In this document: positions 1-64,000 of the stretch, piece after piece | Numbering within the stretch: position 1 is the stretch's first letter | Layout of the letters: every line of letters starts with the position of its first letter | Assembly (NCBI GenBank): GCA_934045905.1 | Contig: OW203768.1 | Span: 23,713,060-23,777,059, forward strand | DNA length: 64,000 bases | Direction: 5' to 3' | Source of the DNA: Leuctra nigra | Taxonomy: Eukaryota > Arthropoda > Insecta > Plecoptera > Leuctridae | Made by a program: the position numbers and the translations under genes | The notes under the pieces: generated by a model | What the model was told of the DNA's origin: nothing | Databases searched by the model: none | Seen by the model: only the letters and a program-made list of their open reading frames with translations

Positions 1-140
1 ACAGAAAAAATCTTGGCATTCTAAATAAAAAATTGCAAAAATAATTGTCCAGTGTATCATGGTACCTTAACTTATCTGAGTGTATTTCTTTTATTTCCGT
101 AGAAGATGTAGACAGCATACCGAATGGCTGTCGACGAATG

Positions 141-1966
141 GCTCGGTTCCGACTCATGCTGGCAAACATCTGACTTCTACAACATCACAGAGTCCAACGC
201 GCAGACGAGAGACGTCAAGTCAGTGATTCGTCACGACCAGTTCAAATTCACCAACTGTGTGAACAACATCGCAGTGGTCGTAGCGGACCGACCTGTTATT
301 CTCACATGGAAAGTCAACATCGCCTGTATTGATTCGAACATGCAGGTGCCAACATCTGGACAACACGTCACAACACGTGGACAACACGTCGTTCTGTAAA
401 TCTGGGATTTACAGAAAATCCCATTTGAATTGGATGCATTAAGACTTAAATACTGTATAGATAGACAAGCTTGCTTTAACATAATTTTTTCTTAGTTCTA
501 CCCATGCCTCTTACTGAAAAAAAATTATACTCGGATTGATGCGATTGGATTTGATGAAAGGTTAAATTTTGATGCGCGAGTTACCCTACTCTATATTATA
601 GGTTAAATTGCACAGATACTCACTAGCTATACTTGATTTCTTTTAGATGGTTTTAACTGCTGCAGAAAAAATGAAAAGGTATCGCGAGAAGTTGCAAAGA
701 GATAGCAAGATGGATGCCTATAAAGCGAAACAACGTCAAACTTCTCCCGCAAGCCGAAGCAGGACAGCTGCCGCAGTGGCTACGTTGCCGAGCACCATAC
801 GGGAGTCTTTGTGAAAAGAAGCAAATTTGAAAGCAAAGGCAAAAACCATCAAAATGTAGGCAGAGAAAGAGAGAACAAGGAAATGGAATACGTCTACAGA
901 AACTTGTGACTCCGACTTCCTCAGTTTTTAAAAGCGCAAGTTCACTGGGCAAGGCGAAAGCCAAAATTAAAAGAAGTCTTCCGAAGAAAGCTTAGCAACA
1001 GCTTTTTGTCATCCGGGAACTCTACTTTGAGGCTGGGGGTACTCCTAGTCGTAAGCGACCCCAAAGTACTGCGGGAATTACACACACTTCTCGTTATGAT
1101 AATTAAATTTTATTTTTAATGATATTTTAATGAAAAAGTACACAGCACGACATGATTTTCATGTGTCAAAACATTGACAAATGATAGATGGTATTTAATT
1201 ATTCATTCATCACAGGAGGAAACCTGTTATGAGAGGAAAAGCATACAACTATACGGCAGTTTTATCTCCAAGTAAAAAAGTAGGCCGATGCTATTGGTAT
1301 GAATGTGTGCACTTGCATACTTGCAGTCGGATATTGCAATATTTCAGGAAAATTGACTATGTGCTATGGAGCCATTTTAAATATAACATCATCGATGAGG
1401 ACATGGACAGGTGTTGCATGTCGTGTTTCAGACATCATGCCAGGTCATGCTAACGAAAGACAGCAAACATGAGGAAGACTTGAAAGCCAAACAAGGTAGA
1501 CAGCTACTGAGAATAGCAAGCAGTCGTCCTGGGCCTTGGCAGCGTGATGGTACACCAAGAGTTCGTGGAGCAACCATCACCTGGTTGCTACTGTAGCGAA
1601 GCCGAGGTCTTTGCAATGCACCTGATTGCAAGATAAAGTTATGATGTTGATAGCGTGACTACGTCCGAGAGGTCGTAGGCTTGATGTTAAAATCAAATCC
1701 CTGTCAATAGTTGCTTTTATAGGATTTATTAAGGATAGAAGTTTGACGTAGGAATTAGATCACTAATAAGTCTGATTGTAAAAACTCACCAATTACTATT
1801 TTTAATGTTCCTTTGTCGATGGTACACAGATTTAACAAATGTTGAATTTAACAATAATAAAGAACTATTATATTAAAGAATGGAATTATAACTTTGAAAC
1901 ACTTTTTGAATCTTTTAGACTTTTGAATAATATCGTAAAACCGAATATGGTCGATTGACTTTGAAT
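141..1966. repeat. Repeat R1, copy 1
   Basis: This segment is nearly identical to 47450-49784, the second R1 copy, once two extra blocks in that copy are removed. Alignment begins at GCTCGGTTCCGACTCAT in both and ends at GATTGACTTTGAAT, exactly where a hAT terminus (CAGTGGCGTGC) begins here. R1 contains degenerate coding sequence (647-814) and a CACAGGAGGAAACCTG stretch near 1213. Mobility is inferred from two near-identical copies 47 kb apart. The superfamily is not recognised, and no terminal inverted repeats were seen. Confidence 0.85.
647..814 (+). pseudogene. Basic N-terminal coding remnant in R1 copy 1
   Basis: Translation from ATG 647 gives a Lys/Arg-rich peptide starting MVLTAAEKMKRYREKLQRD and ending at TGA 812-814. 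The ATG directly follows a splice-acceptor-like TTGATTTCTTTTAG. The TAAEK-RYREKL type of start is one I associate with the N-terminus of TE-associated arthropod proteins; this is recollection, not a search. The next frame continues with a SLGKAKAKIKRSLPKK-like stretch. In this copy that stretch is broken by two extra bases near 879 and a TAG near 992; the R1 copy at 48168-48461 keeps it open. Confidence 0.45.
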
Positions 1967-3102
1967 CAGTGGCGTGCACTCAATGGAAGCAAGGGAAGCA
2001 TTGCTTCCCTTAGTTTTTCCATTCCCACATAAATTAATAATAAAATATATTTTATTAAAAAGAAACTTAATTTTAATAAAAAATACTATTTCGAAAATAA
2101 TAGTAAATCACTATCACAGCTATCACTCTCTTCGATTTCGAAATGAGCGTGGTTTTCAATAGCGCAGTTTTGGGCGCGATGCGCACGCATCTTCGTTGAT
2201 CAACCTGGAGGCTCGTATGCCGGCGCGGCGCGGCAAAGCAAGTGGATGCAACTTTTAAAATGCTTCCGTTCTCTCGCTCTCTAAACTTTTGAGTTATGTG
2301 TGCATGAAGTGATTTATCTACAATCAAATACGCTAATCTGCAACCACTTGTAAGTATTGTCAATATTATACATTCATTTTGCCATTAATATCGTACTGTT
2401 TGCCGGTTTATATCTAACATCATATATCTAAGTAAAATGCCTCGATTTTGTAGGTGCCGGCTTGGCAATGGAAGCAACTCAAGATCTGCATCCACGTCCG
2501 AATGCAGCCGAGCCACCAGCCGAACCCTTCCGAGTCGAGGCGATGGAGAGTGGGGGAACGAATGCAGTCGACACGACGGTCACCGCTTCAGGGAGTGCAC
2601 ATGCTCCAGAGAGACAAAATGATCAAGAGCAGGTAGCAAAATGCTGTATTATTGACGAATTGCAGTCACGGTCATTAAGTTCACGCAGCTTTCAGGAGAA
2701 GAGTGACATAATTAAAAATGGCAAACCTACACCAGAGCTTCCTCATCTCACAACAAAAACCAAATACAACATGAGACATTTCAAATCGGACCAATATTCG
2801 TCGGTGTTTTGGCTGACAGCTTGTTTGTTTGTTTGTTTGTTTCTCCCTTCCTTCTTGGTTTCACCTCTTGTGGGTATACAACCAGTTAAAATTCAATCCT
2901 TAGATCATTTAATCTTCCATTAGCTTCTTCTTCTTCTCTTCGGGTTTATTTAATGGCCTTGACTCTGAGTCATAACGGCCAGTTCAATTTTAATTCGATT
3001 ATGTAGCTTTGTTATGTAATTATTATTATGTTTTATATTTCACACGCGTTATATTTTGGCATAAGCCATCTTTAGGTATTGAGATAAACTTGGCTTGTGT
3101 TT

Positions 3103-5794
3103 TTAATGGCTGCCCTTGTCTGTGAGACCCATCTTAACCCTAAGGACAAGCTTAAGCTTGCCAATCACTCAGTGTATAGAACTGATCGTCCAGGAGACAG
3201 GAGAGCAGGAGGGACTGCAATCATCATTGACAATCGAGTAAGTCACTACGAGATTGTTTTACCTGAAACGAAATCAATAGAGGCTACCGCTATCCTGCTT
3301 TTTACTAAACTGGGTCCACTCCGGCTTATAGCCACGTATTGTCCTCCGCGAACTAAGCTTCTCACAGCAGATATAGAAGCATTAATGGACTCGAATTACC
3401 CGACTATTCTCGGTGGCGACCTTAATGCTAAGCATACAGCCTGGAACTCGCGAGTTGTCAACGCCAATGGCCGCACTCTCCTTTCACTCTCCCGTATAAG
3501 TGACTTTACTGTGACTGGACCGCAAGAAGCGACACATCTTCATATCCCTACAGGAAGAGCTGATGTTCTTGACATTGCGGTGGTGAAAAATCTGCGACAT
3601 TCCATTGAATTAGAAACACTTTTAGAATTGTCTTCAGATCATAATCCTGTACTTTTGAGCGTAGGGGACTCATACGAGACCGTTGATCCCATCATTCGAT
3701 TCAATTACAGAAAAGCAGACTGGGAAAAGTTCAGAGAGCATTTATCAAATAAGTTGGAGAGTGGACCACTTGATTCGCATCAGGATATAGATTTAGCAGT
3801 AAATAAATTAACGGAAAATATTATGGAAGCAAGAGCGATCAGTGTTCCCATTTGTAATACAAAAAGGTGCACAATATTTGATCTTCCACGTGGAATTAAA
3901 CTGTCAATAGCCACTCGAAACCGTGCACGTAGGAGATGGCAGGCGCTCAGAACACCTGATTTACATGAAGAATATAAGCTCTTAGACAGATCTGTAAAGG
4001 AATTAATTCGTCGCCACAGGAGAGAGAGGTGGGAAGATGCTGTAGCCACACTAGAACCAGGGAGTCGTCCACTCTGGTCCATGGCAAAACGACTGACAAG
4101 AAGCAAACAACCAAATCCACCCATTCAAGGTAGTACACACCTTGCATGCAGCCCACATGATAAGGCAGAAGTTCTAGCAGATTCGCTTCAAAATCAGTTT
4201 TCCCCAAACCCGCCGACTAATTCATCAGCACATATCGAGGCTGAAGTAAGAACCCATCTTGCTATACACAAGGCGCAGGCTGAAGATGATGAAGTCGTTC
4301 TCTGCTCTATGGACGAAGTAATTATATATCTAAATGAACTTGCAAATGGCAAGGCACCTGGTATTGACGAGATCACAAACACGATTCTTAAAGAACTTCC
4401 TATACCTGCCGGTGAACGTATCCTTGAAATATTTAATGCCAGTCTCCGTCTTCAACACTTCCCCACCCAATGGAAAGTAGCCAAAGTCATTGTGTTCCCG
4501 AAAGCGGGAAAGAATCTTCGTGACCCTGCAAATTACCGGCCGATTAGTCTCCTCTCATCACTATCGAAGCTTTTTGAAAAGGTCCTTCATGCTCGAATTA
4601 GAGGCCACGCAAACGCTACAAAGCTGCTGATCAATGAGCAGTTTGGCTTTCGACAGAAGCATTCAACAACACATCAGCTTCTACGTGTGGTTGACAAGAT
4701 AAACGATGGATTTAAAAAGCTGAAAGGAACTGGTATAGTTTTCCTGGACGTTGCTAAAGCATTTGATAGAGTTTGGCATGAAGGCCTACTACAAAAACTA
4801 ATTAAATATCAATTCCCCAACTACTTAATCAATATCATCCACTCCTATTTAAATCAAAGATCCTTCACCGTACACATCAACGGTGCCTGTTCTTCAGCGA
4901 GGCCTATTCTGGCTGGAGTTCCTCAGGGATCTATCATTAGCCCCATCCTCTTCAACATCTTCACCAATGACATCCCAACTAACATTCCGGACACCGAAGT
5001 AGCTTTCTATGCTGACGATGCCGCAGTCATCTGCCAATCTATGGCATCTAATCAACTTGGCCCGCCTCTGCAAAAAGCATTAGACGTACTCAGCCACTGG
5101 TATACAGAGAACCGTATAGCCCTAAATTCATCTAAGACAGAGGCAACACTCTTCACCAAGCGACGGAAATTTCAACCCCCTACCATAAACATCTCTGGTA
5201 CAGATGTCTCCTGGTCTCCCAGCAATGTTTACCTGGGTGTCACCCTGGATGCCAAGCTCTCCTGGAAGGCCCACGCTGAGAAGATTGCCAGCAAGGCCAA
5301 CGGAAAGACGGCGGCGCTGTTCCCACTGCTCAAAAGCAAATCCATGCCGCTCACCAGCAAGCTGCTTCTTATCCAGAGCGTCATCGTGCCCACACTGACG
5401 TACGCCTCACCAGTGTGGTACGAGAGGACTTCAGCGGGAGCGAGAACAATGCTGCAGAGGGTGCAGAACAGGGCCCTCAAGATCGCCCTGCGCACTCCGA
5501 TGTTCACCCGGACGAAGAGCATACACCAAGATATAGGATTTGCCTATCTCCACGAAGTCATGGAAAATCAGAGAGAGTCGTTCTACGCACCACTCGGAGA
5601 CCATGGAAATCCACTAATCAGCAGACTGGCTGATGTTACTTCCTAACTCTTGACTCCTATAGTCTAAATTTGTGTCAATGTTTTACAATTTTTATAATTT
5701 CCAAATGTCATGACAGAGTTAAGTACAAACATTATGTGTACGGTATCTGAAAATTCAGGCACTACAAGTATGTAGTAGCCAACAAGAGCGAAGA
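3103..5794 (+). mobile_element. 5'-truncated Jockey-like LINE with 12-bp TSD
   Basis: The element is flanked by perfect 12-bp direct repeats TGGCTTGTGTTT at 3091-3102 and 5795-5806. It starts inside the endonuclease coding sequence, the usual 5' truncation of incomplete reverse transcription, and ends in ~150 bp of 3' UTR without a poly(A) tract. It sits inside the (AAAC)n-tailed retroelement and is the youngest layer of the nest. Confidence 0.87.
3106..5646 (+). CDS. LINE ORF2 (endonuclease-reverse transcriptase), Jockey-like
   Basis: This 846-codon frame is uninterrupted. The N-terminal part is an APE-type endonuclease lacking its first ~35-40 residues: it opens at ETHLNP and keeps GGDLNAKHTAW, the GRADVLDIAV region and SSDHNPV. 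The RT domain follows, with NYRPISLLSSLSKLFEK, FLDVAKAFDRVW (~4741), GVPQGSIISPILF (~4915) and the catalytic YADD at 5008-5019. The C-terminus holds thumb and tail segments with no RNase H domain, as in the Jockey clade. The last ~400 bp are noticeably more GC-rich. ATG 3106 lies just inside the left TSD and is a chance start. The protein would nick target DNA and reverse-transcribe its own RNA, but here lacks the endonuclease N-terminus. Confidence 0.88.
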   Translation: MAALVCETHLNPKDKLKLANHSVYRTDRPGDRRAGGTAIIIDNRVSHYEIVLPETKSIEATAILLFTKLGPLRLIATYCPPRTKLLTADIEALMDSNYPTILGGDLNAKHTAWNSRVVNANGRTLLSLSRISDFTVTGPQEATHLHIPTGRADVLDIAVVKNLRHSIELETLLELSSDHNPVLLSVGDSYETVDPIIRFNYRKADWEKFREHLSNKLESGPLDSHQDIDLAVNKLTENIMEARAISVPICNTKRCTIFDLPRGIKLSIATRNRARRRWQALRTPDLHEEYKLLDRSVKELIRRHRRERWEDAVATLEPGSRPLWSMAKRLTRSKQPNPPIQGSTHLACSPHDKAEVLADSLQNQFSPNPPTNSSAHIEAEVRTHLAIHKAQAEDDEVVLCSMDEVIIYLNELANGKAPGIDEITNTILKELPIPAGERILEIFNASLRLQHFPTQWKVAKVIVFPKAGKNLRDPANYRPISLLSSLSKLFEKVLHARIRGHANATKLLINEQFGFRQKHSTTHQLLRVVDKINDGFKKLKGTGIVFLDVAKAFDRVWHEGLLQKLIKYQFPNYLINIIHSYLNQRSFTVHINGACSSARPILAGVPQGSIISPILFNIFTNDIPTNIPDTEVAFYADDAAVICQSMASNQLGPPLQKALDVLSHWYTENRIALNSSKTEATLFTKRRKFQPPTINISGTDVSWSPSNVYLGVTLDAKLSWKAHAEKIASKANGKTAALFPLLKSKSMPLTSKLLLIQSVIVPTLTYASPVWYERTSAGARTMLQRVQNRALKIALRTPMFTRTKSIHQDIGFAYLHEVMENQRESFYAPLGDHGNPLISRLADVTS

Positions 5795-6727
5795 TGGCTT
5801 GTGTTTAAAATTCAGAATTACTGAGGATATCAGTTATCACCACGTGTCGGGGTTGTATGGCAATGACTGTGAGTCATATCTGCCAGTTGTATTATGTATT
5901 TTAAAAGTTCACTTTTTCACTCGGCGGTTTTGTTGGCACTTGACAATTTAGTCTTATTGGCCAGTTTAGTATAAGTTTAATCTATTTAATTAATTATGGT
6001 GGTGATAACAATAAGCACACGCAATTCTGTTCTGTTATTTAATGTGTATTATGTGGACTATCCCCAACGGAAGTTGAGGAGGAAGTGCTGACAGCTTGTG
6101 TGAAGAGATGCAAACTATTTTGTTGGCCATGTCTGTTGTTCTCTACGGAAAAGTCTGTGTGGAATAAAAATGGATTCGACGACTTAAATAATTTTACTAA
6201 AGCTCAAAAACGTCACGAAATGTCACTCTGTCATTTAAATGCTATGATTAGCTTGACGACATTTGGTACAGTACGTATAGACTGTCAATTAAATCACCAA
6301 CACAGTCTAGAGATCGCTCGGCACAATGAGACAGTGACAAAGAATAGGGGCATCTTGGAACGTTTGATATCTGTAACATGTCATCTGGGTATCCACGAGC
6401 AAGCGTTCCGAGGTCACTTGGAAGGTCAATCATCTAATAACAGAGGTAATTACGTTGACACAGTGCACCTGATCAGCGAATATGATGACACTCTCGCCAA
6501 ACACTTGGACGCAGCAACAGTATTTTCCGGGCTCTCAAATCGAATCCAAAACGATTTAATATACGCCATCGGAGAAGTAATGTTGCATGACATAAAAGCG
6601 GAAATTAACAATGCACCATTTGTGGCCATTTCGTTGGATGAAGCCACTGACATACGAAAGTTATCTCAACTGTGAACAGTATTTCGCTATGTTTACAACG
6701 GAGAGGTTTTTGAAAGGTTCGCGGGAT

Positions 6728-7110
6728 GCGAGAATTTTTCTGGCAAAGACTTCGTAAATGGGACGTAAATTGACTGTGACAAAAACTCTAATAACTTACT
6801 TATTTATACAAATAGAACTCAGATTTCGAAATGGAGTGTACATACTGTGTTCTGACAGCTATTAAATCAGTTAAATGAAGGATATATTAATATTAAATAT
6901 GCCCTATTTCGAATTTAAAAAATTAACATTTTTTAATCTAGAGAGTTTTCACGACCCCAATTTCATCTCAGAACTATCGTGAATGACATTTTAAAACATA
7001 ATCTAGTTGGATCAACCATTTATTTCACTTCAAAAATGTAAAAAATTGAATTTTATAAAAATAATTTTTTCTCCCATATACGAAGTCTTTGCCAGAAAAA
7101 TTCTCGCTTA
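6728..7110. mobile_element. MITE-like insertion with 36-bp TIRs in the hAT gene
   Basis: Arms at 6728-6763 and 7072-7107 are inverted copies differing at about one position (start GCGAGAATTTTTCTGG, inner end AAATGGGA). The ~310-bp AT-rich centre has no ORF. CGGGAT occurs directly left (6722-6727) and right (7111-7116). Removing 6728-7116 restores the hAT reading frame across GAA AGG TTC GCG GGA TTT GCT GAT, which fixes the boundaries. The right end carries an extra TTA, so the TIR/TSD limit is uncertain by three bases. The superfamily is not assigned. Confidence 0.82.
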
Positions 7111-8434
7111 CGGGATTTGCTGATGTGTCCAGCGACAGAAGTGCTGCTGCTTTGGCTCAGCATGTCTTTGGTGAACTCGAAAACTTCAAATGTTCTTCCA
7201 AACTCATAGCCCAAACCTATGACGGAGCTTCTGTGATGGCAGGTCACTTGACAGGACAACAGGCTCGTGTGAAAAGCGTTTGTCCAGAAGCAATGTTTGT
7301 TCACTGCTGTGCGCACCGCCTGAACCTTGTTCTGTCCCAGGCGCTGCAATTTTCCAACATTACGGAGTGTAAAGTATTCTTTAAAACCATCACTGGATAT
7401 GCTACATTCTTCAGCCATTCAACAAAACGGATTGTTGAGTTGGACAAGGAGGTGAAGAAAAGGTTCCCTTCAGTGTGCCCTACCAGATGGAGTTATAATG
7501 GGAGGATAGTGGAGACGCTCTTCGAGTACCGGCAGGAGCTAATCGACATGTTTCAAGGCATACTTGATAATCCAGACGACTGGGACAATGAAACGTACAA
7601 TGCGTCGCGTGGATATTGCCTGTTTTTGAAGGAATTTGATTCCAACTTTTTGCTGGTGATCTTCTCCGATCTGTTTGCTTCGTCGGATTCTCTGTTTAGC
7701 ATCTTACAGAAGAAGACAAGTGATATCAAATATTGCTTGTCAAAAGTTGCAGAGTTTAAAAAAACTTTGCAGACGAGGAGAGAGAGCTTTGAGCACTACT
7801 GGACGAAAGCGGAAGAGTCCTGCCGTTGAAGAAGCGTCTGCGTGTCGCCGATCTCGGTGATGTCAAAGCCAGCTATCGCCGATTATTTTGCGAGATCATC
7901 GACAATATAATCCGGCAAATAAGCGATCGCTTCAAGGACCTCCCACAGCTTCTGTTCCTGGAGCTTCTATGTCCAGAAAAGTCACTATCTTTTTCTAAGT
8001 CATTTCCAAACCAACAATTTGATTCTTTGAAAGTGAATTACGGAAATTTTTTTGACTTTCCGCGGCTCCGTAGTGAGCTAATTGCTGTGTACAGCTCAGT
8101 GGATATGCAGAGTAAGGACATTTTTGAGTTGGCAACTTTCCTCGTATCTAATGGTCTTGATGTTGCTTTCCCTCAAGTCACTCGACTCTGTCAGCTTATT
8201 CTCACCGTGCCAGCTACCAGCGTCTCCGTGGAAAGGTAATTTTCTGCACTGAAGAGAATCAAGACGTATGCCAGGAATGCGATGAGACAGAATCGGCTCT
8301 CAAGATTGTCGATGATGTCTATTGAAAAAAACCTCCTAGTGTCTTTGTTACAATCAAACAAACCAGCATTTGTAAGTCGCGTCATTGACGAATTTGTTAA
8401 AAAAACAAGGAGGTTTGAACTAATTTACAAGTGA

Positions 8435-9029
8435 ACGTCATATCACACTTAACAGCAGTAATATATTCTAGTACTTATTGTATTGTATTTCTTGTTGTTA
8501 TCATTCATTTCTGAGCGAGCGTAGATCTCCTTTTCACGGAACTTTTACTCGAACCTCTTTTCACGGACCTTTTGTTTTTTGTTTTTTTCTGTCGCTACCG
8601 CTATATACCTACCTATACAGGTCGCCCCGTTCAGCGGTTTGCAGACCCAAATTTTATTGAAATCCGTTGATTGGTTAATTTAGTATTATTGTAGTATAAT
8701 TATTTTGTTTCTATGGTTTTGTATGCGTATCTCTTCACACGCATTTGCTTCTGAGGTAGCATTTGTTTGTATTGACAATGGCATGTGTTATTTTGAATAC
8801 ATAACTAAATTGAACTGATTGAACATCTATTTGAGATTAGTTTAGGCTAGAAATATATATTTTAAGTGTCACATTTCTCTATTACTTAGATTGATGAGTA
8901 TTTACCTACTGTGTTATTTGTTTAAATACGGAGAGTGATTTAATATGAATACTTGTTGTGCCATGCCATACTGTTATGCCATACTAGATACTTAGATACT
9001 TTATATCTAAGTACTTAGATATTAATATA
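8435..9029. other. AT-rich interval, no gene seen
   Basis: This sequence follows the hAT pseudogene. It contains a GAGCGAGCGTAG motif near 8512 that recurs at 13593 and CACGGAAC/CACGGACC repeats at 8534-8568. No convincing ORF, TIR or RNA gene was found. Part may be the untranslated 3' end of the hAT element. Confidence 0.4.
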
Positions 9030-9715
9030 TAAATCATATAATCATAATTGCTGTTCATGCCAGCTCACCCGAGTTCATTACTCTCTCTATGATGTATACA
9101 CTATCTTTGAATGATATTAAATGAATGTATAAAAAGTAGGTAGATATTATATATAAGTGTGAGAGCATAGTAACCCCCTCATTAACTTGTGCGTAGTTAC
9201 ATCAACACACGGAGCGCGCAGCAAAACTTACACGTCCATCACGTTGAGCCTCCGCCTGCCGACTAACAATCACAGCATAGCGCGGCTGGCTGGTGATTTC
9301 AGGACAGCTTCAGGGAGTTTACACAATTTTTCGAGAACAAAACCACAAGTTTCTGTGCAATTTACGTTTGTTTGCTCTTCTTAGTAAATAACAATTATAA
9401 TTTACATTCATGTAGTGATGTGTACCCTTTTATTTGACTGTTGAATGTTAAAATTAATCGATATTCTCTCCGTGTCAGCGTATCAGTTTGGAAGTGCTGC
9501 ACGCACGATACAATAGGTCTGTTTCATTTTCTTCCTGCTCTCTCCTGCGCAATGCAAATCCGTTCGTTTTGCATTAAACTTGCTGTTTTACTGCAATGAT
9601 TGTGATTTGGGGAAATTAATGATTTTTTAAAATAATCTATGCACCTTGGGTTTATGCTTGCGAGGAACTTGTAAAATTCTAAATCACTTCGAAGAACAAA
9701 GTGATAATTACATTT
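9030..9715. repeat. Repeat R2, copy 1
   Basis: This matches 59022-59634 end to end, and in part 18222-18665 and 32720-32905. Hallmarks are GCGCGGCTGGCTGGTGATTT, CAGGACAGCTTCAGGGAG and a CACTT...AAAGTG hairpin near 9690. There is no coding sequence. Four dispersed copies in 64 kb mark it as a mobile family of unknown class. Confidence 0.82.
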
Positions 9716-9718
9716 AAA

Positions 9719-9772
9719 CTTGGAAAACGCTCTGTGTAACGCGTTGATGAGCGAGCACCGACACGCGCAACA
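9719..9772. repeat. Repeat R4 (inverted relative to 14458-14513)
   Basis: About 50 bp, beginning GGAAAACGCTCTGTGTAACG and including GATGAGCGAGCAC, is present in inverted orientation at 14458-14513. It may be one end of a non-autonomous element. The partner copy forms the right edge of the 13590-14515 repeat. Confidence 0.6.
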
Positions 9773-10054
9773 TCGCTAATCGAGCACGATCCATTCAATC
9801 AAAGATAACGAACTATTGATTTTCATCCCAACTTTCCATACATGTTCTGGAAAAATTGAATAACAGATCAATGTACCATGAATTTTGATATTTCTCCATC
9901 AATCTCTGTGAACAGATATTCAAAACACTTAAAATAGCAATAAGTCTGTAAATTCTTGTTTGATTAGGCTGGGATATGTGTAAAATATGAGATGTTACAT
10001 GTGAAAAACCGTTGCTTCTAACATAACTGTGAAACACTATCGGAACGAAACGGA

Positions 10055-10285
10055 ACAGGTTGGCTGAGTGGTTAACGCTCTAAACTTGTATTCCGGAGCG
10101 GGTTGCGACTTTACAATCCTAAGTTTGCTCCAGCGCTGGTACAGTATACCAGGGTATATGCTGGATGCGCATACGTTTTACTGGGCAGCCTAAGGAATAA
10201 AACTCTCTATGGGTAGACAAATTCGAACTGGCGAGAATTAAAGTTGGGCAACTTTAAATAAAAACTTGTGAAAATTTCAAAATAA
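10055..10285 (+). mobile_element. tRNA-derived SINE-like sequence
   Basis: GGTTGGCTGAGTGGTTAACG at ~10058 is a good Pol III A box of Ser/Leu-tRNA type. A degraded B box (GGAGCGGGTTGCGAC...AATCC) follows ~40 bp downstream. The body has no cloverleaf, and the sequence continues into non-tRNA DNA, so this is a SINE head and not a tRNA gene. Confidence 0.55.
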
Positions 10286-10286
10286 T

Positions 10287-10380
10287 TAAGTGAGTCTCCT
10301 GCCGGAATTGAACCGGAGACCCCTAGCACCGCAAGCCAATGCGCTGACCACACGACCACAGAGGTGGTGATGTAAGCATG
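10287..10380 (-). mobile_element. tRNA-like SINE head (minus strand)
   Basis: On the minus strand GTGGTCGTGTGGTCAGCGC (A-box region) is followed by CTCCGGTTCAATTCCGGCAG, a textbook B box within a T-arm-like stem. Spacing is tRNA-like, but no acceptor stem could be paired, so a SINE head or decayed tRNA-derived copy is the better call. Confidence 0.55.
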
Positions 10381-10429
10381 CATTTATAACAGCGTAATGA
10401 AGATATATATTCGCGCGTATAATATTTCG

Positions 10430-10740
10430 ACCAATCACGGCGTTCTATAGAGTGCAAGCGTTGGAGCCGACTTAGGTTTGTCAACACGCGCCCGGGTTCG
10501 ATTCCCGCGGCCGTCCTTCCTGACTGGGGGTTTTTCGTGGTATTCCCTCAGTCGACAGGCAAATGCTGGGAAGGTACCCTACTAATAGGCCACGACCGCC
10601 TCCTTCCCACCTTCCATCCTTACCTACTCTTCACCATCATCTCCCAATCATTATTATATCATAATCATTCATCCGTCGCCATTAACCTCGCTGCAGAACA
10701 GTGCGACGTTAAGCCCCAGACAAAAAAATATATATAAAAC
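10430..10740 (+). mobile_element. tRNA-derived SINE with conserved body and A-rich tail
   Basis: The B box is in GCCCGGGTTCGATTCCCGCG (~10489). It is followed by a GGGAAGGTACCCTACTAATAGGCCACGACCGCC...CCTTCCCACC body, then GTGCGACGTTAAGCCCCAGAC and an A/T-rich tail. This body-plus-tail layout resembles the central domain I recall from several insect tRNA-SINEs, including the termite Talub type; that likeness is from memory. The A box is eroded. Confidence 0.65.
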
Positions 10741-10904
10741 AAATTATACCAAGATATGTAGGTATACATATACATAATATACATCCCTTATGAATTGCAA
10801 TATAATCCACACAATCAACAAGAATAATGTTTTTCATTGAAACTGAGAATAGCCATCTATACACTTGGGCAAGCACTTGGGTTCATAAAAGAATCACGGC
10901 GCCA

Positions 10905-11340
10905 TCGGCTGGTGTGTTGGATACCTCGGTTATCGTTAGATCACCGAGGTTAAGCAACATTGAGCGCGGTCAGCGGTTGGATGGGTGACCATTCAACTCT
11001 GCCTTGCCAGGTTGCTGCCGTTGGGCCAGAGAGACTGGGGTGTTTGGGGGTTAGTGTGACGACCTCCCTCCACCTGTTATCAGTCTCTCGACGGCGCGGG
11101 TTGTGGAGGCTCGTGCTGTGAATGTTACACCGTCCTTCGTAAGGGACGTTAAGCCGTTGGTCCCCTTGGTATCTTTCGTCAGGAGTAGGCTACATGCCGG
11201 TACCGGGTTTCCTCTCCTTTCTTCTCTATATTACATTCTCACTACATTCTCAACACTTTTTCACTTTCTAAATATTATTCATGGATGTAACTCAAATTCC
11301 TCAGTTTTGCGCAACATATTTTTTTTAACTTGATTTGTTT
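10905..11340 (+). mobile_element. 5S rRNA-derived SINE (SINE3-like)
   Basis: From ~10918 the sequence follows 5S rRNA: GGATACCTCGGTTATCG, TAGATCACCGAGGTTAAGCA, GAGCGCGGTCAGC, GGATGGGTGACC. This covers the internal Pol III promoter (A box, intermediate element, C box). Similarity stops after the C-box region and a SINE-type body takes over, with GGGACGTTAAGCCGTTGG near 11146, close to the tail motif of the neighbouring tRNA-SINE. Because the 3' third of 5S is missing, this is not a 5S gene. Confidence 0.8.
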
Positions 11341-11394
11341 GAATCGTTTCTTTTAAAATATACTTCCATCAGTTTGCTTGCCACTGAGATGCTA

Positions 11395-11850
11395 GTAGCG
11401 GTTCATAGTTTATTTTTAAGCAACTAGTTCATGTGGGTATAACTTTATTATAATTACCATTGCGTATAAACCCTTGAAAAGCAACCGTTGTGCAAACATA
11501 GTGGCTCATAATGCAGCCCACACAAACCACCACTTTCCAACACAGTGGTTTGTGGTTTGTTTTAAGCTAATGGTTGTTTATGGATGTATTATTAATAACC
11601 TAATTAGTTTTAGACTGATATCTATAACTTATGCATATTGCTAAATAGTGGCTCACAAGCAGCTCACACAAACCACCCCTTTCAATCATGAAAGTAACTG
11701 GCTCACAATGCAGCCGCACATTCAACCACTATTGGTATAAGTAGGTTCTGTAGGTATTACTTCTTAATTAGTTTTAGACTGAGAGTTATGTATGATATGA
11801 TAGTGGCTCAAAATGCAGCTAACACAAACTACCCCTTTCAATCATGAATA
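11395..11850. repeat. Degenerate ~150-bp tandem repeat
   Basis: Three units share AGTGGCTCACAATGCAGCTCA-like and CACACAAACCACCCC-like blocks (starts ~11504, 11647, 11801), separated by TAATTAGTTTTAGACTGA blocks (~11600, 11765). The first unit also holds a CCACTTT...GTGGTTTGTGG inverted repeat. A single related block recurs at 52800-52845, adjacent to an S1 copy just as the third unit here adjoins one. Confidence 0.7.
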
Positions 11851-12045
11851 TGGTTCAACGGCGCGTCAACGACAAGGTTATATTGCGCACATTATTTTTA
11901 ATTTAACTTTGTTGAAGGGCATGGGGAGGAGTCGACCTAACGGGCCCGGCACGGGGGAGTCCTGGGAGGGCCAGGCCGGAATGGGGACGAACCGGGGGGT
12001 GTGAGGATTTGGGCCGGCTGAACCCGATTTCAGCGGGGGTAGTCA
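11850..12045 (-). mobile_element. S1 element, partial
   Basis: This matches the tail-proximal half of S1, from GGCGCGTCAACGACAAGG through the GC-rich GGGCCCGGCACGGGGGAGTC part to CCCGATTTCAG. The rest of S1 is missing. The strand is assigned from the S1 tail logic explained for 49203-49657. Confidence 0.75.
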
Positions 12046-13019
12046 TCGACTTCTCCCAAGACGAAGGCACAAGGAAAAGAAGCAAGTCCCATTGATTTAT
12101 CGGAGAAGTGAAAAAATGCTACAAATAAGACCAGTTGGCATCACTTGTTAAGTTTGAGAAGACAAAGATCGAGAATGGTTCCCTTATTCGGTGGCTCAAT
12201 CGTCGTAATGAGTGTCGCATTTCGAATGACCAGGTGGTGGGGCAATTGTCACCACCCGAAGAAACACGTAGATGCAAGGTTAAATTTAATGTAGATTTTA
12301 AGCAGAGGCTTTAGGGAATTTAATCCTTAAATTCAATGTTCATGATCAATTTGTCAAACGAAACTTACACTCGAGCTGAGACGTCGATTTCGATAACATT
12401 GATCTCTGTAATTCAGGTTTAAGATGTACATATAAAGTAACCAAGTAATATATTACTGCTTTTAATAACTGATAAGCCATATTAATTAATATTTTATTAC
12501 TTATACTGACATGATTTTGTTGCTTTGGGATCACTGATATTTAGATTGCGACATGTATTACCTAATGAGGTTATTAGAGTATGATAATCAAATTACCCTA
12601 CTTGTCAACATATGTCAACATAATATTTTAAACCTTATTTTATGTTCCTATTGAACCCAACAACATTGTCAAGAGGAATACAATCTAATAAACATATGGT
12701 TCCTATTGACCCCAAATAAAGGGTGAATAGGAACACTCAATTTTTTTTTAAATATTTAATTTGCTGCTTTTACTTCTTCTATGTACATGAATGATTCTTT
12801 AAGTGGATACCCTCAAGAAAAAAAACTAGTAGTTACAATATTTTGACAGTTTTGGAATGTAGAGAGAAAAGTTATTAAATATCGATCCTATTTACCCCAT
12901 TTTACGTACTAAATGTCTCTTCGATGCAGTTCCATGCTTCCTCTGCAGCAAGCAATACATCCCGAACTTTTGGAATCTACGACCACATATCCTGGTGACA
13001 GGTTGCCAGTCCGAGCTCG
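12046..13019. other. Unassigned intergenic sequence
   Basis: This is mostly AT-rich. GTTCCTATTGA(A/C)CCCA occurs twice (~12645 and 12690), with a further CGATCCTATTTACCCCA-like match near 12883, suggesting remnants of a small repeat. No ORF with recognisable domains was seen. Confidence 0.4.
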
Positions 13020-13320
13020 ATGCACAATGGCTTGGTGTCAGATTCGAGGCATTTTCTCTTCAAGATTGTTAAAGAAAATCGTATAAAAATACAGAATTAT
13101 CCAATCTCATCATTGAGGTTGAAAGCAAAAGCGCAAAAGCAAAAGCGCATAACTCTGCTGAACCAAGGACGTGTGAACATTGGGTGGGGCCGATACATGA
13201 TAGTGGACCATGTGCACGTCACACATTGTTATAATTGTGGCGTTTTCAATATCTCACTAAGGACTGTGAAAACGATAAAGTGTGCAGGGTTCACTGTTAC
13301 ACTAGATTTCCTATAATTCC
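13020..13320 (+). pseudogene. LINE ORF1 (Gag-like) zinc-knuckle fragment
   Basis: The translation contains VNIGWGRYMIVDHVHVTHCY, then CYNCGVFN; after a one-base frame change near 13255 it reads LTKDCENDKVC. Together this is a CCHC zinc knuckle preceded by the (L/V)NIGW...V..C(Y/F)(N/K)C block typical of LINE ORF1 proteins. Only ~100 residues remain, and no RT is nearby on this strand. The knuckle histidine position reads Asn/Ile because of the frameshift. Confidence 0.6.
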
Positions 13321-13589
13321 CATATTTTGGGAAATAGTGAATTATAGCCATATATTTCATATATTTTTTTAGTTTGTCCTTTCTAAACAAATTGGTAGTT
13401 GAATGTCCTATATTTTCTTATTTTGCATGTATATTTCAAAGAAAGCATTTATACATACCTACATAAACAAATTCAAATTTACCACCAAAATAATGAGTAG
13501 TATCCTTCTTGCACCCATTTGTATATCATATGGTGAATTTCTTATACCTAGTGCAAGTATGCCACAAGTATGCAGGAAGGAAGGCGGTT

Positions 13590-13649
13590 AGTTGAGCGAG
13601 CGTAGCGAGCGTCACCACGGTACTCTTACGGCACTTTCTCTGTGTGTTT

Positions 13650-13688
<39 letters not shown>

Positions 13689-14515
13689 TGTTCACAGCCC
13701 AGGTCAAACGGCACAACCCATCGATCTGAAATTTTGCACATATACTAACGTAATCTATGCGGTCCCTGGGATCGTTTTTGAACGGGCTCATGTGATTGGT
13801 TCAAATTTAAAAAAAAATATCTTTTGATTGGTAGTTCCGATCAATTTAAAATTTTGACAAGTCATGGCGACCAACATTGTACCCAATCTTACAAAGTTTC
13901 AGCCAAATCCACCCATTGGTTAAAATTGAAAAAAAAAATCTTTTAGTAATTTTTTAAATTTAAACTTGAACCGTATGACTGATCAACTTAAAACTTTGCA
14001 TGGTCATTGGGACTAACATTATCTGCATTTTTGACAATTTTCAGACTAATCTATGTTTAAATCCAAAAGTTATTGACGTTTTACGGACATTTTGCGTGTT
14101 GGCTGTCAAATTTCTCGAAAATGTTGATCACGGCTACTTCGACTCTTTATAGTTCCAAGGTAGTTAGAGTAGAAACTTTCAAACGTATGAAACTGATATG
14201 ACCATTCAACAGATCGATCTAATATTGTGTAAGTACACACAATAATATCATATGAGTGGTCCCAGGTCTATTTTTTTTAAGAGATCCTGTGATTTTTGAA
14301 TATTAACGAGGAACAGTTCAATCAGAAAGGTTCAAGCTTTGCATGGTTATTGGGACTAATGTTTTAGGACAATTTTGAGATTTTTATACTTGAGTCTGAC
14401 GAAATTCAAGAATTATTGGCTTTTAATGATATTTTCGATAGACATAATTTCGGTTCGAGGTGTTGCGCCTGTCCGTGCTCGCTCATCAACGCGTTACACA
14501 GAGCGTTTTCCTAGT
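13590..14515. repeat. AT-rich repeat with GAGCGAGCG-type ends and poly(T) tract
   Basis: The left edge is GTTGAGCGAGCGTAGCGAGC (13592). The right edge, read in reverse, is CGTTGATGAGCGAGCACGGA (R4), so the ends are loosely inverted. A ~38-nt poly(T) tract lies at 13650-13687. The interior repeats phrases of the type TTTGCATGGTCATTGGGACTAA (~13995, 14338) and has no coding capacity. Probably a non-autonomous element; class unknown. Confidence 0.5.
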
Positions 14516-14685
14516 ATGTAAATTCCGTATGCCGCATTCACCTAATGGCGATTTGCCTGTTGTGTCATCTTAGCGCCGCCACTGGCTCTTTGGAATTGGA
14601 ATTGACGATTGTCTGATAATAATCTATGGAGGAAAATATGATTAAATTAATATTGTTAATTGACAGAAATATTCCACTATATATT

Positions 14686-15368
14686 CATAGGCGTGCGCAG
14701 GAGAAATCATTAGGGGGGGCCAAGATGGGCGCCGGCAGGAATAATGCCAAGGGGAGAAAGTCCTGGGGAAAGAATTTCCACGCGTTAAGGGGGGTGTGGG
14801 GGGCTCGCCCCCCACTTTGCCCCGCAGGGCGTTTTTTGGTTTTCTGGCACTTCAAAATCAATTTTGAGACGTTTGGGAGCCAAATATCTACTTATGACAA
14901 AGGGTAGCTGGGGTAAGAGCCCCCAGAAGACGTGAGTTCGGAGCTCGTAGCCCCGGAGAAAAATTGTGATCCTTAACTGGACTTGATGGATTTTTAAGAG
15001 TTTTGAACATCATGGCCCTTTGAATTTCCAAATAATATTTTGGTAGAAAGTTAAAAGTGCTTGCTGTAAGCAAAATAAATTTTTAGGGCAAAAACATAGC
15101 GTTTCATGAGAAAACCATGTTTCTGGAAGGTATCTAGGCAATGTTTTCGTGGTATTTTCTTTAAATTATTCTGTTTTGTATCAACCTAGTACTTCATTCC
15201 AGTGATTTGAGCAACTTCAGTCTGCCCCGCAGGGAGATTTTTTTGTTTTAACCCTTTTAAAACAAAAATTTTACACTATGAGGACCACATTTTATAATTT
15301 TTTAGTTCAGACTGATCCATTAGGGGGGGCCAAGGCCCCCCCGGCCCCCCCCCGTGCGCACGCCTATG
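14686..15368. mobile_element. hAT-type MITE with 8-bp TSD
   Basis: The ends are CATAGGCGTGCGCA (14686) and its inverted copy TGCGCACGCCTATG (to 15368), bracketed by a perfect 8-bp TSD TATATATT (14678-14685 and 15369-15376). An ATTAGGGGGGGCCAAG block occurs near both ends (14709; 15320). An 8-bp TSD and a YAGGCGTGCGCA end fit hAT. The element is 683 bp with no transposase, so it is non-autonomous. GC-rich subterminal regions flank an AT-rich middle. Confidence 0.88.
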
Positions 15369-15399
15369 TATATATTACATAGACATTCTTCATATAGAC

Positions 15400-16303
15400 T
15401 TTTCATATAGAGAATTTCCACACTAAATGCAACATCCCTAATACCACTCACCTGATCAAAGTTGACAACAAAACCATAAGAAGCACAACATCTACCAAAT
15501 TTCTTGGTATACATGTCACGCCCAGTCTGATTGGTCTCTCCACATCCAGAAAACGTGCTCCAAGCTGCAGAGCGCATATTATCTTCTCTGCAAGTTCAAG
15601 ACAGTAGTCAGCCTAGCAACACTCAAACTTGTTTACCATGCCCACTTTCATTCTCACCTTCCTTATGGACTATTATTCTGCGGTACCTCCCCTCACGCCA
15701 AGAGAATATTCACTCTACAGAAGCGGGCTGTTCGAGTGATCGGAGGAATGGCTAGACGTAGAAGCTGTAGGCAAGGGTTCAGTGACCATATAATGCTAAC
15801 TCTCCCTTGCACCCTTATTCAAATAGCAAGTGGTTTCACCTGCTTCATCTCTTTCCGCTCAACTCCTCTGTCCATACACACTCAACCAGATCAAGCAGCG
15901 CCATCCGCACTACCGCTCACAGTCAAACCTTTTATAAGAATAGCCTTCTATCTTTGTACCACAATTTATAATAAACTCCCATCCTACATACTCGTCATTA
16001 TGCTCCAGTCCAAAATCCTTCCTGGTCCAGAACCCCTTTTACAGTATCGATGAATTTCAATCAGTCTAGTGTGCAATTCATTATTTATATAAGATTGATT
16101 GATTAGTTTGGTTTAACGTTGGAATGTTTGACCATGCTAATTATTAATTATATGTAATTTTAATATTTAATATTTATTTACTTATTGATCTTATTATTAT
16201 TATTTTAGACTCTAAGCTTGCTTTATGAACAAAGCTTTATAGCTTTGTTTCATGTACTTGTCAACGGACTAAATAAAAATACAATACAATACAATACACT
16301 CTT
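15400..16303 (+). pseudogene. LINE 3' end: RT C-terminal domain remnant, (AATAC)n tail
   Basis: Across two frames the translation gives STKFLGIHVTPSL, then LQSAYYLLCKFK..., LVYHAHFHSHLPYGLLFCG and FTLQKRAVRVIGG, followed by YNKLPSYI. This is the conserved thumb and C-terminal part of CR1/RTE-like LINE reverse transcriptases. The RT catalytic core is missing (5' truncation). Frameshifts occur near 15540 and 15750. The sequence ends in AATACAATACAATACAATAC at 16281-16300, a simple-repeat LINE tail. Confidence 0.75.
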
Positions 16304-16960
16304 CATGTAATTTTTACTTTTAATTGTATTATTTAGCTGGCTATTTTTATTTTATTTATCTGATACTCACAGGAGATATCAAGCATTGTGACGTCGGCCT
16401 TTCTTTGTGGAGCTTGTGTCTTTCACCTGGTAGTGTTGATATTGCCTAGGTTGGGCTTGGGTGACTGTAAAATAAAGACCAACATTTTTAAATACTATTT
16501 AAATATGATCAAACAAGTCTACTACCCTTTATGTAAATTTTACTTTTCATTTTATCGTTTGCTGGCTGTTTATATTTTATTTTCCTGATACACGAAGGAG
16601 ATATAAAGCGTATTGACGTCAAAATTTCTTTGTGGAGCTTGTGTCCTTCACCTGGTAGTGTTGATATTGCCTAGATTGGGCTTAGTTTACTGTAAAATTC
16701 AGGTCGGCTCCTTCTGATTGGTCGACAGATCCGAGTCGCGGTGTCTTGATACTGAATATCTGAGCGGTTAAATATTCTTCTATTAGTTGGATTGATGTGG
16801 CAGTCATTATGTTGTGTTCGATCTCTATAAAGACTATATAGATGTTAACTACAGACTATTGGCTGTATTTATTTTATTTTCATGATGCAGGAGATATAAA
16901 GCGTAATAACAGACGCATTTTGTTATGGAGCTCGAGTGCTTCATCGTGTCTGTCGAATGT
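16303..16960. repeat. ~223-bp tandem repeat, about 2.5 units
   Basis: Units starting near 16303 and 16526, and a diverged one near 16830, share TCACCTGGTAGTGTTGATATTG, GGAGATATAAAGCGT and GGCTGTTTATATTTTATTTTC-type blocks. The first two units are the most similar. No ORF. The array begins directly after the LINE tail. Confidence 0.72.
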
Positions 16961-17079
16961 GTCTAGTTTTGTGACAACGGCTTCTTCTGGTTTATCTCAT
17001 ATATTAGTGCTGTATCGAGCAACCTTTGCTCCTCATGCAGCGGTCGTATAGTAAGTTGCCCAAAAGTGTGTCTTTAGAT

Positions 17080-17480
17080 TACAGCTGAGTAAAGCAAGAG
17101 CTGTAATAAGAGAGAAGACCCGATTTAAATACCAAATTAAGCTAAAATATCTATTCTTATTTATAAAATATCATTGGTTTTAATATCTGGATCATGCTTT
17201 TTATATTTTATTATTGCAAAGCGCCTGCGCTCCTTCGCTTATGACCGCACTTCTTTCAGTGGGTATGTGGGGAGTCATTTTATAAACTTTATTTTAAATC
17301 TTATATCATGTCTGTTAGTCACAGGTGGGTTCACTTTCTGTTTCGTCATTTGGATGATTTGTTGAACTTGCCGAGCATTACCGTCTTGTCGGCTAAGAAG
17401 TAATAGAGAAGACCCGATGTAAATACTAAACTGAGATAAAATATCTAATCTTATTTGTAAAATATGCGTGTTTAAAAAAC
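17080..17480. repeat. Pair of ~75-bp direct repeats
   Basis: AGAGAAGACCCGATTTAAAT (17110) and AGAGAAGACCCGATGTAAAT (17404) each begin a ~65-75-bp match running through AAAATATCTA(T/A)TCTTATTT. The copies are ~295 bp apart; the spacer has no recognised feature. Confidence 0.6.
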
Positions 17481-18221
17481 AAAATGAATTTTTAGTTAAG
17501 ACATATCCATGATCCATCTCGTGTACCTACTCAATGTAGTTTCTCCATGGACGCGAAGTTAGGTGTACATAGATTTCACTCGTACGGTCAGATAATTGAA
17601 GTTTAAAAAACAACACTTTTCATCAGGATTTCTTAAACACATAATAATAACGTGCTTACTGTTAGAATAGAATATCAGCTGATAGTAAGTAGCAGTTTAT
17701 TTGTGTTCTCCCAGGTCTTATGCTCCTGCAGCATTGAAGAGATTGTATTGGAAGTTCTTGTGAAAGATTGAGGCGTTTGTGACAGTTTTTAAGTGACAAC
17801 TACGACACAAACTTATGTGAGCGGCGTCAGAAATAAAATTCACTTTCATTTAGATCGATAAATACATAAATTAATTCACAAGTTCAAGAGCTGAAATAAT
17901 TTACATAAATTAATATTACGTTGTCTGGTAACAGCCAATAATGATAAATGTAAAAATGCATAAATCCGCATTGTTGAAATTAATATTGTTGACCGTTGAT
18001 AAGTGACAACAACGGAGTCATTAAAACCAAGGAAACTTGTAATATTAAATAATTATAATAAAAGATAATAGACATTTCGTGTGATTTCAATCTTATTTGT
18101 CGATATCATCGACTCCAAAGAGGAATATCCAGAAGGCCAAAGCTGGAGTGAAACTGTCGGCCGAATAACTGCAGCTTCACGCAAAATATCCAATCTTCTT
18201 TATAATAACAACTAACAAGCT
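17481..18221. other. AT-rich interval, no gene seen
   Basis: No ORF longer than background, no TIR pair and no RNA gene were identified. Short phrases (GTGACAACTACGACAC, GTGACAACAACGGAG) recur near 17791 and 18004 but do not define a unit. Confidence 0.4.
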
Positions 18222-18665
18222 TATCGTAGCGCGGCTGGCTGGTGATTTCAGGACAGCTTCAGGGAGTTTACACAATTTTTCGAGAACAAAACCACAAGTG
18301 TCTGTGCAATTTACGTTTGTTTTGCCCATTTTAGTAAATAACAATTATAATTTACATTCATGTAGTGATGTGTACCTTTTATTTGACTGTTGAATGTTAA
18401 AATTAATCGATATTATCTACGTGTCAGAGTCTCAGTAGGAAATGCTTCCCGCACGATACCATAGGTATGTTTCATTTCCTTACTGCTCTCTCCTGCGCAA
18501 TGCAAATCCGATAGTTTTGCATCAAACTTGCTGTTTTAAGGAAATAATTGTGATTTTGGCAGAATAAGGAATTTTTGAGGATGTATGCATCTTGGGTTTA
18601 TGCATGCGAGGAACTTGTAGAATTCCAAGTCACTTCGAAGAACAAAGTGATTAATACACTTAAAC
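18222..18665. repeat. Repeat R2, copy 2 (lacks the left third)
   Basis: The match to copy 1 begins at TAGCGCGGCTGGCTGGTGAT (18225) and runs to the CACTTCGAAGAACAAAGTGA hairpin and beyond. The left ~200 bp found at 9030-9270 are absent. Confidence 0.8.
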
Positions 18666-18750
18666 TAATATCAATATATTAGATACTCTATATTGGTTAC
18701 TCATAACATTTTTCTTCCATCAAGTGATTGCCGCAGTAGAGGCAATCAAA

Positions 18751-19190
18751 TAGATTAGATTAGTTTGGTTTAATGGCGCGTCAACGACGAGGTTATATTG
18801 CGCACATTAATTGTTATATTATACTTTGTTGATCATAATTGGAGGGCAAGGGGAGGGGGTCGACCTAACGGGCCCGATCCGGGGGAGTCCAGCACTGGTG
18901 GGAAGGCCAGGCCGGAATGGGGACGGACCGGGGGGAGTGAGGATTCGGGCCGGTGGAACCCGATTTCAGGGGGATCACCATCTCGAGGGGGGAGGCCGGC
19001 CCGAGGGGACCGCAAATTCAAGGGAGGGCATGGTTAGGCCGACCCTGGCTGCTCTTGGTCTGGGCCTCACCACTGATCTGTCCGGCATGGGTAACCCTTA
19101 CACATGAGCATATGCTCGCCGGCGTAGCTGCAATGGATCATTGGCCAACACAAACCCCACCACCACGATAAGGTGACAGCCGTCGGGGGG
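18751..19190 (-). mobile_element. S1 element, near full length
   Basis: It runs from the tail (plus strand TAGATTAGATTAGTTTGG) through GGCGCGTCAACGACGAGG, the GC-rich centre and ATGAGCATATGCTCGCCGGC, to GACAGCCGTCGGGGGG. No clear TSD. Short open frames on both strands (for example 18833-19021, minus) reflect high GC content and are not considered genes. Confidence 0.85.
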
Positions 19191-20059
19191 AAATGCCTTT
19201 GATAAGATACAAGTTTTCCCTAAAAATTAGTACATTGTATTTATATTATTCGATTGTTTTATAAGATGTGTGCCGTGTGGTATACAAACAAATAGCATTT
19301 ATATAAATTGATTGAGAGACCAAGTGTTCTCAATGTCAAACAGTCTCAATGTGAATGTATGGTCCCTCTCTGGGGTATTTTAATCATGAATAAGTATCTA
19401 GCTTGGACTATAATTGTAGTAATGGCTGTCATAATTCTATTCTATTCTACTACAATGAGTTTCTATCACATGCCTCAACTTGAAATATTTTAGTTAATCA
19501 TGTAAACATTTTATGAAATTTTATTCTCTCTCTTGTGACGAGCAAGAGCAGATTGAGCACTGCAGTAAATTTATTTCATGCAGATTAAACTATCTACAAT
19601 TTTCTCACTTGCGATTAGCAAGTGCAGATCAAATTAGTAGTATATTATTAGTTATTCTGTATTAGCTGTGTAGCTATTTCACATGCACAAATACACGCTA
19701 TATAACATGTTACATTTCATTCAATTTCTTACGTTTTCATACTTATTACTATCAGTTTGTAATACCTAGTCAATTTATCTTGTGCAAAGTTATGCAATTG
19801 AAATTGGAAAAAGATTCACAAATTCTTCTTTTGTTGCAAGCCAGAGCAGAGTGTGCTTCACGCACAGCTGTTTTCATATTTTAAAACGCAGGGCTAAGGC
19901 CCTTCTATTACTTACTGCTGGACTCCCACCGAAGAAGGCAAAGCAAACTACCATTGAAAAGTCGATGGGAAAATAGAGTAGGTATTTAAGTAAAATATTG
20001 TTTCAATGCGCCTGACAGCTAGGTTAATTTGCGTACTTAAAGTTCAATACTTTATGACC
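19191..20059. other. AT-rich interval, no gene seen
   Basis: No domain-bearing ORF. CTTGTGACGAGCAAGAGCAGAT (19532) and CTTGCGATTAGCAAGTGCAGAT (19609) form a diverged direct repeat within ~110 bp. Nothing else was recognised. Confidence 0.4.
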
Positions 20060-20302
20060 ACATATGGGGGTAATGGGAAGAGTCGAACTAAATAACCAGG
20101 TCCGGGGGAGTCCGGCACTGGTGTGTAAGAAAAGCTAGAATTGTGATGGTAAACAGGGGTACGGGCGGGTGGGACCCGATTCAGGGGGACATCCGTCTCG
20201 AGGGGGGATGCCGTACCTAATGGACCTCACCACTGACCTGTCCGGCATGGGTAACCCTTACACATGAACATATGCTCGCCGGCGTAGCTGCATTGAATCA
20301 TT
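20060..20302 (-). mobile_element. S1 element, degraded and internally deleted
   Basis: It keeps GGGGGAGTCCGGCACTGGTG, GGGACCCGATTCAGGGGGA, ACCTGTCCGGCATGGGTAAC and the ATGCTCGCCGGCGTAGCTGC block in S1 order, with many substitutions and deletions and no tail. It is older than the other copies. Confidence 0.72.
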
Positions 20303-21231
20303 CAAAATCATGAGATTGGTTGCATGTGTAAAACTAAATGTGATTTATTAAGCTGAATGAAATTGAAATTGTGAAAAGTCACTAAGCTTTGATAATACGT
20401 ATATTACACATTTTCAGTGATACCCAGAGTACAGAGTACAGACGTGACTGCTCCAGGTGTATCACTTGCCAGCACTGTGATTGCTCGAAGTACAATACAT
20501 ATATTATATCCAATCGTTTATTACTTTACTGAATAGTGAACCTGTCTACAATATACAGCATTAGGTAATTTCAGTATTGAAACAGTGGGACCGCGTGCAC
20601 CGTGCAGTGCAGACAGTATCGTCGGTGAAGACGGAAACGTGGTCGGTCACACTCTCAGACTCACAGTTCACACCGAGTCTCTCTTTAGCTCGTTAGCTGG
20701 TGAAGATGGCGGCCACGAGGAGTGGACAGGCAGTGAGCTCCTAAAAAATTAAATTAAATGGCTTGTATTTTTAAGTAGCAAGTAATAAAAGTTTGAAAAT
20801 CAGTACTGTGTGATGTTTGTGAAGAAATTAAACATGCGGCTTGTTCAACTTCTCTAATAGTTAACAACACAGTTACTTGGACCTGATGTGCTTGCGTGTT
20901 CAACATTGCAGCGGCTACGCCCATACCGATTGATGAAAGTTAGAGTAAAACTGATGAAACGTCAAGCCAGACAAGTCCAGCCAACACATCCTCCTAATAG
21001 AAGATAGCCACCTAAGAGACTGCCGAGCGATCATTGAAAAGACCTTGCCACATGCATCGGTATCATGTGGCCTCTTGTCAAACGCGGCTACAGCAAGTGT
21101 TCTTGCGAATTTAAGGACTAAATCACCACCTCGTCCTGACATCGTGGTGGTGACGTGTGGTACGAACAGTGTCACCCAAACTTTTCATAAAAGTGAAAAA
21201 AGGCTATTTTTCGTGACATAGTTAGTTTTTT
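20303..21231. other. Unassigned interval
   Basis: This includes a short, more GC-rich patch (20580-20740) with GAAGATGGCGGCCACGAGG, which resembles a gene 5' end, but the frame from that ATG closes within 15 codons and no good donor follows. The minus-strand ORF 20915-21175 has no recognised domain. Confidence 0.35.
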
Positions 21232-21660
21232 TATTAGTTTAGTTTGGTTTATCGGCGCGTCAACGACGAGGTTATATTGCGCACGTAATTTTCATATTAA
21301 CCTTTGTTGAATTAAATGGAGGACATGAGGAGGGGTCGACCTAACGGGCCCGATCCGGGGTAGTCCAGCACTGGTAGGAAGTCCAGGCCGGAATGGGGAC
21401 GGACCGAGGGGTGTGAGGATTCGTGCCGGCGGAACCCGATTTCAGGGGGATCACCATCTCGAGGGGGAAGGCCGGCCCCAGGGGACTGCAAATTCAAGGG
21501 AGGGCATGGATAGGACCCCAGCTGCTCTTTGTCTGGGCCTCACCACTGCCTGTCCGGCATGGAAAGCCCTTACACATGAGCATATGCTCGCCGGCGTAGC
21601 TGCAATGGATCGTTGGCCAACACAAACCCCACCACTGCGATAAGGTGAAAGCCGTCGGGG
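21232..21660 (-). mobile_element. S1 element, near full length
   Basis: It matches S1 from the tail side (GGCGCGTCAACGACGAGG, 21254) to the AAGCCGTCGGGG end. The tail is reduced to ATTAGTTTAGTTTGG. The divergence (CCTGCCTGTCCGGCATGGAA) suggests a somewhat older copy than 49203-49657. Confidence 0.84.
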
Positions 21661-22799
21661 AGAGTTCCATAGTGGGATGAGGACTGTTCAAGAGTATTGG
21701 CGAAACGAAGATAAGTTTATCTAGATACAGGAAGGACATGAGCGAAGTAAACTACATAATTTAAAAAAATGCCCAAGTCAATGCCAAAAATACCATAAAA
21801 AAAGAAGGGACAAAGTTGGAGAAAGTTTTGCTCGAAAATTAAAAGGGATACCAGTATCAATTTAGTTTTGTAGATGATTAGAAAGTACAGGGGATCTAGA
21901 ACTAATCGAACCCTTTGGGCTCTCGATTACTCTTGGTTAGAAGAGTTTATAGATCACCAACAATGCCCTCTCATGACCCTATATGGGAGAGCTCAGAACA
22001 TACAATAACTAGTAATCAGATGAGCAGACTCTAGACACCCAATTTTCAATTTGGGAACTGGAGATTGTTACCCAGAACCTGAAGGATACAGCTCCCGGTC
22101 CACATGGGATTACCGTCCCATCTGGACAAGAAGTACTGCCCAGACCCAGTCTCCTCAGATTGCAAGTGATCTGGGGAAATAAGCCAACCACCCTCTCCAA
22201 ATCAAGGTATTAGCACTGCATTAGTACTGGGTGGCTAGCACTATGAGGGGTTTCCCCCTTGTACAGTCCATACACTCTTGTTCAAGTAGGCAACCAGTGA
22301 TCGACTGCTTCGTTCCACAAACTTGTTTATATGTGACCCTGTCATGGTCAACAAATAGAAAATATTGTGTATATTTGGTACCAGAAGTAGAATGTCGAAA
22401 ACGCGAACTCAATGTGATGTTTGGTTCAGGCGCTAGAGCCCCGCGAAGTTGAATACATGGAAGTTGTAACACAGGTCCTACTCAACCTCTGCCGGCCGCG
22501 CGCGCAGCATCAAATGTTTACCTTCTCCCGCCAGTTCCCTCGCTCCATGTGCGCTCGCTTCACGCGTTTCTCAGTCTACATTTACATTTGCATTTTGTTT
22601 CGTAATTTATGGTGCTGCGTTAATTCCGGATATTTATGTATTATTAACAGAAGTGCATTTTTCGCTTGTGAAATATTGACAAAGTTCAGTGAGATATTAT
22701 AAGTACTATATTACGTGGAATAGTGGGATTTTGACCATTGTAGATTGTGTGCGCGCGTTTGTGTTCTTTATAATACTGTGAACGTGGTTATTTTGCATC
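21661..22799. other. Unassigned interval upstream of the THAP exon
   Basis: 21880-22480 has a more balanced base composition and looks like part of a dispersed repeat (AACTGGAGATTGTTACCCAG, GTACTGGGTGGCTAGCAC), but no second copy is in the window. 22490-22799, CpG-containing and then AT-rich, would be the 5' flank of the THAP ORF. No TATA box or initiator can be assigned with confidence. Confidence 0.35.
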
Positions 22800-23216
22800 A
22801 TGCCCAGCTGTTGTGTTTTCGAATGTAAAAATAGGACTGATCATACTATCATTGATGGCATTAATATAAGTTTTCACCTTTTTCGAAATCGAGATAAATC
22901 TCCCGTCCGCCAAAGCCTGGGTGGAAAAAAAATATCACGCGATAAATTCTCACCAAGTGCGAGGTCTGTCGTTTGTTTAACACATTTCACTACCGATGAT
23001 TTTGAAGTGGCGTCGCTATTGAAAAGTCAGTTTGGCCTGAAAACTAAGCCAAACCTCAAGAAAGGCGCCATTCCAACAATAGGAATGAGGGGATATTTAG
23101 CCATAGCTTCTTCGTCCGAGTCACTAGTTAAGAGGCGCCGTGAATCTGCATATTTACGAAAAGTGCGAGGTCACAGTGCGACAAATCAAAGAAAAATAAA
23201 GATAGTGACAAGTTAA
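22800..23216 (+). CDS. THAP-type zinc-finger protein, N-terminal exon
   Basis: ATG 22800 opens a frame starting MPSCCVFECKNRT. It has the C2CH layout of THAP domains: Cys5 and Cys9, then C59-L-T-H62 in VVCLTHFTTDDFE, and a GAIPTI motif (residues ~89-94) equivalent to the AVPTIF box. THAP domains bind DNA; they occur in host regulators and in P-element-type transposases. The usual conserved Trp between the two halves is not seen (Ser/Pro/Val there), so folding may be impaired. A basic stretch (LVKRRRESAYLRKVRG) follows. The frame stops at 23214-23216, where LINE sequence begins in another frame; the original C-terminus was probably removed by the LINE insertion. Host gene or THAP transposase cannot be decided. 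Confidence 0.72.
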   Translation: MPSCCVFECKNRTDHTIIDGINISFHLFRNRDKSPVRQSLGGKKISRDKFSPSARSVVCLTHFTTDDFEVASLLKSQFGLKTKPNLKKGAIPTIGMRGYLAIASSSESLVKRRRESAYLRKVRGHSATNQRKIKIVTS

Positions 23217-25703
23217 TAAACCTAATGGCATCATACAACCTAAAAATGATGATAAAAGAGCCAACAAGAATCGACCTTAAATATCACACACAGAAAACTA
23301 TAGATAATATAGCGACAAATCTACCAGAAAATATCTTAACTACGAAAGTCATAGAAAATGGTTTATCAGATCACATGGCACAACAAATCGAAATAGATTT
23401 TAAAGTAGAAACAGATCTTCCAAGAAAGACTATTAGAGTAAGAAAACTAAATACAGAAAACACAAAAGAATTTATAGAAATGCTCAAAGTTCAATCCTGG
23501 GATGATATATACATTACACAAGACCCTAATGAAATGTATAACACTTTCTCACATATTATATGCAAGGTCTTTGACATATGTTTTCCGGAGAAAACTATCA
23601 AAATAAACAATACATTCATAAAGCAGCGATGGATCACCCCAGGCATTAAAAAAGCAAGCGAAAACTTAAGATGTCTCCATCAGCTATATACACACTACAG
23701 AAACGATTTTCTAAAAATAATACACAAAAAATACAAAAAGATTTACAGGAAAACAGTTCGAGCTGCTAAGGCAAGAGAGATAAACCATAAAATTTTAGAA
23801 AAGAAGGGCATAGAAAGAATCAAAACAGTTTGGGACATAATAAAGAAACATACCAACAATACAAAGAAAGGGAATGCAAAAAACATAGAACTAATTCAGA
23901 ATAATCAAGTTATAAAGGATCCAAAACAAGTATCAAACATTATGAATCGTGACTTTGCTAACATGACAGAGAAAATAACAGAGAAAATCAAAACAACCAA
24001 AAACTCATACCAAGAACACTTAAATCATACAAAAAAAAAACTAAATCACTCTATTTTGGGCTTACTTCAGAAACGGAAATTAAATATGTAGCTTCGAGGT
24101 TAAAAAACACTAGAGCGAGTGGAGTTGATAACCTACCAACCGTGATACTAAAAAAGTCTATAAATGAAATAGCAAAGCCCCTATCACATATATTCAATGT
24201 CTGCATAGAAAAAGGAATATTCCCAGAGAAATTAAAAGTTGCAAAAATTATTCCAATACATAAAAAGGGAGATAGCAGATTAACAGAAAACTATAGACCA
24301 ATCTCTATTTTACCCTCTATCTCCAAAATATTAGAAAAAATTATGCACAATAGAATTTCATATTATCTAGAAAAAGAAAAAATTATATCGGAGAGCCAAA
24401 GCGGATTCAGAAAAAATAGGGCAACAACTAACACGATGGAGCATTTCATAGAAAATACAGTAAAAGGTCTCGAAAGTGAAGAACTAACTACTGGTGTCTT
24501 CTGTGACCTATCAAAAGCTTTCGATAGTATAAACCATTCAATTTTAATAAATAAACTAGAATATTACGGAATAAGAGGGGTACCACTTGAACTAATCAAA
24601 TCATATATAACAGGAAGAATGCAACATATAGAAATAACTTCGACTAATAAACAAAATATAGAAAGTAAAATCCTTTCCGATCAGATTGAAATAACAAGTG
24701 GCGTCCCACAAGGATCCATACTTGGACCACTCCTATTTATAGTCTATGTAAATGATCTTGCTGATAATATTAGTGAAGCGGAAATGTTTGCGGATGATAC
24801 TAACCTAACAATAAAAGGTAGAACCAAAGAGAAACTACAAGAAAATTTTCATAAAACACTTAGTAACACAATAACATAGTTCAATAATAACTACTTATTG
24901 CTGAATACAAGCAAACCCCAGAATCCAATTCTGGGGTAATTCAACAGATGCCCACATAATATTTGCCATTCAAAGAAAAACAATAAGAACCATTTTTGAT
25001 CTTCGCCAACCAAAAAATACTTACAGGAAGCCTGATTGCAAACCAGTTTTCATAAAAGAAAAGATATTAACATTCCCATCTTTATACATTTTAGAATCTA
25101 TTTTACTTATAAAAAAGAACAAAGTAATGTCCACAAACAATGACATACACAATCATAACACAAGACAGGGAGCGAACATTCACACAAACCACCATCGGAC
25201 AAAATGTACTCAAAATAATTCAACCTACATCAACTCACTGCTCTACAATGCTCTGCCACTCTCTATTAAGGACAAAAATATCAGCTTCACTGAATTTAAA
25301 CACAAACTTAAAATTCTCTTAACAGACAAAGCCTATTATTCTGTAGATGAATATATGCAGGACAAGAACTGAGGCGTCAGTTGTCAAATTCATTTAGACT
25401 TAGTATTTTATTTTATGTTAAGTATACTTCATTACCTACTATATTTAATTATTAATAAACTGTACAAAATATGCAACTAAACATAAGTTACTTTTAAGAT
25501 ACCTACTTGATAAGGAGATCATCAATATTTATAACCTCATATTCATATGTACATAATATTCTTTCCATGCTAATCTTAAGATTACTTTCCATACACCTGC
25601 ACACTGATACTTGTATCATAGGGTATTATATTTGTTAAAATGCTACATCTGTAATGTAATAACAAATTTGGAAATAAAAACTACTACTACTACTACTACT
25701 AAC
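23190..25703 (+). mobile_element. CR1-like LINE, 5'-truncated, (ACT)n tail
   Basis: The element starts inside the endonuclease coding region right after the THAP exon and ends in a (CTA)n run at 25680-25700 following AATAAAAA. No convincing TSD was found, so the left flank (THAP) and right flank (piggyBac subterminal sequence) may have been joined by rearrangement. Confidence 0.8.
23225..25372 (+). pseudogene. LINE endonuclease-RT pseudogene, CR1/Jockey superfamily
   Basis: The first block (23225-24090) is the endonuclease C-terminus (MMIKEPTRID, NGLSDHMAQQ) and the basic linker. After a frameshift near 24060-24090 the RT follows: ENYRPISILPSISKILEK, GVFCDLSKAFDSINHS, SGVPQGSILGPLLF and FADDTNL (~24788). 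TAG at 24877 ends this frame. An internal deletion near 24935-24965 then joins LLLNTSKPQ to IFAIQRKTIRTIF, removing most of the thumb. The last block (to 25372) has the conserved HNHNTRQGAN and YNALPLSIKD C-terminal motifs and ends KAYYSVDEYM. It cannot make a functional RT. Confidence 0.83.
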
Positions 25704-28646
25704 AGCCCAACGGGACTCCTCAGTCATGGTTTCAGAATGAATTCAAATATAGTGGGTCCAAGTAGTTCCTGAGAAAACCGATAGATAGAGTACTTTGTCC
25801 ATCACTGTGGCGCTCTCATGGCAGAAATTGAAGGCTCAAACAAAATATTTTTTTCCTGTGCGAACTGTCACTGGGTAAGTGTTTTTATTTTTGTAACAAT
25901 TAGTTTAACTATTATAAGTTATTAACAAACATTTGGTTTTGAGTAATATCACCTATAAAATAAAGAAAATGATTATAATTTCATTAGGACTCTGCAGTCC
26001 CGACGGGCATTTGGGTCTGAATGTGATCTTATTTTTGAAACATTTTATAACCCTACTTTTTTATGACGTTTTGACTAAACCTTGATTAATTTATTATTTT
26101 CACCATTGTATTGTAATTAGATATTAATTTTCTTGTTATATATTTTATTCTTATACCTATTTATATTATTGCAGAATTATGCTAACATGTCTTTCGGAAG
26201 CCTATGTTCAGTGATAGCGAAATCGAATCCGTATTACTTGAAGAAATACCAGGAGATCAGTATGGTGATACAGACATTGAAGATGATGATGATGATATCC
26301 CACTCGACATCGATGCTGACCGAGAGAATATTTTTGATGCAATATTCAATGCCGAAGTCGACCGTGAAGCTCGTTCTGCTGATTTGTCTGTCAACGATAA
26401 CGATGAAATTGAAGAACAGACTGTAGTGATCCAATCTAATGGTGTCACCAATGATGTGATACCAGCAGATGTGTCTGCATCTACTTCAATTGTTGATTCT
26501 TCCGGTACAACAGCAGGACCTTCGGCAATTCCGGCGAAACCAAAATCAAAGATACCACCCGTCGTAAATCGGAAATGGAAGAAGCGATCTGTTGATTCTT
26601 GGTTACCTGCCTACACTGATCATGTAGGAGTGATGGAAGATTTGTTTGTGGCATGTGACACTGCCACAGACATATTTCTCACATTGATTGAACCCATCCT
26701 TGATGGAATTGTTTACCAAACAAATCTGTATGCAACGCAGAAGAACAAAACGATGAATATGAAACGAAACGAGTTACTTGTATTTATTGGGATCAATTTC
26801 CTTATGGGATACAACAGATTGCCTTCATGGAAGGACTATTGGTCTACTAGTCAAGACTTAGGCGTTTCTATGTCGGCAGTGCAATGAGTAGGAATAGGTT
26901 TGACCAAATCTTGACTCTCCTGCATGTCAACGATAACACTCAAGTCCCAGTAGGAAACAAGGACAAACTGTTAAAATTGAGACCAATGATCACAGGCCTC
27001 AACGAATCATTCTCAAATGCAACAAGCGGCAGCCGTGAGTTGAGTATCGATGAGTCGATTATATTGTTCAAGGGACGCAGTTCTTTGAAACAATATAACC
27101 CGATGAAGCCAATCAAAAGAGGCTACAAGCTCTGGTGTTTGGCGGATCAAGCAGGCTTTATAATGAAGTTCAAAATATATCAAGGCAAGGAGGAAGAATG
27201 CGAAGAGAATGCGTTCAAAGACTTTGGACTCGGAGAACGAGTTGTTCTCGAACTAACGCAGAAGGAATGGGGAAAGCATCGAAAGTTATATTTCGACAAT
27301 TTCTTTACATCGCTGCCTCTACTAGAGAAGCTGAAAACCGAACAAACTTTGGCATGCGGGACGATTCGTTCAAATAGGAAAGGACTGCCAGACAACTTTA
27401 CAGTGGACAAGTCAATGAAGAGAGGCGATTACGACTATCGTATTTCAACTCAGGAGATCGGTGTGTTCAAATGGATGGACAATAAAGCAGTACTCATCAC
27501 AACCAACTTCCACGGATCGAAGGATCGTACGACTGTGCAGAGAACACAAAAGGATGGCACCAAGATGACGGTAAGCTGCCCTTCCGTTATCGAAGACTAT
27601 AATCGTCATATGGGGGGTGTTGACCACGCAGATCAACTCCGTGCATTATATTGCGTAAGCAGAAAGTCACGGAAATGGTGACATCGCATCTTCTTCGGCC
27701 TTCTTGACATTGCCTTTGTTAATTCTTTCATCATTTATTGCCAACTGCATGAAAAAATCACAGTAAAAGAGTTCCGAAGGGCAGTGACTCAAGGGTTGTT
27801 AGCCATGGCTCAAACTCGAGGTCCGGGTCGGCTTAGTGCAGACATCCTCCAGAAAAGGAAGAAAGGAAATGAGAAGAGTGGGCCATCAAAGAGGCGCGGA
27901 TCATCAGTGTCTGTCCCGAACGACATGCGAATTGGAAATCGTGGGTGCCACTGGCCGCAGTTTGTGGCCGCGCGAGGTCGCTGCGAACTGTGCAGCATGT
28001 CATCTATCGAGTCCCGTCCCTTCTCTATGTGCTTACACTGCAAAGTATATCTTTGTTGCAACAAGGAGAAGAATTGCTTCGCGAAGTACCACGACATCCA
28101 AGTCTAAAAGGAAAGAATCGAGAAGACACTGCTCTGCAGTAACTTGTTCTTTCCGCTTCGATCAATTTATTTTGCGGCAAATATATTTTTATTGCTTCCT
28201 TAGAACTGTACATTTTTTAAATAATGTCATCTATTATATTTTCAATTATTTTGCTCTTTTCAATTTCAAATGTGACAGCAAATCATGAAATGTAAATTTT
28301 TCTGTCGGCAGCGATCAACTTATTTTATGCAAATTATTTTTTTATAAATTAAAATAATCTCATTTAGGTACTACATAGTATTTATATTTTCTTGTATTTT
28401 CCTTTTTTCAATTACAAATGTGACAATAAGTTGACAAATATAATAAATAACGTGTATCACAAGTAAACATGTTTACTCTACTCAATTGCCCGACGGGACT
28501 GGCAAGTCCCACCATTAAAAATTAACCTCATTGTTGAAAAAAAAATCTGAAAAAATTCACATGTCTCTACTTATAGGTATATTAATGAAGTAATCACATA
28601 AAACGTGAAATATATATTTTTTTTTAATGGGTTGGTCTAGAAAGGG
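25704..28646 (+). mobile_element. piggyBac element PB1 (left terminus not found)
   Basis: The right end is GGGTTGGTCTAGAAAGGG followed by TTAA (28647-28650), the piggyBac target. Subterminal CCGACGGG(A/C)-type motifs lie at both sides (25998; 28490, inverted), and CCCAACGGGACTCC occurs at 25709. The expected left end (TTAA followed by the CCCTTT-type terminus) was not found, so 25704 is only the boundary with the LINE tail. Confidence 0.78.
26204..28107 (+). pseudogene. piggyBac transposase PB1 (one frameshift, one nonsense codon)
   Basis: ATG 26204 follows an acceptor-like TTATATTATTGCAG. The N-terminus is acidic (IEDDDDDIPLDID). The DDE-type core has the three expected Asp positions: SIDES (27049), YFDNFFTSL (27295), and GGVDHADQ (27622 and 27631). 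The C-terminus is the Cys-rich finger CELC...CLHCKVYLCC. Two lesions: a 2-nt gain (or 1-nt loss) at ~26878-26886, where SMSAVQ-stop overlaps MSRNRFDQ, and TGA at 27679-27681 where the family has Trp (KW-W-HRIFFG). Otherwise it is full length (~630 residues), so inactivation is recent. piggyBac enzymes excise and insert precisely at TTAA. Confidence 0.9.
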
Positions 28647-29960
28647 TTAAGAGAAGAACAATATGGATTTAGAAAAGACAGATCGACCATTGATTTGATT
28701 TTCGCTATGAGACATATTATGGAAAGATATTGGAAAGAAGGAAAGGAATTATGGGTGGTATTTCTAGACCTGGAAAAAGCATATGATCATTTACCTCGAT
28801 GTAAAGTATGGGAAGGCTTAGGAAAGAGAAATGTTGACCAAGATTTGATGGAAAGAGTTAAAAGTTTGTATGTTGGGTGTGAAAGTTGTGTGCAGAGTGG
28901 TAGCGGCAAGACTGAGTGGTTCTCCATAAAGTCAGGAGTACGGCAGGGAAGTGTGCTTTCGCCACTTCTATTTACAGTCGTAATGGATGATATGCTTCGG
29001 GAGGTGATATTGGGAGAAAATACCAATACTGGAGTATATGCAGACCACATTGTATTGTGGAGTGAAAGTAGAGAGGAAATACAGGCAAGAATTGAAAAAT
29101 GGGATGAGGTAAGCAAAGATTTCGGAATGAAGATTAGTAGAGAAAAGAGCGAGTATTTATTGATGACAAAGAAAATAAAAGTACAAGGTCAAGGATTGCA
29201 GTTGAGAGGTGAAGCAATGAAGAAGACAGAAGCATTCCCATACCTGGGAAGTTTGCTGACAGAGGATGCTAGATGTGGAGAAGAAGTGAAGAGGAGAGTT
29301 AAGAAAGCGGATGGATTCTATCAACAAGTAAGAAAACTTGTTTGGAACAAAATGCTCCCACTCAAATTTAAATTGGTATTATTTAAGCAATATTATTTAC
29401 CAATTTTAAGTTATGGAGCGGCTACTTGGAATATTGGGTGGAAAGAGGAAAGTATGATTCAGGCGGCTGAAATGAAATTTGTGAGAGCTATGTGTGGAGT
29501 ATCAATGTTGGACCGGATACGAAGTAATAAGTTAAGAAAGGAAGTTGGAGTGGAGCGATTGAAGCACACTATTGGAAGAGATAGATTAAGGTGGTTCCGA
29601 AAATTGAAGATGATGAAGGATACAAGATTGGCCAAAATAGAGTTTGAAAGAAATGACAATATGAAAAGAAAAGTTGGTAGACCTCGTACAAGATGGTTTG
29701 AACAGATAAAACAAGACATTGTAGATCGTGGGGTAAGTTGGGAGAGTGTGAAGAACCAAGAACTGTGGAGAGAAAAGGAGAAATGGAACGAGTTAGTGGA
29801 TAGAAAGGAAGTAGAGACGAAAGAAAGCAGTGCAGAAAAAGATGTGGATGAAATGGAAAATTGGAGAGAAGAGGTTGAGATGTGGACAGAAGAAGATGAA
29901 ATGGATTTTGATGAAGAACAAGCAGAAGGAGAAGAGAAGGAAGAAGAAGAAATTGAATAA
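28647..29960 (+). pseudogene. RTE-like reverse transcriptase, catalytic motif mutated
   Basis: The frame is open throughout: LREEQYGFRKDRSTIDLIF, WVVFLDLEKAYDHLP, GVRQGSVLSPLLFTVVMDD, then VYADHIVLW (29034-29060), AFPYLGSLLTEDA, LPILSYGAATW, and the terminal GRDRLRWFRKL and KVGRPRTRWFEQI motifs usual in RTE-type LINEs. The second catalytic Asp of YADD is His (CAC, 29046-29048), which should abolish polymerase activity. The N-terminal endonuclease and first RT motifs are missing because of the PB1 insertion. The last ~35 residues are an acidic tail (EEDEMDFDEEQAEGEEKEEE). Confidence 0.85.
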
Positions 29961-30126
29961 AGTAGATTAGATTTAGAATTAGAATATTGTATTATGGTAA
30001 AAAGTGTGACAGGCTTGGCCAGCCGGCATTATATTGTGTACTTATGTTTTGTGGCCTATATTTTTGTGAGCGATTTTTCCCACTCCAATTTAATTTGAAA
30101 GGGTGCATTTATGTAGGCTCTGTGAA

Positions 30127-30158
<32 letters not shown>
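28647..30158 (+). mobile_element. RTE-like LINE, 3' half, with poly(A)
   Basis: Coding sequence starts immediately at the TTAA bordering PB1: TTA AGA GAA GAA CAA TAT reads LREEQYGF, the conserved RT start motif. PB1 therefore inserted inside this LINE; the other half is not in the window. The element ends in a ~32-nt poly(A) run (30127-30158) after AATAAAAA. Confidence 0.8.
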
Positions 30159-30160
<2 letters not shown>

Positions 30161-31183
30161 ACCTATAAGCAAATAGCTCAGAAATTTAGGATTTCTGGAA
30201 AATTTGTATTTTTATGTTATGTATGTATTAAAGGAGTGTCAATTAGCAATATCCAATACCTAACTCAAAATTTTCAAAAAGTGGATATAGGACAAATAAG
30301 TACCAAGCCGACGATATGGTGGAAGAATTAAATAACAAGGAAGTGGGCTCATATATATTCTTATAGCACGGTTAAAATGGTGATATTAGAAGGGTATCTT
30401 TTCATAATTTGATCTTGATTGAGGGAAATCATGAAACGTTGTTAAATAATTACTAACTACTATCTATGGAACACTATTATATATTTTTGAAGTGTCAAGT
30501 GTATAACGTTGAAAATTTTAAGAAATTCAATGAGCCGTCACTGTGTACCTACTTTGTGAAATGTATTGTTATAAAATGCGGATTAATAGAAATGTATTTC
30601 ATGATGACAAGGTATAACGCATAAGACTTAATTATATGTTGACCACGAAACAATATTACAAAGATAACTATTGTGTATTTATTTATAGCAAAAATAGGCA
30701 ACAAGTTTCATAGTGTACATTCAAATAGAAAATATTTACAGTAGTATTTATAATATGTAATTGAAAGATGTAATTCTAAATGACGGGTGTATATAAATGC
30801 TATATGAAACACTCATATAAACTTATATGAAACATTACCTGGATATGCTTATGAATAGAAAAATATCTTTAAAAAAACGATGCGCCAAGTCCTTTTGTAA
30901 AGTAATTCTCGGTGTTTATACTTTTATTTCAAAGATACGATTAAATATTTGGAAATGTCATTGACTTGGCACCTTTTTTGATATCACTCCTTTTCAGTAC
31001 TGATTCTTTTAAAGTAAAGAGACTTGGCTGCCTTTTTTACACGGAGTGTTTTTTCTGGGATATCACTTCTTTTGTTAGTTTATTCATAAAGCTTGTAACA
31101 CATGTCGGAGGAAGAAGGACTAATTACTTTAAAAAAATACGCCTCGACCGATTTGGTTACTAAGAAAAGTTGCGTTATTCTCA
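30159..31183. other. AT-rich interval, no gene seen
   Basis: No ORF with recognisable domains. ACTTGGC-containing phrases recur near 30963 and 31021 (GACTTGGCACCTTTTTTGAT, GACTTGGCTGCCTTTTTTAC), a short imperfect direct repeat. Confidence 0.4.
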
Positions 31184-31565
31184 TATATTGCTCCAACTCA
31201 TCAACAAACTTAACCCTGACATAATGGGGCGGACTGTACACACACAAAAGCAAGAATGACAGTTGTACTTTATTTGAAGTAGAAATAAGACCACACAAAC
31301 CTTCAAATTGAACAAAATCACAGCTCTGTTGAACAAACTTGAGATCATTTCGGATAAAAATACAAATGCCACCTCCTCTGCGACATTTCCTAGATTTAAA
31401 GAGTGGAGTAAATCCATCTAAGTTATAATTCTCACCTGGGAGAACATACGATATCTCCGTTAGCGCAATCACTTCAACATTACTTAATTCATTGCTCAAA
31501 TATAATATAATTTGGTTCCAGTTTACCCTAATTGATCTAATATTTAAATGAAGGATAGTTATACC
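31184..31565 (-). pseudogene. LINE endonuclease N-terminal fragment
   Basis: On the minus strand the translation runs ILHLNIRSIRVNWNQ, VEVIALTEISYVLPGENYN, LDGFTPLFKSRKCRRGGGIC, IFIRNDL and LLCVYSPPHY. This is the first ~120 residues of an APE-type endonuclease of a CR1-like LINE (N-terminal Asn, catalytic Glu in LTE, and the RGGGI(C/A)IF block). The catalytic core and RT are absent, so this is a 3'-truncated remnant. Confidence 0.72.
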
Positions 31566-32719
31566 TTAAACCATTTTCAGCTATGCTTGCATTACTAGTA
31601 ATACTTACTATATAGGCTTGCATCAATATTTTACAATTATTTAAAAACGCAAATAAAATTTTATATAGTACTTATCAATTAAATAACTTATTCCAGCAGT
31701 ATTAATGCAATCACAACTCTCCACATTGCGGATACATTGCCGACTCAATGGTTTACTATACCTCAAATTACAAAATGTGTTGTATTGCCGCCAACCGCTA
31801 CCTGGACGCCACCAACTCGCATACTCCAAAATACAGCAAATACAGGAACCTTGGCATCAACATCATCAGCTGCTCTATCATCACCACTACCGTCAAATAT
31901 TCCGTCAATCTCTTCTGGTACGAACAATAAAAACCTCAAGGAAACTCAAGGAAAATGTCCACTGAAGAGATCGGCGTTCATTCATTCTGCGATTCATTCG
32001 GCGGTTAATTGGAGTAAGGTTACAGTAGAAATTGAAGACATTTTCAAAGACACCTATGATAAGAAGCTGTTTACCCCCTGCCACCACCATCAGTCCGCAA
32101 CCACAACAGGTCATTTGCTATAACGCTGCGGTAAATTGCTATACCCGGACATTCGAGTCGAGCAGATCGAATATTAACTCGAGAAGATGAGGATGCATAA
32201 TGAAGATGGCGCCCAGCGCGGAGATTTTATTAAAACATGCAGATCGAATGTCAAGTTTGCGAGTGTACTGGTGGTCATGGATACATTATGTGATTCGTGT
32301 GTGCTATGGAGCCATTTTAAATGTAATAACATTGATGAGCAACGATCAATCAATATCAATATAATATAATATAATATAATGTAATGGTGTCCTTTTAGGC
32401 AACTGAAAGATAACATGGCTTTGAAACGTTATTTAAACTTTAAATGTACTTGTTCTTAATCATACCCAATTGAATTTATATAAAATTAAAAAAGAATATC
32501 CCTAAATTATAATTATCATTATAATTAACATATCAATTATCAATTAGATTGATTGTTTGAGAAAAAACATTATTGATTTGAATAATCTTTAAACTTTATA
32601 TTTGACTGTAGTTTTGAAATAGCCTGGCTAATTAAATACTTCATAAACAAAGGTTCCAACTTGGAACTCAAAAGTTCCAAGTTCATAAATCTCATCAACG
32701 TTCACGCTCACTACCACAT
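31566..32719. other. Unassigned interval with a short R1-like segment and an ATAAT microsatellite
   Basis: TGTGCTATGGAGCCATTTTA (32300) and what follows match R1 around 1359-1400. AATATAATATAATATAATAT at ~32358 is a microsatellite. 31737-32123 is open (Pro/Thr/Ser-rich, 128 codons) but shows no family resemblance and is not called a gene. Confidence 0.45.
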
Positions 32720-32905
32720 TAAAGCAATGCATGTTAAACATACAGAGCGCGCAGCAACACACATACGTCCGACACGTTGAGCCTCCGACTGCCGAGTGCC
32801 GACTAACAGGCATATCATAGCGCGGCTGGCTGGTGATTTCAGGACAGCTTCAGGGAGTTTACACAAATTTTCGAGAACAAAACCACAAGTGCCTGTCTAT
32901 TTTAA
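32720..32905. repeat. Repeat R2, partial copy 3
   Basis: From AAAGCAATGCATGTTAAACA through GTTGAGCCTCCGACTGCCGA to GAACAAAACCACAAGTGCCT it matches R2, then stops abruptly. It lacks both the left third of copies 1 and 4 and the right half. Confidence 0.75.
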
Positions 32906-33879
32906 TGTTTATCAACGATATTTTTCATAGATGGTGATGACGCGAACGTTTATATTTACTTCTGAAACTTAACACTACCTTCTAATTTGATATTCCCTTA
33001 TCTGGCCCTAATCGAAAGAAGACAAGAACTCCGTGATATTTCTATAAAGAAGTGTCCTCTAATTCAGCCGATACTCTTCTGAAAATATGGCAAGGACGAT
33101 TTAGTGGAGTGGCCTTTAACCGCGGACGGTCGACACAATATGGCATTTTCACAGCAGGGTTGTTAATTCCGTGATTGAAAACAAATCAGCACTTCTGGAG
33201 CACTTTCAGAAGATAGTTTAGATGACAATTCACTTCGAGAGGCAGTTGGTTTAACGAAACACCTGCAATCTCTATCTTCACGATTTCCTCGATAGCCTCT
33301 GAGTCTGCAGGGTTCTGAAAGTAGAAACAATAATACGGTAAAGATTATAAGATTGAATAGACTGCGTTTTAGATAGCATAGTCTATCGCTCAAAAAATGC
33401 CGGATCTTCAAAATCTTGAAGCCTGCAAAACTTGAAAATGGCTATATCTAATCATTTAATTGCCATCTAGGTGATGGATGATGTATTAAAGAAGAAACCA
33501 GAGGTAGATCCGCGTGTAACATGTAGCCCATCAAGAGGATGAATTGTCAATAATCCAATTGAAGAGGAGGCATTATATAATATTACAATATAAAGCGCTC
33601 CAAATTTGCTGCAAAGAGCAGCGTCCAGAAGCGACATGACGAAAGAATGAACGTCAAGATAAGTTCTTGGAATTATTCGATGCATTGGTCAAAAAATTTA
33701 AAAATAATTTCTGGTTCGAAAGCCCAGTACACACATCCACCTCGAGCATTCAGGGCTCCCAGCGATACATTTCCTATAATTCCTATCCCCATAAAAAAAA
33801 AAACACCCCATGGATGTAAAAATACCAGAAAAATACTTAGTAGCACTGTTGAAGACTTATTCAGTGATGTATTCAGTGA
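32906..33879. other. Unassigned interval
   Basis: No recognised domain or repeat. ORFs here are short and conflict between frames. An A-rich run (33793-33804) interrupts the longest one. Confidence 0.35.
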
Positions 33880-34440
33880 GGCAATAACCGTCACTATATC
33901 AGTGGAAGAAAGGAGCAATCGGCGCGCAACCAAAGAAACCATATTGATGTACAAGAAGGCCGACAAGCTCTAGTACCAGGAAGCTTGGTTCGACGCGTAC
34001 CAGTCATGGAGCTCACAGGGCGGAGATCTTCACTCTTACTGGAAAAGTTTTAAAGAGGTGCTACCTCGAACTAGGGAAGAGCACGTCCCATCAAAAAAAC
34101 GAAATGCAAATCCAGACCCAGTGTGCAATTAAAAGAATATTAGAAAACTGAAGAAAAAGTGCCGTCAGAGTTACCCAACCAAGACATTGGAACGCAGCAA
34201 ATTTAAAGAACTCACGCAAGAACTTAAGCTGTTAATCAAGGAATTCTAAGACAACTAGGTATATGGAATATGGAAACGGTATATGGAAACGTCTGTTTGA
34301 CGTTTAAGCAAAAATGAAAACTGGAAGAAGTTCTACAGTCACATCATTTCAAAGGAAGATCATTCCTCCAGGATACCTCCCCTGCTAAAGTCAGACAACA
34401 CCCTGACCATGGCAGATATTGACAAAGCCACAGTGCTCAG
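33880..34440 (+). pseudogene. LINE linker-region fragment (endonuclease-RT spacer), heavily mutated
   Basis: Across frames and stops the translation reads NWKKFYSHIISKEDHSSRIP and PLLKSDNTLTMADIDKA. This resembles the KFYSYI..K....GIPPL....G.....D..KA spacer before the RT of CR1/RTE-like LINEs. Upstream basic stretches (KLKKKCRQSYPTKTLERSKF) fit the same region. Too decayed to place in a clade. Confidence 0.45.
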
Positions 34441-34631
34441 GCAACCCGGGTCTTGTACAAACCGGAAGAACCCTGGAGATAACATATGTATTACATATGA
34501 AAAAAATATGTATTTCGAAGAGGAGAGAGTCAGTGTGTCGGCGTATGACGATCAAGTATTCTTCTAATGTTTGGATGGAGTTTGTCGCACCAACACTAGG
34601 TTCATTTCAGATTGATAAATGTAGTTTTGAT

Positions 34632-34980
34632 TTATATTGGTAATGGTGCGTGGACAACGAGGCAATTTTGCGCAAATTTAGTTTTATTTGTTGACAATAA
34701 AGGGAAGTCATGGGGAGGGGATTACCCAAGGGGCAAATGGTCGTCTGTTAAGTGGATACCGAAATTTCTACTGAAGAACAATGTCGCCTCAATAGCACCG
34801 TTGGTTCTTTGTTGATTTCAAGGATATAGAGTATTATAATGGTGTTAAGTAAAGAGTCGACAGAGAGGTCATATTGCGCACATTAATTGAAATGTGTGTT
34901 TAGGTCATGGGAAGGAGTTGATCAAAAGGACACTGTTTAGGGGAGTTCCAGCATTGGTGGGAAGGCCAAATACGCATTCC
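34632..34980 (-). repeat. Two degraded S1-like fragments
   Basis: GCGTGGACAACGAGGCAATTTTGCGCA (34650), then GTCATGGGGAGGGGATTACC, and again GAGTCGACAGAGAGGTCATATTGCGCACATTAA (34855), then GGGGAGTTCCAGCATTGGTGGGAAGGCC, keep S1 order with many changes. They look like old S1 copies or a related family. Confidence 0.55.
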
Positions 34981-35110
34981 TCTTCAACAAACCAACTACA
35001 CCTCATCTGCAACGATGATCTATTTCATGTTTCCATAATTTACACTTGCCCCACGAAGAGTGATGAACTTAAACATCTTTCACGGTGTGACGTCATTATT
35101 GAATCGTATC

Positions 35111-35660
35111 GTGTCACCACAAGGCGACAAGGTGGTCGTTAGATACATTCAAGAGCGGCAGGACAAAAAGGTAAATGTAAAAAATGTTGGAGACTCTTCA
35201 ATTTTTAACTGTACGGCAAAGAATTGCTTTAAGTGTTTTAATCTTTATTTTTAAAATGACAAATGGGTCCATGCCGGAGTTTTTAAATAATATGATTGGA
35301 TATCCTGCTGCTAAACATAATCATAATACCAGAAATTGTACATTCAACCTCGAAGTAGAGAGAGAAAATAAAACTTGTAATCAGAGAGGCATCTTCTATT
35401 CTGGATTTAGATTATACAACATGTTGGACGCAAGTGTCAAAACTGAAAATCGTATTGAATGTTTTAAAGGAGGTTGTATTAAGTTTGTTAAACAGAGGTA
35501 TTTTTTGTAATTTGTAATTTCAATTTGTAATTTCATATATATCTGTAAAATAGCAATGAGCTAAATAAACAATATTATTATTATTATAAAACGATACTTT
35601 CTTTTAGACTACCAACCAGTTGACTTTGCGCCTTGTGTCACCACAAGGCGACAAGGTGGT
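35111..35660. repeat. 26-bp direct repeats bracketing a LINE 3' end
   Basis: The same 26 bases, beginning GTGTCACCACAAGG and ending GACAAGGTGGT, occur at 35111-35136 and 35635-35660. Each copy is itself an imperfect palindrome (ACCACAAGG...CAAGGTGGT). Between them lies a LINE C-terminus with (ATT)n tail. The right repeat begins ~48 bp beyond the tail, so this is not a simple TSD; the repeats could belong to a pre-existing element pair. Confidence 0.7.
35184..35586 (+). pseudogene. LINE RT C-terminal fragment with (ATT)n tail
   Basis: The 108-codon frame reads LQFLTVRQRIALSVLIFIFK, MTNGSMPEFLNN, HNHNTRNCTFNL and FRLYNML, then ends FVKQRYFL. This is the conserved C-terminus of CR1-like LINE reverse transcriptases. 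It is followed by a short 3' UTR, AATAAA-like TAAATAAAC and ATTATTATTATTATT at ~35570. All catalytic parts are absent: a very short 5'-truncated copy. Confidence 0.78.
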
Positions 35661-36169
35661 TAATATTTTTTTTTTTTATATTTTATATAATAATAAATTA
35701 ATGTCTTCTATCATCAACGCTAATGAGATATTTGTTCCACAGATCACCTCACCACACGTGTGAAGAACGAAGATGGCGATGAGGAACCCGTTCAAAGGAG
35801 CCTAAAGCATCTACCTTAAAGACACCTTATTTGACAAGCTGATGACGGTGTCCTGCAGTCACTAATCACACTAAATCAAGTATCTAACAATAGCATAATA
35901 CAATACTTTACCTAACTTTGTCTACGCTTTGTGGAAAAAGCACCATGGAACTAAACTAACGCCTTATTCGGGGTATGTTATGTTTTATTTTAAAAGTAGA
36001 TGAAATGTTTGACAAACATTAACCGGTTAGACAAACCGGGCACTGTTGAGACTACGTTGCAGTTTTCCCACCAATGTTTTTATTTTTTCGTTGTAGAACT
36101 CACTAATTAATATCAATTACTTATTAAGTAATTGTAGATCAATCAACTGCAAATCAATCAATTGCAGGA
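35661..36169. other. Unassigned interval
   Basis: AT-rich, without recognised domains. TTAAGTAATTGTAGATCAATCAACTGCAAATCAATCAATTGCAG near 36124 holds short direct repeats; nothing else was seen. Confidence 0.35.
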
Positions 36170-36315
36170 ATGATTGATGCGATATTGCCGCCACAATTTG
36201 TTGGAAAAAGGAAGAAAGAAAGTGAATTAATGGTGATAATAAAGCCGAAAGTCGGGAACAAAGTGGAAGATACTTTAAAAGTACTGAAGGAGATCATCAA
36301 TCCATATCTATTATA
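36170..36315 (+). pseudogene. Possible LINE ORF1 (Gag-like) fragment
   Basis: ATG 36170 gives 45 residues including LMVIIKPKVGNKVEDTLKVL, a pattern like the (V/I)(R/K)PK...(V)..T...L...INP block before the zinc knuckles of LINE ORF1 proteins. The following transposon insertion (TSD 36309-36315) cuts it off. No continuation was recognised beyond 40741, so the call is tentative. Confidence 0.35.
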
Positions 36316-36345
36316 TCGCACCCTTAGTGTAAAACTGTGGTATCT
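36316..36345 (+). repeat. Left 30-bp TIR
   Basis: It is the exact reverse complement of 40704-40733. It begins TCGCACCCTT and its inner part (GTGTAAAACTGTGGTATCT, 36327-36345) is the same motif that recurs subterminally, as expected of a transposase-binding site. Confidence 0.93.
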
Positions 36346-36401
36346 TCAAAAAAAAAAAATTTTTTTTTGCTCAGTTGTATTTGCAATAATGTTAGAAACT
36401 T

Positions 36402-36607
36402 AATGTAAAACAGTGGTATGTGAAGTTTCGAACGGTGTCGAAGTGGCGTCGCTTAACTGCATTTTACACTGGGCGAATTTGAAATAAATCACAGTGTAAA
36501 ACCGTTGTATCTGCAGTTACTACTGTTTTACACTTTTCTTTCATGAATATTGTTATTTTTACATCAGTGTAAAACCGTGGTATCTGCACTTACTACTGTT
36601 TTACACT
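36402..36607. promoter_or_regulatory. Subterminal repeat array, candidate transposase-binding sites
   Basis: Forward motifs: AATGTAAAACAGTGGTATG (36402), CAGTGTAAAACCGTTGTATC (36492) and CAGTGTAAAACCGTGGTATC (36566). Each of the latter two is followed ~10 bp later by the inverted CTACTGTTTTACAC (36520, 36594), forming hairpin-capable pairs. A further inverted GCATTTTACACTGGGC lies at 36459. The array sits between the TIR and the gene start, so it could also affect transcription of the transposase; that is inference. Confidence 0.75.
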
Positions 36608-36769
36608 TTGCGTTTCTATTGCTCTTGCCTTGGAATATAACATTTGCGTCTATTTCGAGGAAGCTTGATCAGCTGTTGTTGATGACAATGCTGGAGTAGC
36701 CTAGAAAGTGTTTATTAGAAAACGTAGTGATAAGATTGCATAGTTATAAGGGAGTGCAAATTACCAGCC

Positions 36770-39345
36770 ATGGAACCAAGAGGCAGAAAACTATTGTCGC
36801 TAGCTTTAGCTGCCAGTTCGGCGAAAATCAATCCCAAGGCAAGTATTTTCTGTTTATTTATAACATTACCTTAACCCTACTTTTGGTAACGTTTATTATA
36901 CGAAGTAAACAAAATATTTCTTTCTTTTAGGACCCCAATGAAGAAATATTTTACATACCAGACATTGGTCTTAATAAGGTACAAACTACGGGAGCTGAAC
37001 CTGTATTCAGTTATCAATCAATCGAACATTCAGTTCAAAGAAATGAACAAGCCGTGGACTCGGAAAAGCCACCTTTCCAAAATCTTTGGGAAGATGTGGA
37101 TGTTGATGTCCTACAAGAACTGAATCATGGTGAAAGTGATTCTGTTGACTTTGAAAAAGTGTTTGTGGTTGTTTTGAAACCGAATGAAGTGGGAGCCATG
37201 ATGGAGGAGCGGGAAGTGGTAGTTGCAGCGGAGGAGCAGGAAGAGGGAGTTGCCGTAGAGGAGCAGGAAGTGGAAGTTGCTGCGGAGGAGGAGGAAGTGG
37301 GAGTTGCCGTAGAGGAAGAGGAAGTGGAAGTTGCTGCGGAGGAGCAGGAAGTGGAAGTCATGACGGAGGAGCGGGAAGTGGAAGTCATGGTGTTGGAGCG
37401 GGAAGTGGTAGTTGCAGCCGAGGAGCAGGAAGAGGGAGTTGCCGTAGAGGAGCAGGAAGTGGGAGTCGTGGCAGAGGAGCTGCAAGTAGGAATAGGTAAT
37501 TATTAGCCTTTGTAACAGATTACTACCAAACAAAAGTGAAAAATCTGTATTTTTTATAACAGCCTGTTTAATTTTTTTTTCAGACCCACAGAAATCAAGA
37601 AAGAGGATGAGGAATGAAGACAAATGGGTTAGGAATCAGAGAAAACAGAAATTGAATTCTGGAAAGGCCTATACCACTGCAAAAGGAAAGAAGGTGGCCT
37701 CAAAGACTCTTCAAAAACCGTGCGGTGAGAAATGCAAATTAAAATGCACATCTTTTATAACGGAAGAAGATAGACAAAATATTCTGCAGAATTTCTGGGA
37801 TATAGCGGACAAACACAAACAGCAGCTTTATGTTTCAAAATGCATGACACTCGTCGAACCTAAATTTCGAAGAGTAGTAGAAGGAGGGAAACGATCACAA
37901 AACTGTTCTTACTCATTTTTTGTCCATGATCAAAATATCCATGTGTGCAAAGAATTTTTTAAAGCAACTTTAAACGTAAGTGACACGTTTATTTTGACTA
38001 CACGATGCAAACAAAATGAAACGGGCATTGTGCTTCCCGAACAGAGAGGAAAGCATTCTACTCGTCCAAGAAATATTCCTGAAGACGTCAAAGATGGAAT
38101 TCGCGAGCATATCCGGTCCTTCGCCAGGATCGAGTCACATTATTTAAGGGCTCAAACCACTCGAGTGTATATCGATGGTGGATTAACTATTCGAGAGATG
38201 TATCGGCTCTACTCGAAGCTTATGGAGGAAACTGGTGCACCTTGTGGAGAGTTTCATCTCTATTCTTCTCTGTTTAACACTGAATTCAACATTGGCTTTT
38301 TCACCCCGAAAAAAGATCAGTGCGAGTTATGCGCTCGTTATTCTAACAGCAATGATGGGGAGAAGGAGAAATTACAAGAAAAGTTTGACAATCACTTGAA
38401 AAACAAAACACTTTCCAGGGCTGACAAAGCTAAAGACGTTGAATATGCAGCAGCGAATGACAACAGTGTTGTCTGTTGCTACGATTTGCAAGCGATCTTG
38501 ACAACGCCGAATGCCGAAATATCCTTTCTTTTTTACAAACGAAAGCTAGAGCTACATTTAACTTCACTATCTTCGACATAGGTCGAAAAAATGGTCACTG
38601 CTATGTATGGAATGAGGCGACAGCAAAACGTGGAGCGAATGAAATTGGAACGTGTGTTCTCCAATTTTTAACACAACATTGCCTGACAAAAGAAGTAATA
38701 TTTTACTCCGACCATTGCGCAGGACAAAACAAAAATAAGTTTATTTTCGCAATGTACATGCATGCAGTCATGCGCCTTGATGTTCCAAAAATTACACATA
38801 AATTTTTAGTCGTGGGACACACACAAAATGAGGGTGACTCCATGCATTCATGCATTGAAAGGCAGAAAAAAAGAACTCTGAAAAGTGGTCCCATCTACGT
38901 TCCAACGCAGTGGATCCCAGTTATTCAAATGGCCAACAAGACCCGGCCGTACTTTGTTTCAGAAATGTGCACATCTGATTTCTATGACTTGCGACAACTG
39001 ACCAAGGAAATGGGAAACAACTTCACTAAAAATGTTAATCGGGAGACGGTACGTTGGGCCGATATTCGCATTGTAGAGGTTCGAAAGGACACCCCATACT
39101 CATTGCTCTACAAGACGAACTACGACGACAATGATTTTAAAGAGATCAATGTTAGAGTTGGGCAACGTGGCCGTCGATCAGTCCATTCAGAGCTGCAACT
39201 TGCGTATCTGGAGCAGCCCAAGATCACGCAAGCAAAGAAAAATGAGCTGATATCACTTTGTATCTCCAAAGTGATCCCCGAAGTTCACCATGCGTTCTAC
39301 CATGGGCTTCAGGCTAGTGCAACGGGAGACAGAGATTCTGACTAA
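36770..39345 (+). pseudogene. Spliced transposase-like gene of the 4.4-kb TIR element (single 2-nt frameshift)
   Basis: Inferred exons are 36770-36838, 36931-37495 and 37584-39345. Introns have a GC-AG (GCAAGT...TTTCTTTTAG) and a GT-AG (GTAATT...TTTTTTTCAG) border, and frame is kept across both. Total exon length is 2396 nt; removing a 2-nt gain (AAGCTAGAGCTAC, ~38545-38552) gives 798 codons including TAA. Parts: acidic exon 2 with ~10 nine-residue repeats; Cys/Lys-rich start of exon 3 (CGEKCKLKC); GKHSTRPRNIPEDV, IESHYLRAQT, FNTEFNIGFFTPKKDQCELC; then CCYDLQAILTTP, WNEATAKRGANEIG, FYSDHCAGQNKN and GHTQNEGDSMHS. I recall this motif set from a widespread arthropod 'uncharacterized protein' family (possibly the one with DUF7869). 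DLQ, YSD and NEGD could supply an RNase H-like acidic triad; that is inference. Confidence 0.85.
37202..37490 (+). repeat. Coding 27-bp minisatellite in exon 2
   Basis: About 10-11 tandem nine-codon units of the form EEQEVEVAA / EEQEEGVAV encode an acidic low-complexity segment. Alternate units are more alike (…VAA versus …VAV), implying an older 54-bp period. All unit length changes are multiples of 3, so the frame is kept. Confidence 0.85.
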
Positions 39346-40703
39346 AAATCTCTCATGGAGGTAAGTTGTCATGAAAGGTGTTGTGATTGATGGCTAAATA
39401 ACTCGATACTAACTGCTGTGTTATTATTTTGTAGACATGAAGACTAGTACTACTCCACATCCACAGAACTCTTGGACAACAATTAAGAATAGGTACACCC
39501 AACAAATCATAAAACGGTATTTGAAAGAAACGGATTCGCTGCTGGTCAGGTTCCTTGAAAACCAGGTTACTAGAGGTAGATGGCGAGTTAGCAGAGACTT
39601 CAACATTTTTTATCAGCCAAACCATTTCTTTCAAATGCCGTTTTATCATTTGATGAGTGTACTCGATTGGTTGTAGATACCTACAAATTGGCAGATCAAC
39701 TACTGCAGTTCCTTTTAACTTTAGATTTTGTGATCAAACAAGATATTATTTTCTACAAGAACTTTATTAATGAAAATGTATAGCATGAAAATTTATAATA
39801 GAATACCAATTGAAATTTGAAATAGTAGTTCAGCCTTTTTGTTTCGAAGATTATGTTGTAACTTAATGAAATACAATGAATTGATACCAGCTCCATACGA
39901 AAGAGCTACGTTTTGGGATAAATAATTTGCCAATCGTAGCTAATTGTCAGTAGAGTTATGCTTGAAGGTAACCTTTTACTTGTTATTATTATTATTAGTA
40001 TTATTAGTATTTATGACTTACTACTGATTATTATAATAATAGTATTACTTATTATTAATTACTGTCTATTATAAGAATTGACAATTGTAGTATTTGTATT
40101 GAATTTGTATGTTTCTTCTTGACTACCTGTACCTTGCATTGTATGTATTTACTACGTGACTGTCTTGTACTTGAGTGTATAATTAATTATCTGTAACCTG
40201 TAATACTACCAAATTTGTATTTGTATTAGCAAATATGCTAAACGAAATAAATTACTACTACTACTTAAAAAGATATTCTAAATTTTGAAATTTTATTGCA
40301 TTATTTAATATTGTATAGGAACCTAATTCTTTCCTAACAAGCCTTGTAATTATGATCAAACAATCACTCAAATCCACGGAATCTTCACTGTTCACAAACT
40401 TATTAATGTAAAGCAATAGCATCTTCAATAAAGCTATGGTGTCAACATTACGTTTAGTAAAATTCATAATAGTAATTGCTGAAAACCATGGTATCTACAA
40501 TATCATTAGCATTATTCATAATGTAAAACAGTGGTAGCTATAAATCTCTATTTAATTGGTAAAAACAGAAAATTCTTCATTATCTCTGACAATATACATT
40601 GTTTGGATCAATTGGAGCGAAAAAATATATAAATTTTACCATACCTGATTTGTCATAACAATTTCAAACTTCAACCCCCATTATCTCGAAACTACATAAA
40701 TGC
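39346..40703. other. 3' region of the 4.4-kb transposon
   Basis: Right after the stop codon, CATGGAG|GTAAGTTG (39361) and TATTATTTTGTAG|ACATGAAG (to 39434) make a plausible 74-nt 3' UTR intron. 39437-39676 is open but conflicts with other frames and shows no domain. Further right are ATTATTATTATTAG microsatellite-like runs (~39985), AATAAATTACTACTACTACTT (40247) and diverged subterminal motifs (40481, 40521). Confidence 0.5.
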
Positions 40704-40733
40704 AGATACCACAGTTTTACACTAAGGGTGCGA
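40704..40733 (-). repeat. Right 30-bp TIR
   Basis: It is the exact reverse complement of 36316-36345, ending AAGGGTGCGA directly before the right TSD copy TATTATA. Confidence 0.93.
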
Positions 40734-41174
40734 TATTATAACCGTGTCAGCTCCATGGTAACCATTCTTGGGTACAAAAAGAATAGATACACCATGTGTC
40801 GTTCTACATGCCAAAGTGATCTAAATTAAATAATATTTTAAGGGCTGGACTGAAAAGCATACACTTTTGTGGCAAAACTTATAGAATTAGGTTATTCTTC
40901 AATTTGCTTTGTATTGCTACAATAAGTTTACATATCCCCTGATGACAAGCTTTGAAGGCACACATCCGAAATGTCTGCTGTGACAGGCATAGGAAACTTG
41001 AAATAAGCAAGTTTCTGCCGAAGGGCGATGATTACTACTGGCTGATTTTTATTTTGTATTACTTTTTTTTGAAAAAGTCAAAAGTTTGACTTGACAGAAC
41101 ACTTCTTTTGATCTTCCTAATTGTATATAATGTGTCAATATAAAAGATCAGTAGTTAAGTGGGTCTTTGTTCGT

Positions 41175-41227
41175 AGATTAATACAGTTTAACGGCGCGTC
41201 AACGACGAGGTTATATTACGCACATTG
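41175..41227 (-). mobile_element. S1 element, tail-side stub
   Basis: Only the ~50 bp next to the S1 tail (AGTTTAACGGCGCGTCAACG through TTACGCACATT) is present; the tail itself is eroded (AGATTAATAC). It is one of four short copies that all keep the same end. Confidence 0.75.
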
Positions 41228-41229
41228 TC

Positions 41230-41633
41230 GATCTACGTGCTAAATCATAGGAGCGTTGAGTTCATAACTTAACGATGAATACGTGATAAAACTGCCATCT
41301 GTGATGGTGCGGGTTGCTCTATAATAACCAAATGCTAAAACGTCATGTGAACGAGCAGTCTAAAAAATAAAGTTAGTTAAACAATATTCAAGAATCCATC
41401 TTGACTAAAGAACGGCAGATGACTCAAAAAGCAGTTAACATTGACGGCGATGCTGCACTCGATGACGAAAGCAACCAAGGCTGACGTCACACTACTGGAT
41501 GTCCACACGCTTCTCCAGAAGTCACTGATGTGACGTCGCCTCCAGGTTGCTCCAGTTAGATTTTTCTTGAGTTGATCGCAGACAGCGTTAAGTGTATATT
41601 GAAAACATTAGAACATTTTATTTATTTAAATTT
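41230..41633. repeat. Repeat R3, copy 1
   Basis: This matches 57034-57746 (copy 2) from GATCTACGTG to TTTATTTATTTAAATTTA, except for a 319-bp block present only in copy 2. Shared landmarks are ATACGTGATAAAACTG, GCTGACGTCACACTACTG and GTTGATCGCAGACAG. Non-coding. The family is unknown. Confidence 0.85.
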
Positions 41634-42905
41634 ATGTAAGAAAACCATTAGGTCCACTTTTAAGAAAGTATTTTTGATTTAGCCTTAGAGTAGTTTACAT
41701 TAAGCTTGTTCGCCTTTCTTTCAATTTCCCCCTTCTTGTATGAATGCGCACTGGCGTGTTGCCCTGCTAGCTGGAAATAATAATTCTTTTTGGTGTACTA
41801 TGTAATAACCATGATTGAACATTATGTAATATTGTATTTTAATATTGTACTCATTAAGCATGAAACCATAACCATGATTCTACCTTATGTTCTTTCAATA
41901 TTAATATTGTATTCCTTATCTATTGTTACTTGTGACTGATAATAGCGTGATAGCTAATAATAAAGACGTACTTACTATTGCTTTATATTGTACTTTGTTT
42001 TCTTTATGTATTTGTGATGCGGTGTCCAGTCGTGGTGTATTGTACTCCAGTTTCATATTATATTCTAAATAAATATTGCTTGGAAAGTATTTACTCAGTT
42101 CATAAGCACGGTGGTAAAGGATTAATGCAGCTCTCTATATCTAGGACGGCACAGTACACACTCAGCATATTACGCAGGATTAGTTAGCTTGTTGCACGCC
42201 CATTTGTAGAACACATGAAAAATGCTAGATAATTTCAGATTATTTTTTACCGAACAATGAACATCTCTCTACATTAGCGTAATAGCCCGAGAAGAACTAC
42301 GAAGTGCAACGCTAGACGAGGGAGATGTCAATCTATGAGAAGAGATTGAAACCCCGGAGCGGCGGTCGTATATAGCAAGATATACTTGCACGGCGGCAAT
42401 GCAGGAGAACAATAATGCATAATTTTCAGGCAAATTGTCTTTATTTTGTATTGCAGCCAGTTGAAAGGGAACTGCCTTTTGACATATGTCCAGTGTGCCT
42501 CCTCGGTTATATTTAATATATTTGTAAATACTAGGCGAGAACTTGGTCTCCACGACACATGAAGGATGAGGCGTTGTGGTAATATTTCACAAACACATGA
42601 CTTAGCTGTGTTGACAGCATCGTGTATATGAATAGCAATGTACTCTACATATTCCATATTTCACCCACTATGCGTTATTTGATAGAACGTGATCCAAAAT
42701 ATATAATTACCCCTGCAATGATTACTTGGGTTCGTTCCATTATAAACCAAAGAGTTATCGTTCCTAAAACCTCTTTGTTTACCACTGTGCATCAATCAAT
42801 AGGTGATATCTATGTTACTACTGGCATTGCATACTAATTTGCTTAATTATTATTCTTTATCACATTATCTCACTACATAATAATCTTACCTTTAAATTAT
42901 TAAAT
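41634..42905. other. Unassigned interval
   Basis: Diverged repeats of AACCATGATT(G/C)... (41807, 41867) define a ~60-bp duplication. 42269-42553 (minus) is open for 94 codons but has no recognised domain. Nothing else could be supported. Confidence 0.38.
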
Positions 42906-42909
42906 AATG

Positions 42910-44465
42910 CGGTAATATTCTGATGAGTTTATTGACAGCAACGTTTCGACCGACTTGTATCAGTCTTCCTCAGGCTTATGACTGACAGATTAAACAATAC
43001 AGACAACAGGTGGTTATGAAAAACAAAACTAAACTAACTTGAATACATAAATAATGTATCGCGTTGTGGTAAACGCCTCGTCACATGTTTTGAACGACGC
43101 TTCGCGGAGTGTTCTTGCTAAGGGGCTCAACTTTGCCTTTGCGCCATCTCGTCTGCCTTTTGAGCGCATCGTGTGTGGAGTTGAGGCAGCTGTCCGTCAG
43201 CTTCCACAACCTGTAGCGGAACAACTCAGACAAGACACAGTGACCATCTAACGCAAAGCCAAATCTCCAGAATCTAATGTCACTCCTGCTGAAGGGCGGG
43301 CGTTAATAGAACTTCGGAAAAACCATGATGTTACTATCATGACGGCGGATAAGGGCAAGGCCACAGTAGTAATGGACACAGTTGATTATAAGGCTATGAT
43401 CAATACCTTGTTATGTGATCCAACTTATGTATTGATGGCCAAAGACCCTTCTAACTCCCTCCCTGGAGAAGGCTACTAGAAATATGATCAGATACTCGCC
43501 GATGGATGAGACGACAAAGAATCGCATTATGCCACAGGTAAATGGATCAAGAGTGCCACGTTTCTATGGTTTACCGAAAGTGCATAAGACTGGAATGCCT
43601 CTTCGACCTATTGTCAGTGCAGTAAACTCTCCAACGCAAGCTCTTGCTAAACATCTTGCAAAACGTCTTCAGCTATTCGCGGAGCTTAAAAACGCAGTAC
43701 ATTTTGTAGAGCTTCTACAAGACATCAAGCTGAACCCGGGGGATCTGATGGTGAGTTTCGATGTGGTGTCATTGTTCCCCAGGGTTCCAGTTGATGATGC
43801 TGTGGAGATCATATCATCAAAGTATAAGCAGCCTAAGTACGTCGTGGATATGGTCCGCCACTGCATGTCGTCAACTTATTTCATCTTTGTTGGTCGTTTC
43901 TACAAGCAGGTAGATGGCGCACATAGGGGGTCGCCGCTTTCTCCTGTGATAGCAAATCTCTACCTTGAAGACTTCGAAGACCGGGCGCTAGACTCTGCAC
44001 TGCTCAAACCATCATGTTGGCTCCGGTATGTGGACGACACGTTTATCATCTGGACGCACGGGAGGGACGCTTTGGATGACTTTCTAGCACATCTTAACTC
44101 CATCCATGCGAACATCCAGTTCACCATGGAAGTCGAAGAGAACCGCAAGATTCCTTTCTTGGACTGCATGGTGACCAAGAGAGAAGATGGAAGGTTGGGC
44201 CATTCTGTGTATCGGAAGCCGACACATACGAATCGCTACCTGAATGCTGCCTCTCATCATCATCCGGCTCAGGTGCGGTCTGTGGCATACACGCTGGCCA
44301 CGCGCTCGAAGAGGATCACGGATGCTGATCAATTGCAGGAGGAGGCGGGTTTTCTTCGGGAAACTCAGCGACAGAATGGTTATCCTAATCGCTTGTTCCA
44401 CCAATCATGGAATCGGAAGCCGAGGTCAGAAGAGACGGTAGCTGATAGTTCGGGAGTGGGAGGAG
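42910..44465 (+). mobile_element. Penelope-like element, truncated
   Basis: ACGTTTCGACCGACTTGTAT followed by CAGTCTTCCTCAGGCTTATG (42950-42980) is the characteristic PLE 5' terminal motif. The RT pseudogene follows. The endonuclease and 3' terminal repeat are missing; the match ends near 44465, where unrelated AT-rich sequence starts. Confidence 0.85.
43054..44465 (+). pseudogene. Penelope-type reverse transcriptase pseudogene
   Basis: The N-terminal region reads NASSHVLNDASRSVLAKGLN and FAFAPSRLPFERIV. TAA at 43249-43251 interrupts it; the same frame continues ELRKNHDVTIMTADKGKATV and DPTYVL. A frameshift near 43475 then leads to the RT core: VPRFYGLPKVHKTGMPLRPI, PGDLMVSFDVVSLFPRVPV, RGSPLSPVIANLYLEDFE and the catalytic WLRYVDDTF (~44022), then FTMEVEENRKIPFLDCMVT and GHSVYRKPTHTNRYL. 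The catalytic aspartates survive. The C-terminal GIY-YIG endonuclease is absent, so even a repaired frame would lack the nicking domain. Confidence 0.88.
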
Positions 44466-44877
44466 AAGAAGAAGAGCAAGTGCGTCCCAAAGTTGCTTTC
44501 TTACACGCTAAAATAAAAGTACGGAATTTTGCGCTCTTTTAAGGAGTGAATCACTCAATTGAACTTTTTGAGCGAAAAATGGTACTTTTAGATTCAAATT
44601 TGCTACTCTCTCAGAAGCGGAGATTTTGTGCTCTTTTTAAGCCATTATTTTAGTCTTCAAAAGTTCCGTAAAAATATTCACTCCTGAAAGAGCGTATACA
44701 TTCCTCTAAATTAGCGCGAAAAGAGCAATAAAACGCATCTTAGAATTTTCGCTCATGAAAGAGCTAGTAGCTGCTCGAAAACTGATCAAAAAGAGCTAAA
44801 GGTTAAATTCAAGGTTGTTGAAAATCTCCGATTTGTCACGCTTTGCACATCTTGCACATTGCGATCCTGAAAGCTAC
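44466..44877. other. AT-rich junction with diverged inverted repeat
   Basis: ATTTTGCGCTCTTTTAAGGAGTGAAT (44526) has a diverged inverted partner ATTCACTCCTGAAAGAGCG (44676). AAAAGAGC and GAGCG(A/T) motifs recur throughout. This may be a small non-autonomous element between the PLE and the minus-strand LINE; no TSD was identified. Confidence 0.45.
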
Positions 44878-45149
44878 CATCCTGACAGCGACTGCTTGCA
44901 ATGGTGTTTGTAATAAAATTTGATCGGCGTAATAATTATCATTAATTACTAGCGCCACACCTCCACTCGCCCGATCGCATGAAATCTTGTATTTCGGTAA
45001 AAAGAATATCCACGTAGGATAGGTGTATAGGAAGGCTTAAAATGGGTTTCTTGTGAAAGGAAACCAATAGGATTAAAATCAGCACATAAAATCTTAATTT
45101 CCTCTTTGTGAACGTTAAAACTATTACAGTTCCATTGTATAAAATTCAT
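44878..45149 (-). pseudogene. LINE ORF2 endonuclease N-terminus
   Basis: ATG 45149 opens MNFIQWNCNSFNVHKEEIKI, then FNPIGFLSQETHFKPSYTPI and GYSFYRN, the start of an APE-type endonuclease (Asn of WNCNS, Glu of QETH). A one-base frameshift near 44965 moves the reading to RASGGVALVINDNYY, then LLQTPLQAVAVRM, the expected next block. Only ~90 residues remain before the truncation. Confidence 0.82.
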
Positions 45150-45200
45150 GATAAAATTGACGTATAGAATAAAAAATAAAATATATCACAGATGGTTTGA

Positions 45201-46391
45201 CTAGCCTACTCCAAAGTTAGGATTTCCAATCACCGTCGATGCGGGATTGGTTTCAGTGGTGTCCATAAAATCGCTATCACCACTGACGCCTACAGTCTTC
45301 TTAACTTTGGTAGCTCTCAGATCCTCTGTACTCAAGTTCCAGGAGGATATGTTAAATTTCACGGTAGGGCTTGCTGCAGGTTTTACTGGGGTCTTTTGAG
45401 GGGGTGGTTTAATTGTTTCTAATTTAGATTTAATTTTAATATTTTCTAATTTAAGAGTTTCATTTTCTTTTCGAAGTTCATTTAGTTGTTTTGTCTGTTC
45501 ATCAATTTTAGCTTTCATTTCAGTTTGTCCTGCGAGTAATTGTTCCATCATCTTTAATACATTTTCCAGTTCGGACTTTTCGGATGTTTTAGGTGTAAAT
45601 ACTGGAGGTGGAGTTGCTACTGATTGTGCGTATGTAATTTTAGGTTTAGAAAAGTTTGGAAATAATTGGAAAAATTTTCGTCGCGCATCTTGTGGTGTCA
45701 TTTTCTCCTTTGTTTGAATTTCTAATATTTTCTTCTCTCTTTTCCAGGTGGTGCATTCGCGTGACCAAGATGGATGGTCTCCCTTGCAGTTGACGCAGAA
45801 GGGCTCCCCGTCACATGGTTTTCCATGTTCGGTCGGAGAGCCGCATCTGTCGCAAGCATATGCCTTCTCACACCTGTGATGTGTGTGTCCAAGTTGTTGA
45901 CATTTTGTGCACCTGAATGGGTTTGGGATGTGCAGTCGGACAGGTATTCGAATAAACCCAGCGAAAATATATTTAGGAAGGGTTGTTGAGGAGAAAGTAA
46001 GGGAAATCATTGGCGTCGGTACAAGTTCTTTATTTACACGTGACATTATGCGCTTTATAAATATTGCATTTTGACTTTCAAATTCTTTTAATAATTCTTC
46101 CTCTGAAAAGCAAAGTATATCCCTCGAGTAAATGACGCCCTTGGAATTGTTCAGAGTTGCGTGTGGAGCGACGTTGATTGGGAATGTGCCCAGCAGTTTG
46201 AGTGACATTAGAGATGTTGATTGTTCTTGCTTTTCAGTTTCTATAAGCAAAGAGCCGTCTCTAAGTCTCTTTACTTGTACCCTGCCGATATCTTTTTGAA
46301 TAAAACTGTGAAGCTTGAAGGGAGAGACGCCATTGAAAGTGGCTTCCTGCTCCGATCTCGTAACTATAAAGAATTTCGTATTTGCGCTCAT
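45201..46391 (-). CDS. LINE ORF1 protein with three CCHC zinc knuckles
   Basis: The frame is intact for 396 codons. Residues 161-174 (CTKCQQLGHTHHRC), ~180-193 (CDRCGSPTEHGKPC) and ~199-213 (CVNCKGDH...C) are zinc knuckles, which bind element RNA. A heptad-rich coiled coil (~275-328, MEQLLAGQTEMKAKIDEQTK) follows, then a Pro-rich tail. ATG 46391 is probably internal: the same frame is open upstream through PQLFDNIIDPKTIYK into a Pro-coding poly(C) tract (46503-46520 on the plus strand, poly-G). The likely true starts (46554 or 46539) are one base out of frame across that homopolymer. ORF1 ends 51 bp before the ORF2 ATG. Confidence 0.85.
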   Translation of the reverse strand: MSANTKFFIVTRSEQEATFNGVSPFKLHSFIQKDIGRVQVKRLRDGSLLIETEKQEQSTSLMSLKLLGTFPINVAPHATLNNSKGVIYSRDILCFSEEELLKEFESQNAIFIKRIMSRVNKELVPTPMISLTFSSTTLPKYIFAGFIRIPVRLHIPNPFRCTKCQQLGHTHHRCEKAYACDRCGSPTEHGKPCDGEPFCVNCKGDHPSWSRECTTWKREKKILEIQTKEKMTPQDARRKFFQLFPNFSKPKITYAQSVATPPPVFTPKTSEKSELENVLKMMEQLLAGQTEMKAKIDEQTKQLNELRKENETLKLENIKIKSKLETIKPPPQKTPVKPAASPTVKFNISSWNLSTEDLRATKVKKTVGVSGDSDFMDTTETNPASTVIGNPNFGVG

Positions 46392-46554
46392 TTTATAAAT
46401 AGTTTTCGGGTCTATAATGTTGTCAAATAGTTGAGGTAAAGGTGTATTTTGGTTCGTATTTTCTACATTGGTATTTGTATTATCTTTGTTGAAAATTGGG
46501 GGAGGGGGGGGGGGGGGGGGAGAGTGCTGTGGTCGTCATAATAAAATCAACCAT

Positions 46555-47340
46555 AAATTCATCTTCTGGATCCCTACCCACCACGGAGCCACAAATGGGA
46601 TATTTTAGAAATACCAGGGTTGTCCAGAAGGTATAGCGGGTAGCGCTACACCAGTCATGAGTGACAGCATACCTACTGGGACGCCAGTATGTGTCATCAT
46701 GCCAATGTAGGCCACCCGCTCATCCATGTTGTAGCTTTAACACATACGAACAAGCCGGTTAGCTGGGGATGGATTAGTCCCCAGCCTCCCGTTTCGGAAG
46801 AAGCAGAAGCCAAAGCAGAGTGTTGGATTATGGTGGTTTTATATGCCACGAATCCTCAGCTACCAGGATAGTCCTTTCCTCCCTTACGGGTCTCCACGCA
46901 CGGCAAACACGCGGCTGGGCGTTTTAGTGAGCCCCGGAAGCCGACAGAAAATGGAAGAAGAAGAAAGAAAAACTAAGGAAAGAAGAGACAGGTAAGTAAG
47001 AGATGACGAGAATGATGATGAGGGGGATGTGGTGAAATGAGAAAAGTGTTGTCTGCTCCCAAAGCCACACTCTGGTCACCATTCAGGAACCTATTTGACC
47101 GGATGCAAGTAAATATATCAAGAATGTCCGTATTGCATAGTCGTCAACATTACTCATGGCACAAGCAGGAATGGCATTTAAAGATGAGACAGAAAAAATA
47201 AAAATAGAGGAAAATGATGGTGAAATGATGGTATGCACGAATCCCGCTGTGCAATGAGTGGACTGCTCTTAGCTGGGACCAGCCCGTGGGTTGGCCCCTA
47301 AAGCCCCACCACCGCGTCAAGGTGGCAGTCCTTCGGGGGG
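46555..47340 (-). promoter_or_regulatory. LINE 5' UTR / internal promoter region
   Basis: On the minus strand the sequence contains GGCTCCGTGGTGGGTAGGGA shortly before the start codons and CCCGTAAGGGAGGAAAGGAC further up, blocks I associate with insect I/R1-type LINE 5' UTRs. The outermost ~50 bp are ~78% identical to the outer end of S1. No TATA box; an internal promoter is expected for this class. Confidence 0.6.
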
Positions 47341-48003
47341 ACCATTGAAGCAATGCGTGTTACACACAGAGCACATCGAGTCAGCCTGAACCTTGTTTGT
47401 TTCAGTTGCAGTTAGCTTTTCATTCGCTGACGGCAGTGTAATCCCTGCAGCTCGGTTCCGACTCATAGCTGGCAAACATCTGACTTCTACAACATCACAG
47501 AACACAGCGCGCAGACGAGAGACGTCAAGTCAGTGATTCGTCACGACCAGTTTAATTTCACCAACTGTGTGAACAACATCGCAGTGGACGTAGCGGACCG
47601 ACCTGTTATTCTCACATGGAACGTCAACATCGCCTGTATTGATTGGAACATGCAGGCGCCAACATCTGGACAACACGTCACAACACGTGAACAACACGTC
47701 GTTCTGTAAATCTGGGATTTACAGAAAATCCCATTTGAATTGGATGCATTAAGACTTAAATACTGTGAACAACATCGCAGTGGACGTAGCGGACCGACCT
47801 GTTTTTCTCACATGGATAGGTAGACAAGCTTGCTTCAACATTATTTTTTCTTAGTTCTACCCATGCCTCTTACTGAAAAAAAATTATACTTGGATTGATG
47901 CGATTGGATTTGATGAAAGGTTACATTTTGATGCGCGAGTTACCGTACTCTATATTATAGGTTAAATGGCACAGATACTCACTAGCTACTTGATTTCTTT
48001 TAG

Positions 48004-48461
48004 ATGGTTTTAACTGCTGCAGAAAAAATGAAAACGTATCGCGAGAAGTTGCAAAGAGATGGCAAGATGGGTGCCTATAAAGCGAAACAACGTCAAACTT
48101 CTCCCGCAAGCCGAAGCAGGACAGCTGCCGCAGTGGCTACGTTGCCGAGCACCATACGGGAGTCTTTGTGAAAAGAAGCAAATTTGAAAGCAAAGGCAAA
48201 AACCATCAAAATGTAGGCAGAGAAAGAGAGAACGGAAATGGAATACGTCTACAGAAACTTGTGACTCCGACTTTCCCAGTTTTTAAAAGCGCAAGTTCAC
48301 TGGGCAAGGCGAAAGCCAAAATTAAAAGAAGTCTTCCGAAGAAAGCTTTGCAACAGCTTTTTGTCATCCGGGAACTGTACTTTGAGGCTGGGGGTACTCC
48401 TAGTCGTAAGCGACCCCAAAGTACTGCAGGAATAACACACACATCTCGTTATAATAATTAA
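48004..48461 (+). pseudogene. Basic coding remnant in R1 copy 2
   Basis: ATG 48004 gives MVLTAAEKMKTYREKLQRDG and stops at 48169-48171. A frame shifted by one continues 48172-48461 with FKSASSLGKAKAKIKRSLPK and KALQQLFVIRELYFE. The two halves would form one lysine-rich N-terminal domain after a single frame correction. Function unknown. This copy lacks the extra TAG and 2-nt gain found in copy 1, so it is closer to the ancestral form. Confidence 0.5.
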
Positions 48462-49202
48462 ATTTTAATGATATTTTAATGAAAAAGTACACAGCACGAC
48501 ATGATTTTCATGTGTCAAAACATTGACAAATGATAGATGGTATTTAATTATTCATTCATCACAGGAGGAAACCTGTTATGAGAGGAAAAGCATACAACTA
48601 TACGGCAGTTTTATCTCCAAGTAAAAAAGTAGGCCGATGCTATTGGTATGAATGTGTGCACTTGCATACTTGCAGTCGGATATTGCAATATTTCAGGAAA
48701 ATTGACTATGTGCTATGGAGCCATTTTAAATATAACATCATCGATGAGGACATGGACAGGTGTTGCATGTCGTGTTTCAGACATCATGCCAGGTCATGCT
48801 AACGAAAGACAGCAAACATGAGGAAGACTTGAAAGCCAAACAAGGTAGACAGCTACTGAGAATAGCAAGCAAGGTCGTCCTGGGCCTTGGCAGCGTGATG
48901 GTACACCAAGAGTTCGTGGAGCTACACACCACCTGGTTGCTACTGTAGCGAAGCCGAGGTCCTTGCAATGCACCTGATTGCAAGATAAAGTTATGATGTT
49001 GATAGCGTGACTACGTCCGAGAGGTCGTAGGCTTGATGTTAAAATCAAATCCCTGTCAATAGTTGCTTTTATAGGATTTATTAAGGATAGAAGTTTGACG
49101 TAGGAATTAGATCAATTATAAGTCTGATAGTAAAAACTTACCAATTACTATTTTTAATGTTCCTTTGTCGATGGTACACAGATTTAACAAATGTTGAATT
49201 TA

Positions 49203-49657
49203 GATTAGATTAGATTATTGTGGTTTAACGGCGCGTCAACGACGAGGTTATATTGCGCACATTAATTTTTGCATTTTTGCATTTAACTTTGTTGATATAA
49301 GTGGTGGACATGGGGAGGGGTCGCCCTAACGGGCGCGATCCGGGGGAGTCCAACACTGGTGGGGAGGCCAGGCCGGAATGGGGACGGACCGGGGGGTGTG
49401 AGGATTCGGGCCGGCGGAACCCGATTTCAGGGGGATCACCATCTCGAGTAGGAAGGCCGGCCCGAGGGGAGGGGACCGCAAATTCAAGGGAGGACATGGT
49501 TAGGCCGACCCTGGCTGCTCTTTGTCTGGACCTCACCACTGACCTGTCCGGCATGGGTAACCCTTACACATGAGCATATGCTCGCCGGCATAGCTGCAAT
49601 GGATCATTGGCCAACGCAAACCCCACCACCGCGCTAAGGTGGCAGCCATCGGTAGGG
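49203..49657 (-). mobile_element. S1 element, full length, 11-bp TSD
   Basis: It is bracketed by TGTTGAATTTA (49192-49202; 49658-49668). R1 copy 1 has the uninterrupted site at ~1841, proving insertion and giving exact limits (455 bp). The plus-strand left end is GATTAGATTAGATTATTG, read on the minus strand as a (TAATC)n 3' tail. All short S1 copies keep this end, as expected for 5' truncation by target-primed reverse transcription, so S1 lies on the minus strand. It is a SINE or tiny LINE derivative; no A/B boxes were recognised. Confidence 0.9.
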
Positions 49658-49784
49658 TGTTGAATTTAACAATAATAAAGAACTATTATATTAAAGAATG
49701 GAATTATAACTTTGAAACACTTTTTGAATCTTTTAGACTTCTGAATAATATCGTAAAACCGAATATGGTCGATTGACTTTGAAT

Positions 49785-49910
49785 GAATAACTTTGTGTGA
49801 ATGACCACACTTGAATGACTTTATTTGAATGACCAAATTTGAATGACCGATTTAAACTGAACGATGTTAAGTGAATGAATGACTTTATTTGAATGACCGA
49901 TTATTATACT
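49785..49910. repeat. Minisatellite of TTTGAATGACC type
   Basis: Six or more imperfect units of (T)TTGAATGAC(C/T) and GTGAATGAC are spaced 15-25 bp apart from 49780 to ~49905. It directly follows the R1 copy 2 match. Confidence 0.7.
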
Positions 49911-50649
49911 AGGCCTGTTTCTGGGTGTAACACGTGAGTTGTTCAAACATTATTACATGATGTGTTACTCTGAACCATGACCTATGTGAACGTGAGAAGT
50001 GTCAACCTAGTCAGTGATTAATATATTTATACTGATGTCATTAAAAGTGTCATAGAAATCTATGTCACGTGACTGAATTAAATGTTAGATACATGACTTT
50101 GATTGACAGAACTCAACGTTGATTGAAGTTACAATTACAATATGAAGTTACAAATAGATTAGTTAAGTTTCCGTTTTTATGATAACCCATAGTAAAGATT
50201 AATTATGTAACTCTAATCTTTGCCTGTAGAGAGTATAGATATGAGTTGACATAAGAATCGACAGATGTCTGGAATAACAAGTTCAAGGCATTGATGATCA
50301 ATAGTTACGCAATGGTGGCTTCGTTACACTACCTACAATGTTCAAGATGCCGGTGAGTACACTGCGCACGATTACCCGCTCGGGAGACTGAGTGGAAAAG
50401 AAATTCACATCTTGTTACAAACTTCCTTGTTCTTTGAACAAGGTTTGAAGATTTGTTTTAATAACTAATTGTTTTCATTCCATTGACGAATTCTAGCAGA
50501 ATTCTATTTTATACTTACTCAAATTGTAAATTGAGTTCATGTATGTAATATTGACATTGTCTAATTCACATGTATGTGAACAATCTGGACAAAAGAAAAA
50601 TTGAATTGAATTAATTGAATTGTATGAGGAACGTAAAGTCAAGTAAAGA
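49911..50649. other. AT-rich interval, no gene seen
   Basis: No ORF or repeat with a partner in this window was recognised. Confidence 0.4.
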
Positions 50650-51245
50650 AATATCGTGAAGTAATTGAAAAATGGTCCAAATACGACAACATTTTGAAGA
50701 CTAACATAAATTCGAAAGTGTTTAGTGGCCTGTCCAAATCAATTCAGAATGATCTAATCGAATCAATCGCCCATTATGTTCGCCTACAAATAGAGAGAAC
50801 AGGTGCAATTCTTCTCGTGGCAGATCGACGAAACTACTGATGTTTCATGTAAGTCACAACTGTCGATAATTGTTAGACTGATCAAAGATGGACATAGTTT
50901 TGAGCGTTTCATAGGATTTTTTGATGTAAGTACTGGTCGGGACGCTCGCTCTCTGATAACACTGATTTCGTCTGAAATGAGAGAATTCAATTTTAAGGAT
51001 AAATTAATTGTTCAAACATACGACGGAGCAGCTGTCATGTCGTCTTAACTGAACGGTGTGCAGTCGAAAGTAAAAGTCGCTCCAGAAGCTATTTTCGCCA
51101 CTGCTATGCCGATCAGCTCAACTTGGTGCTAAGCAAGGGAGCAAATAACATTAAGGAAGCGTGGATTTTCTTCTGCAATCTGTCAGGGTTTCCTTCGTTC
51201 TTTTCGAAATCAACGAAACGATCATACGTCCTGGACAGCGTGGGA
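50650..51245 (+). pseudogene. Second hAT transposase fragment (ZMYM type)
   Basis: Across frames the translation reads SEVIEKWSKYDNILKTNINS, KVFSGLSKSIQNDLIESIAH, QIDETTDVSCKSQLSIIVRL, HSFERFIGFFDVSTGRDA and KLIVQTYDGAAVMSS. It is homologous to the middle of the first hAT gene (there: SGLSNRIQNDLIYAIGEVML; LIAQTYDGASVMAG) but clearly a different family. TAA at 51046-51048 and several frame changes follow. Both the N-terminal finger and the hAT dimerisation domain are missing, and no TIRs were seen. Confidence 0.82.
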
Positions 51246-51319
51246 ACTTCCCGACTCAAACGAATGCCCCCACGCGGTGGAATTACGCGTCAAGGGCCTT
51301 GTGCGCTGTTGCAGCTACA

Positions 51320-51380
51320 AGATAAGATAAGATGATTATTGTTTAACGGCGCGTCAACGCCGAGGTTACATTGGGCATAC
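51320..51380 (-). mobile_element. S1 element, tail-side stub
   Basis: GATAAGATAAGATGATTATT (variant tail), then GTTTAACGGCGCGTCAACG(C)CGAGGTTACATTGGGCATAC; only the 3' ~60 bp of S1 are present. It lies directly beyond the second hAT fragment. Confidence 0.75.
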
Positions 51381-51872
51381 CCCACATAAAAGTGCTGCAA
51401 TAATCAATATCTATACAAACAGTCTACACCTTGAATGCCGTGTAATTTCAGAAAATTATTCAGTAGGTGTTATTTGATAATTTCATTAAATTATAACCAT
51501 ATATTAAAAAATCAAAGACTAGAAAAAAGTAGGTATCTTGAATTAGTTTTGGGAGGGCAGAAGGTGGGTAGTGGACGATACCCGCGCCCACCCCCGGCGC
51601 CGTCCCTGTGCAGATCTATCAAGTTATTTCTCATAATTTCTCTGTTCTCTTAGTGAGAGGTCTAAGAGGTCTTCGTGCGCGAATTTTAAATAATGGGTGT
51701 GATGTTTGTATTGGTTTATTCATTATTTTTTTTGTCGAAGAGGTCTTTGAAAATACTTGTAATTTTTTCGACAGCGATTAGTGCAAAGGGTTTAAGAAAA
51801 TATCACGGGATAATGTTAAATCCTTTGTTTCATCTCTACGTACTATTAATGGAATTTCAGTTTGGATTTTTC
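51381..51872. other. Unassigned interval
   Basis: A GC-rich patch at 51545-51615 (GGAGGGCAGAAGGTGGGTAG, CCCGCGCCCACCCCCGGC) stands out in AT-rich sequence, but no second copy or domain was recognised. Confidence 0.35.
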
Positions 51873-52797
51873 GATTAGATAGATTAGATTATTATAGTTT
51901 AACGGCGCGTCAACGACGAGGTTAAATTGCGCACATTAATTTTAAATTGTAACTTTGTTAAATATAAATGGAGGACATGGGGAGGGGGTCGACCTAACGG
52001 GCCCGATCCGGGGGAGTCCAGCACTGGTGGGAAGGCCAGGCCGGAATGGGGACGGACCGGGGGGTGTGAGGATTCGGGCCGGCGGAACCCGATTAGATTA
52101 GATTAGATTATTGTGGTTTAACGGCGCGTCAACGACGAGGTTATATTGCGAACATTAATTTTTGCATTTTTGCATTTAACTTTGTTGATATAAGTGGTGG
52201 ACATGGGGAGGGGTTGACCTAACGGGCCCGATCCGGTGGAGTCCAACACTGGTGGGGAGGCCAGGCAGGAATGGGGACGGACCAGGGGGTGTGAGGATTC
52301 GGGCCGGCGGAACCCGATTTCAGGGGGATCACCATCTCGAGGGGGAAGGCCGGCCCGAGGGGTGGGGAGGGGACCGCAAATTCAAGGGAGGACATGTTTA
52401 GGCCGACCCTGGCTGCTCTTTGTCTGGACCTCACCACTGACCTGTCCGGCATGGGTAACCCTTACACATGAGCACATGCTCGCCGGCGTAGCTGCAATGG
52501 ATCATTGGCCAACGCAAACCCCACCACCGCGCTAAGGTGGCAGCCATTGGTGGGGCGGCGGAACCCGATTTCAGGGGGATCAACATCTCGACGGGGAAGG
52601 CCGGCCCGATGGTGACCGCAAATTCAAGGAAGGGCATGGTTAGGCCGACCCTCGCTGCTCTTTGTCTGGACCTCACCACTGACCTGTCCGGCATGGGTAG
52701 CCCTTACACATGAGCATATGCTCGCCGGCGTAGCTGCAATGGATAATTAGCCAACACAAACCCCAACACCGCGATAAGAGGGCAGCCGTCGGTGGGG
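51873..52797 (-). mobile_element. S1 element (outer copy), split by another S1
   Basis: The tail side is 51873-52094 (GATTAGATAGATTAGATTATT, GGCGCGTCAACGACGAGG to GAACCCGATT) and the head side 52571-52797 (TTTCAGGGGGATCAACATCT to GCAGCCGTCGGTGGGG). The two parts join to a normal S1 once 52095-52570 is removed. Confidence 0.88.
52095..52555 (-). mobile_element. S1 element (inner copy), 15-bp TSD
   Basis: It is flanked by the 15-bp duplication CGGCGGAACCCGATT (52080-52094; 52556-52570), which is S1 sequence itself. The inner copy is 461 bp, in the same orientation as the outer one, and very similar to 49203-49657 (both have TTTTTGCATTTTTGCATTTA and a TGATATAAGTGGTGGACATG block). Confidence 0.9.
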
Positions 52798-52799
52798 AA

Positions 52800-52845
52800 A
52801 GTGGCTCACAATGCAGCTCATACAAACCACCCTTTCTATCTAGAA
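52800..52845. repeat. Single unit of the 11395-11850 tandem repeat
   Basis: AGTGGCTCACAATGCAGCTC followed by ATACAAACCACCC matches the unit core at 11647 and 11801. As there, it abuts an S1 copy. Confidence 0.6.
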
Positions 52846-53444
52846 TGTCTCATAAATCGCCAAGCCTGATTTATGCATCAAGTTAAATTTCACTGACACA
52901 AGTTCGCTCAGGCAGTCGCGCCCAGGATAATGCGGAGAAAGATGCCACCGCCGCAGCAGCAGCTCAGCAGCAACTGCCGCAGTTCTACCTTCAATTCCCC
53001 GACCAGTTGGCCCCGCTGAGGAATGTGGAGGAGGGGAGTTCCGTACAAGAACGTTCCCCTTACCGGGGGAGAAAGACAAGGAACTGCAAGTGTACACCTA
53101 CAGCAGTGTGCGGTAATTGCAGAATTACGGCCTTTCGAGCTCGGGAAAGGGAAATGAAATGAAAGCGGCCGCAAGAGCAAGCCTAGGAGCATGAGCCAGA
53201 GCCAGAGCAATGCCAACAGTGTTTGGCGCTGAGCACTCCGAATCCACATCAATCAGTTGAGCTACCCGAGACGACTTCAATTCCCAAACATAGTGCATCA
53301 CTCTACAAGCGCATGGCAACCTCAATACGTAAGTACAACGCATGGAAAGCGAGAAGAAGAAATAAAGATACAAATAGAAGACATTAGGAAGATTCTTGAG
53401 ATGGTTCATCTAAATTTGTTAAATTATGCACATCATGAAAATAT
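52846..53444. other. Unassigned interval left of the intact LINE
   Basis: This is more GC-rich than its surroundings. Frames contain KMPPPQQQLSSN- and CKCTPTAVCGNCR-type peptides on the plus strand, and conflicting frames on the minus strand; none is recognised. The LINE endonuclease sequence begins near the end of this interval. Confidence 0.35.
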
Positions 53445-55886
53445 ATGAAAATATATGAAAATAATCTTGCTGGGCACGGATACATGAAATGCATAAATAA
53501 GGTTACAAGAGAAGAGTTTAGAGAGAATCAGTTAACTGTATCATGTATTGACCACATCTACATAAAGTGTAAATTCACTGAGTTCAGATCTGCCATTGTG
53601 ACTACCAAACTATCAGACCATTACATGATTTTGACACATTTAATTGTAAATAAATTTGCGAAAACAGATCAATGTAATCGAACAATTTGTAAACAACATA
53701 CTTTAATTAATGAAAAATCACTCAAAAAAAGTTTAAGCGGAATTGATTGGTATGAATTTCTGAGTATTGATAATGACGTAGCTATAATTGAACAAGTGCA
53801 GAAAACCTTTGCGAGAGAATACGATAAGGCCAGAACTCAACGAGTGAAGGTAATGAAAAAGAGGGAAAGGAAGGACTGGATTACTCCCGATTTATTTGAA
53901 GATATGATGAAACGGGATCGCTTATTCAAAAAGTGGAAAAGATGTGGAAGCACTCATCCAGACAAACCTAAATTAAGATCAGAATACAATAAGTTTCGTA
54001 ATAATTTGAATAAATCTATAAATCGAAGGAAATTTAAATATTACAGCAACTTAATTCAAAAGTCAAAGGGGAATTTAAAAGTAACTTGGGAAATCATTAA
54101 TAACTTTATGGGTCAGAGCAAGAAACACACAGTTGATGAGGTGATCCACAGATATTTGGGTAAGACGTTGGACGACGAGACAATATGTAACAATTTTGCA
54201 AAAACATTTATTGATGAAATCGAAATACTTAAAATCAACTGCCCAGTAAATTTGCTAATCAACACTCAGAATGTACCGTGCCTACAATCAATGTATTTCA
54301 GACCTATTAAAGAAAACGAAGTACAAAAGTATATAAATGAAATGGATAATCGTAAGGGTCCGGGTAGTGATGGTATCCGCGTGGTTGACTTGAAACTTGT
54401 GTCTGAAAAACTATCCCCTGTTATAACCAAATATATCAATCTCAGTCTCAAGGCGGGTAACGTACCGCAAGTTATGAAATCATCAATAATTAAACCAATA
54501 TACAAAAAAGGTAACCACTTGAAATTTGGAAATTACAGACCAATTGCAAAACTGCCTATAATAGAGAAAGTAATGGAGAAATGTGTAGCATCCAGGTTAG
54601 TTGAATATCTCGAAGAATTTAAAATAATTTCGGATAATCAGTACGGATTTAGAAAGGGTAAAAGTACATCGGATCTTTTTCTGTCACTATGTGATGATAT
54701 TAATAATAATTTAAATAATATAAACCATATTCTGGCTTTATTCATAGATCTATCCAAAGCTTTCGATACGATAAACCATATTAAACTCATTGAAACGTTA
54801 GAAAATATCGGTATCAGAGGGAATTTGCTATCTTGGTTCATTAGTTACCTCAGGGACAGAGAATTTTTCGTAAATATAGGATCAAGTAGAAGTGAAACAA
54901 AGTCATGCAACATTGGTGTTCCGCAAGGTTCGGTTTTAGGACCTACCTTATTCTTGATATACATTAATAACGTCGTAAAGATCATAAAAAATTGTGCGAT
55001 ATATCTATATGCGGATGACATTTTACTTCTATCTTCTCATAAATCTTTGAAAACAGTTAATGATAACTTGCAAGAAGATTTAGATAATATTTTGAAATGG
55101 ACCCACGATAAAGAACTAACCATAAATGCCGATAAAACTAAACTGATGCACATATGTTCACCATTCAACTCAGACAGGAATCATGAAGTTAGAGTTATTT
55201 GTCACTCCCATGAGTGCTTGCATCAGTGTCCTGTCCAGGCGAATTGTCAATGTCCAACAGCTGAAAGTGTGCAACAAATTAAATATCTTGGGATAACATT
55301 AGACAAAAACTTCACTTGGAGACCCCAAATATCTTCCATATGTAAGAAACTTCGCAGATGCGTTTACATAATGTACAACTTAAAATATATCTTGCCATTT
55401 CATATCTTGCGCTCAGTTTACTTTGCCTTGGTTGAATCAATTATAGGTTATGGTCTAGTTGCGTGGGGTAACGCATCACAAACATATGTCCAGCAGGTAT
55501 ACACTCTGCAGAGAAGAATTTTATTGAACATGATCCCTGCAATTAAGTTAGACATAATTAAAAATGATTATAATATTTTCAATTTTTGTCGCACGTTGCC
55601 AATAACATTACTTTTTGAATTTAAACTCCTGATAAATTTTTATTTTTCTAATAACTTTAAAATAATAGAGACAACTGCTACACATACTAGAGCTAGGTGT
55701 GTAGGCGTTTACAAAATTCCGCGATATAATAATAAACATGGACAGCGTCAACTCCAATATATAATTCCAACATTATTTAACGAACTCCCGATTTATTTAA
55801 GGAACATTGAAAAATATATTATTTTGAAATACGAACTTAAAAAATATTTGGCCCACAAACTAGAAAAAATTTACACAACTGATTGA
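53445..55886 (+). CDS. LINE endonuclease (C-terminal part)-reverse transcriptase, intact frame
   Basis: The frame has 813 codons. Residues ~1-75 are the endonuclease C-terminus (SCIDHIYIKCK, TTKLSDHYM with the catalytic Asp-His). A basic linker is followed by the RT: DNRKGPGSDGI, NYRPIAKLPIIEKVMEK, DNQYGFRKGKSTSDLF, LFIDLSKAFDTINH, IGVPQGSVLGPTLF and LYADDILLL (YADD at 55008-55019). The thumb has KYLGITLDKNFTWRPQI. An unusual Cys/His-rich insert (CHSHECLHQC, then CQC; 55196-55260) precedes it. The C-terminus has a WGNASQTYV...LQRRIL and FNELPIYLRN pattern. RT catalytic residues are intact; only the first ~150 endonuclease residues are missing. The annotated ATG is a chance start at the truncation. 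Confidence 0.9.
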   Translation: MKIYENNLAGHGYMKCINKVTREEFRENQLTVSCIDHIYIKCKFTEFRSAIVTTKLSDHYMILTHLIVNKFAKTDQCNRTICKQHTLINEKSLKKSLSGIDWYEFLSIDNDVAIIEQVQKTFAREYDKARTQRVKVMKKRERKDWITPDLFEDMMKRDRLFKKWKRCGSTHPDKPKLRSEYNKFRNNLNKSINRRKFKYYSNLIQKSKGNLKVTWEIINNFMGQSKKHTVDEVIHRYLGKTLDDETICNNFAKTFIDEIEILKINCPVNLLINTQNVPCLQSMYFRPIKENEVQKYINEMDNRKGPGSDGIRVVDLKLVSEKLSPVITKYINLSLKAGNVPQVMKSSIIKPIYKKGNHLKFGNYRPIAKLPIIEKVMEKCVASRLVEYLEEFKIISDNQYGFRKGKSTSDLFLSLCDDINNNLNNINHILALFIDLSKAFDTINHIKLIETLENIGIRGNLLSWFISYLRDREFFVNIGSSRSETKSCNIGVPQGSVLGPTLFLIYINNVVKIIKNCAIYLYADDILLLSSHKSLKTVNDNLQEDLDNILKWTHDKELTINADKTKLMHICSPFNSDRNHEVRVICHSHECLHQCPVQANCQCPTAESVQQIKYLGITLDKNFTWRPQISSICKKLRRCVYIMYNLKYILPFHILRSVYFALVESIIGYGLVAWGNASQTYVQQVYTLQRRILLNMIPAIKLDIIKNDYNIFNFCRTLPITLLFEFKLLINFYFSNNFKIIETTATHTRARCVGVYKIPRYNNKHGQRQLQYIIPTLFNELPIYLRNIEKYIILKYELKKYLAHKLEKIYTTD

Positions 55887-56024
55887 TCGGTACCCCACGC
55901 ACTTTGAAATATATCTGTGCATTGTTTTCCCCTTTGTGTATTCTTCCTTGTAATATAATATGTAATATAGTGTAAAATATTTAATCATGTCGGAAAACCT
56001 ATTATTATTTGTTAACTCCGCAGT

Positions 56025-56047
56025 TAAACTGGCGTCTGATGCCAGTT
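56025..56047 (+). other. 3' UTR stem-loop of the LINE
   Basis: AAACTGGC-GTCTGAT-GCCAGTTT forms a perfect 8-bp stem with a 7-nt loop ~100 nt upstream of the polyadenylation signal. 3' stem-loops serve RT recognition in several CR1/L2-type LINEs; that role here is inferred. Confidence 0.6.
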
Positions 56048-56163
56048 TTGCGGTGATTGTGAGCGACAATTTTTTATTTCTTGTACTTATGTTTTTTATT
56101 AGTGTATTTTCTGTTTACCTTGTGTACAACCAATAAAGAATATTGTAAAAAAAAAAAAAAAAA

Positions 56164-57033
56164 ATTGATGCAAGAGTCAGTGTTGTTGCGAAGTCTGACC
56201 ACCTGAGAGCAGCACAGGACATACCACCAAAATGTATTAATCCATGAAATTCAATCCAAGACAGAGATCAAAATGGCTCACAAAATAGCCACCTGAGAGC
56301 AGCACCTTGCTGACACTCTCTTCAGATTACTTCGACAGCCTCTTTATTTGTAACTTTCATATAAGAGTAAATTACTTAATATTGCTGTTCAATACTTTGG
56401 GCTTTGGACTTGCAGTACTTTGCGACAAAAGTCATCTTTGTTTACATGGCAAAGGCGCAATTGTAAGTATTTTTATTTCAGCAAGAAAACGGTAATTATT
56501 TATTGAATAAAGATTACGTATGCCACTTATATTGTTTATTAATGATATTAAAAATATTTTAGTAGTAGATAATCAACAATTAATTACGTTTTCTGCTCAA
56601 TAAACTTGAGAATCACGATCGTGAGTTTTGGGACCAATCTCAGGCTGGAATACATAACCTTAAAATTGTACATTGTTGTCAATATAATTTGTAATTGAAG
56701 TTTATTTATTCTTTACAGTAATTGGCCTTCTTGATGAGACAGATATTGACATATCAAGCGAAAGACGATTTCGCCGATGGCGATTCTGATGCTTCAATTG
56801 ACTTGGGAATATTAGACAGGCACAGGCCTAGCACATCAGAGAATTAATCTACTCCCGATGATCCTGCATCAGGTGCAGCAGCAGCTACTGGAGAAAGAAA
56901 TGTCCCACGGCAGGCTGTCGGTCCCAACCGATACGTCTAGAAACGCCGAGCGTTCACGTTGAAGGACCTGACGGAAGACGATCCAGAGGATGATAACCTT
57001 CCCGAAGTAAGGAGCGTTCTACGTGTACGTCTA
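56164..57033. other. Unassigned interval with possible acidic exon remnant
   Basis: 56735-57010 reads DDFADGDSDASIDLGILDRH and, past two stops (56847, 56938), AFTLKDLTEDDPEDDNLPEV, after an acceptor-like TTATTCTTTACAG. This Asp/Glu-rich style suits the N-terminus of a piggyBac-like transposase or similar, but there is no diagnostic motif. The left part (56164-56700) shows nothing recognisable beyond a CACCTGAGAGCAGCAC duplication (56200, 56291). Confidence 0.35.
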
Positions 57034-57746
57034 CGATCTACGTGTTACATCACAGGAGCGATGAGTTCATAACTAAAAATACGTGATAAAACTGACATGT
57101 GTGATGGGCGGCGTATTCTATAATAACCAGATGCTAAAACGCCAAGTGAACGAGCACTCCAAAAATTAAGTAAGTTAAAACAAAAATCAAGAATCCGTCT
57201 TGACTAAAGCACGGCAGATGAATCAACAAGCAGTTAACATTGACGGCGAAGTTGCACTCGATGACAAAAGCAAACAAAGCTGACGTCACACTACTGTTAA
57301 AGGTTTCGGTATTCAAAATAAACTGTGATGTTCGGATTATATTTAAGGTGCGGAGTTTTCAATAAATAGTCGAAGATACAGTACACAATGATTTAATTAA
57401 ATACGACTCAATATAATAGACAATAATAATTATGGGGTGCAAGATGGACCCAGATACTCAAAGATGAATCAACCCGAACACATCCACCTCGATTGGCTTA
57501 TGGGGTCTAGCTCTTCCTGTCCTCCTGGGTTTCTGACAACAAGATGCATCATGGGTACTATTACCAAGGGGCGGAAACATTTAAATGGGGGAAACAAATA
57601 TTTTTAACACTACTGGATGTGCACTTGCTTCTCCAAAAGTCACTGATGGGACGTCGCCACCATGTTGCTCCAGTTAAGTTTTCCTCGAGTTGATCGCAGA
57701 CAGAGAGGTAGATTGAAAACATTAGAACATTTTATTTATTTAAATT
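57034..57746. repeat. Repeat R3, copy 2 (contains a 311-bp insertion)
   Basis: The match to 41230-41633 is continuous on both sides of the insertion at 57297-57607. An S1 stub begins directly at the right end, within the shared AAATTTA. Confidence 0.85.
57297..57607. mobile_element. 311-bp insertion in R3 with 8-bp TSD
   Basis: It is bracketed by CACTACTG (57289-57296; 57608-57615); R3 copy 1 carries the single uninterrupted site near 41490. The ends are TTAAAGG...TTTTTAA, a very short inverted terminus. No coding capacity. An 8-bp TSD would fit a hAT-like or P-like MITE, but the TIR is too short to assign. Confidence 0.8.
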
Positions 57747-57748
57747 TA

Positions 57749-57840
57749 GATTTTAGATTAGATTATTTTGGTTTAACGGCGCGTCAAGGACGAGGTCATA
57801 AAGCGCACATCATTTTCACTATTAACTTTGTAGTTTCACG
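57749..57840 (-). mobile_element. S1 element, tail-side stub
   Basis: TTAGATTAGATTATTTTGGT, then TTAACGGCGCGTCAAGGACG and AGCGCACATCATTTTCAC; it stops after ~90 bp of S1. Inserted at the right edge of R3 copy 2. Confidence 0.78.
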
Positions 57841-58552
57841 TATTACTTTTATTTGTTTTTAATATATTTTCAACAATTTGGATCGAATACAAATTGACAA
57901 CACCAATAATACCTAAGCTATTACTCATTTATTGGTGCTGGAAATTTTCACTAAATGTTGAGCTGATTGAATGATTGATGAGAAGGTAGGTTACTGCTTT
58001 CCATGTGTGTGTGTCAAGAGCTTGGATGAAGAAGTCGTTTACACCGAATTCCAGAGCAACGAGACGATGAGCGATGATCCATCAGATATGCAAGATCTTC
58101 TCGATTAACTGAAGAGCTCCACCACCGACACATAATAAACTCGAAACCATTAAAGCGACGGTCATGATGAGGAAGCAAATCATCCAGGAATCTTAGTCTG
58201 TGAAAGCAATAATAATCGAATTTCTTAACAAGAAAAATCCCGAGTTGGTAGGTTGTTAAAATAGTTTCCAACTCTTTATCTAATAATAAAAGAAAGTAGA
58301 CAAGATGGTGGTCTCGAAACAGATAAATATTCCGAATTAAAACGTAGTGTCAACAGTGTCATCAATTTACATTCAATCTTTTCAGTTCTTATTTAATTTT
58401 CTCGAAACGCAATATAAACAGATTGGGATACTTGAAGAAAACTATCGAAAGTCACTGCCTTTAGTATCTGTTGTTTCTTTGTCGTGATTAAAAAACACAT
58501 TTCTCTCTCGTCTTAAATGTGAAGATAAAAAGATGAAAATCTTGTAAATGAT
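57841..58552. other. Unassigned interval
   Basis: 58019-58111 (plus) reads SLDEEVVYTEFQSNETMSDD and ends at TAA; 58014-58271 (minus) is also open. Neither has a recognised domain, so no gene is called. Confidence 0.35.
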
Positions 58553-58960
58553 ATGAAAATATTCGTTGATAAAATCGAGATGTTCACAGAGGAATGCTGG
58601 GCGCCCCAAAAGAAGAAAGAGAACACGGCAACCTTTTATCTATATAATGATGATGATTTTCTGGATGATCCAGTAGATAACATTCAGCCAGCCAAGAAGT
58701 CGCGGGTGCTCAAACCAAGATCAGTTGAACCAACCACACCTCATCATAACACTTCTTCACCGCTCACTACACTGACGAGGACTGCTCAGGTTCCCTGCAG
58801 CCAGACATCACAGTTCTATTCTTCAACACCCAAGCAGACTGCAGCTTGTTCAAATTGCTTGAATAAGTATATGCTTGAATGTGTATTAAAAATAAAAACC
58901 CGGCAAACCCATGCAAATCGGTATAAAAGTACTACAGGTATCTCCAGGTGTGTAGTATAA
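58553..58960 (+). CDS. Unidentified 135-aa ORF
   Basis: The frame from ATG 58553 starts MKIFVDKIEMFTEECWAPQK, has a short acidic stretch (YNDDDFLDDP), a Lys-rich NLS-like segment (AKKSRVLKPR), a Ser/Thr/Pro/Gln-rich middle, and ends with a Cys-containing SNCLNKYMLECVLKIKTR segment. The layout suggests an exon of a nuclear protein or a TE accessory protein, but I do not recognise the family. It may be a chance ORF, although the composition is protein-like. Confidence 0.4.
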   Translation: MKIFVDKIEMFTEECWAPQKKKENTATFYLYNDDDFLDDPVDNIQPAKKSRVLKPRSVEPTTPHHNTSSPLTTLTRTAQVPCSQTSQFYSSTPKQTAACSNCLNKYMLECVLKIKTRQTHANRYKSTTGISRCVV

Positions 58961-59021
58961 TAGCGTAATTTCCCCTTTTTCAAAATAAGTCATCTCATTA
59001 TACATATATATATTAATCTAT

Positions 59022-59634
59022 AAATCAAATGTTGCTGTTCATGCCAACACCCGAGTTCATTATTCTCTCTATGATTTATAAACTATCCTTGAAGGATATT
59101 TGTAAATAAATGTATAGAAAGTAGATAGATATTAAATATAAGTGCGAGAGCATAGTAACCCCTCAATAACTTGTGCGTAGTTACATTGAAGCAATGCGTT
59201 TTAAACACACAGAGCGCGCAGCAGCACACACACGTCTGACTTGTTGAGCCTCCGACTGCCGACTAACATGTTCAGCACAGCGCGGCTGGCTGGTGATTTC
59301 AGGACAGCTTCAGGGAGTTTACACAATTTTTCGAGAACAAAACAACAAGTGTCTGTGCAATTTACGTTTGTTTTCCCCTTTTTAGTAAATAACAATTATA
59401 ATTTACATTCATGTAGTGTTGCTTACTTTTTTATTTGACTTTAGATTGTTAAAATTAATCGATATTCTCTACTTGTCAGCGTCTCAGTAGGAAGTGCTGC
59501 ACGCACGATACAATAGGTCCGTTTCATTTTCTTACTGCTCTCTCCTGCGCAATGCAAATCCGTTCGTTTGACTTGCTGTTTTAATGAAATTATTATGATT
59601 TTGGGAGAATAAAGATTTTTTTGAGGATGCATGC
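59022..59634. repeat. Repeat R2, copy 4
   Basis: This is the most complete partner of 9030-9715, including CTCTCTATGATTTATAAACT, the GAGAGCATAGTAACCCCTCA block and CGCGGCTGGCTGGTGATTTC. The match ends at GAGGATGCATGCAT, where an S1 tail begins, so S1 inserted into R2 here. Confidence 0.84.
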
Positions 59635-59690
59635 ATTAGATTAGATTATTATGATTTAACGGCGCGTCAACGACGAGGTTATGTTGCGCC
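59635..59690 (-). mobile_element. S1 element, tail-side stub
   Basis: TTAGATTAGATTATTATGAT, then TTAACGGCGCGTCAACGACG and TTATGTTGCGCC; only ~55 bp of S1 are kept, at the right end of R2 copy 4. Confidence 0.78.
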
Positions 59691-59757
59691 GAATTCATTA
59701 TATTATGTCAAAACATTTAACTTGTAGTGATAATATACGTATATATATAATAATATG

Positions 59758-60065
59758 TACAATGACTATATTGTAAGTTAGTAAAATATATGTCACACAA
59801 AAATGTGGATAAATAAAAACGTATCATGACTAGATGGTAAGTTAAAATACACATCACACAAAAGTGTGTATTTGACCCAGATGCATTCTTTATAAATACT
59901 TGCAACTGGGTCGTGTTAAAAGAAAGATGTAATATAAATAAAAACGTATATTGACTAGATGATAAGTTAAAATACACTTCACACAAAAGTGTGCAATTGA
60001 CCCAGATGCATTCTTTATAAATATTTGCATCTGAGTCGTGTTAAAATAAATGTGTAAAGAGTGTA
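59758..60065. repeat. ~128-bp tandem repeat, about 2.4 units
   Basis: Units at ~59810-59937 and ~59938-60060, preceded by a partial one from 59758, share AATAAAAACGTAT, TTGACTAGATG(A/G)TAAGTTA and GACCCAGATGCATTCTTTAT. Each contains a CACACAAAAGTGTG hairpin. On the minus strand this lies just beyond a LINE C-terminus and may be its 3' UTR. Confidence 0.72.
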
Positions 60066-60118
60066 AAACAATAAAATATACTTATGTCTAAATCACAGAT
60101 GGTTATCAAAGGTAAGTC

Positions 60119-60580
60119 CTAGAGTAGATAAAATATTCCGGCTTCCTTAAGAAAGCTAACCAGGCGGTCGACTGCCTTCGTCTCGTCGCCCAGGATCTGT
60201 TCCAGGTCCCGCGGCATCTGCAGCCGACGCCGCAGATCCCGGAACCCGTCACAGTCCAGCAACAGGTGACGGACAGTTAGCGGCTCCAGACATTCATCGC
60301 ACTCAGGCGGGTCCTCACGACGTAGCAGAAAGCTATGGGTGAGTATGCTGTGGCCTATGCGCATGCGGGTAAGTACTACTTCTTCTCTTCTTTTCTCCCT
60401 AGATGATGATTTCCATGGCTCAATCGATGTTTTAATAGATTTAAGTTTATTATTTAATACATTTTTCCATTTATCTTGCCAAATATTCTTCATTTGCTCT
60501 TTAAATTGGTTTTTCAAATCACTTGATGGAACGCATCGATAATCAAGTTCTGGCTTGAGTGTACACGAGCAGAAAAGCAT
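60119..60580 (-). pseudogene. LINE C-terminal domain (post-RNase H type)
   Basis: The minus-strand frame reads SSDLKNQFKEQMKNIWQDKW, then VVLTRMRIGHSILTHSFLLR, DPPECDECLEPLTVRHLLLD and CDGFRDLRRRL. This is the TR(L/M)RIGHT..THS.LL....PP.C..C....TV.H.L..C block found at the C-terminus of I/Jockey-type LINE ORF2 proteins, commonly after the RNase H domain. The RT and RNase H parts are absent on the 5' side. The frame ends AGIFYLL-stop. Confidence 0.75.
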
Positions 60581-60828
60581 TCCCAGACGTCAAGATAGTC
60601 CATTTAGAACCTACCTACATCCGAGAATATTACCGACAAGTCCTGTCCATTGGAAAACGACGAAGGCAGATCAATCAACAAGCAGATCCTTCCGACATCG
60701 AGAAGATGATGCGTCGCAGATATAATCATCTTCAAGCCGAATACAGCGTGCAGAACGGCCGTCAGGTCCATGTGGATGACATTGCAGAATACTTCTCCGA
60801 GGGCGACGTCCCAGTGGAAAGATGGTGA
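60559..60828 (+). CDS. Unidentified basic ORF
   Basis: The frame reads KAFPDVKIVHLEPTYIREYY, then RQVLSIGKRRRQINQQADPS and DIEKMMRRRYNHLQAEYSVQ, ending FSEGDVPVERW. It is charged and probably helical, and unlike a chance frame in composition. I do not recognise the family. The first ~8 residues overlap the LINE fragment on the other strand, so the true 5' limit is probably ~60580. It could be the end of a gene cut by neighbouring TE insertions. Confidence 0.4.
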   Translation: MYTSRKAFPDVKIVHLEPTYIREYYRQVLSIGKRRRQINQQADPSDIEKMMRRRYNHLQAEYSVQNGRQVHVDDIAEYFSEGDVPVERW

Positions 60829-60903
60829 ATATTATCCATTGTATAACAACTTTTAGTGTATATTCGGTGTTGTTTTTACGTAGATATATTGCACTTCACT
60901 TCA

Positions 60904-62636
60904 ATGTCAAACAGCGACGCACAACAGAAACAAAACACAGCCTGGTAATACGACTTTACCACCATTAGACGATCTGGCAACGTTGGAAGAAAAGCGACGT
61001 TTGTTTCAAAGCAAGTTCCTGCTGTCGATGTTGTTCCTCTAGATGATTTGCCTCAGCCAAGGACGCCTCTAGAATACTTCGATGAATATTTCCCTACTAA
61101 TTTCTTCGATCTTGCTACCGAGTACACCAATCGTTACTGTTAGGCAAAAAGCGGCAAAGAGTTGAAAACCACTGCAGACGAATTGCGCCAGCTATTTGGA
61201 ATGCACATCCTCATGGGATGTATTCAATATCTACGTATCCGGATGTACTGGTCTCACCGACTAGAGATAAGTCTCATCGCAAGAACAATGCCTCGTGATC
61301 GGTTCTTTCGTCTTCGGACTAACTTACACTTCGTTAATACAGTTGACGTTTCTGACGATACAAAGAAAAACCGGCTTTGGAAAGTGCAGCCAATTATCGA
61401 TTCCGTCCGTAACAGATGTTTGTCAATAGATCGGTCAGCAAAAACGTACTCAATCGATGAACAAATGATTCCGTTTAGCGGAAGGTGTAGTCTGAAGCAG
61501 TACGTGCCGAACAAACCACGGCCAGTTGGGTTGAAAAACTTTGTTGTCACAACTTCAAACGGGCTCGTAGTGGATTTTGAAGAGTATCAGGGAAAGTCAA
61601 CGCCACTCCCTGATTGCGATCTGGGTCTTGGCCCATCAGTTGTTTTACGATTGGTTTCGACTCTGCCAAAACATTCTTGGGTATTTTTTGACAGATATTT
61701 CACGACTGTACCATTGATGGATGCGCTGACAGAACTGGATCTCGAGGGAACGGGAACTATGATGGCCAACAGAGTAAACAGTATTACTTTTCGAAAAGAC
61801 ACACTGCTCGCTCGAGGTGAATTCGAAGAATTTGTTCAAGAAGATGGTAATCATTACTCGATGGAAAGATTCTAAAGCTGTCACAATGACTTCAACTTGT
61901 CTGGGGACCGAGCCACTCGAAGAAGTCCAACGATGGTCTAAAAAAGACAGTAAGTTCATTACCGTTCCATGCCCAGCAGTTGTCCGTATGTACAACCAAT
62001 GCATGGGCGGGGTGGACATCTGCGATCAACAGATGGAGGTTTACCGCACCTTCATTAAAACGAAGAAATGGACGTTGAAGACGACGCTTCACTTCATGGA
62101 CCTCGGGATTGTGAACTCGTGGATGGAGTACAGAGATGAATGTCGAGCCCTCAACATTCCTAAGAAGAAAATTCTGGATCTCTTGGCTTTTAGAATGTCT
62201 CTCGGAGAATCGCTCCTGTCGTCACATGTTGAAAGCCAACAGGTTAGTTCTACCTACATAGAAATAATGCAGTTTCTAAAATAACACTAAACTTGTAGTT
62301 CTTCAATGAGTAGTATCTAAGTAAATAATTTGATTTGACAGAGAGGCAGTCAAGAAGTTCAAGGGGCCGTGACCATCGCCACTCAGCGGCACCAGCCTGG
62401 CTCATCACATAGCAGCGACGTGTCCGTGGAGTCCGAACCGCCAGCGAAGAAGCTCAAAGTTATGCCAATACCTTTTGATGCGACGAGGTTGGATGGCTTT
62501 GCTCACTGGCCAACTTTTGACGACTTGGCAACGGCCGTAAATGTCGGCGATCGAACTGTGCAAAGCGGTGCCGCTCACGCTGCATCAAGTGTGACGTATA
62601 CTTATGTCTAAATAAGGACAGTAACTGTTTTATTCA
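60904..62636 (+). pseudogene. piggyBac (PGBD-like) transposase PB2, several lesions
   Basis: ATG 60904 starts MSNSDAQQKQNTAW; TAA 60946 and TAG 61141 interrupt an otherwise continuous frame with TPLEYFDEYFPTNFFDLATE. The core has SIDEQMIPFSGRCSLKQY, WVFFDRYFTTVPLM and CMGGVDICDQQMEVY, i.e. the catalytic Asp residues. A frameshift near 61835 precedes TRWKDSKAVTMTST. A 99-nt intron with GT-AG borders (62243-62341) keeps phase between ESQQ and RGSQEVQ. After another frame change (~62520) the Cys-rich finger reads CRRSNCAKRC, CIKCDVYLCLNKDSNCF. More decayed than PB1 and from a different piggyBac lineage. Confidence 0.87.
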
Positions 62637-62876
62637 CTTTCATACTGTATAATAAATATGTACAAACCTAAAATAAATGCAAATTAGAAATGTATTAAGT
62701 ACTTAATTTACTCAGTTCAATCCCAGCTAACACAATTGTGTAGGGCCGTTTTGGGGTACTTCCGGGTAAAAAAAATAAAAAAAAAAATTATATATATTTT
62801 TCTTTGATTTTTTTCATGCCAGAAAATCACATTGGTACAAAAATAATTTTATAATTTAACTTCGGGTCTGAAAGGG
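60904..62876 (+). mobile_element. piggyBac element PB2 (right terminus present)
   Basis: The right end is TTCGGGTCTGAAAGGG followed by TTAA (62877-62880). As with PB1, the matching left terminus was not found. It carries a PGBD-like transposase pseudogene and an AT-rich 3' UTR containing ATACTTATGTCTAAAT, a phrase also present near 60080. Confidence 0.75.
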
Positions 62877-62881
62877 TTAAC

Positions 62882-63172
62882 AGAAATGATTATTTACAAG
62901 TTCACTTTGATGATCTAACCTGGCAACTTTTGTTAAAAGAGGTGAAACAGGACACTTTGTTAGATGTTTTCAGTCAAGATCACTCTGTTCATGCGGTTAA
63001 TGAAATAATTGAAGAAGCTTATTCCTGGAATCAACCTCTTTTACCTGAGATTCAAGCTATCATACAACACGCGTTTAGAGTCCAGGGCCCACAACTAATT
63101 GAAACACTGCATGTTTTAGACAACGAAGTTGATAAAGAATCTTTTCAACAACACGAGCCACTACCTGTGTGA
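62882..63172 (+). CDS. Unidentified ORF bordering the PB2 insertion site
   Basis: The frame is open from the TTAA site to TGA 63170-63172 without needing an ATG: NDYLQVHFDDLTWQLLLKEV, TLLDVFSQDHSVHAVNEIIE, LIETLHVLDNEVDKESFQQH. It lacks its own start codon, so PB2 may have inserted into a longer coding sequence. Hydrophobic-acidic heptad-like spacing suggests a helical domain. I do not recognise it. Confidence 0.45.
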   Translation, partial: RNDYLQVHFDDLTWQLLLKEVKQDTLLDVFSQDHSVHAVNEIIEEAYSWNQPLLPEIQAIIQHAFRVQGPQLIETLHVLDNEVDKESFQQHEPLPV

Positions 63173-63252
63173 TTTGTTTTCTTTTTGGATGAAATGAACT
63201 TTCAAAGAACTTAGTAAGAAACACTCTCACTTCTTTCCAAGAGGCTTTGACA

Positions 63253-63275
63253 CTTAAATGTCAGTGACATTTAAG
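63253..63275. other. Perfect palindrome
   Basis: CTTAAATGTCA-G-TGACATTTAAG has 11-bp arms around a single base. It lies between the two unidentified ORFs. Possible regulatory dyad or cruciform; function unknown. Confidence 0.7.
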
Positions 63276-63488
63276 GTCATGGAACTGTCAAAGTATCCAG
63301 CTTGTATTGAGGCTATCTTCCCTGGTCGAAGAAGCATATTTTTATTATTATTTATTTTTGGTGTCCAGGAATGATTCAGGAAATTAAGGTAGGTTTCTTG
63401 CTTAAACGTTGACTGATTGAGTTGGAGGTAAAACACGTTGTTTGGTTGATCAGTAATGACAATTATGTTATTATTCAAGGTGGTATCA

Positions 63489-63869
63489 ATGGAAGATCAT
63501 AACTATTGTAGAATGGATGAGGGAGAGCACGTACATGGAATTAAGGAAAGCCCCGACATATCTGTGGAAGAGACGGTCTGTACTGAGGACGTGGTGTTAG
63601 TCGAGATCAAGAGTTTGGCCACAGGAGAAGAGAATAAATCCCAGCTAATTGCTGGAGCATTGTATAAAGAAGATATCCCTATTCTGTCCGCAGAGGACGT
63701 AGATGAAATCTTGGGCGAGATAAAGGGAGGTCAAGAAATGGAGTTCTCCCCTGACGCGTTTGAGGGGCTACTGGCAGAGTTGGGGGAAGATCCAGTTTGC
63801 GAAAGTCCTACTCTCAGCCTGACAGAACGAGTGTTGGAGGACTTAAGTGATATCGACTTCGAAGTTTGA
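63489..63869 (+). CDS. Unidentified acidic 126-aa protein
   Basis: ATG 63489 starts MEDHNYCRMDEGEHVHGIKE. The protein is strongly acidic throughout (AEDVDEILGEIKGGQEMEFS, EGLLAELGEDP) and ends LTERVLEDLSDIDFEV, which resembles acidic activation- or interaction-type tails. ATTATTCAAG just before the ATG could be a splice acceptor, so this may be a last exon; the coding style agrees with the 62882-63172 frame. There is no Cys/His finger, transmembrane segment or enzyme motif. The family is not recognised. Confidence 0.5.
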   Translation: MEDHNYCRMDEGEHVHGIKESPDISVEETVCTEDVVLVEIKSLATGEENKSQLIAGALYKEDIPILSAEDVDEILGEIKGGQEMEFSPDAFEGLLAELGEDPVCESPTLSLTERVLEDLSDIDFEV

Positions 63870-64000
63870 GTTCAATTTAAGCCAACATAGTTCATGTATT
63901 GTGTTTTGTTTGGTATTTTCAATTTCTTTTATAATTCACAGGCTTATTTCAAATATGTTTAGCCAAAATATTCCATGTGTTTTTAATTATTAAAAGCATA

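Follow-up and report, generated by a model that had tools for sequence, protein, structure and literature searches.

The 4.4-kb interval at 36317-40732 of the window (the whole 64,000-nucleotide stretch of Leuctra nigra DNA that was analyzed) is very probably a decayed autonomous cut-and-paste DNA transposon that carries the gene for a DUF7869 D-D-D transposase and is most likely a Sola2-like member of Sola. Sequence comparison supplied the element ends, the 4-bp duplication, an unoccupied target of a sister element, non-coding elements of 640 bp that have identical end types, and conservation of the D-D-D residues; modeling contributed the RNase H fold in the predicted structure of one relative. 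DUF7869 is here connected with element ends. A first-pass annotation of the same DNA had proposed that the interval is a TIR transposon whose transposase-like gene is spliced, and this proposal is supported by the recurring ends and duplications, the triad, and the fold model.

Boundaries and gene of the window element

A perfect 30-bp inverted repeat (36316-36345 and 40704-40733) bounds the interval, and TATTATA is present on either side of it. The first-pass annotation had taken these as 30-bp TIRs and a 7-bp target site duplication; the inverted repeat stands, but the TIR of the element is 29 bp long with CG ends. Relatives with the same ends have a 4-bp duplication and start one base further inward than in the 7-bp reading. 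Because related insertions follow this 4-bp rule, we place the boundaries at 36317-40732 with ATAT at 36313-36316 and 40733-40736; the junctions then read ATAT/CGCACCC...GGGTGCG/ATAT, and the element has CG...CG ends, perfect 29-bp TIRs, and an ATAT duplication.

36313..36316, no strand: target site duplication ATAT, left copy (direct; 4-bp rule, 27/30 insertions)
36317..36345, + strand: left TIR, 29 bp perfect, starting CGCACCCTTAG (from the sequence; recurs at other insertions)
36327..36606, no strand: left sub-terminal repeats of GTGTAAAACNGTGGTATCTGCA, six sites in both orientations, one within the TIR (pattern count)
36770..36838, + strand: exon 1, 23 codons, starting MEPRGRKLLSLAL (read from the sequence; P0013, P0048, and L024 have similar N-termini)
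36839..36930, + strand: intron 1, GC-AG, phase 0 (read from the sequence)
36931..37495, + strand: exon 2, acidic; contains a tandem array of 27-bp units, 37203-37492 (open frames and repeats)
37496..37583, + strand: intron 2, GT-AG, phase 1 (read from the sequence)
37584..38581, + strand: exon 3, first frame, up to CYDLQA, comprising the conserved N-terminal and cysteine-rich part (stop from the frame break)
38545..39345, + strand: exon 3, second frame, DUF7869 catalytic core and C-terminus (start approximate; frame open from 38461)
39487..39662, no strand: 3' non-coding stretch with 49-bp inverted arms at 39493-39541 and 39614-39662 (at least 27 related places elsewhere in the genome)
40478..40542, + strand: right sub-terminal repeats, two weak sites with 4 and 5 mismatches (pattern count)
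40704..40732, - strand: right TIR, 29 bp (from the sequence)
40733..40736, no strand: target site duplication ATAT, right copy (4-bp rule across insertions)

Nine sites in the element match GTGTAAAACNGTGGTATCTGCA at five or fewer mismatches, compared with a mean of 0.01 and a maximum of 1 in 200 mononucleotide shuffles, and these terminal and sub-terminal copies are probable candidates for transposase-binding sites. The stretch at 39487-39662 is probably a nested repeat.

A single + strand gene with its ATG at 36770 occupies the interior and contains two frame-compatible introns. The introns and the interior span agree with the first-pass annotation, but the gene is broken and does not form a single open frame. 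A stop at 38579-38581 closes the frame that contains CYDLQA, and RGANEIG, FYSDH, and HTQNEGD lie in a different frame that runs to 39345; comparison with relatives places the break at ~38,545-38,560. Two segmental duplicates that cover this stretch have identical lengths there, which speaks against a local assembly slip. As judged from its sequence, the window copy is unable to encode the whole protein from one frame; open DUF7869 frames are present in other families of the genome. The protein motifs quoted earlier are present in the window translations, but the protein is not unclassified, as had been stated: a profile scan put the C-terminal frame above the cut-off for Pfam PF25273 (DUF7869), which has no assigned function.

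Copies, related families, and duplication length

A search of the entire 536-Mb genome with the element DNA scored only the best candidates. Among the matches listed, near-identical copies were found at C7 23.51-23.75 Mb; their flanks are shared up to the locus limits (window 34786 and 42259), and they are therefore segmental duplicates of one insertion. Gene-bearing copies of the window element are, by themselves, insufficient for a test of recurrence. Relatives with 80-93% DNA identity (L009-L012 and L014, the last a single 83-bp match) are fragments without ends and were rejected as element copies.

A genome search with the end pattern of the window gave 66/66 places, compared with 71/58 for the reversed control, and hence most places with three mismatches represent noise or a different repeat. 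Apart from the C7 duplicates, 0-2 mismatches were seen at 22 places; 16 of them form eight inverted pairs (L056-L062 and L064/65) and six are unpaired. An inverted pair at three mismatches (L063) was also used, so that nine pairs were read altogether. Seven of the nine belong to a single non-coding family (637-643 bp; 93-99.8% alike) that has no long frame and whose one end, over about 220 bp, matches the left end of the window element at 67-69% identity. The recurrence of the end sequence as inverted pairs (eight at 0-2 mismatches) answers the concern that the ends of the window element arose by chance.

When the protein P0001 was used to search the same genome, at least 77 matches were obtained, including that of the window. 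Several multi-copy DUF7869 families with open frames are present, and alignment of their copies gives sharp ends. Each of the six other families is bounded by TIRs of its own, with 4-bp duplications next to them:

Family C: eight copies of about 3.3 kb, starting CGATACATAAAAGGC
Family B: seven copies, 4021 bp in the measured copy, starting CGTCGGTGTTTTGCC
Family D: two copies read, 4857 bp, starting CGTCGCCCTAGTAC
L033: starting CGTGGGC
L031: starting CGTTGCCC
L028 and L030: starting GAAGGGTTGAG

The ends of L028 and L030 were shifted in by one base after inspection. Family E was kept outside the count (L052 is without a left end, and the ends of L053, AATT/GGACC, were chosen by a scan over shifts). 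The first-pass annotation would have been contradicted by ends that recur nowhere else; the ends are found at nine further insertions, and the six other families lie between ends of their own.

The length of the duplication was assessed at 30 insertions from seven families: the window copy, nine of its end type, eight of family C, six of family B (one copy was left out), two of family D, L028 and L030, L033, and L031. At 27 of these the two flanks share exactly 4 bp, and at that boundary no insertion has flanks that match over 3 bp or over 5-9 bp; family C accounts for two of the three insertions without equal 4-bp flanks, and the end type of the window for the third. The duplication is ATAT in 19/27 cases, and the others are ATTT, AAAT, ATGT, ACAT, ATAA, and ACTT. 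Because ATAT is so common, the left flank of one insertion equals the right flank of another in 407/870 pairings, and the discriminating set is therefore the ten insertions without ATAT on the left. Eight of these ten have equal flanks (ATAA, ACTT, ATGT twice, ACAT, ATTT twice, and AAAT), compared with 6/90 when cross-paired. Since the search pattern for the nine end-type copies contains ATAT, only the ATGT and ACAT copies among them are unbiased with regard to the duplication.

Twenty-four joined sites were used as queries for empty sites, and the matches listed all came from one family-B site. Its flanks, joined with a single ATAT, match at least 41 other places at 99-100% through the junction. 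On these alignments, the family-B copy is inserted in a high-copy repeat, and the unoccupied repeat copies show the original target. The 7-bp rule holds for one of the 29 checkable insertions, that of the window. Because the 4-bp rule fits the related insertions, we read TATTATA on both sides of the window copy as a coincidence of its AT-rich target.

Proposed catalytic core and bacterial relatives

An alignment of 18 arthropod and bacterial proteins contains 20 invariant columns, three of which are Asp residues:

38483..38485, + strand: first proposed catalytic Asp codon (CYDLQA; D332 of P0001), invariant in the 18 aligned proteins, bacterial ones included
38710..38712, + strand: second proposed catalytic Asp codon (FYSDH; D407 of P0001), from the 18-protein alignment
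38836..38838, + strand: third proposed catalytic Asp codon (NEGD; D449 of P0001), from the 18-protein alignment

The alignment and the P0001 model bear out the earlier suggestion of an RNase H-like acidic triad at DLQ/YSD/NEGD and indicate D as its third residue; the E of NEGD is lost in relatives that read MPVD, QEVD, or SPD. The D-D-D assignment was made from conservation and position in the model only. P0001, the relative whose model was used for the fold, is 52% identical to the C-terminal frame of the window. Its predicted structure displays an RNase H core (beta-beta-beta-alpha-beta-alpha-beta-alpha) with acidic residues in strand 1, after strand 4, and in the last helix, an RNase H-like arrangement. 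Foldseek returned no match at E ≤ 0.001 for this model in the PDB and BFVD, and a search of the PDB by sequence likewise gave no match; a second look at the Foldseek list with VIA-align revealed a resemblance to Mos1 and retroviral integrases. The case for the fold draws on VIA-align and the order of strands and helices in this one relative. We read the DUF7869 protein of the window as a probable D-D-D transposase in which a conserved Cys/His cluster precedes the RNase H core.

A scan of prokaryote species genomes identified 11 loci, in Desulfobacterales, Thiomargarita, Legionellales, Nitrospirales, and others. In seven of them the stop-to-stop frame is 635-668 residues long, and motifs such as HYSWDFAQ, ADNCVGQNKNN, and GHTKFSPD occur. 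The six bacterial proteins scanned matched PF25273 at 5e-23 to 5e-14, above its cut-off, and no named NCBIfam model rose above the cut-off for the proteins scanned. In a tree, a branch with full support separates the bacterial from the arthropod proteins, and this speaks against contamination of recent date.

Several of the bacterial genes adjoin inverted repeats that are flanked by AT-rich 4-mers. The two 4-mers are identical in three of six cases (AAAT at L066, ATTT at L070, and AATT at L072) and differ by one or two bases at L069, L071, and L073; nothing of the kind was found at L068. The L066 shift was found by a scan and the L072 flank was read by eye, and each of the six bacterial genomes searched has one copy. 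Because two boundaries were chosen after looking and the genomes are single-copy, these repeats and 4-mers are suggestive of transposon ends and no stronger than that. A search with a bacterial protein retrieved 551 relatives, and many of the best 120 of the 551 lie on contigs of 2.0-2.9 kb, approximately the size of a gene plus its repeats, as might be expected where repeats break assemblies. Among viral contigs, a scan with alignment A2 yielded 20 pattern stretches but no relative, and the TIR pattern occurred 0 times; a protein search of phage records also gave no relative.

Placement of the DUF7869 elements

Sola1, Sola2, and Sola3 differ in their preferred duplications. The DUF7869 element probably belongs to the known, though little-studied, Sola superfamily rather than an unknown one, and likely to Sola2; it is filed there by features, not by sequence similarity to Sola. 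Sola is described as having a DDD transposase and 4-bp duplications and as occurring in bacteria and metazoans (PMC10741241), and an RNase H-like protein classification places Sola with RNase H1 (PMC3985635). For the Sola2 elements of two dictyostelids, the reported 4-bp duplications are rich in A and T: AWWT in one species, and ATAT, AAAT, or ATTT in the other (PMC3627910). The elements studied here share the triad, invariant from arthropods to bacteria; the 4-bp duplication, at 27/30 insertions and one empty site; the same AT-rich ATAT, AAAT, and ATTT; and an occurrence in both bacteria (11 loci) and metazoa. Their TIRs start with CG (GAAGGG in one family, and perhaps GGACC in another).

We consider it rather unlikely that DUF7869 transposons are not Sola but a separate, undescribed DDD superfamily of bacteria and arthropods with an AT-rich 4-bp duplication and CG- or GGG-type ends. 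No matching Pfam or NCBIfam model and no name shown in the protein lists, where most rows are nameless, says Sola or transposase, and no paper naming DUF7869 or PF25273 was found in a literature search that left most subscription journals and bioRxiv outside; all Sola features tested, however, are present (DDD, AT-rich 4-bp duplication, bacteria plus metazoa). Much less probable is a captured host gene between TIRs of an unrelated carrier transposon. The 640-bp elements, which share the ends and about 220 bp yet have no long frame, would fit such a carrier, as would the many DUF7869 proteins listed as plain uncharacterized genes, but the same arrangement in independent families contradicts it: in each of the six other families, diverged DUF7869 genes are enclosed by TIRs of that family and by 4-bp duplications, and inverted repeats also enclose several of the bacterial genes.

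A 7-bp duplication, indicative of a hAT, P, MULE, or Dada kind of element or of a new 7-bp class, would suit the TATTATA flanks, and Dada resembles the window element in its spliced transposase gene and in a duplication (6-7 bp) near the 7-bp reading, but TIRs are reported as not found in Dada, which targets small RNA genes (PMC3706591). Such elements with duplications of at least 6 bp were rejected, as 7 bp fails in 28 of 29 checkable insertions and 4 bp fits 27/30, and this reading is hardly credible. piggyBac and Kolobok target TTAA and were rejected because none of the 30 insertions has TTAA. Tc1/mariner elements such as Mos1 were rejected as well, the 4-bp duplications here (including ACTT and ATGT) differing from the TA that mariner duplicates (PMC10741241).

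For the preferred Sola-like element, the transposase would bind the terminal and sub-terminal repeats, pair the ends, and cut at the CG ends (we infer both the catalysis and the order of cleavage). The ends would then be joined to an AT-rich target by attack on both strands 4 bp apart, and repair would leave the 4-bp duplication, usually ATAT. The Cys/His cluster may bind zinc.

Databases list hundreds of proteins from arthropods, bacteria, and metagenomes under DUF7869 or as "hypothetical." The exact ends, 4-bp duplication, empty site, and conserved D-D-D core make it probable that this family is a transposase, an identity that would help to clean gene sets and would supply repeat annotators with searchable ends; the multi-copy families with open frames are material for an activity test. 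A correct Sola filing would provide Sola with a Pfam handle and a structural model; a wrong one would mean that the catalogue lacks a superfamily, which is hidden as a domain of unknown function.

Insertion and its segmental duplicates

The first intron of the DUF7869 transposase-like gene (window positions 36839-36930) has a GC-AG border (AAG|GCAAGT). Segmental duplicates of the insertion were found in both orientations at 23.509-23.638 Mb of the Leuctra nigra contig with near-identical copies (loci L002-L007). These duplicates contain an insert at window position 38731-38738, flanked by an 8-bp repeat, that we presume to be hAT-like, along with a second insert at 40324-40325.

Inverted arms

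39487-39662, inverted arms of 49 bp in the 3' non-coding part of the element

This segment matched 27 other places in the genome at 72-86% among the matches listed. Many of these places had a high-copy ATATCACACTTTTAGTGTAA site at a distance of 5.5-9 kb, suggesting a repeat family of larger extent, possibly related or nested.

DUF7869 relatives

Among the matches listed and loci L066-L076, bacterial DUF7869 genes were frequently located on contigs of 2.0-2.9 kb, and the annotation given for them included no insertion-sequence family name; the genes look like an insertion-sequence family. Of the proteins P0202, P0182, and P0115, the bacterial DUF7869 protein from Magnetoglobus is named a chaperonin by NCBI, and the two beetle proteins, which also match the family, possess C2H2 zinc fingers or a HECT domain, being either gene-model fusions or captured genes.

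Other transposon-like frames in the window

Eight long frames were assigned to presumptive families by their motifs:

3088-5646, non-LTR reverse transcriptase-like
6043-7829, hAT-like
23144-24879, non-LTR reverse transcriptase-like
26186-27681, piggyBac-like
28641-29960, non-LTR reverse transcriptase-like
43436-44542, Penelope-like
53439-55886, non-LTR reverse transcriptase-like
61144-62284, piggyBac-like

The window is therefore a stretch rich in transposons.
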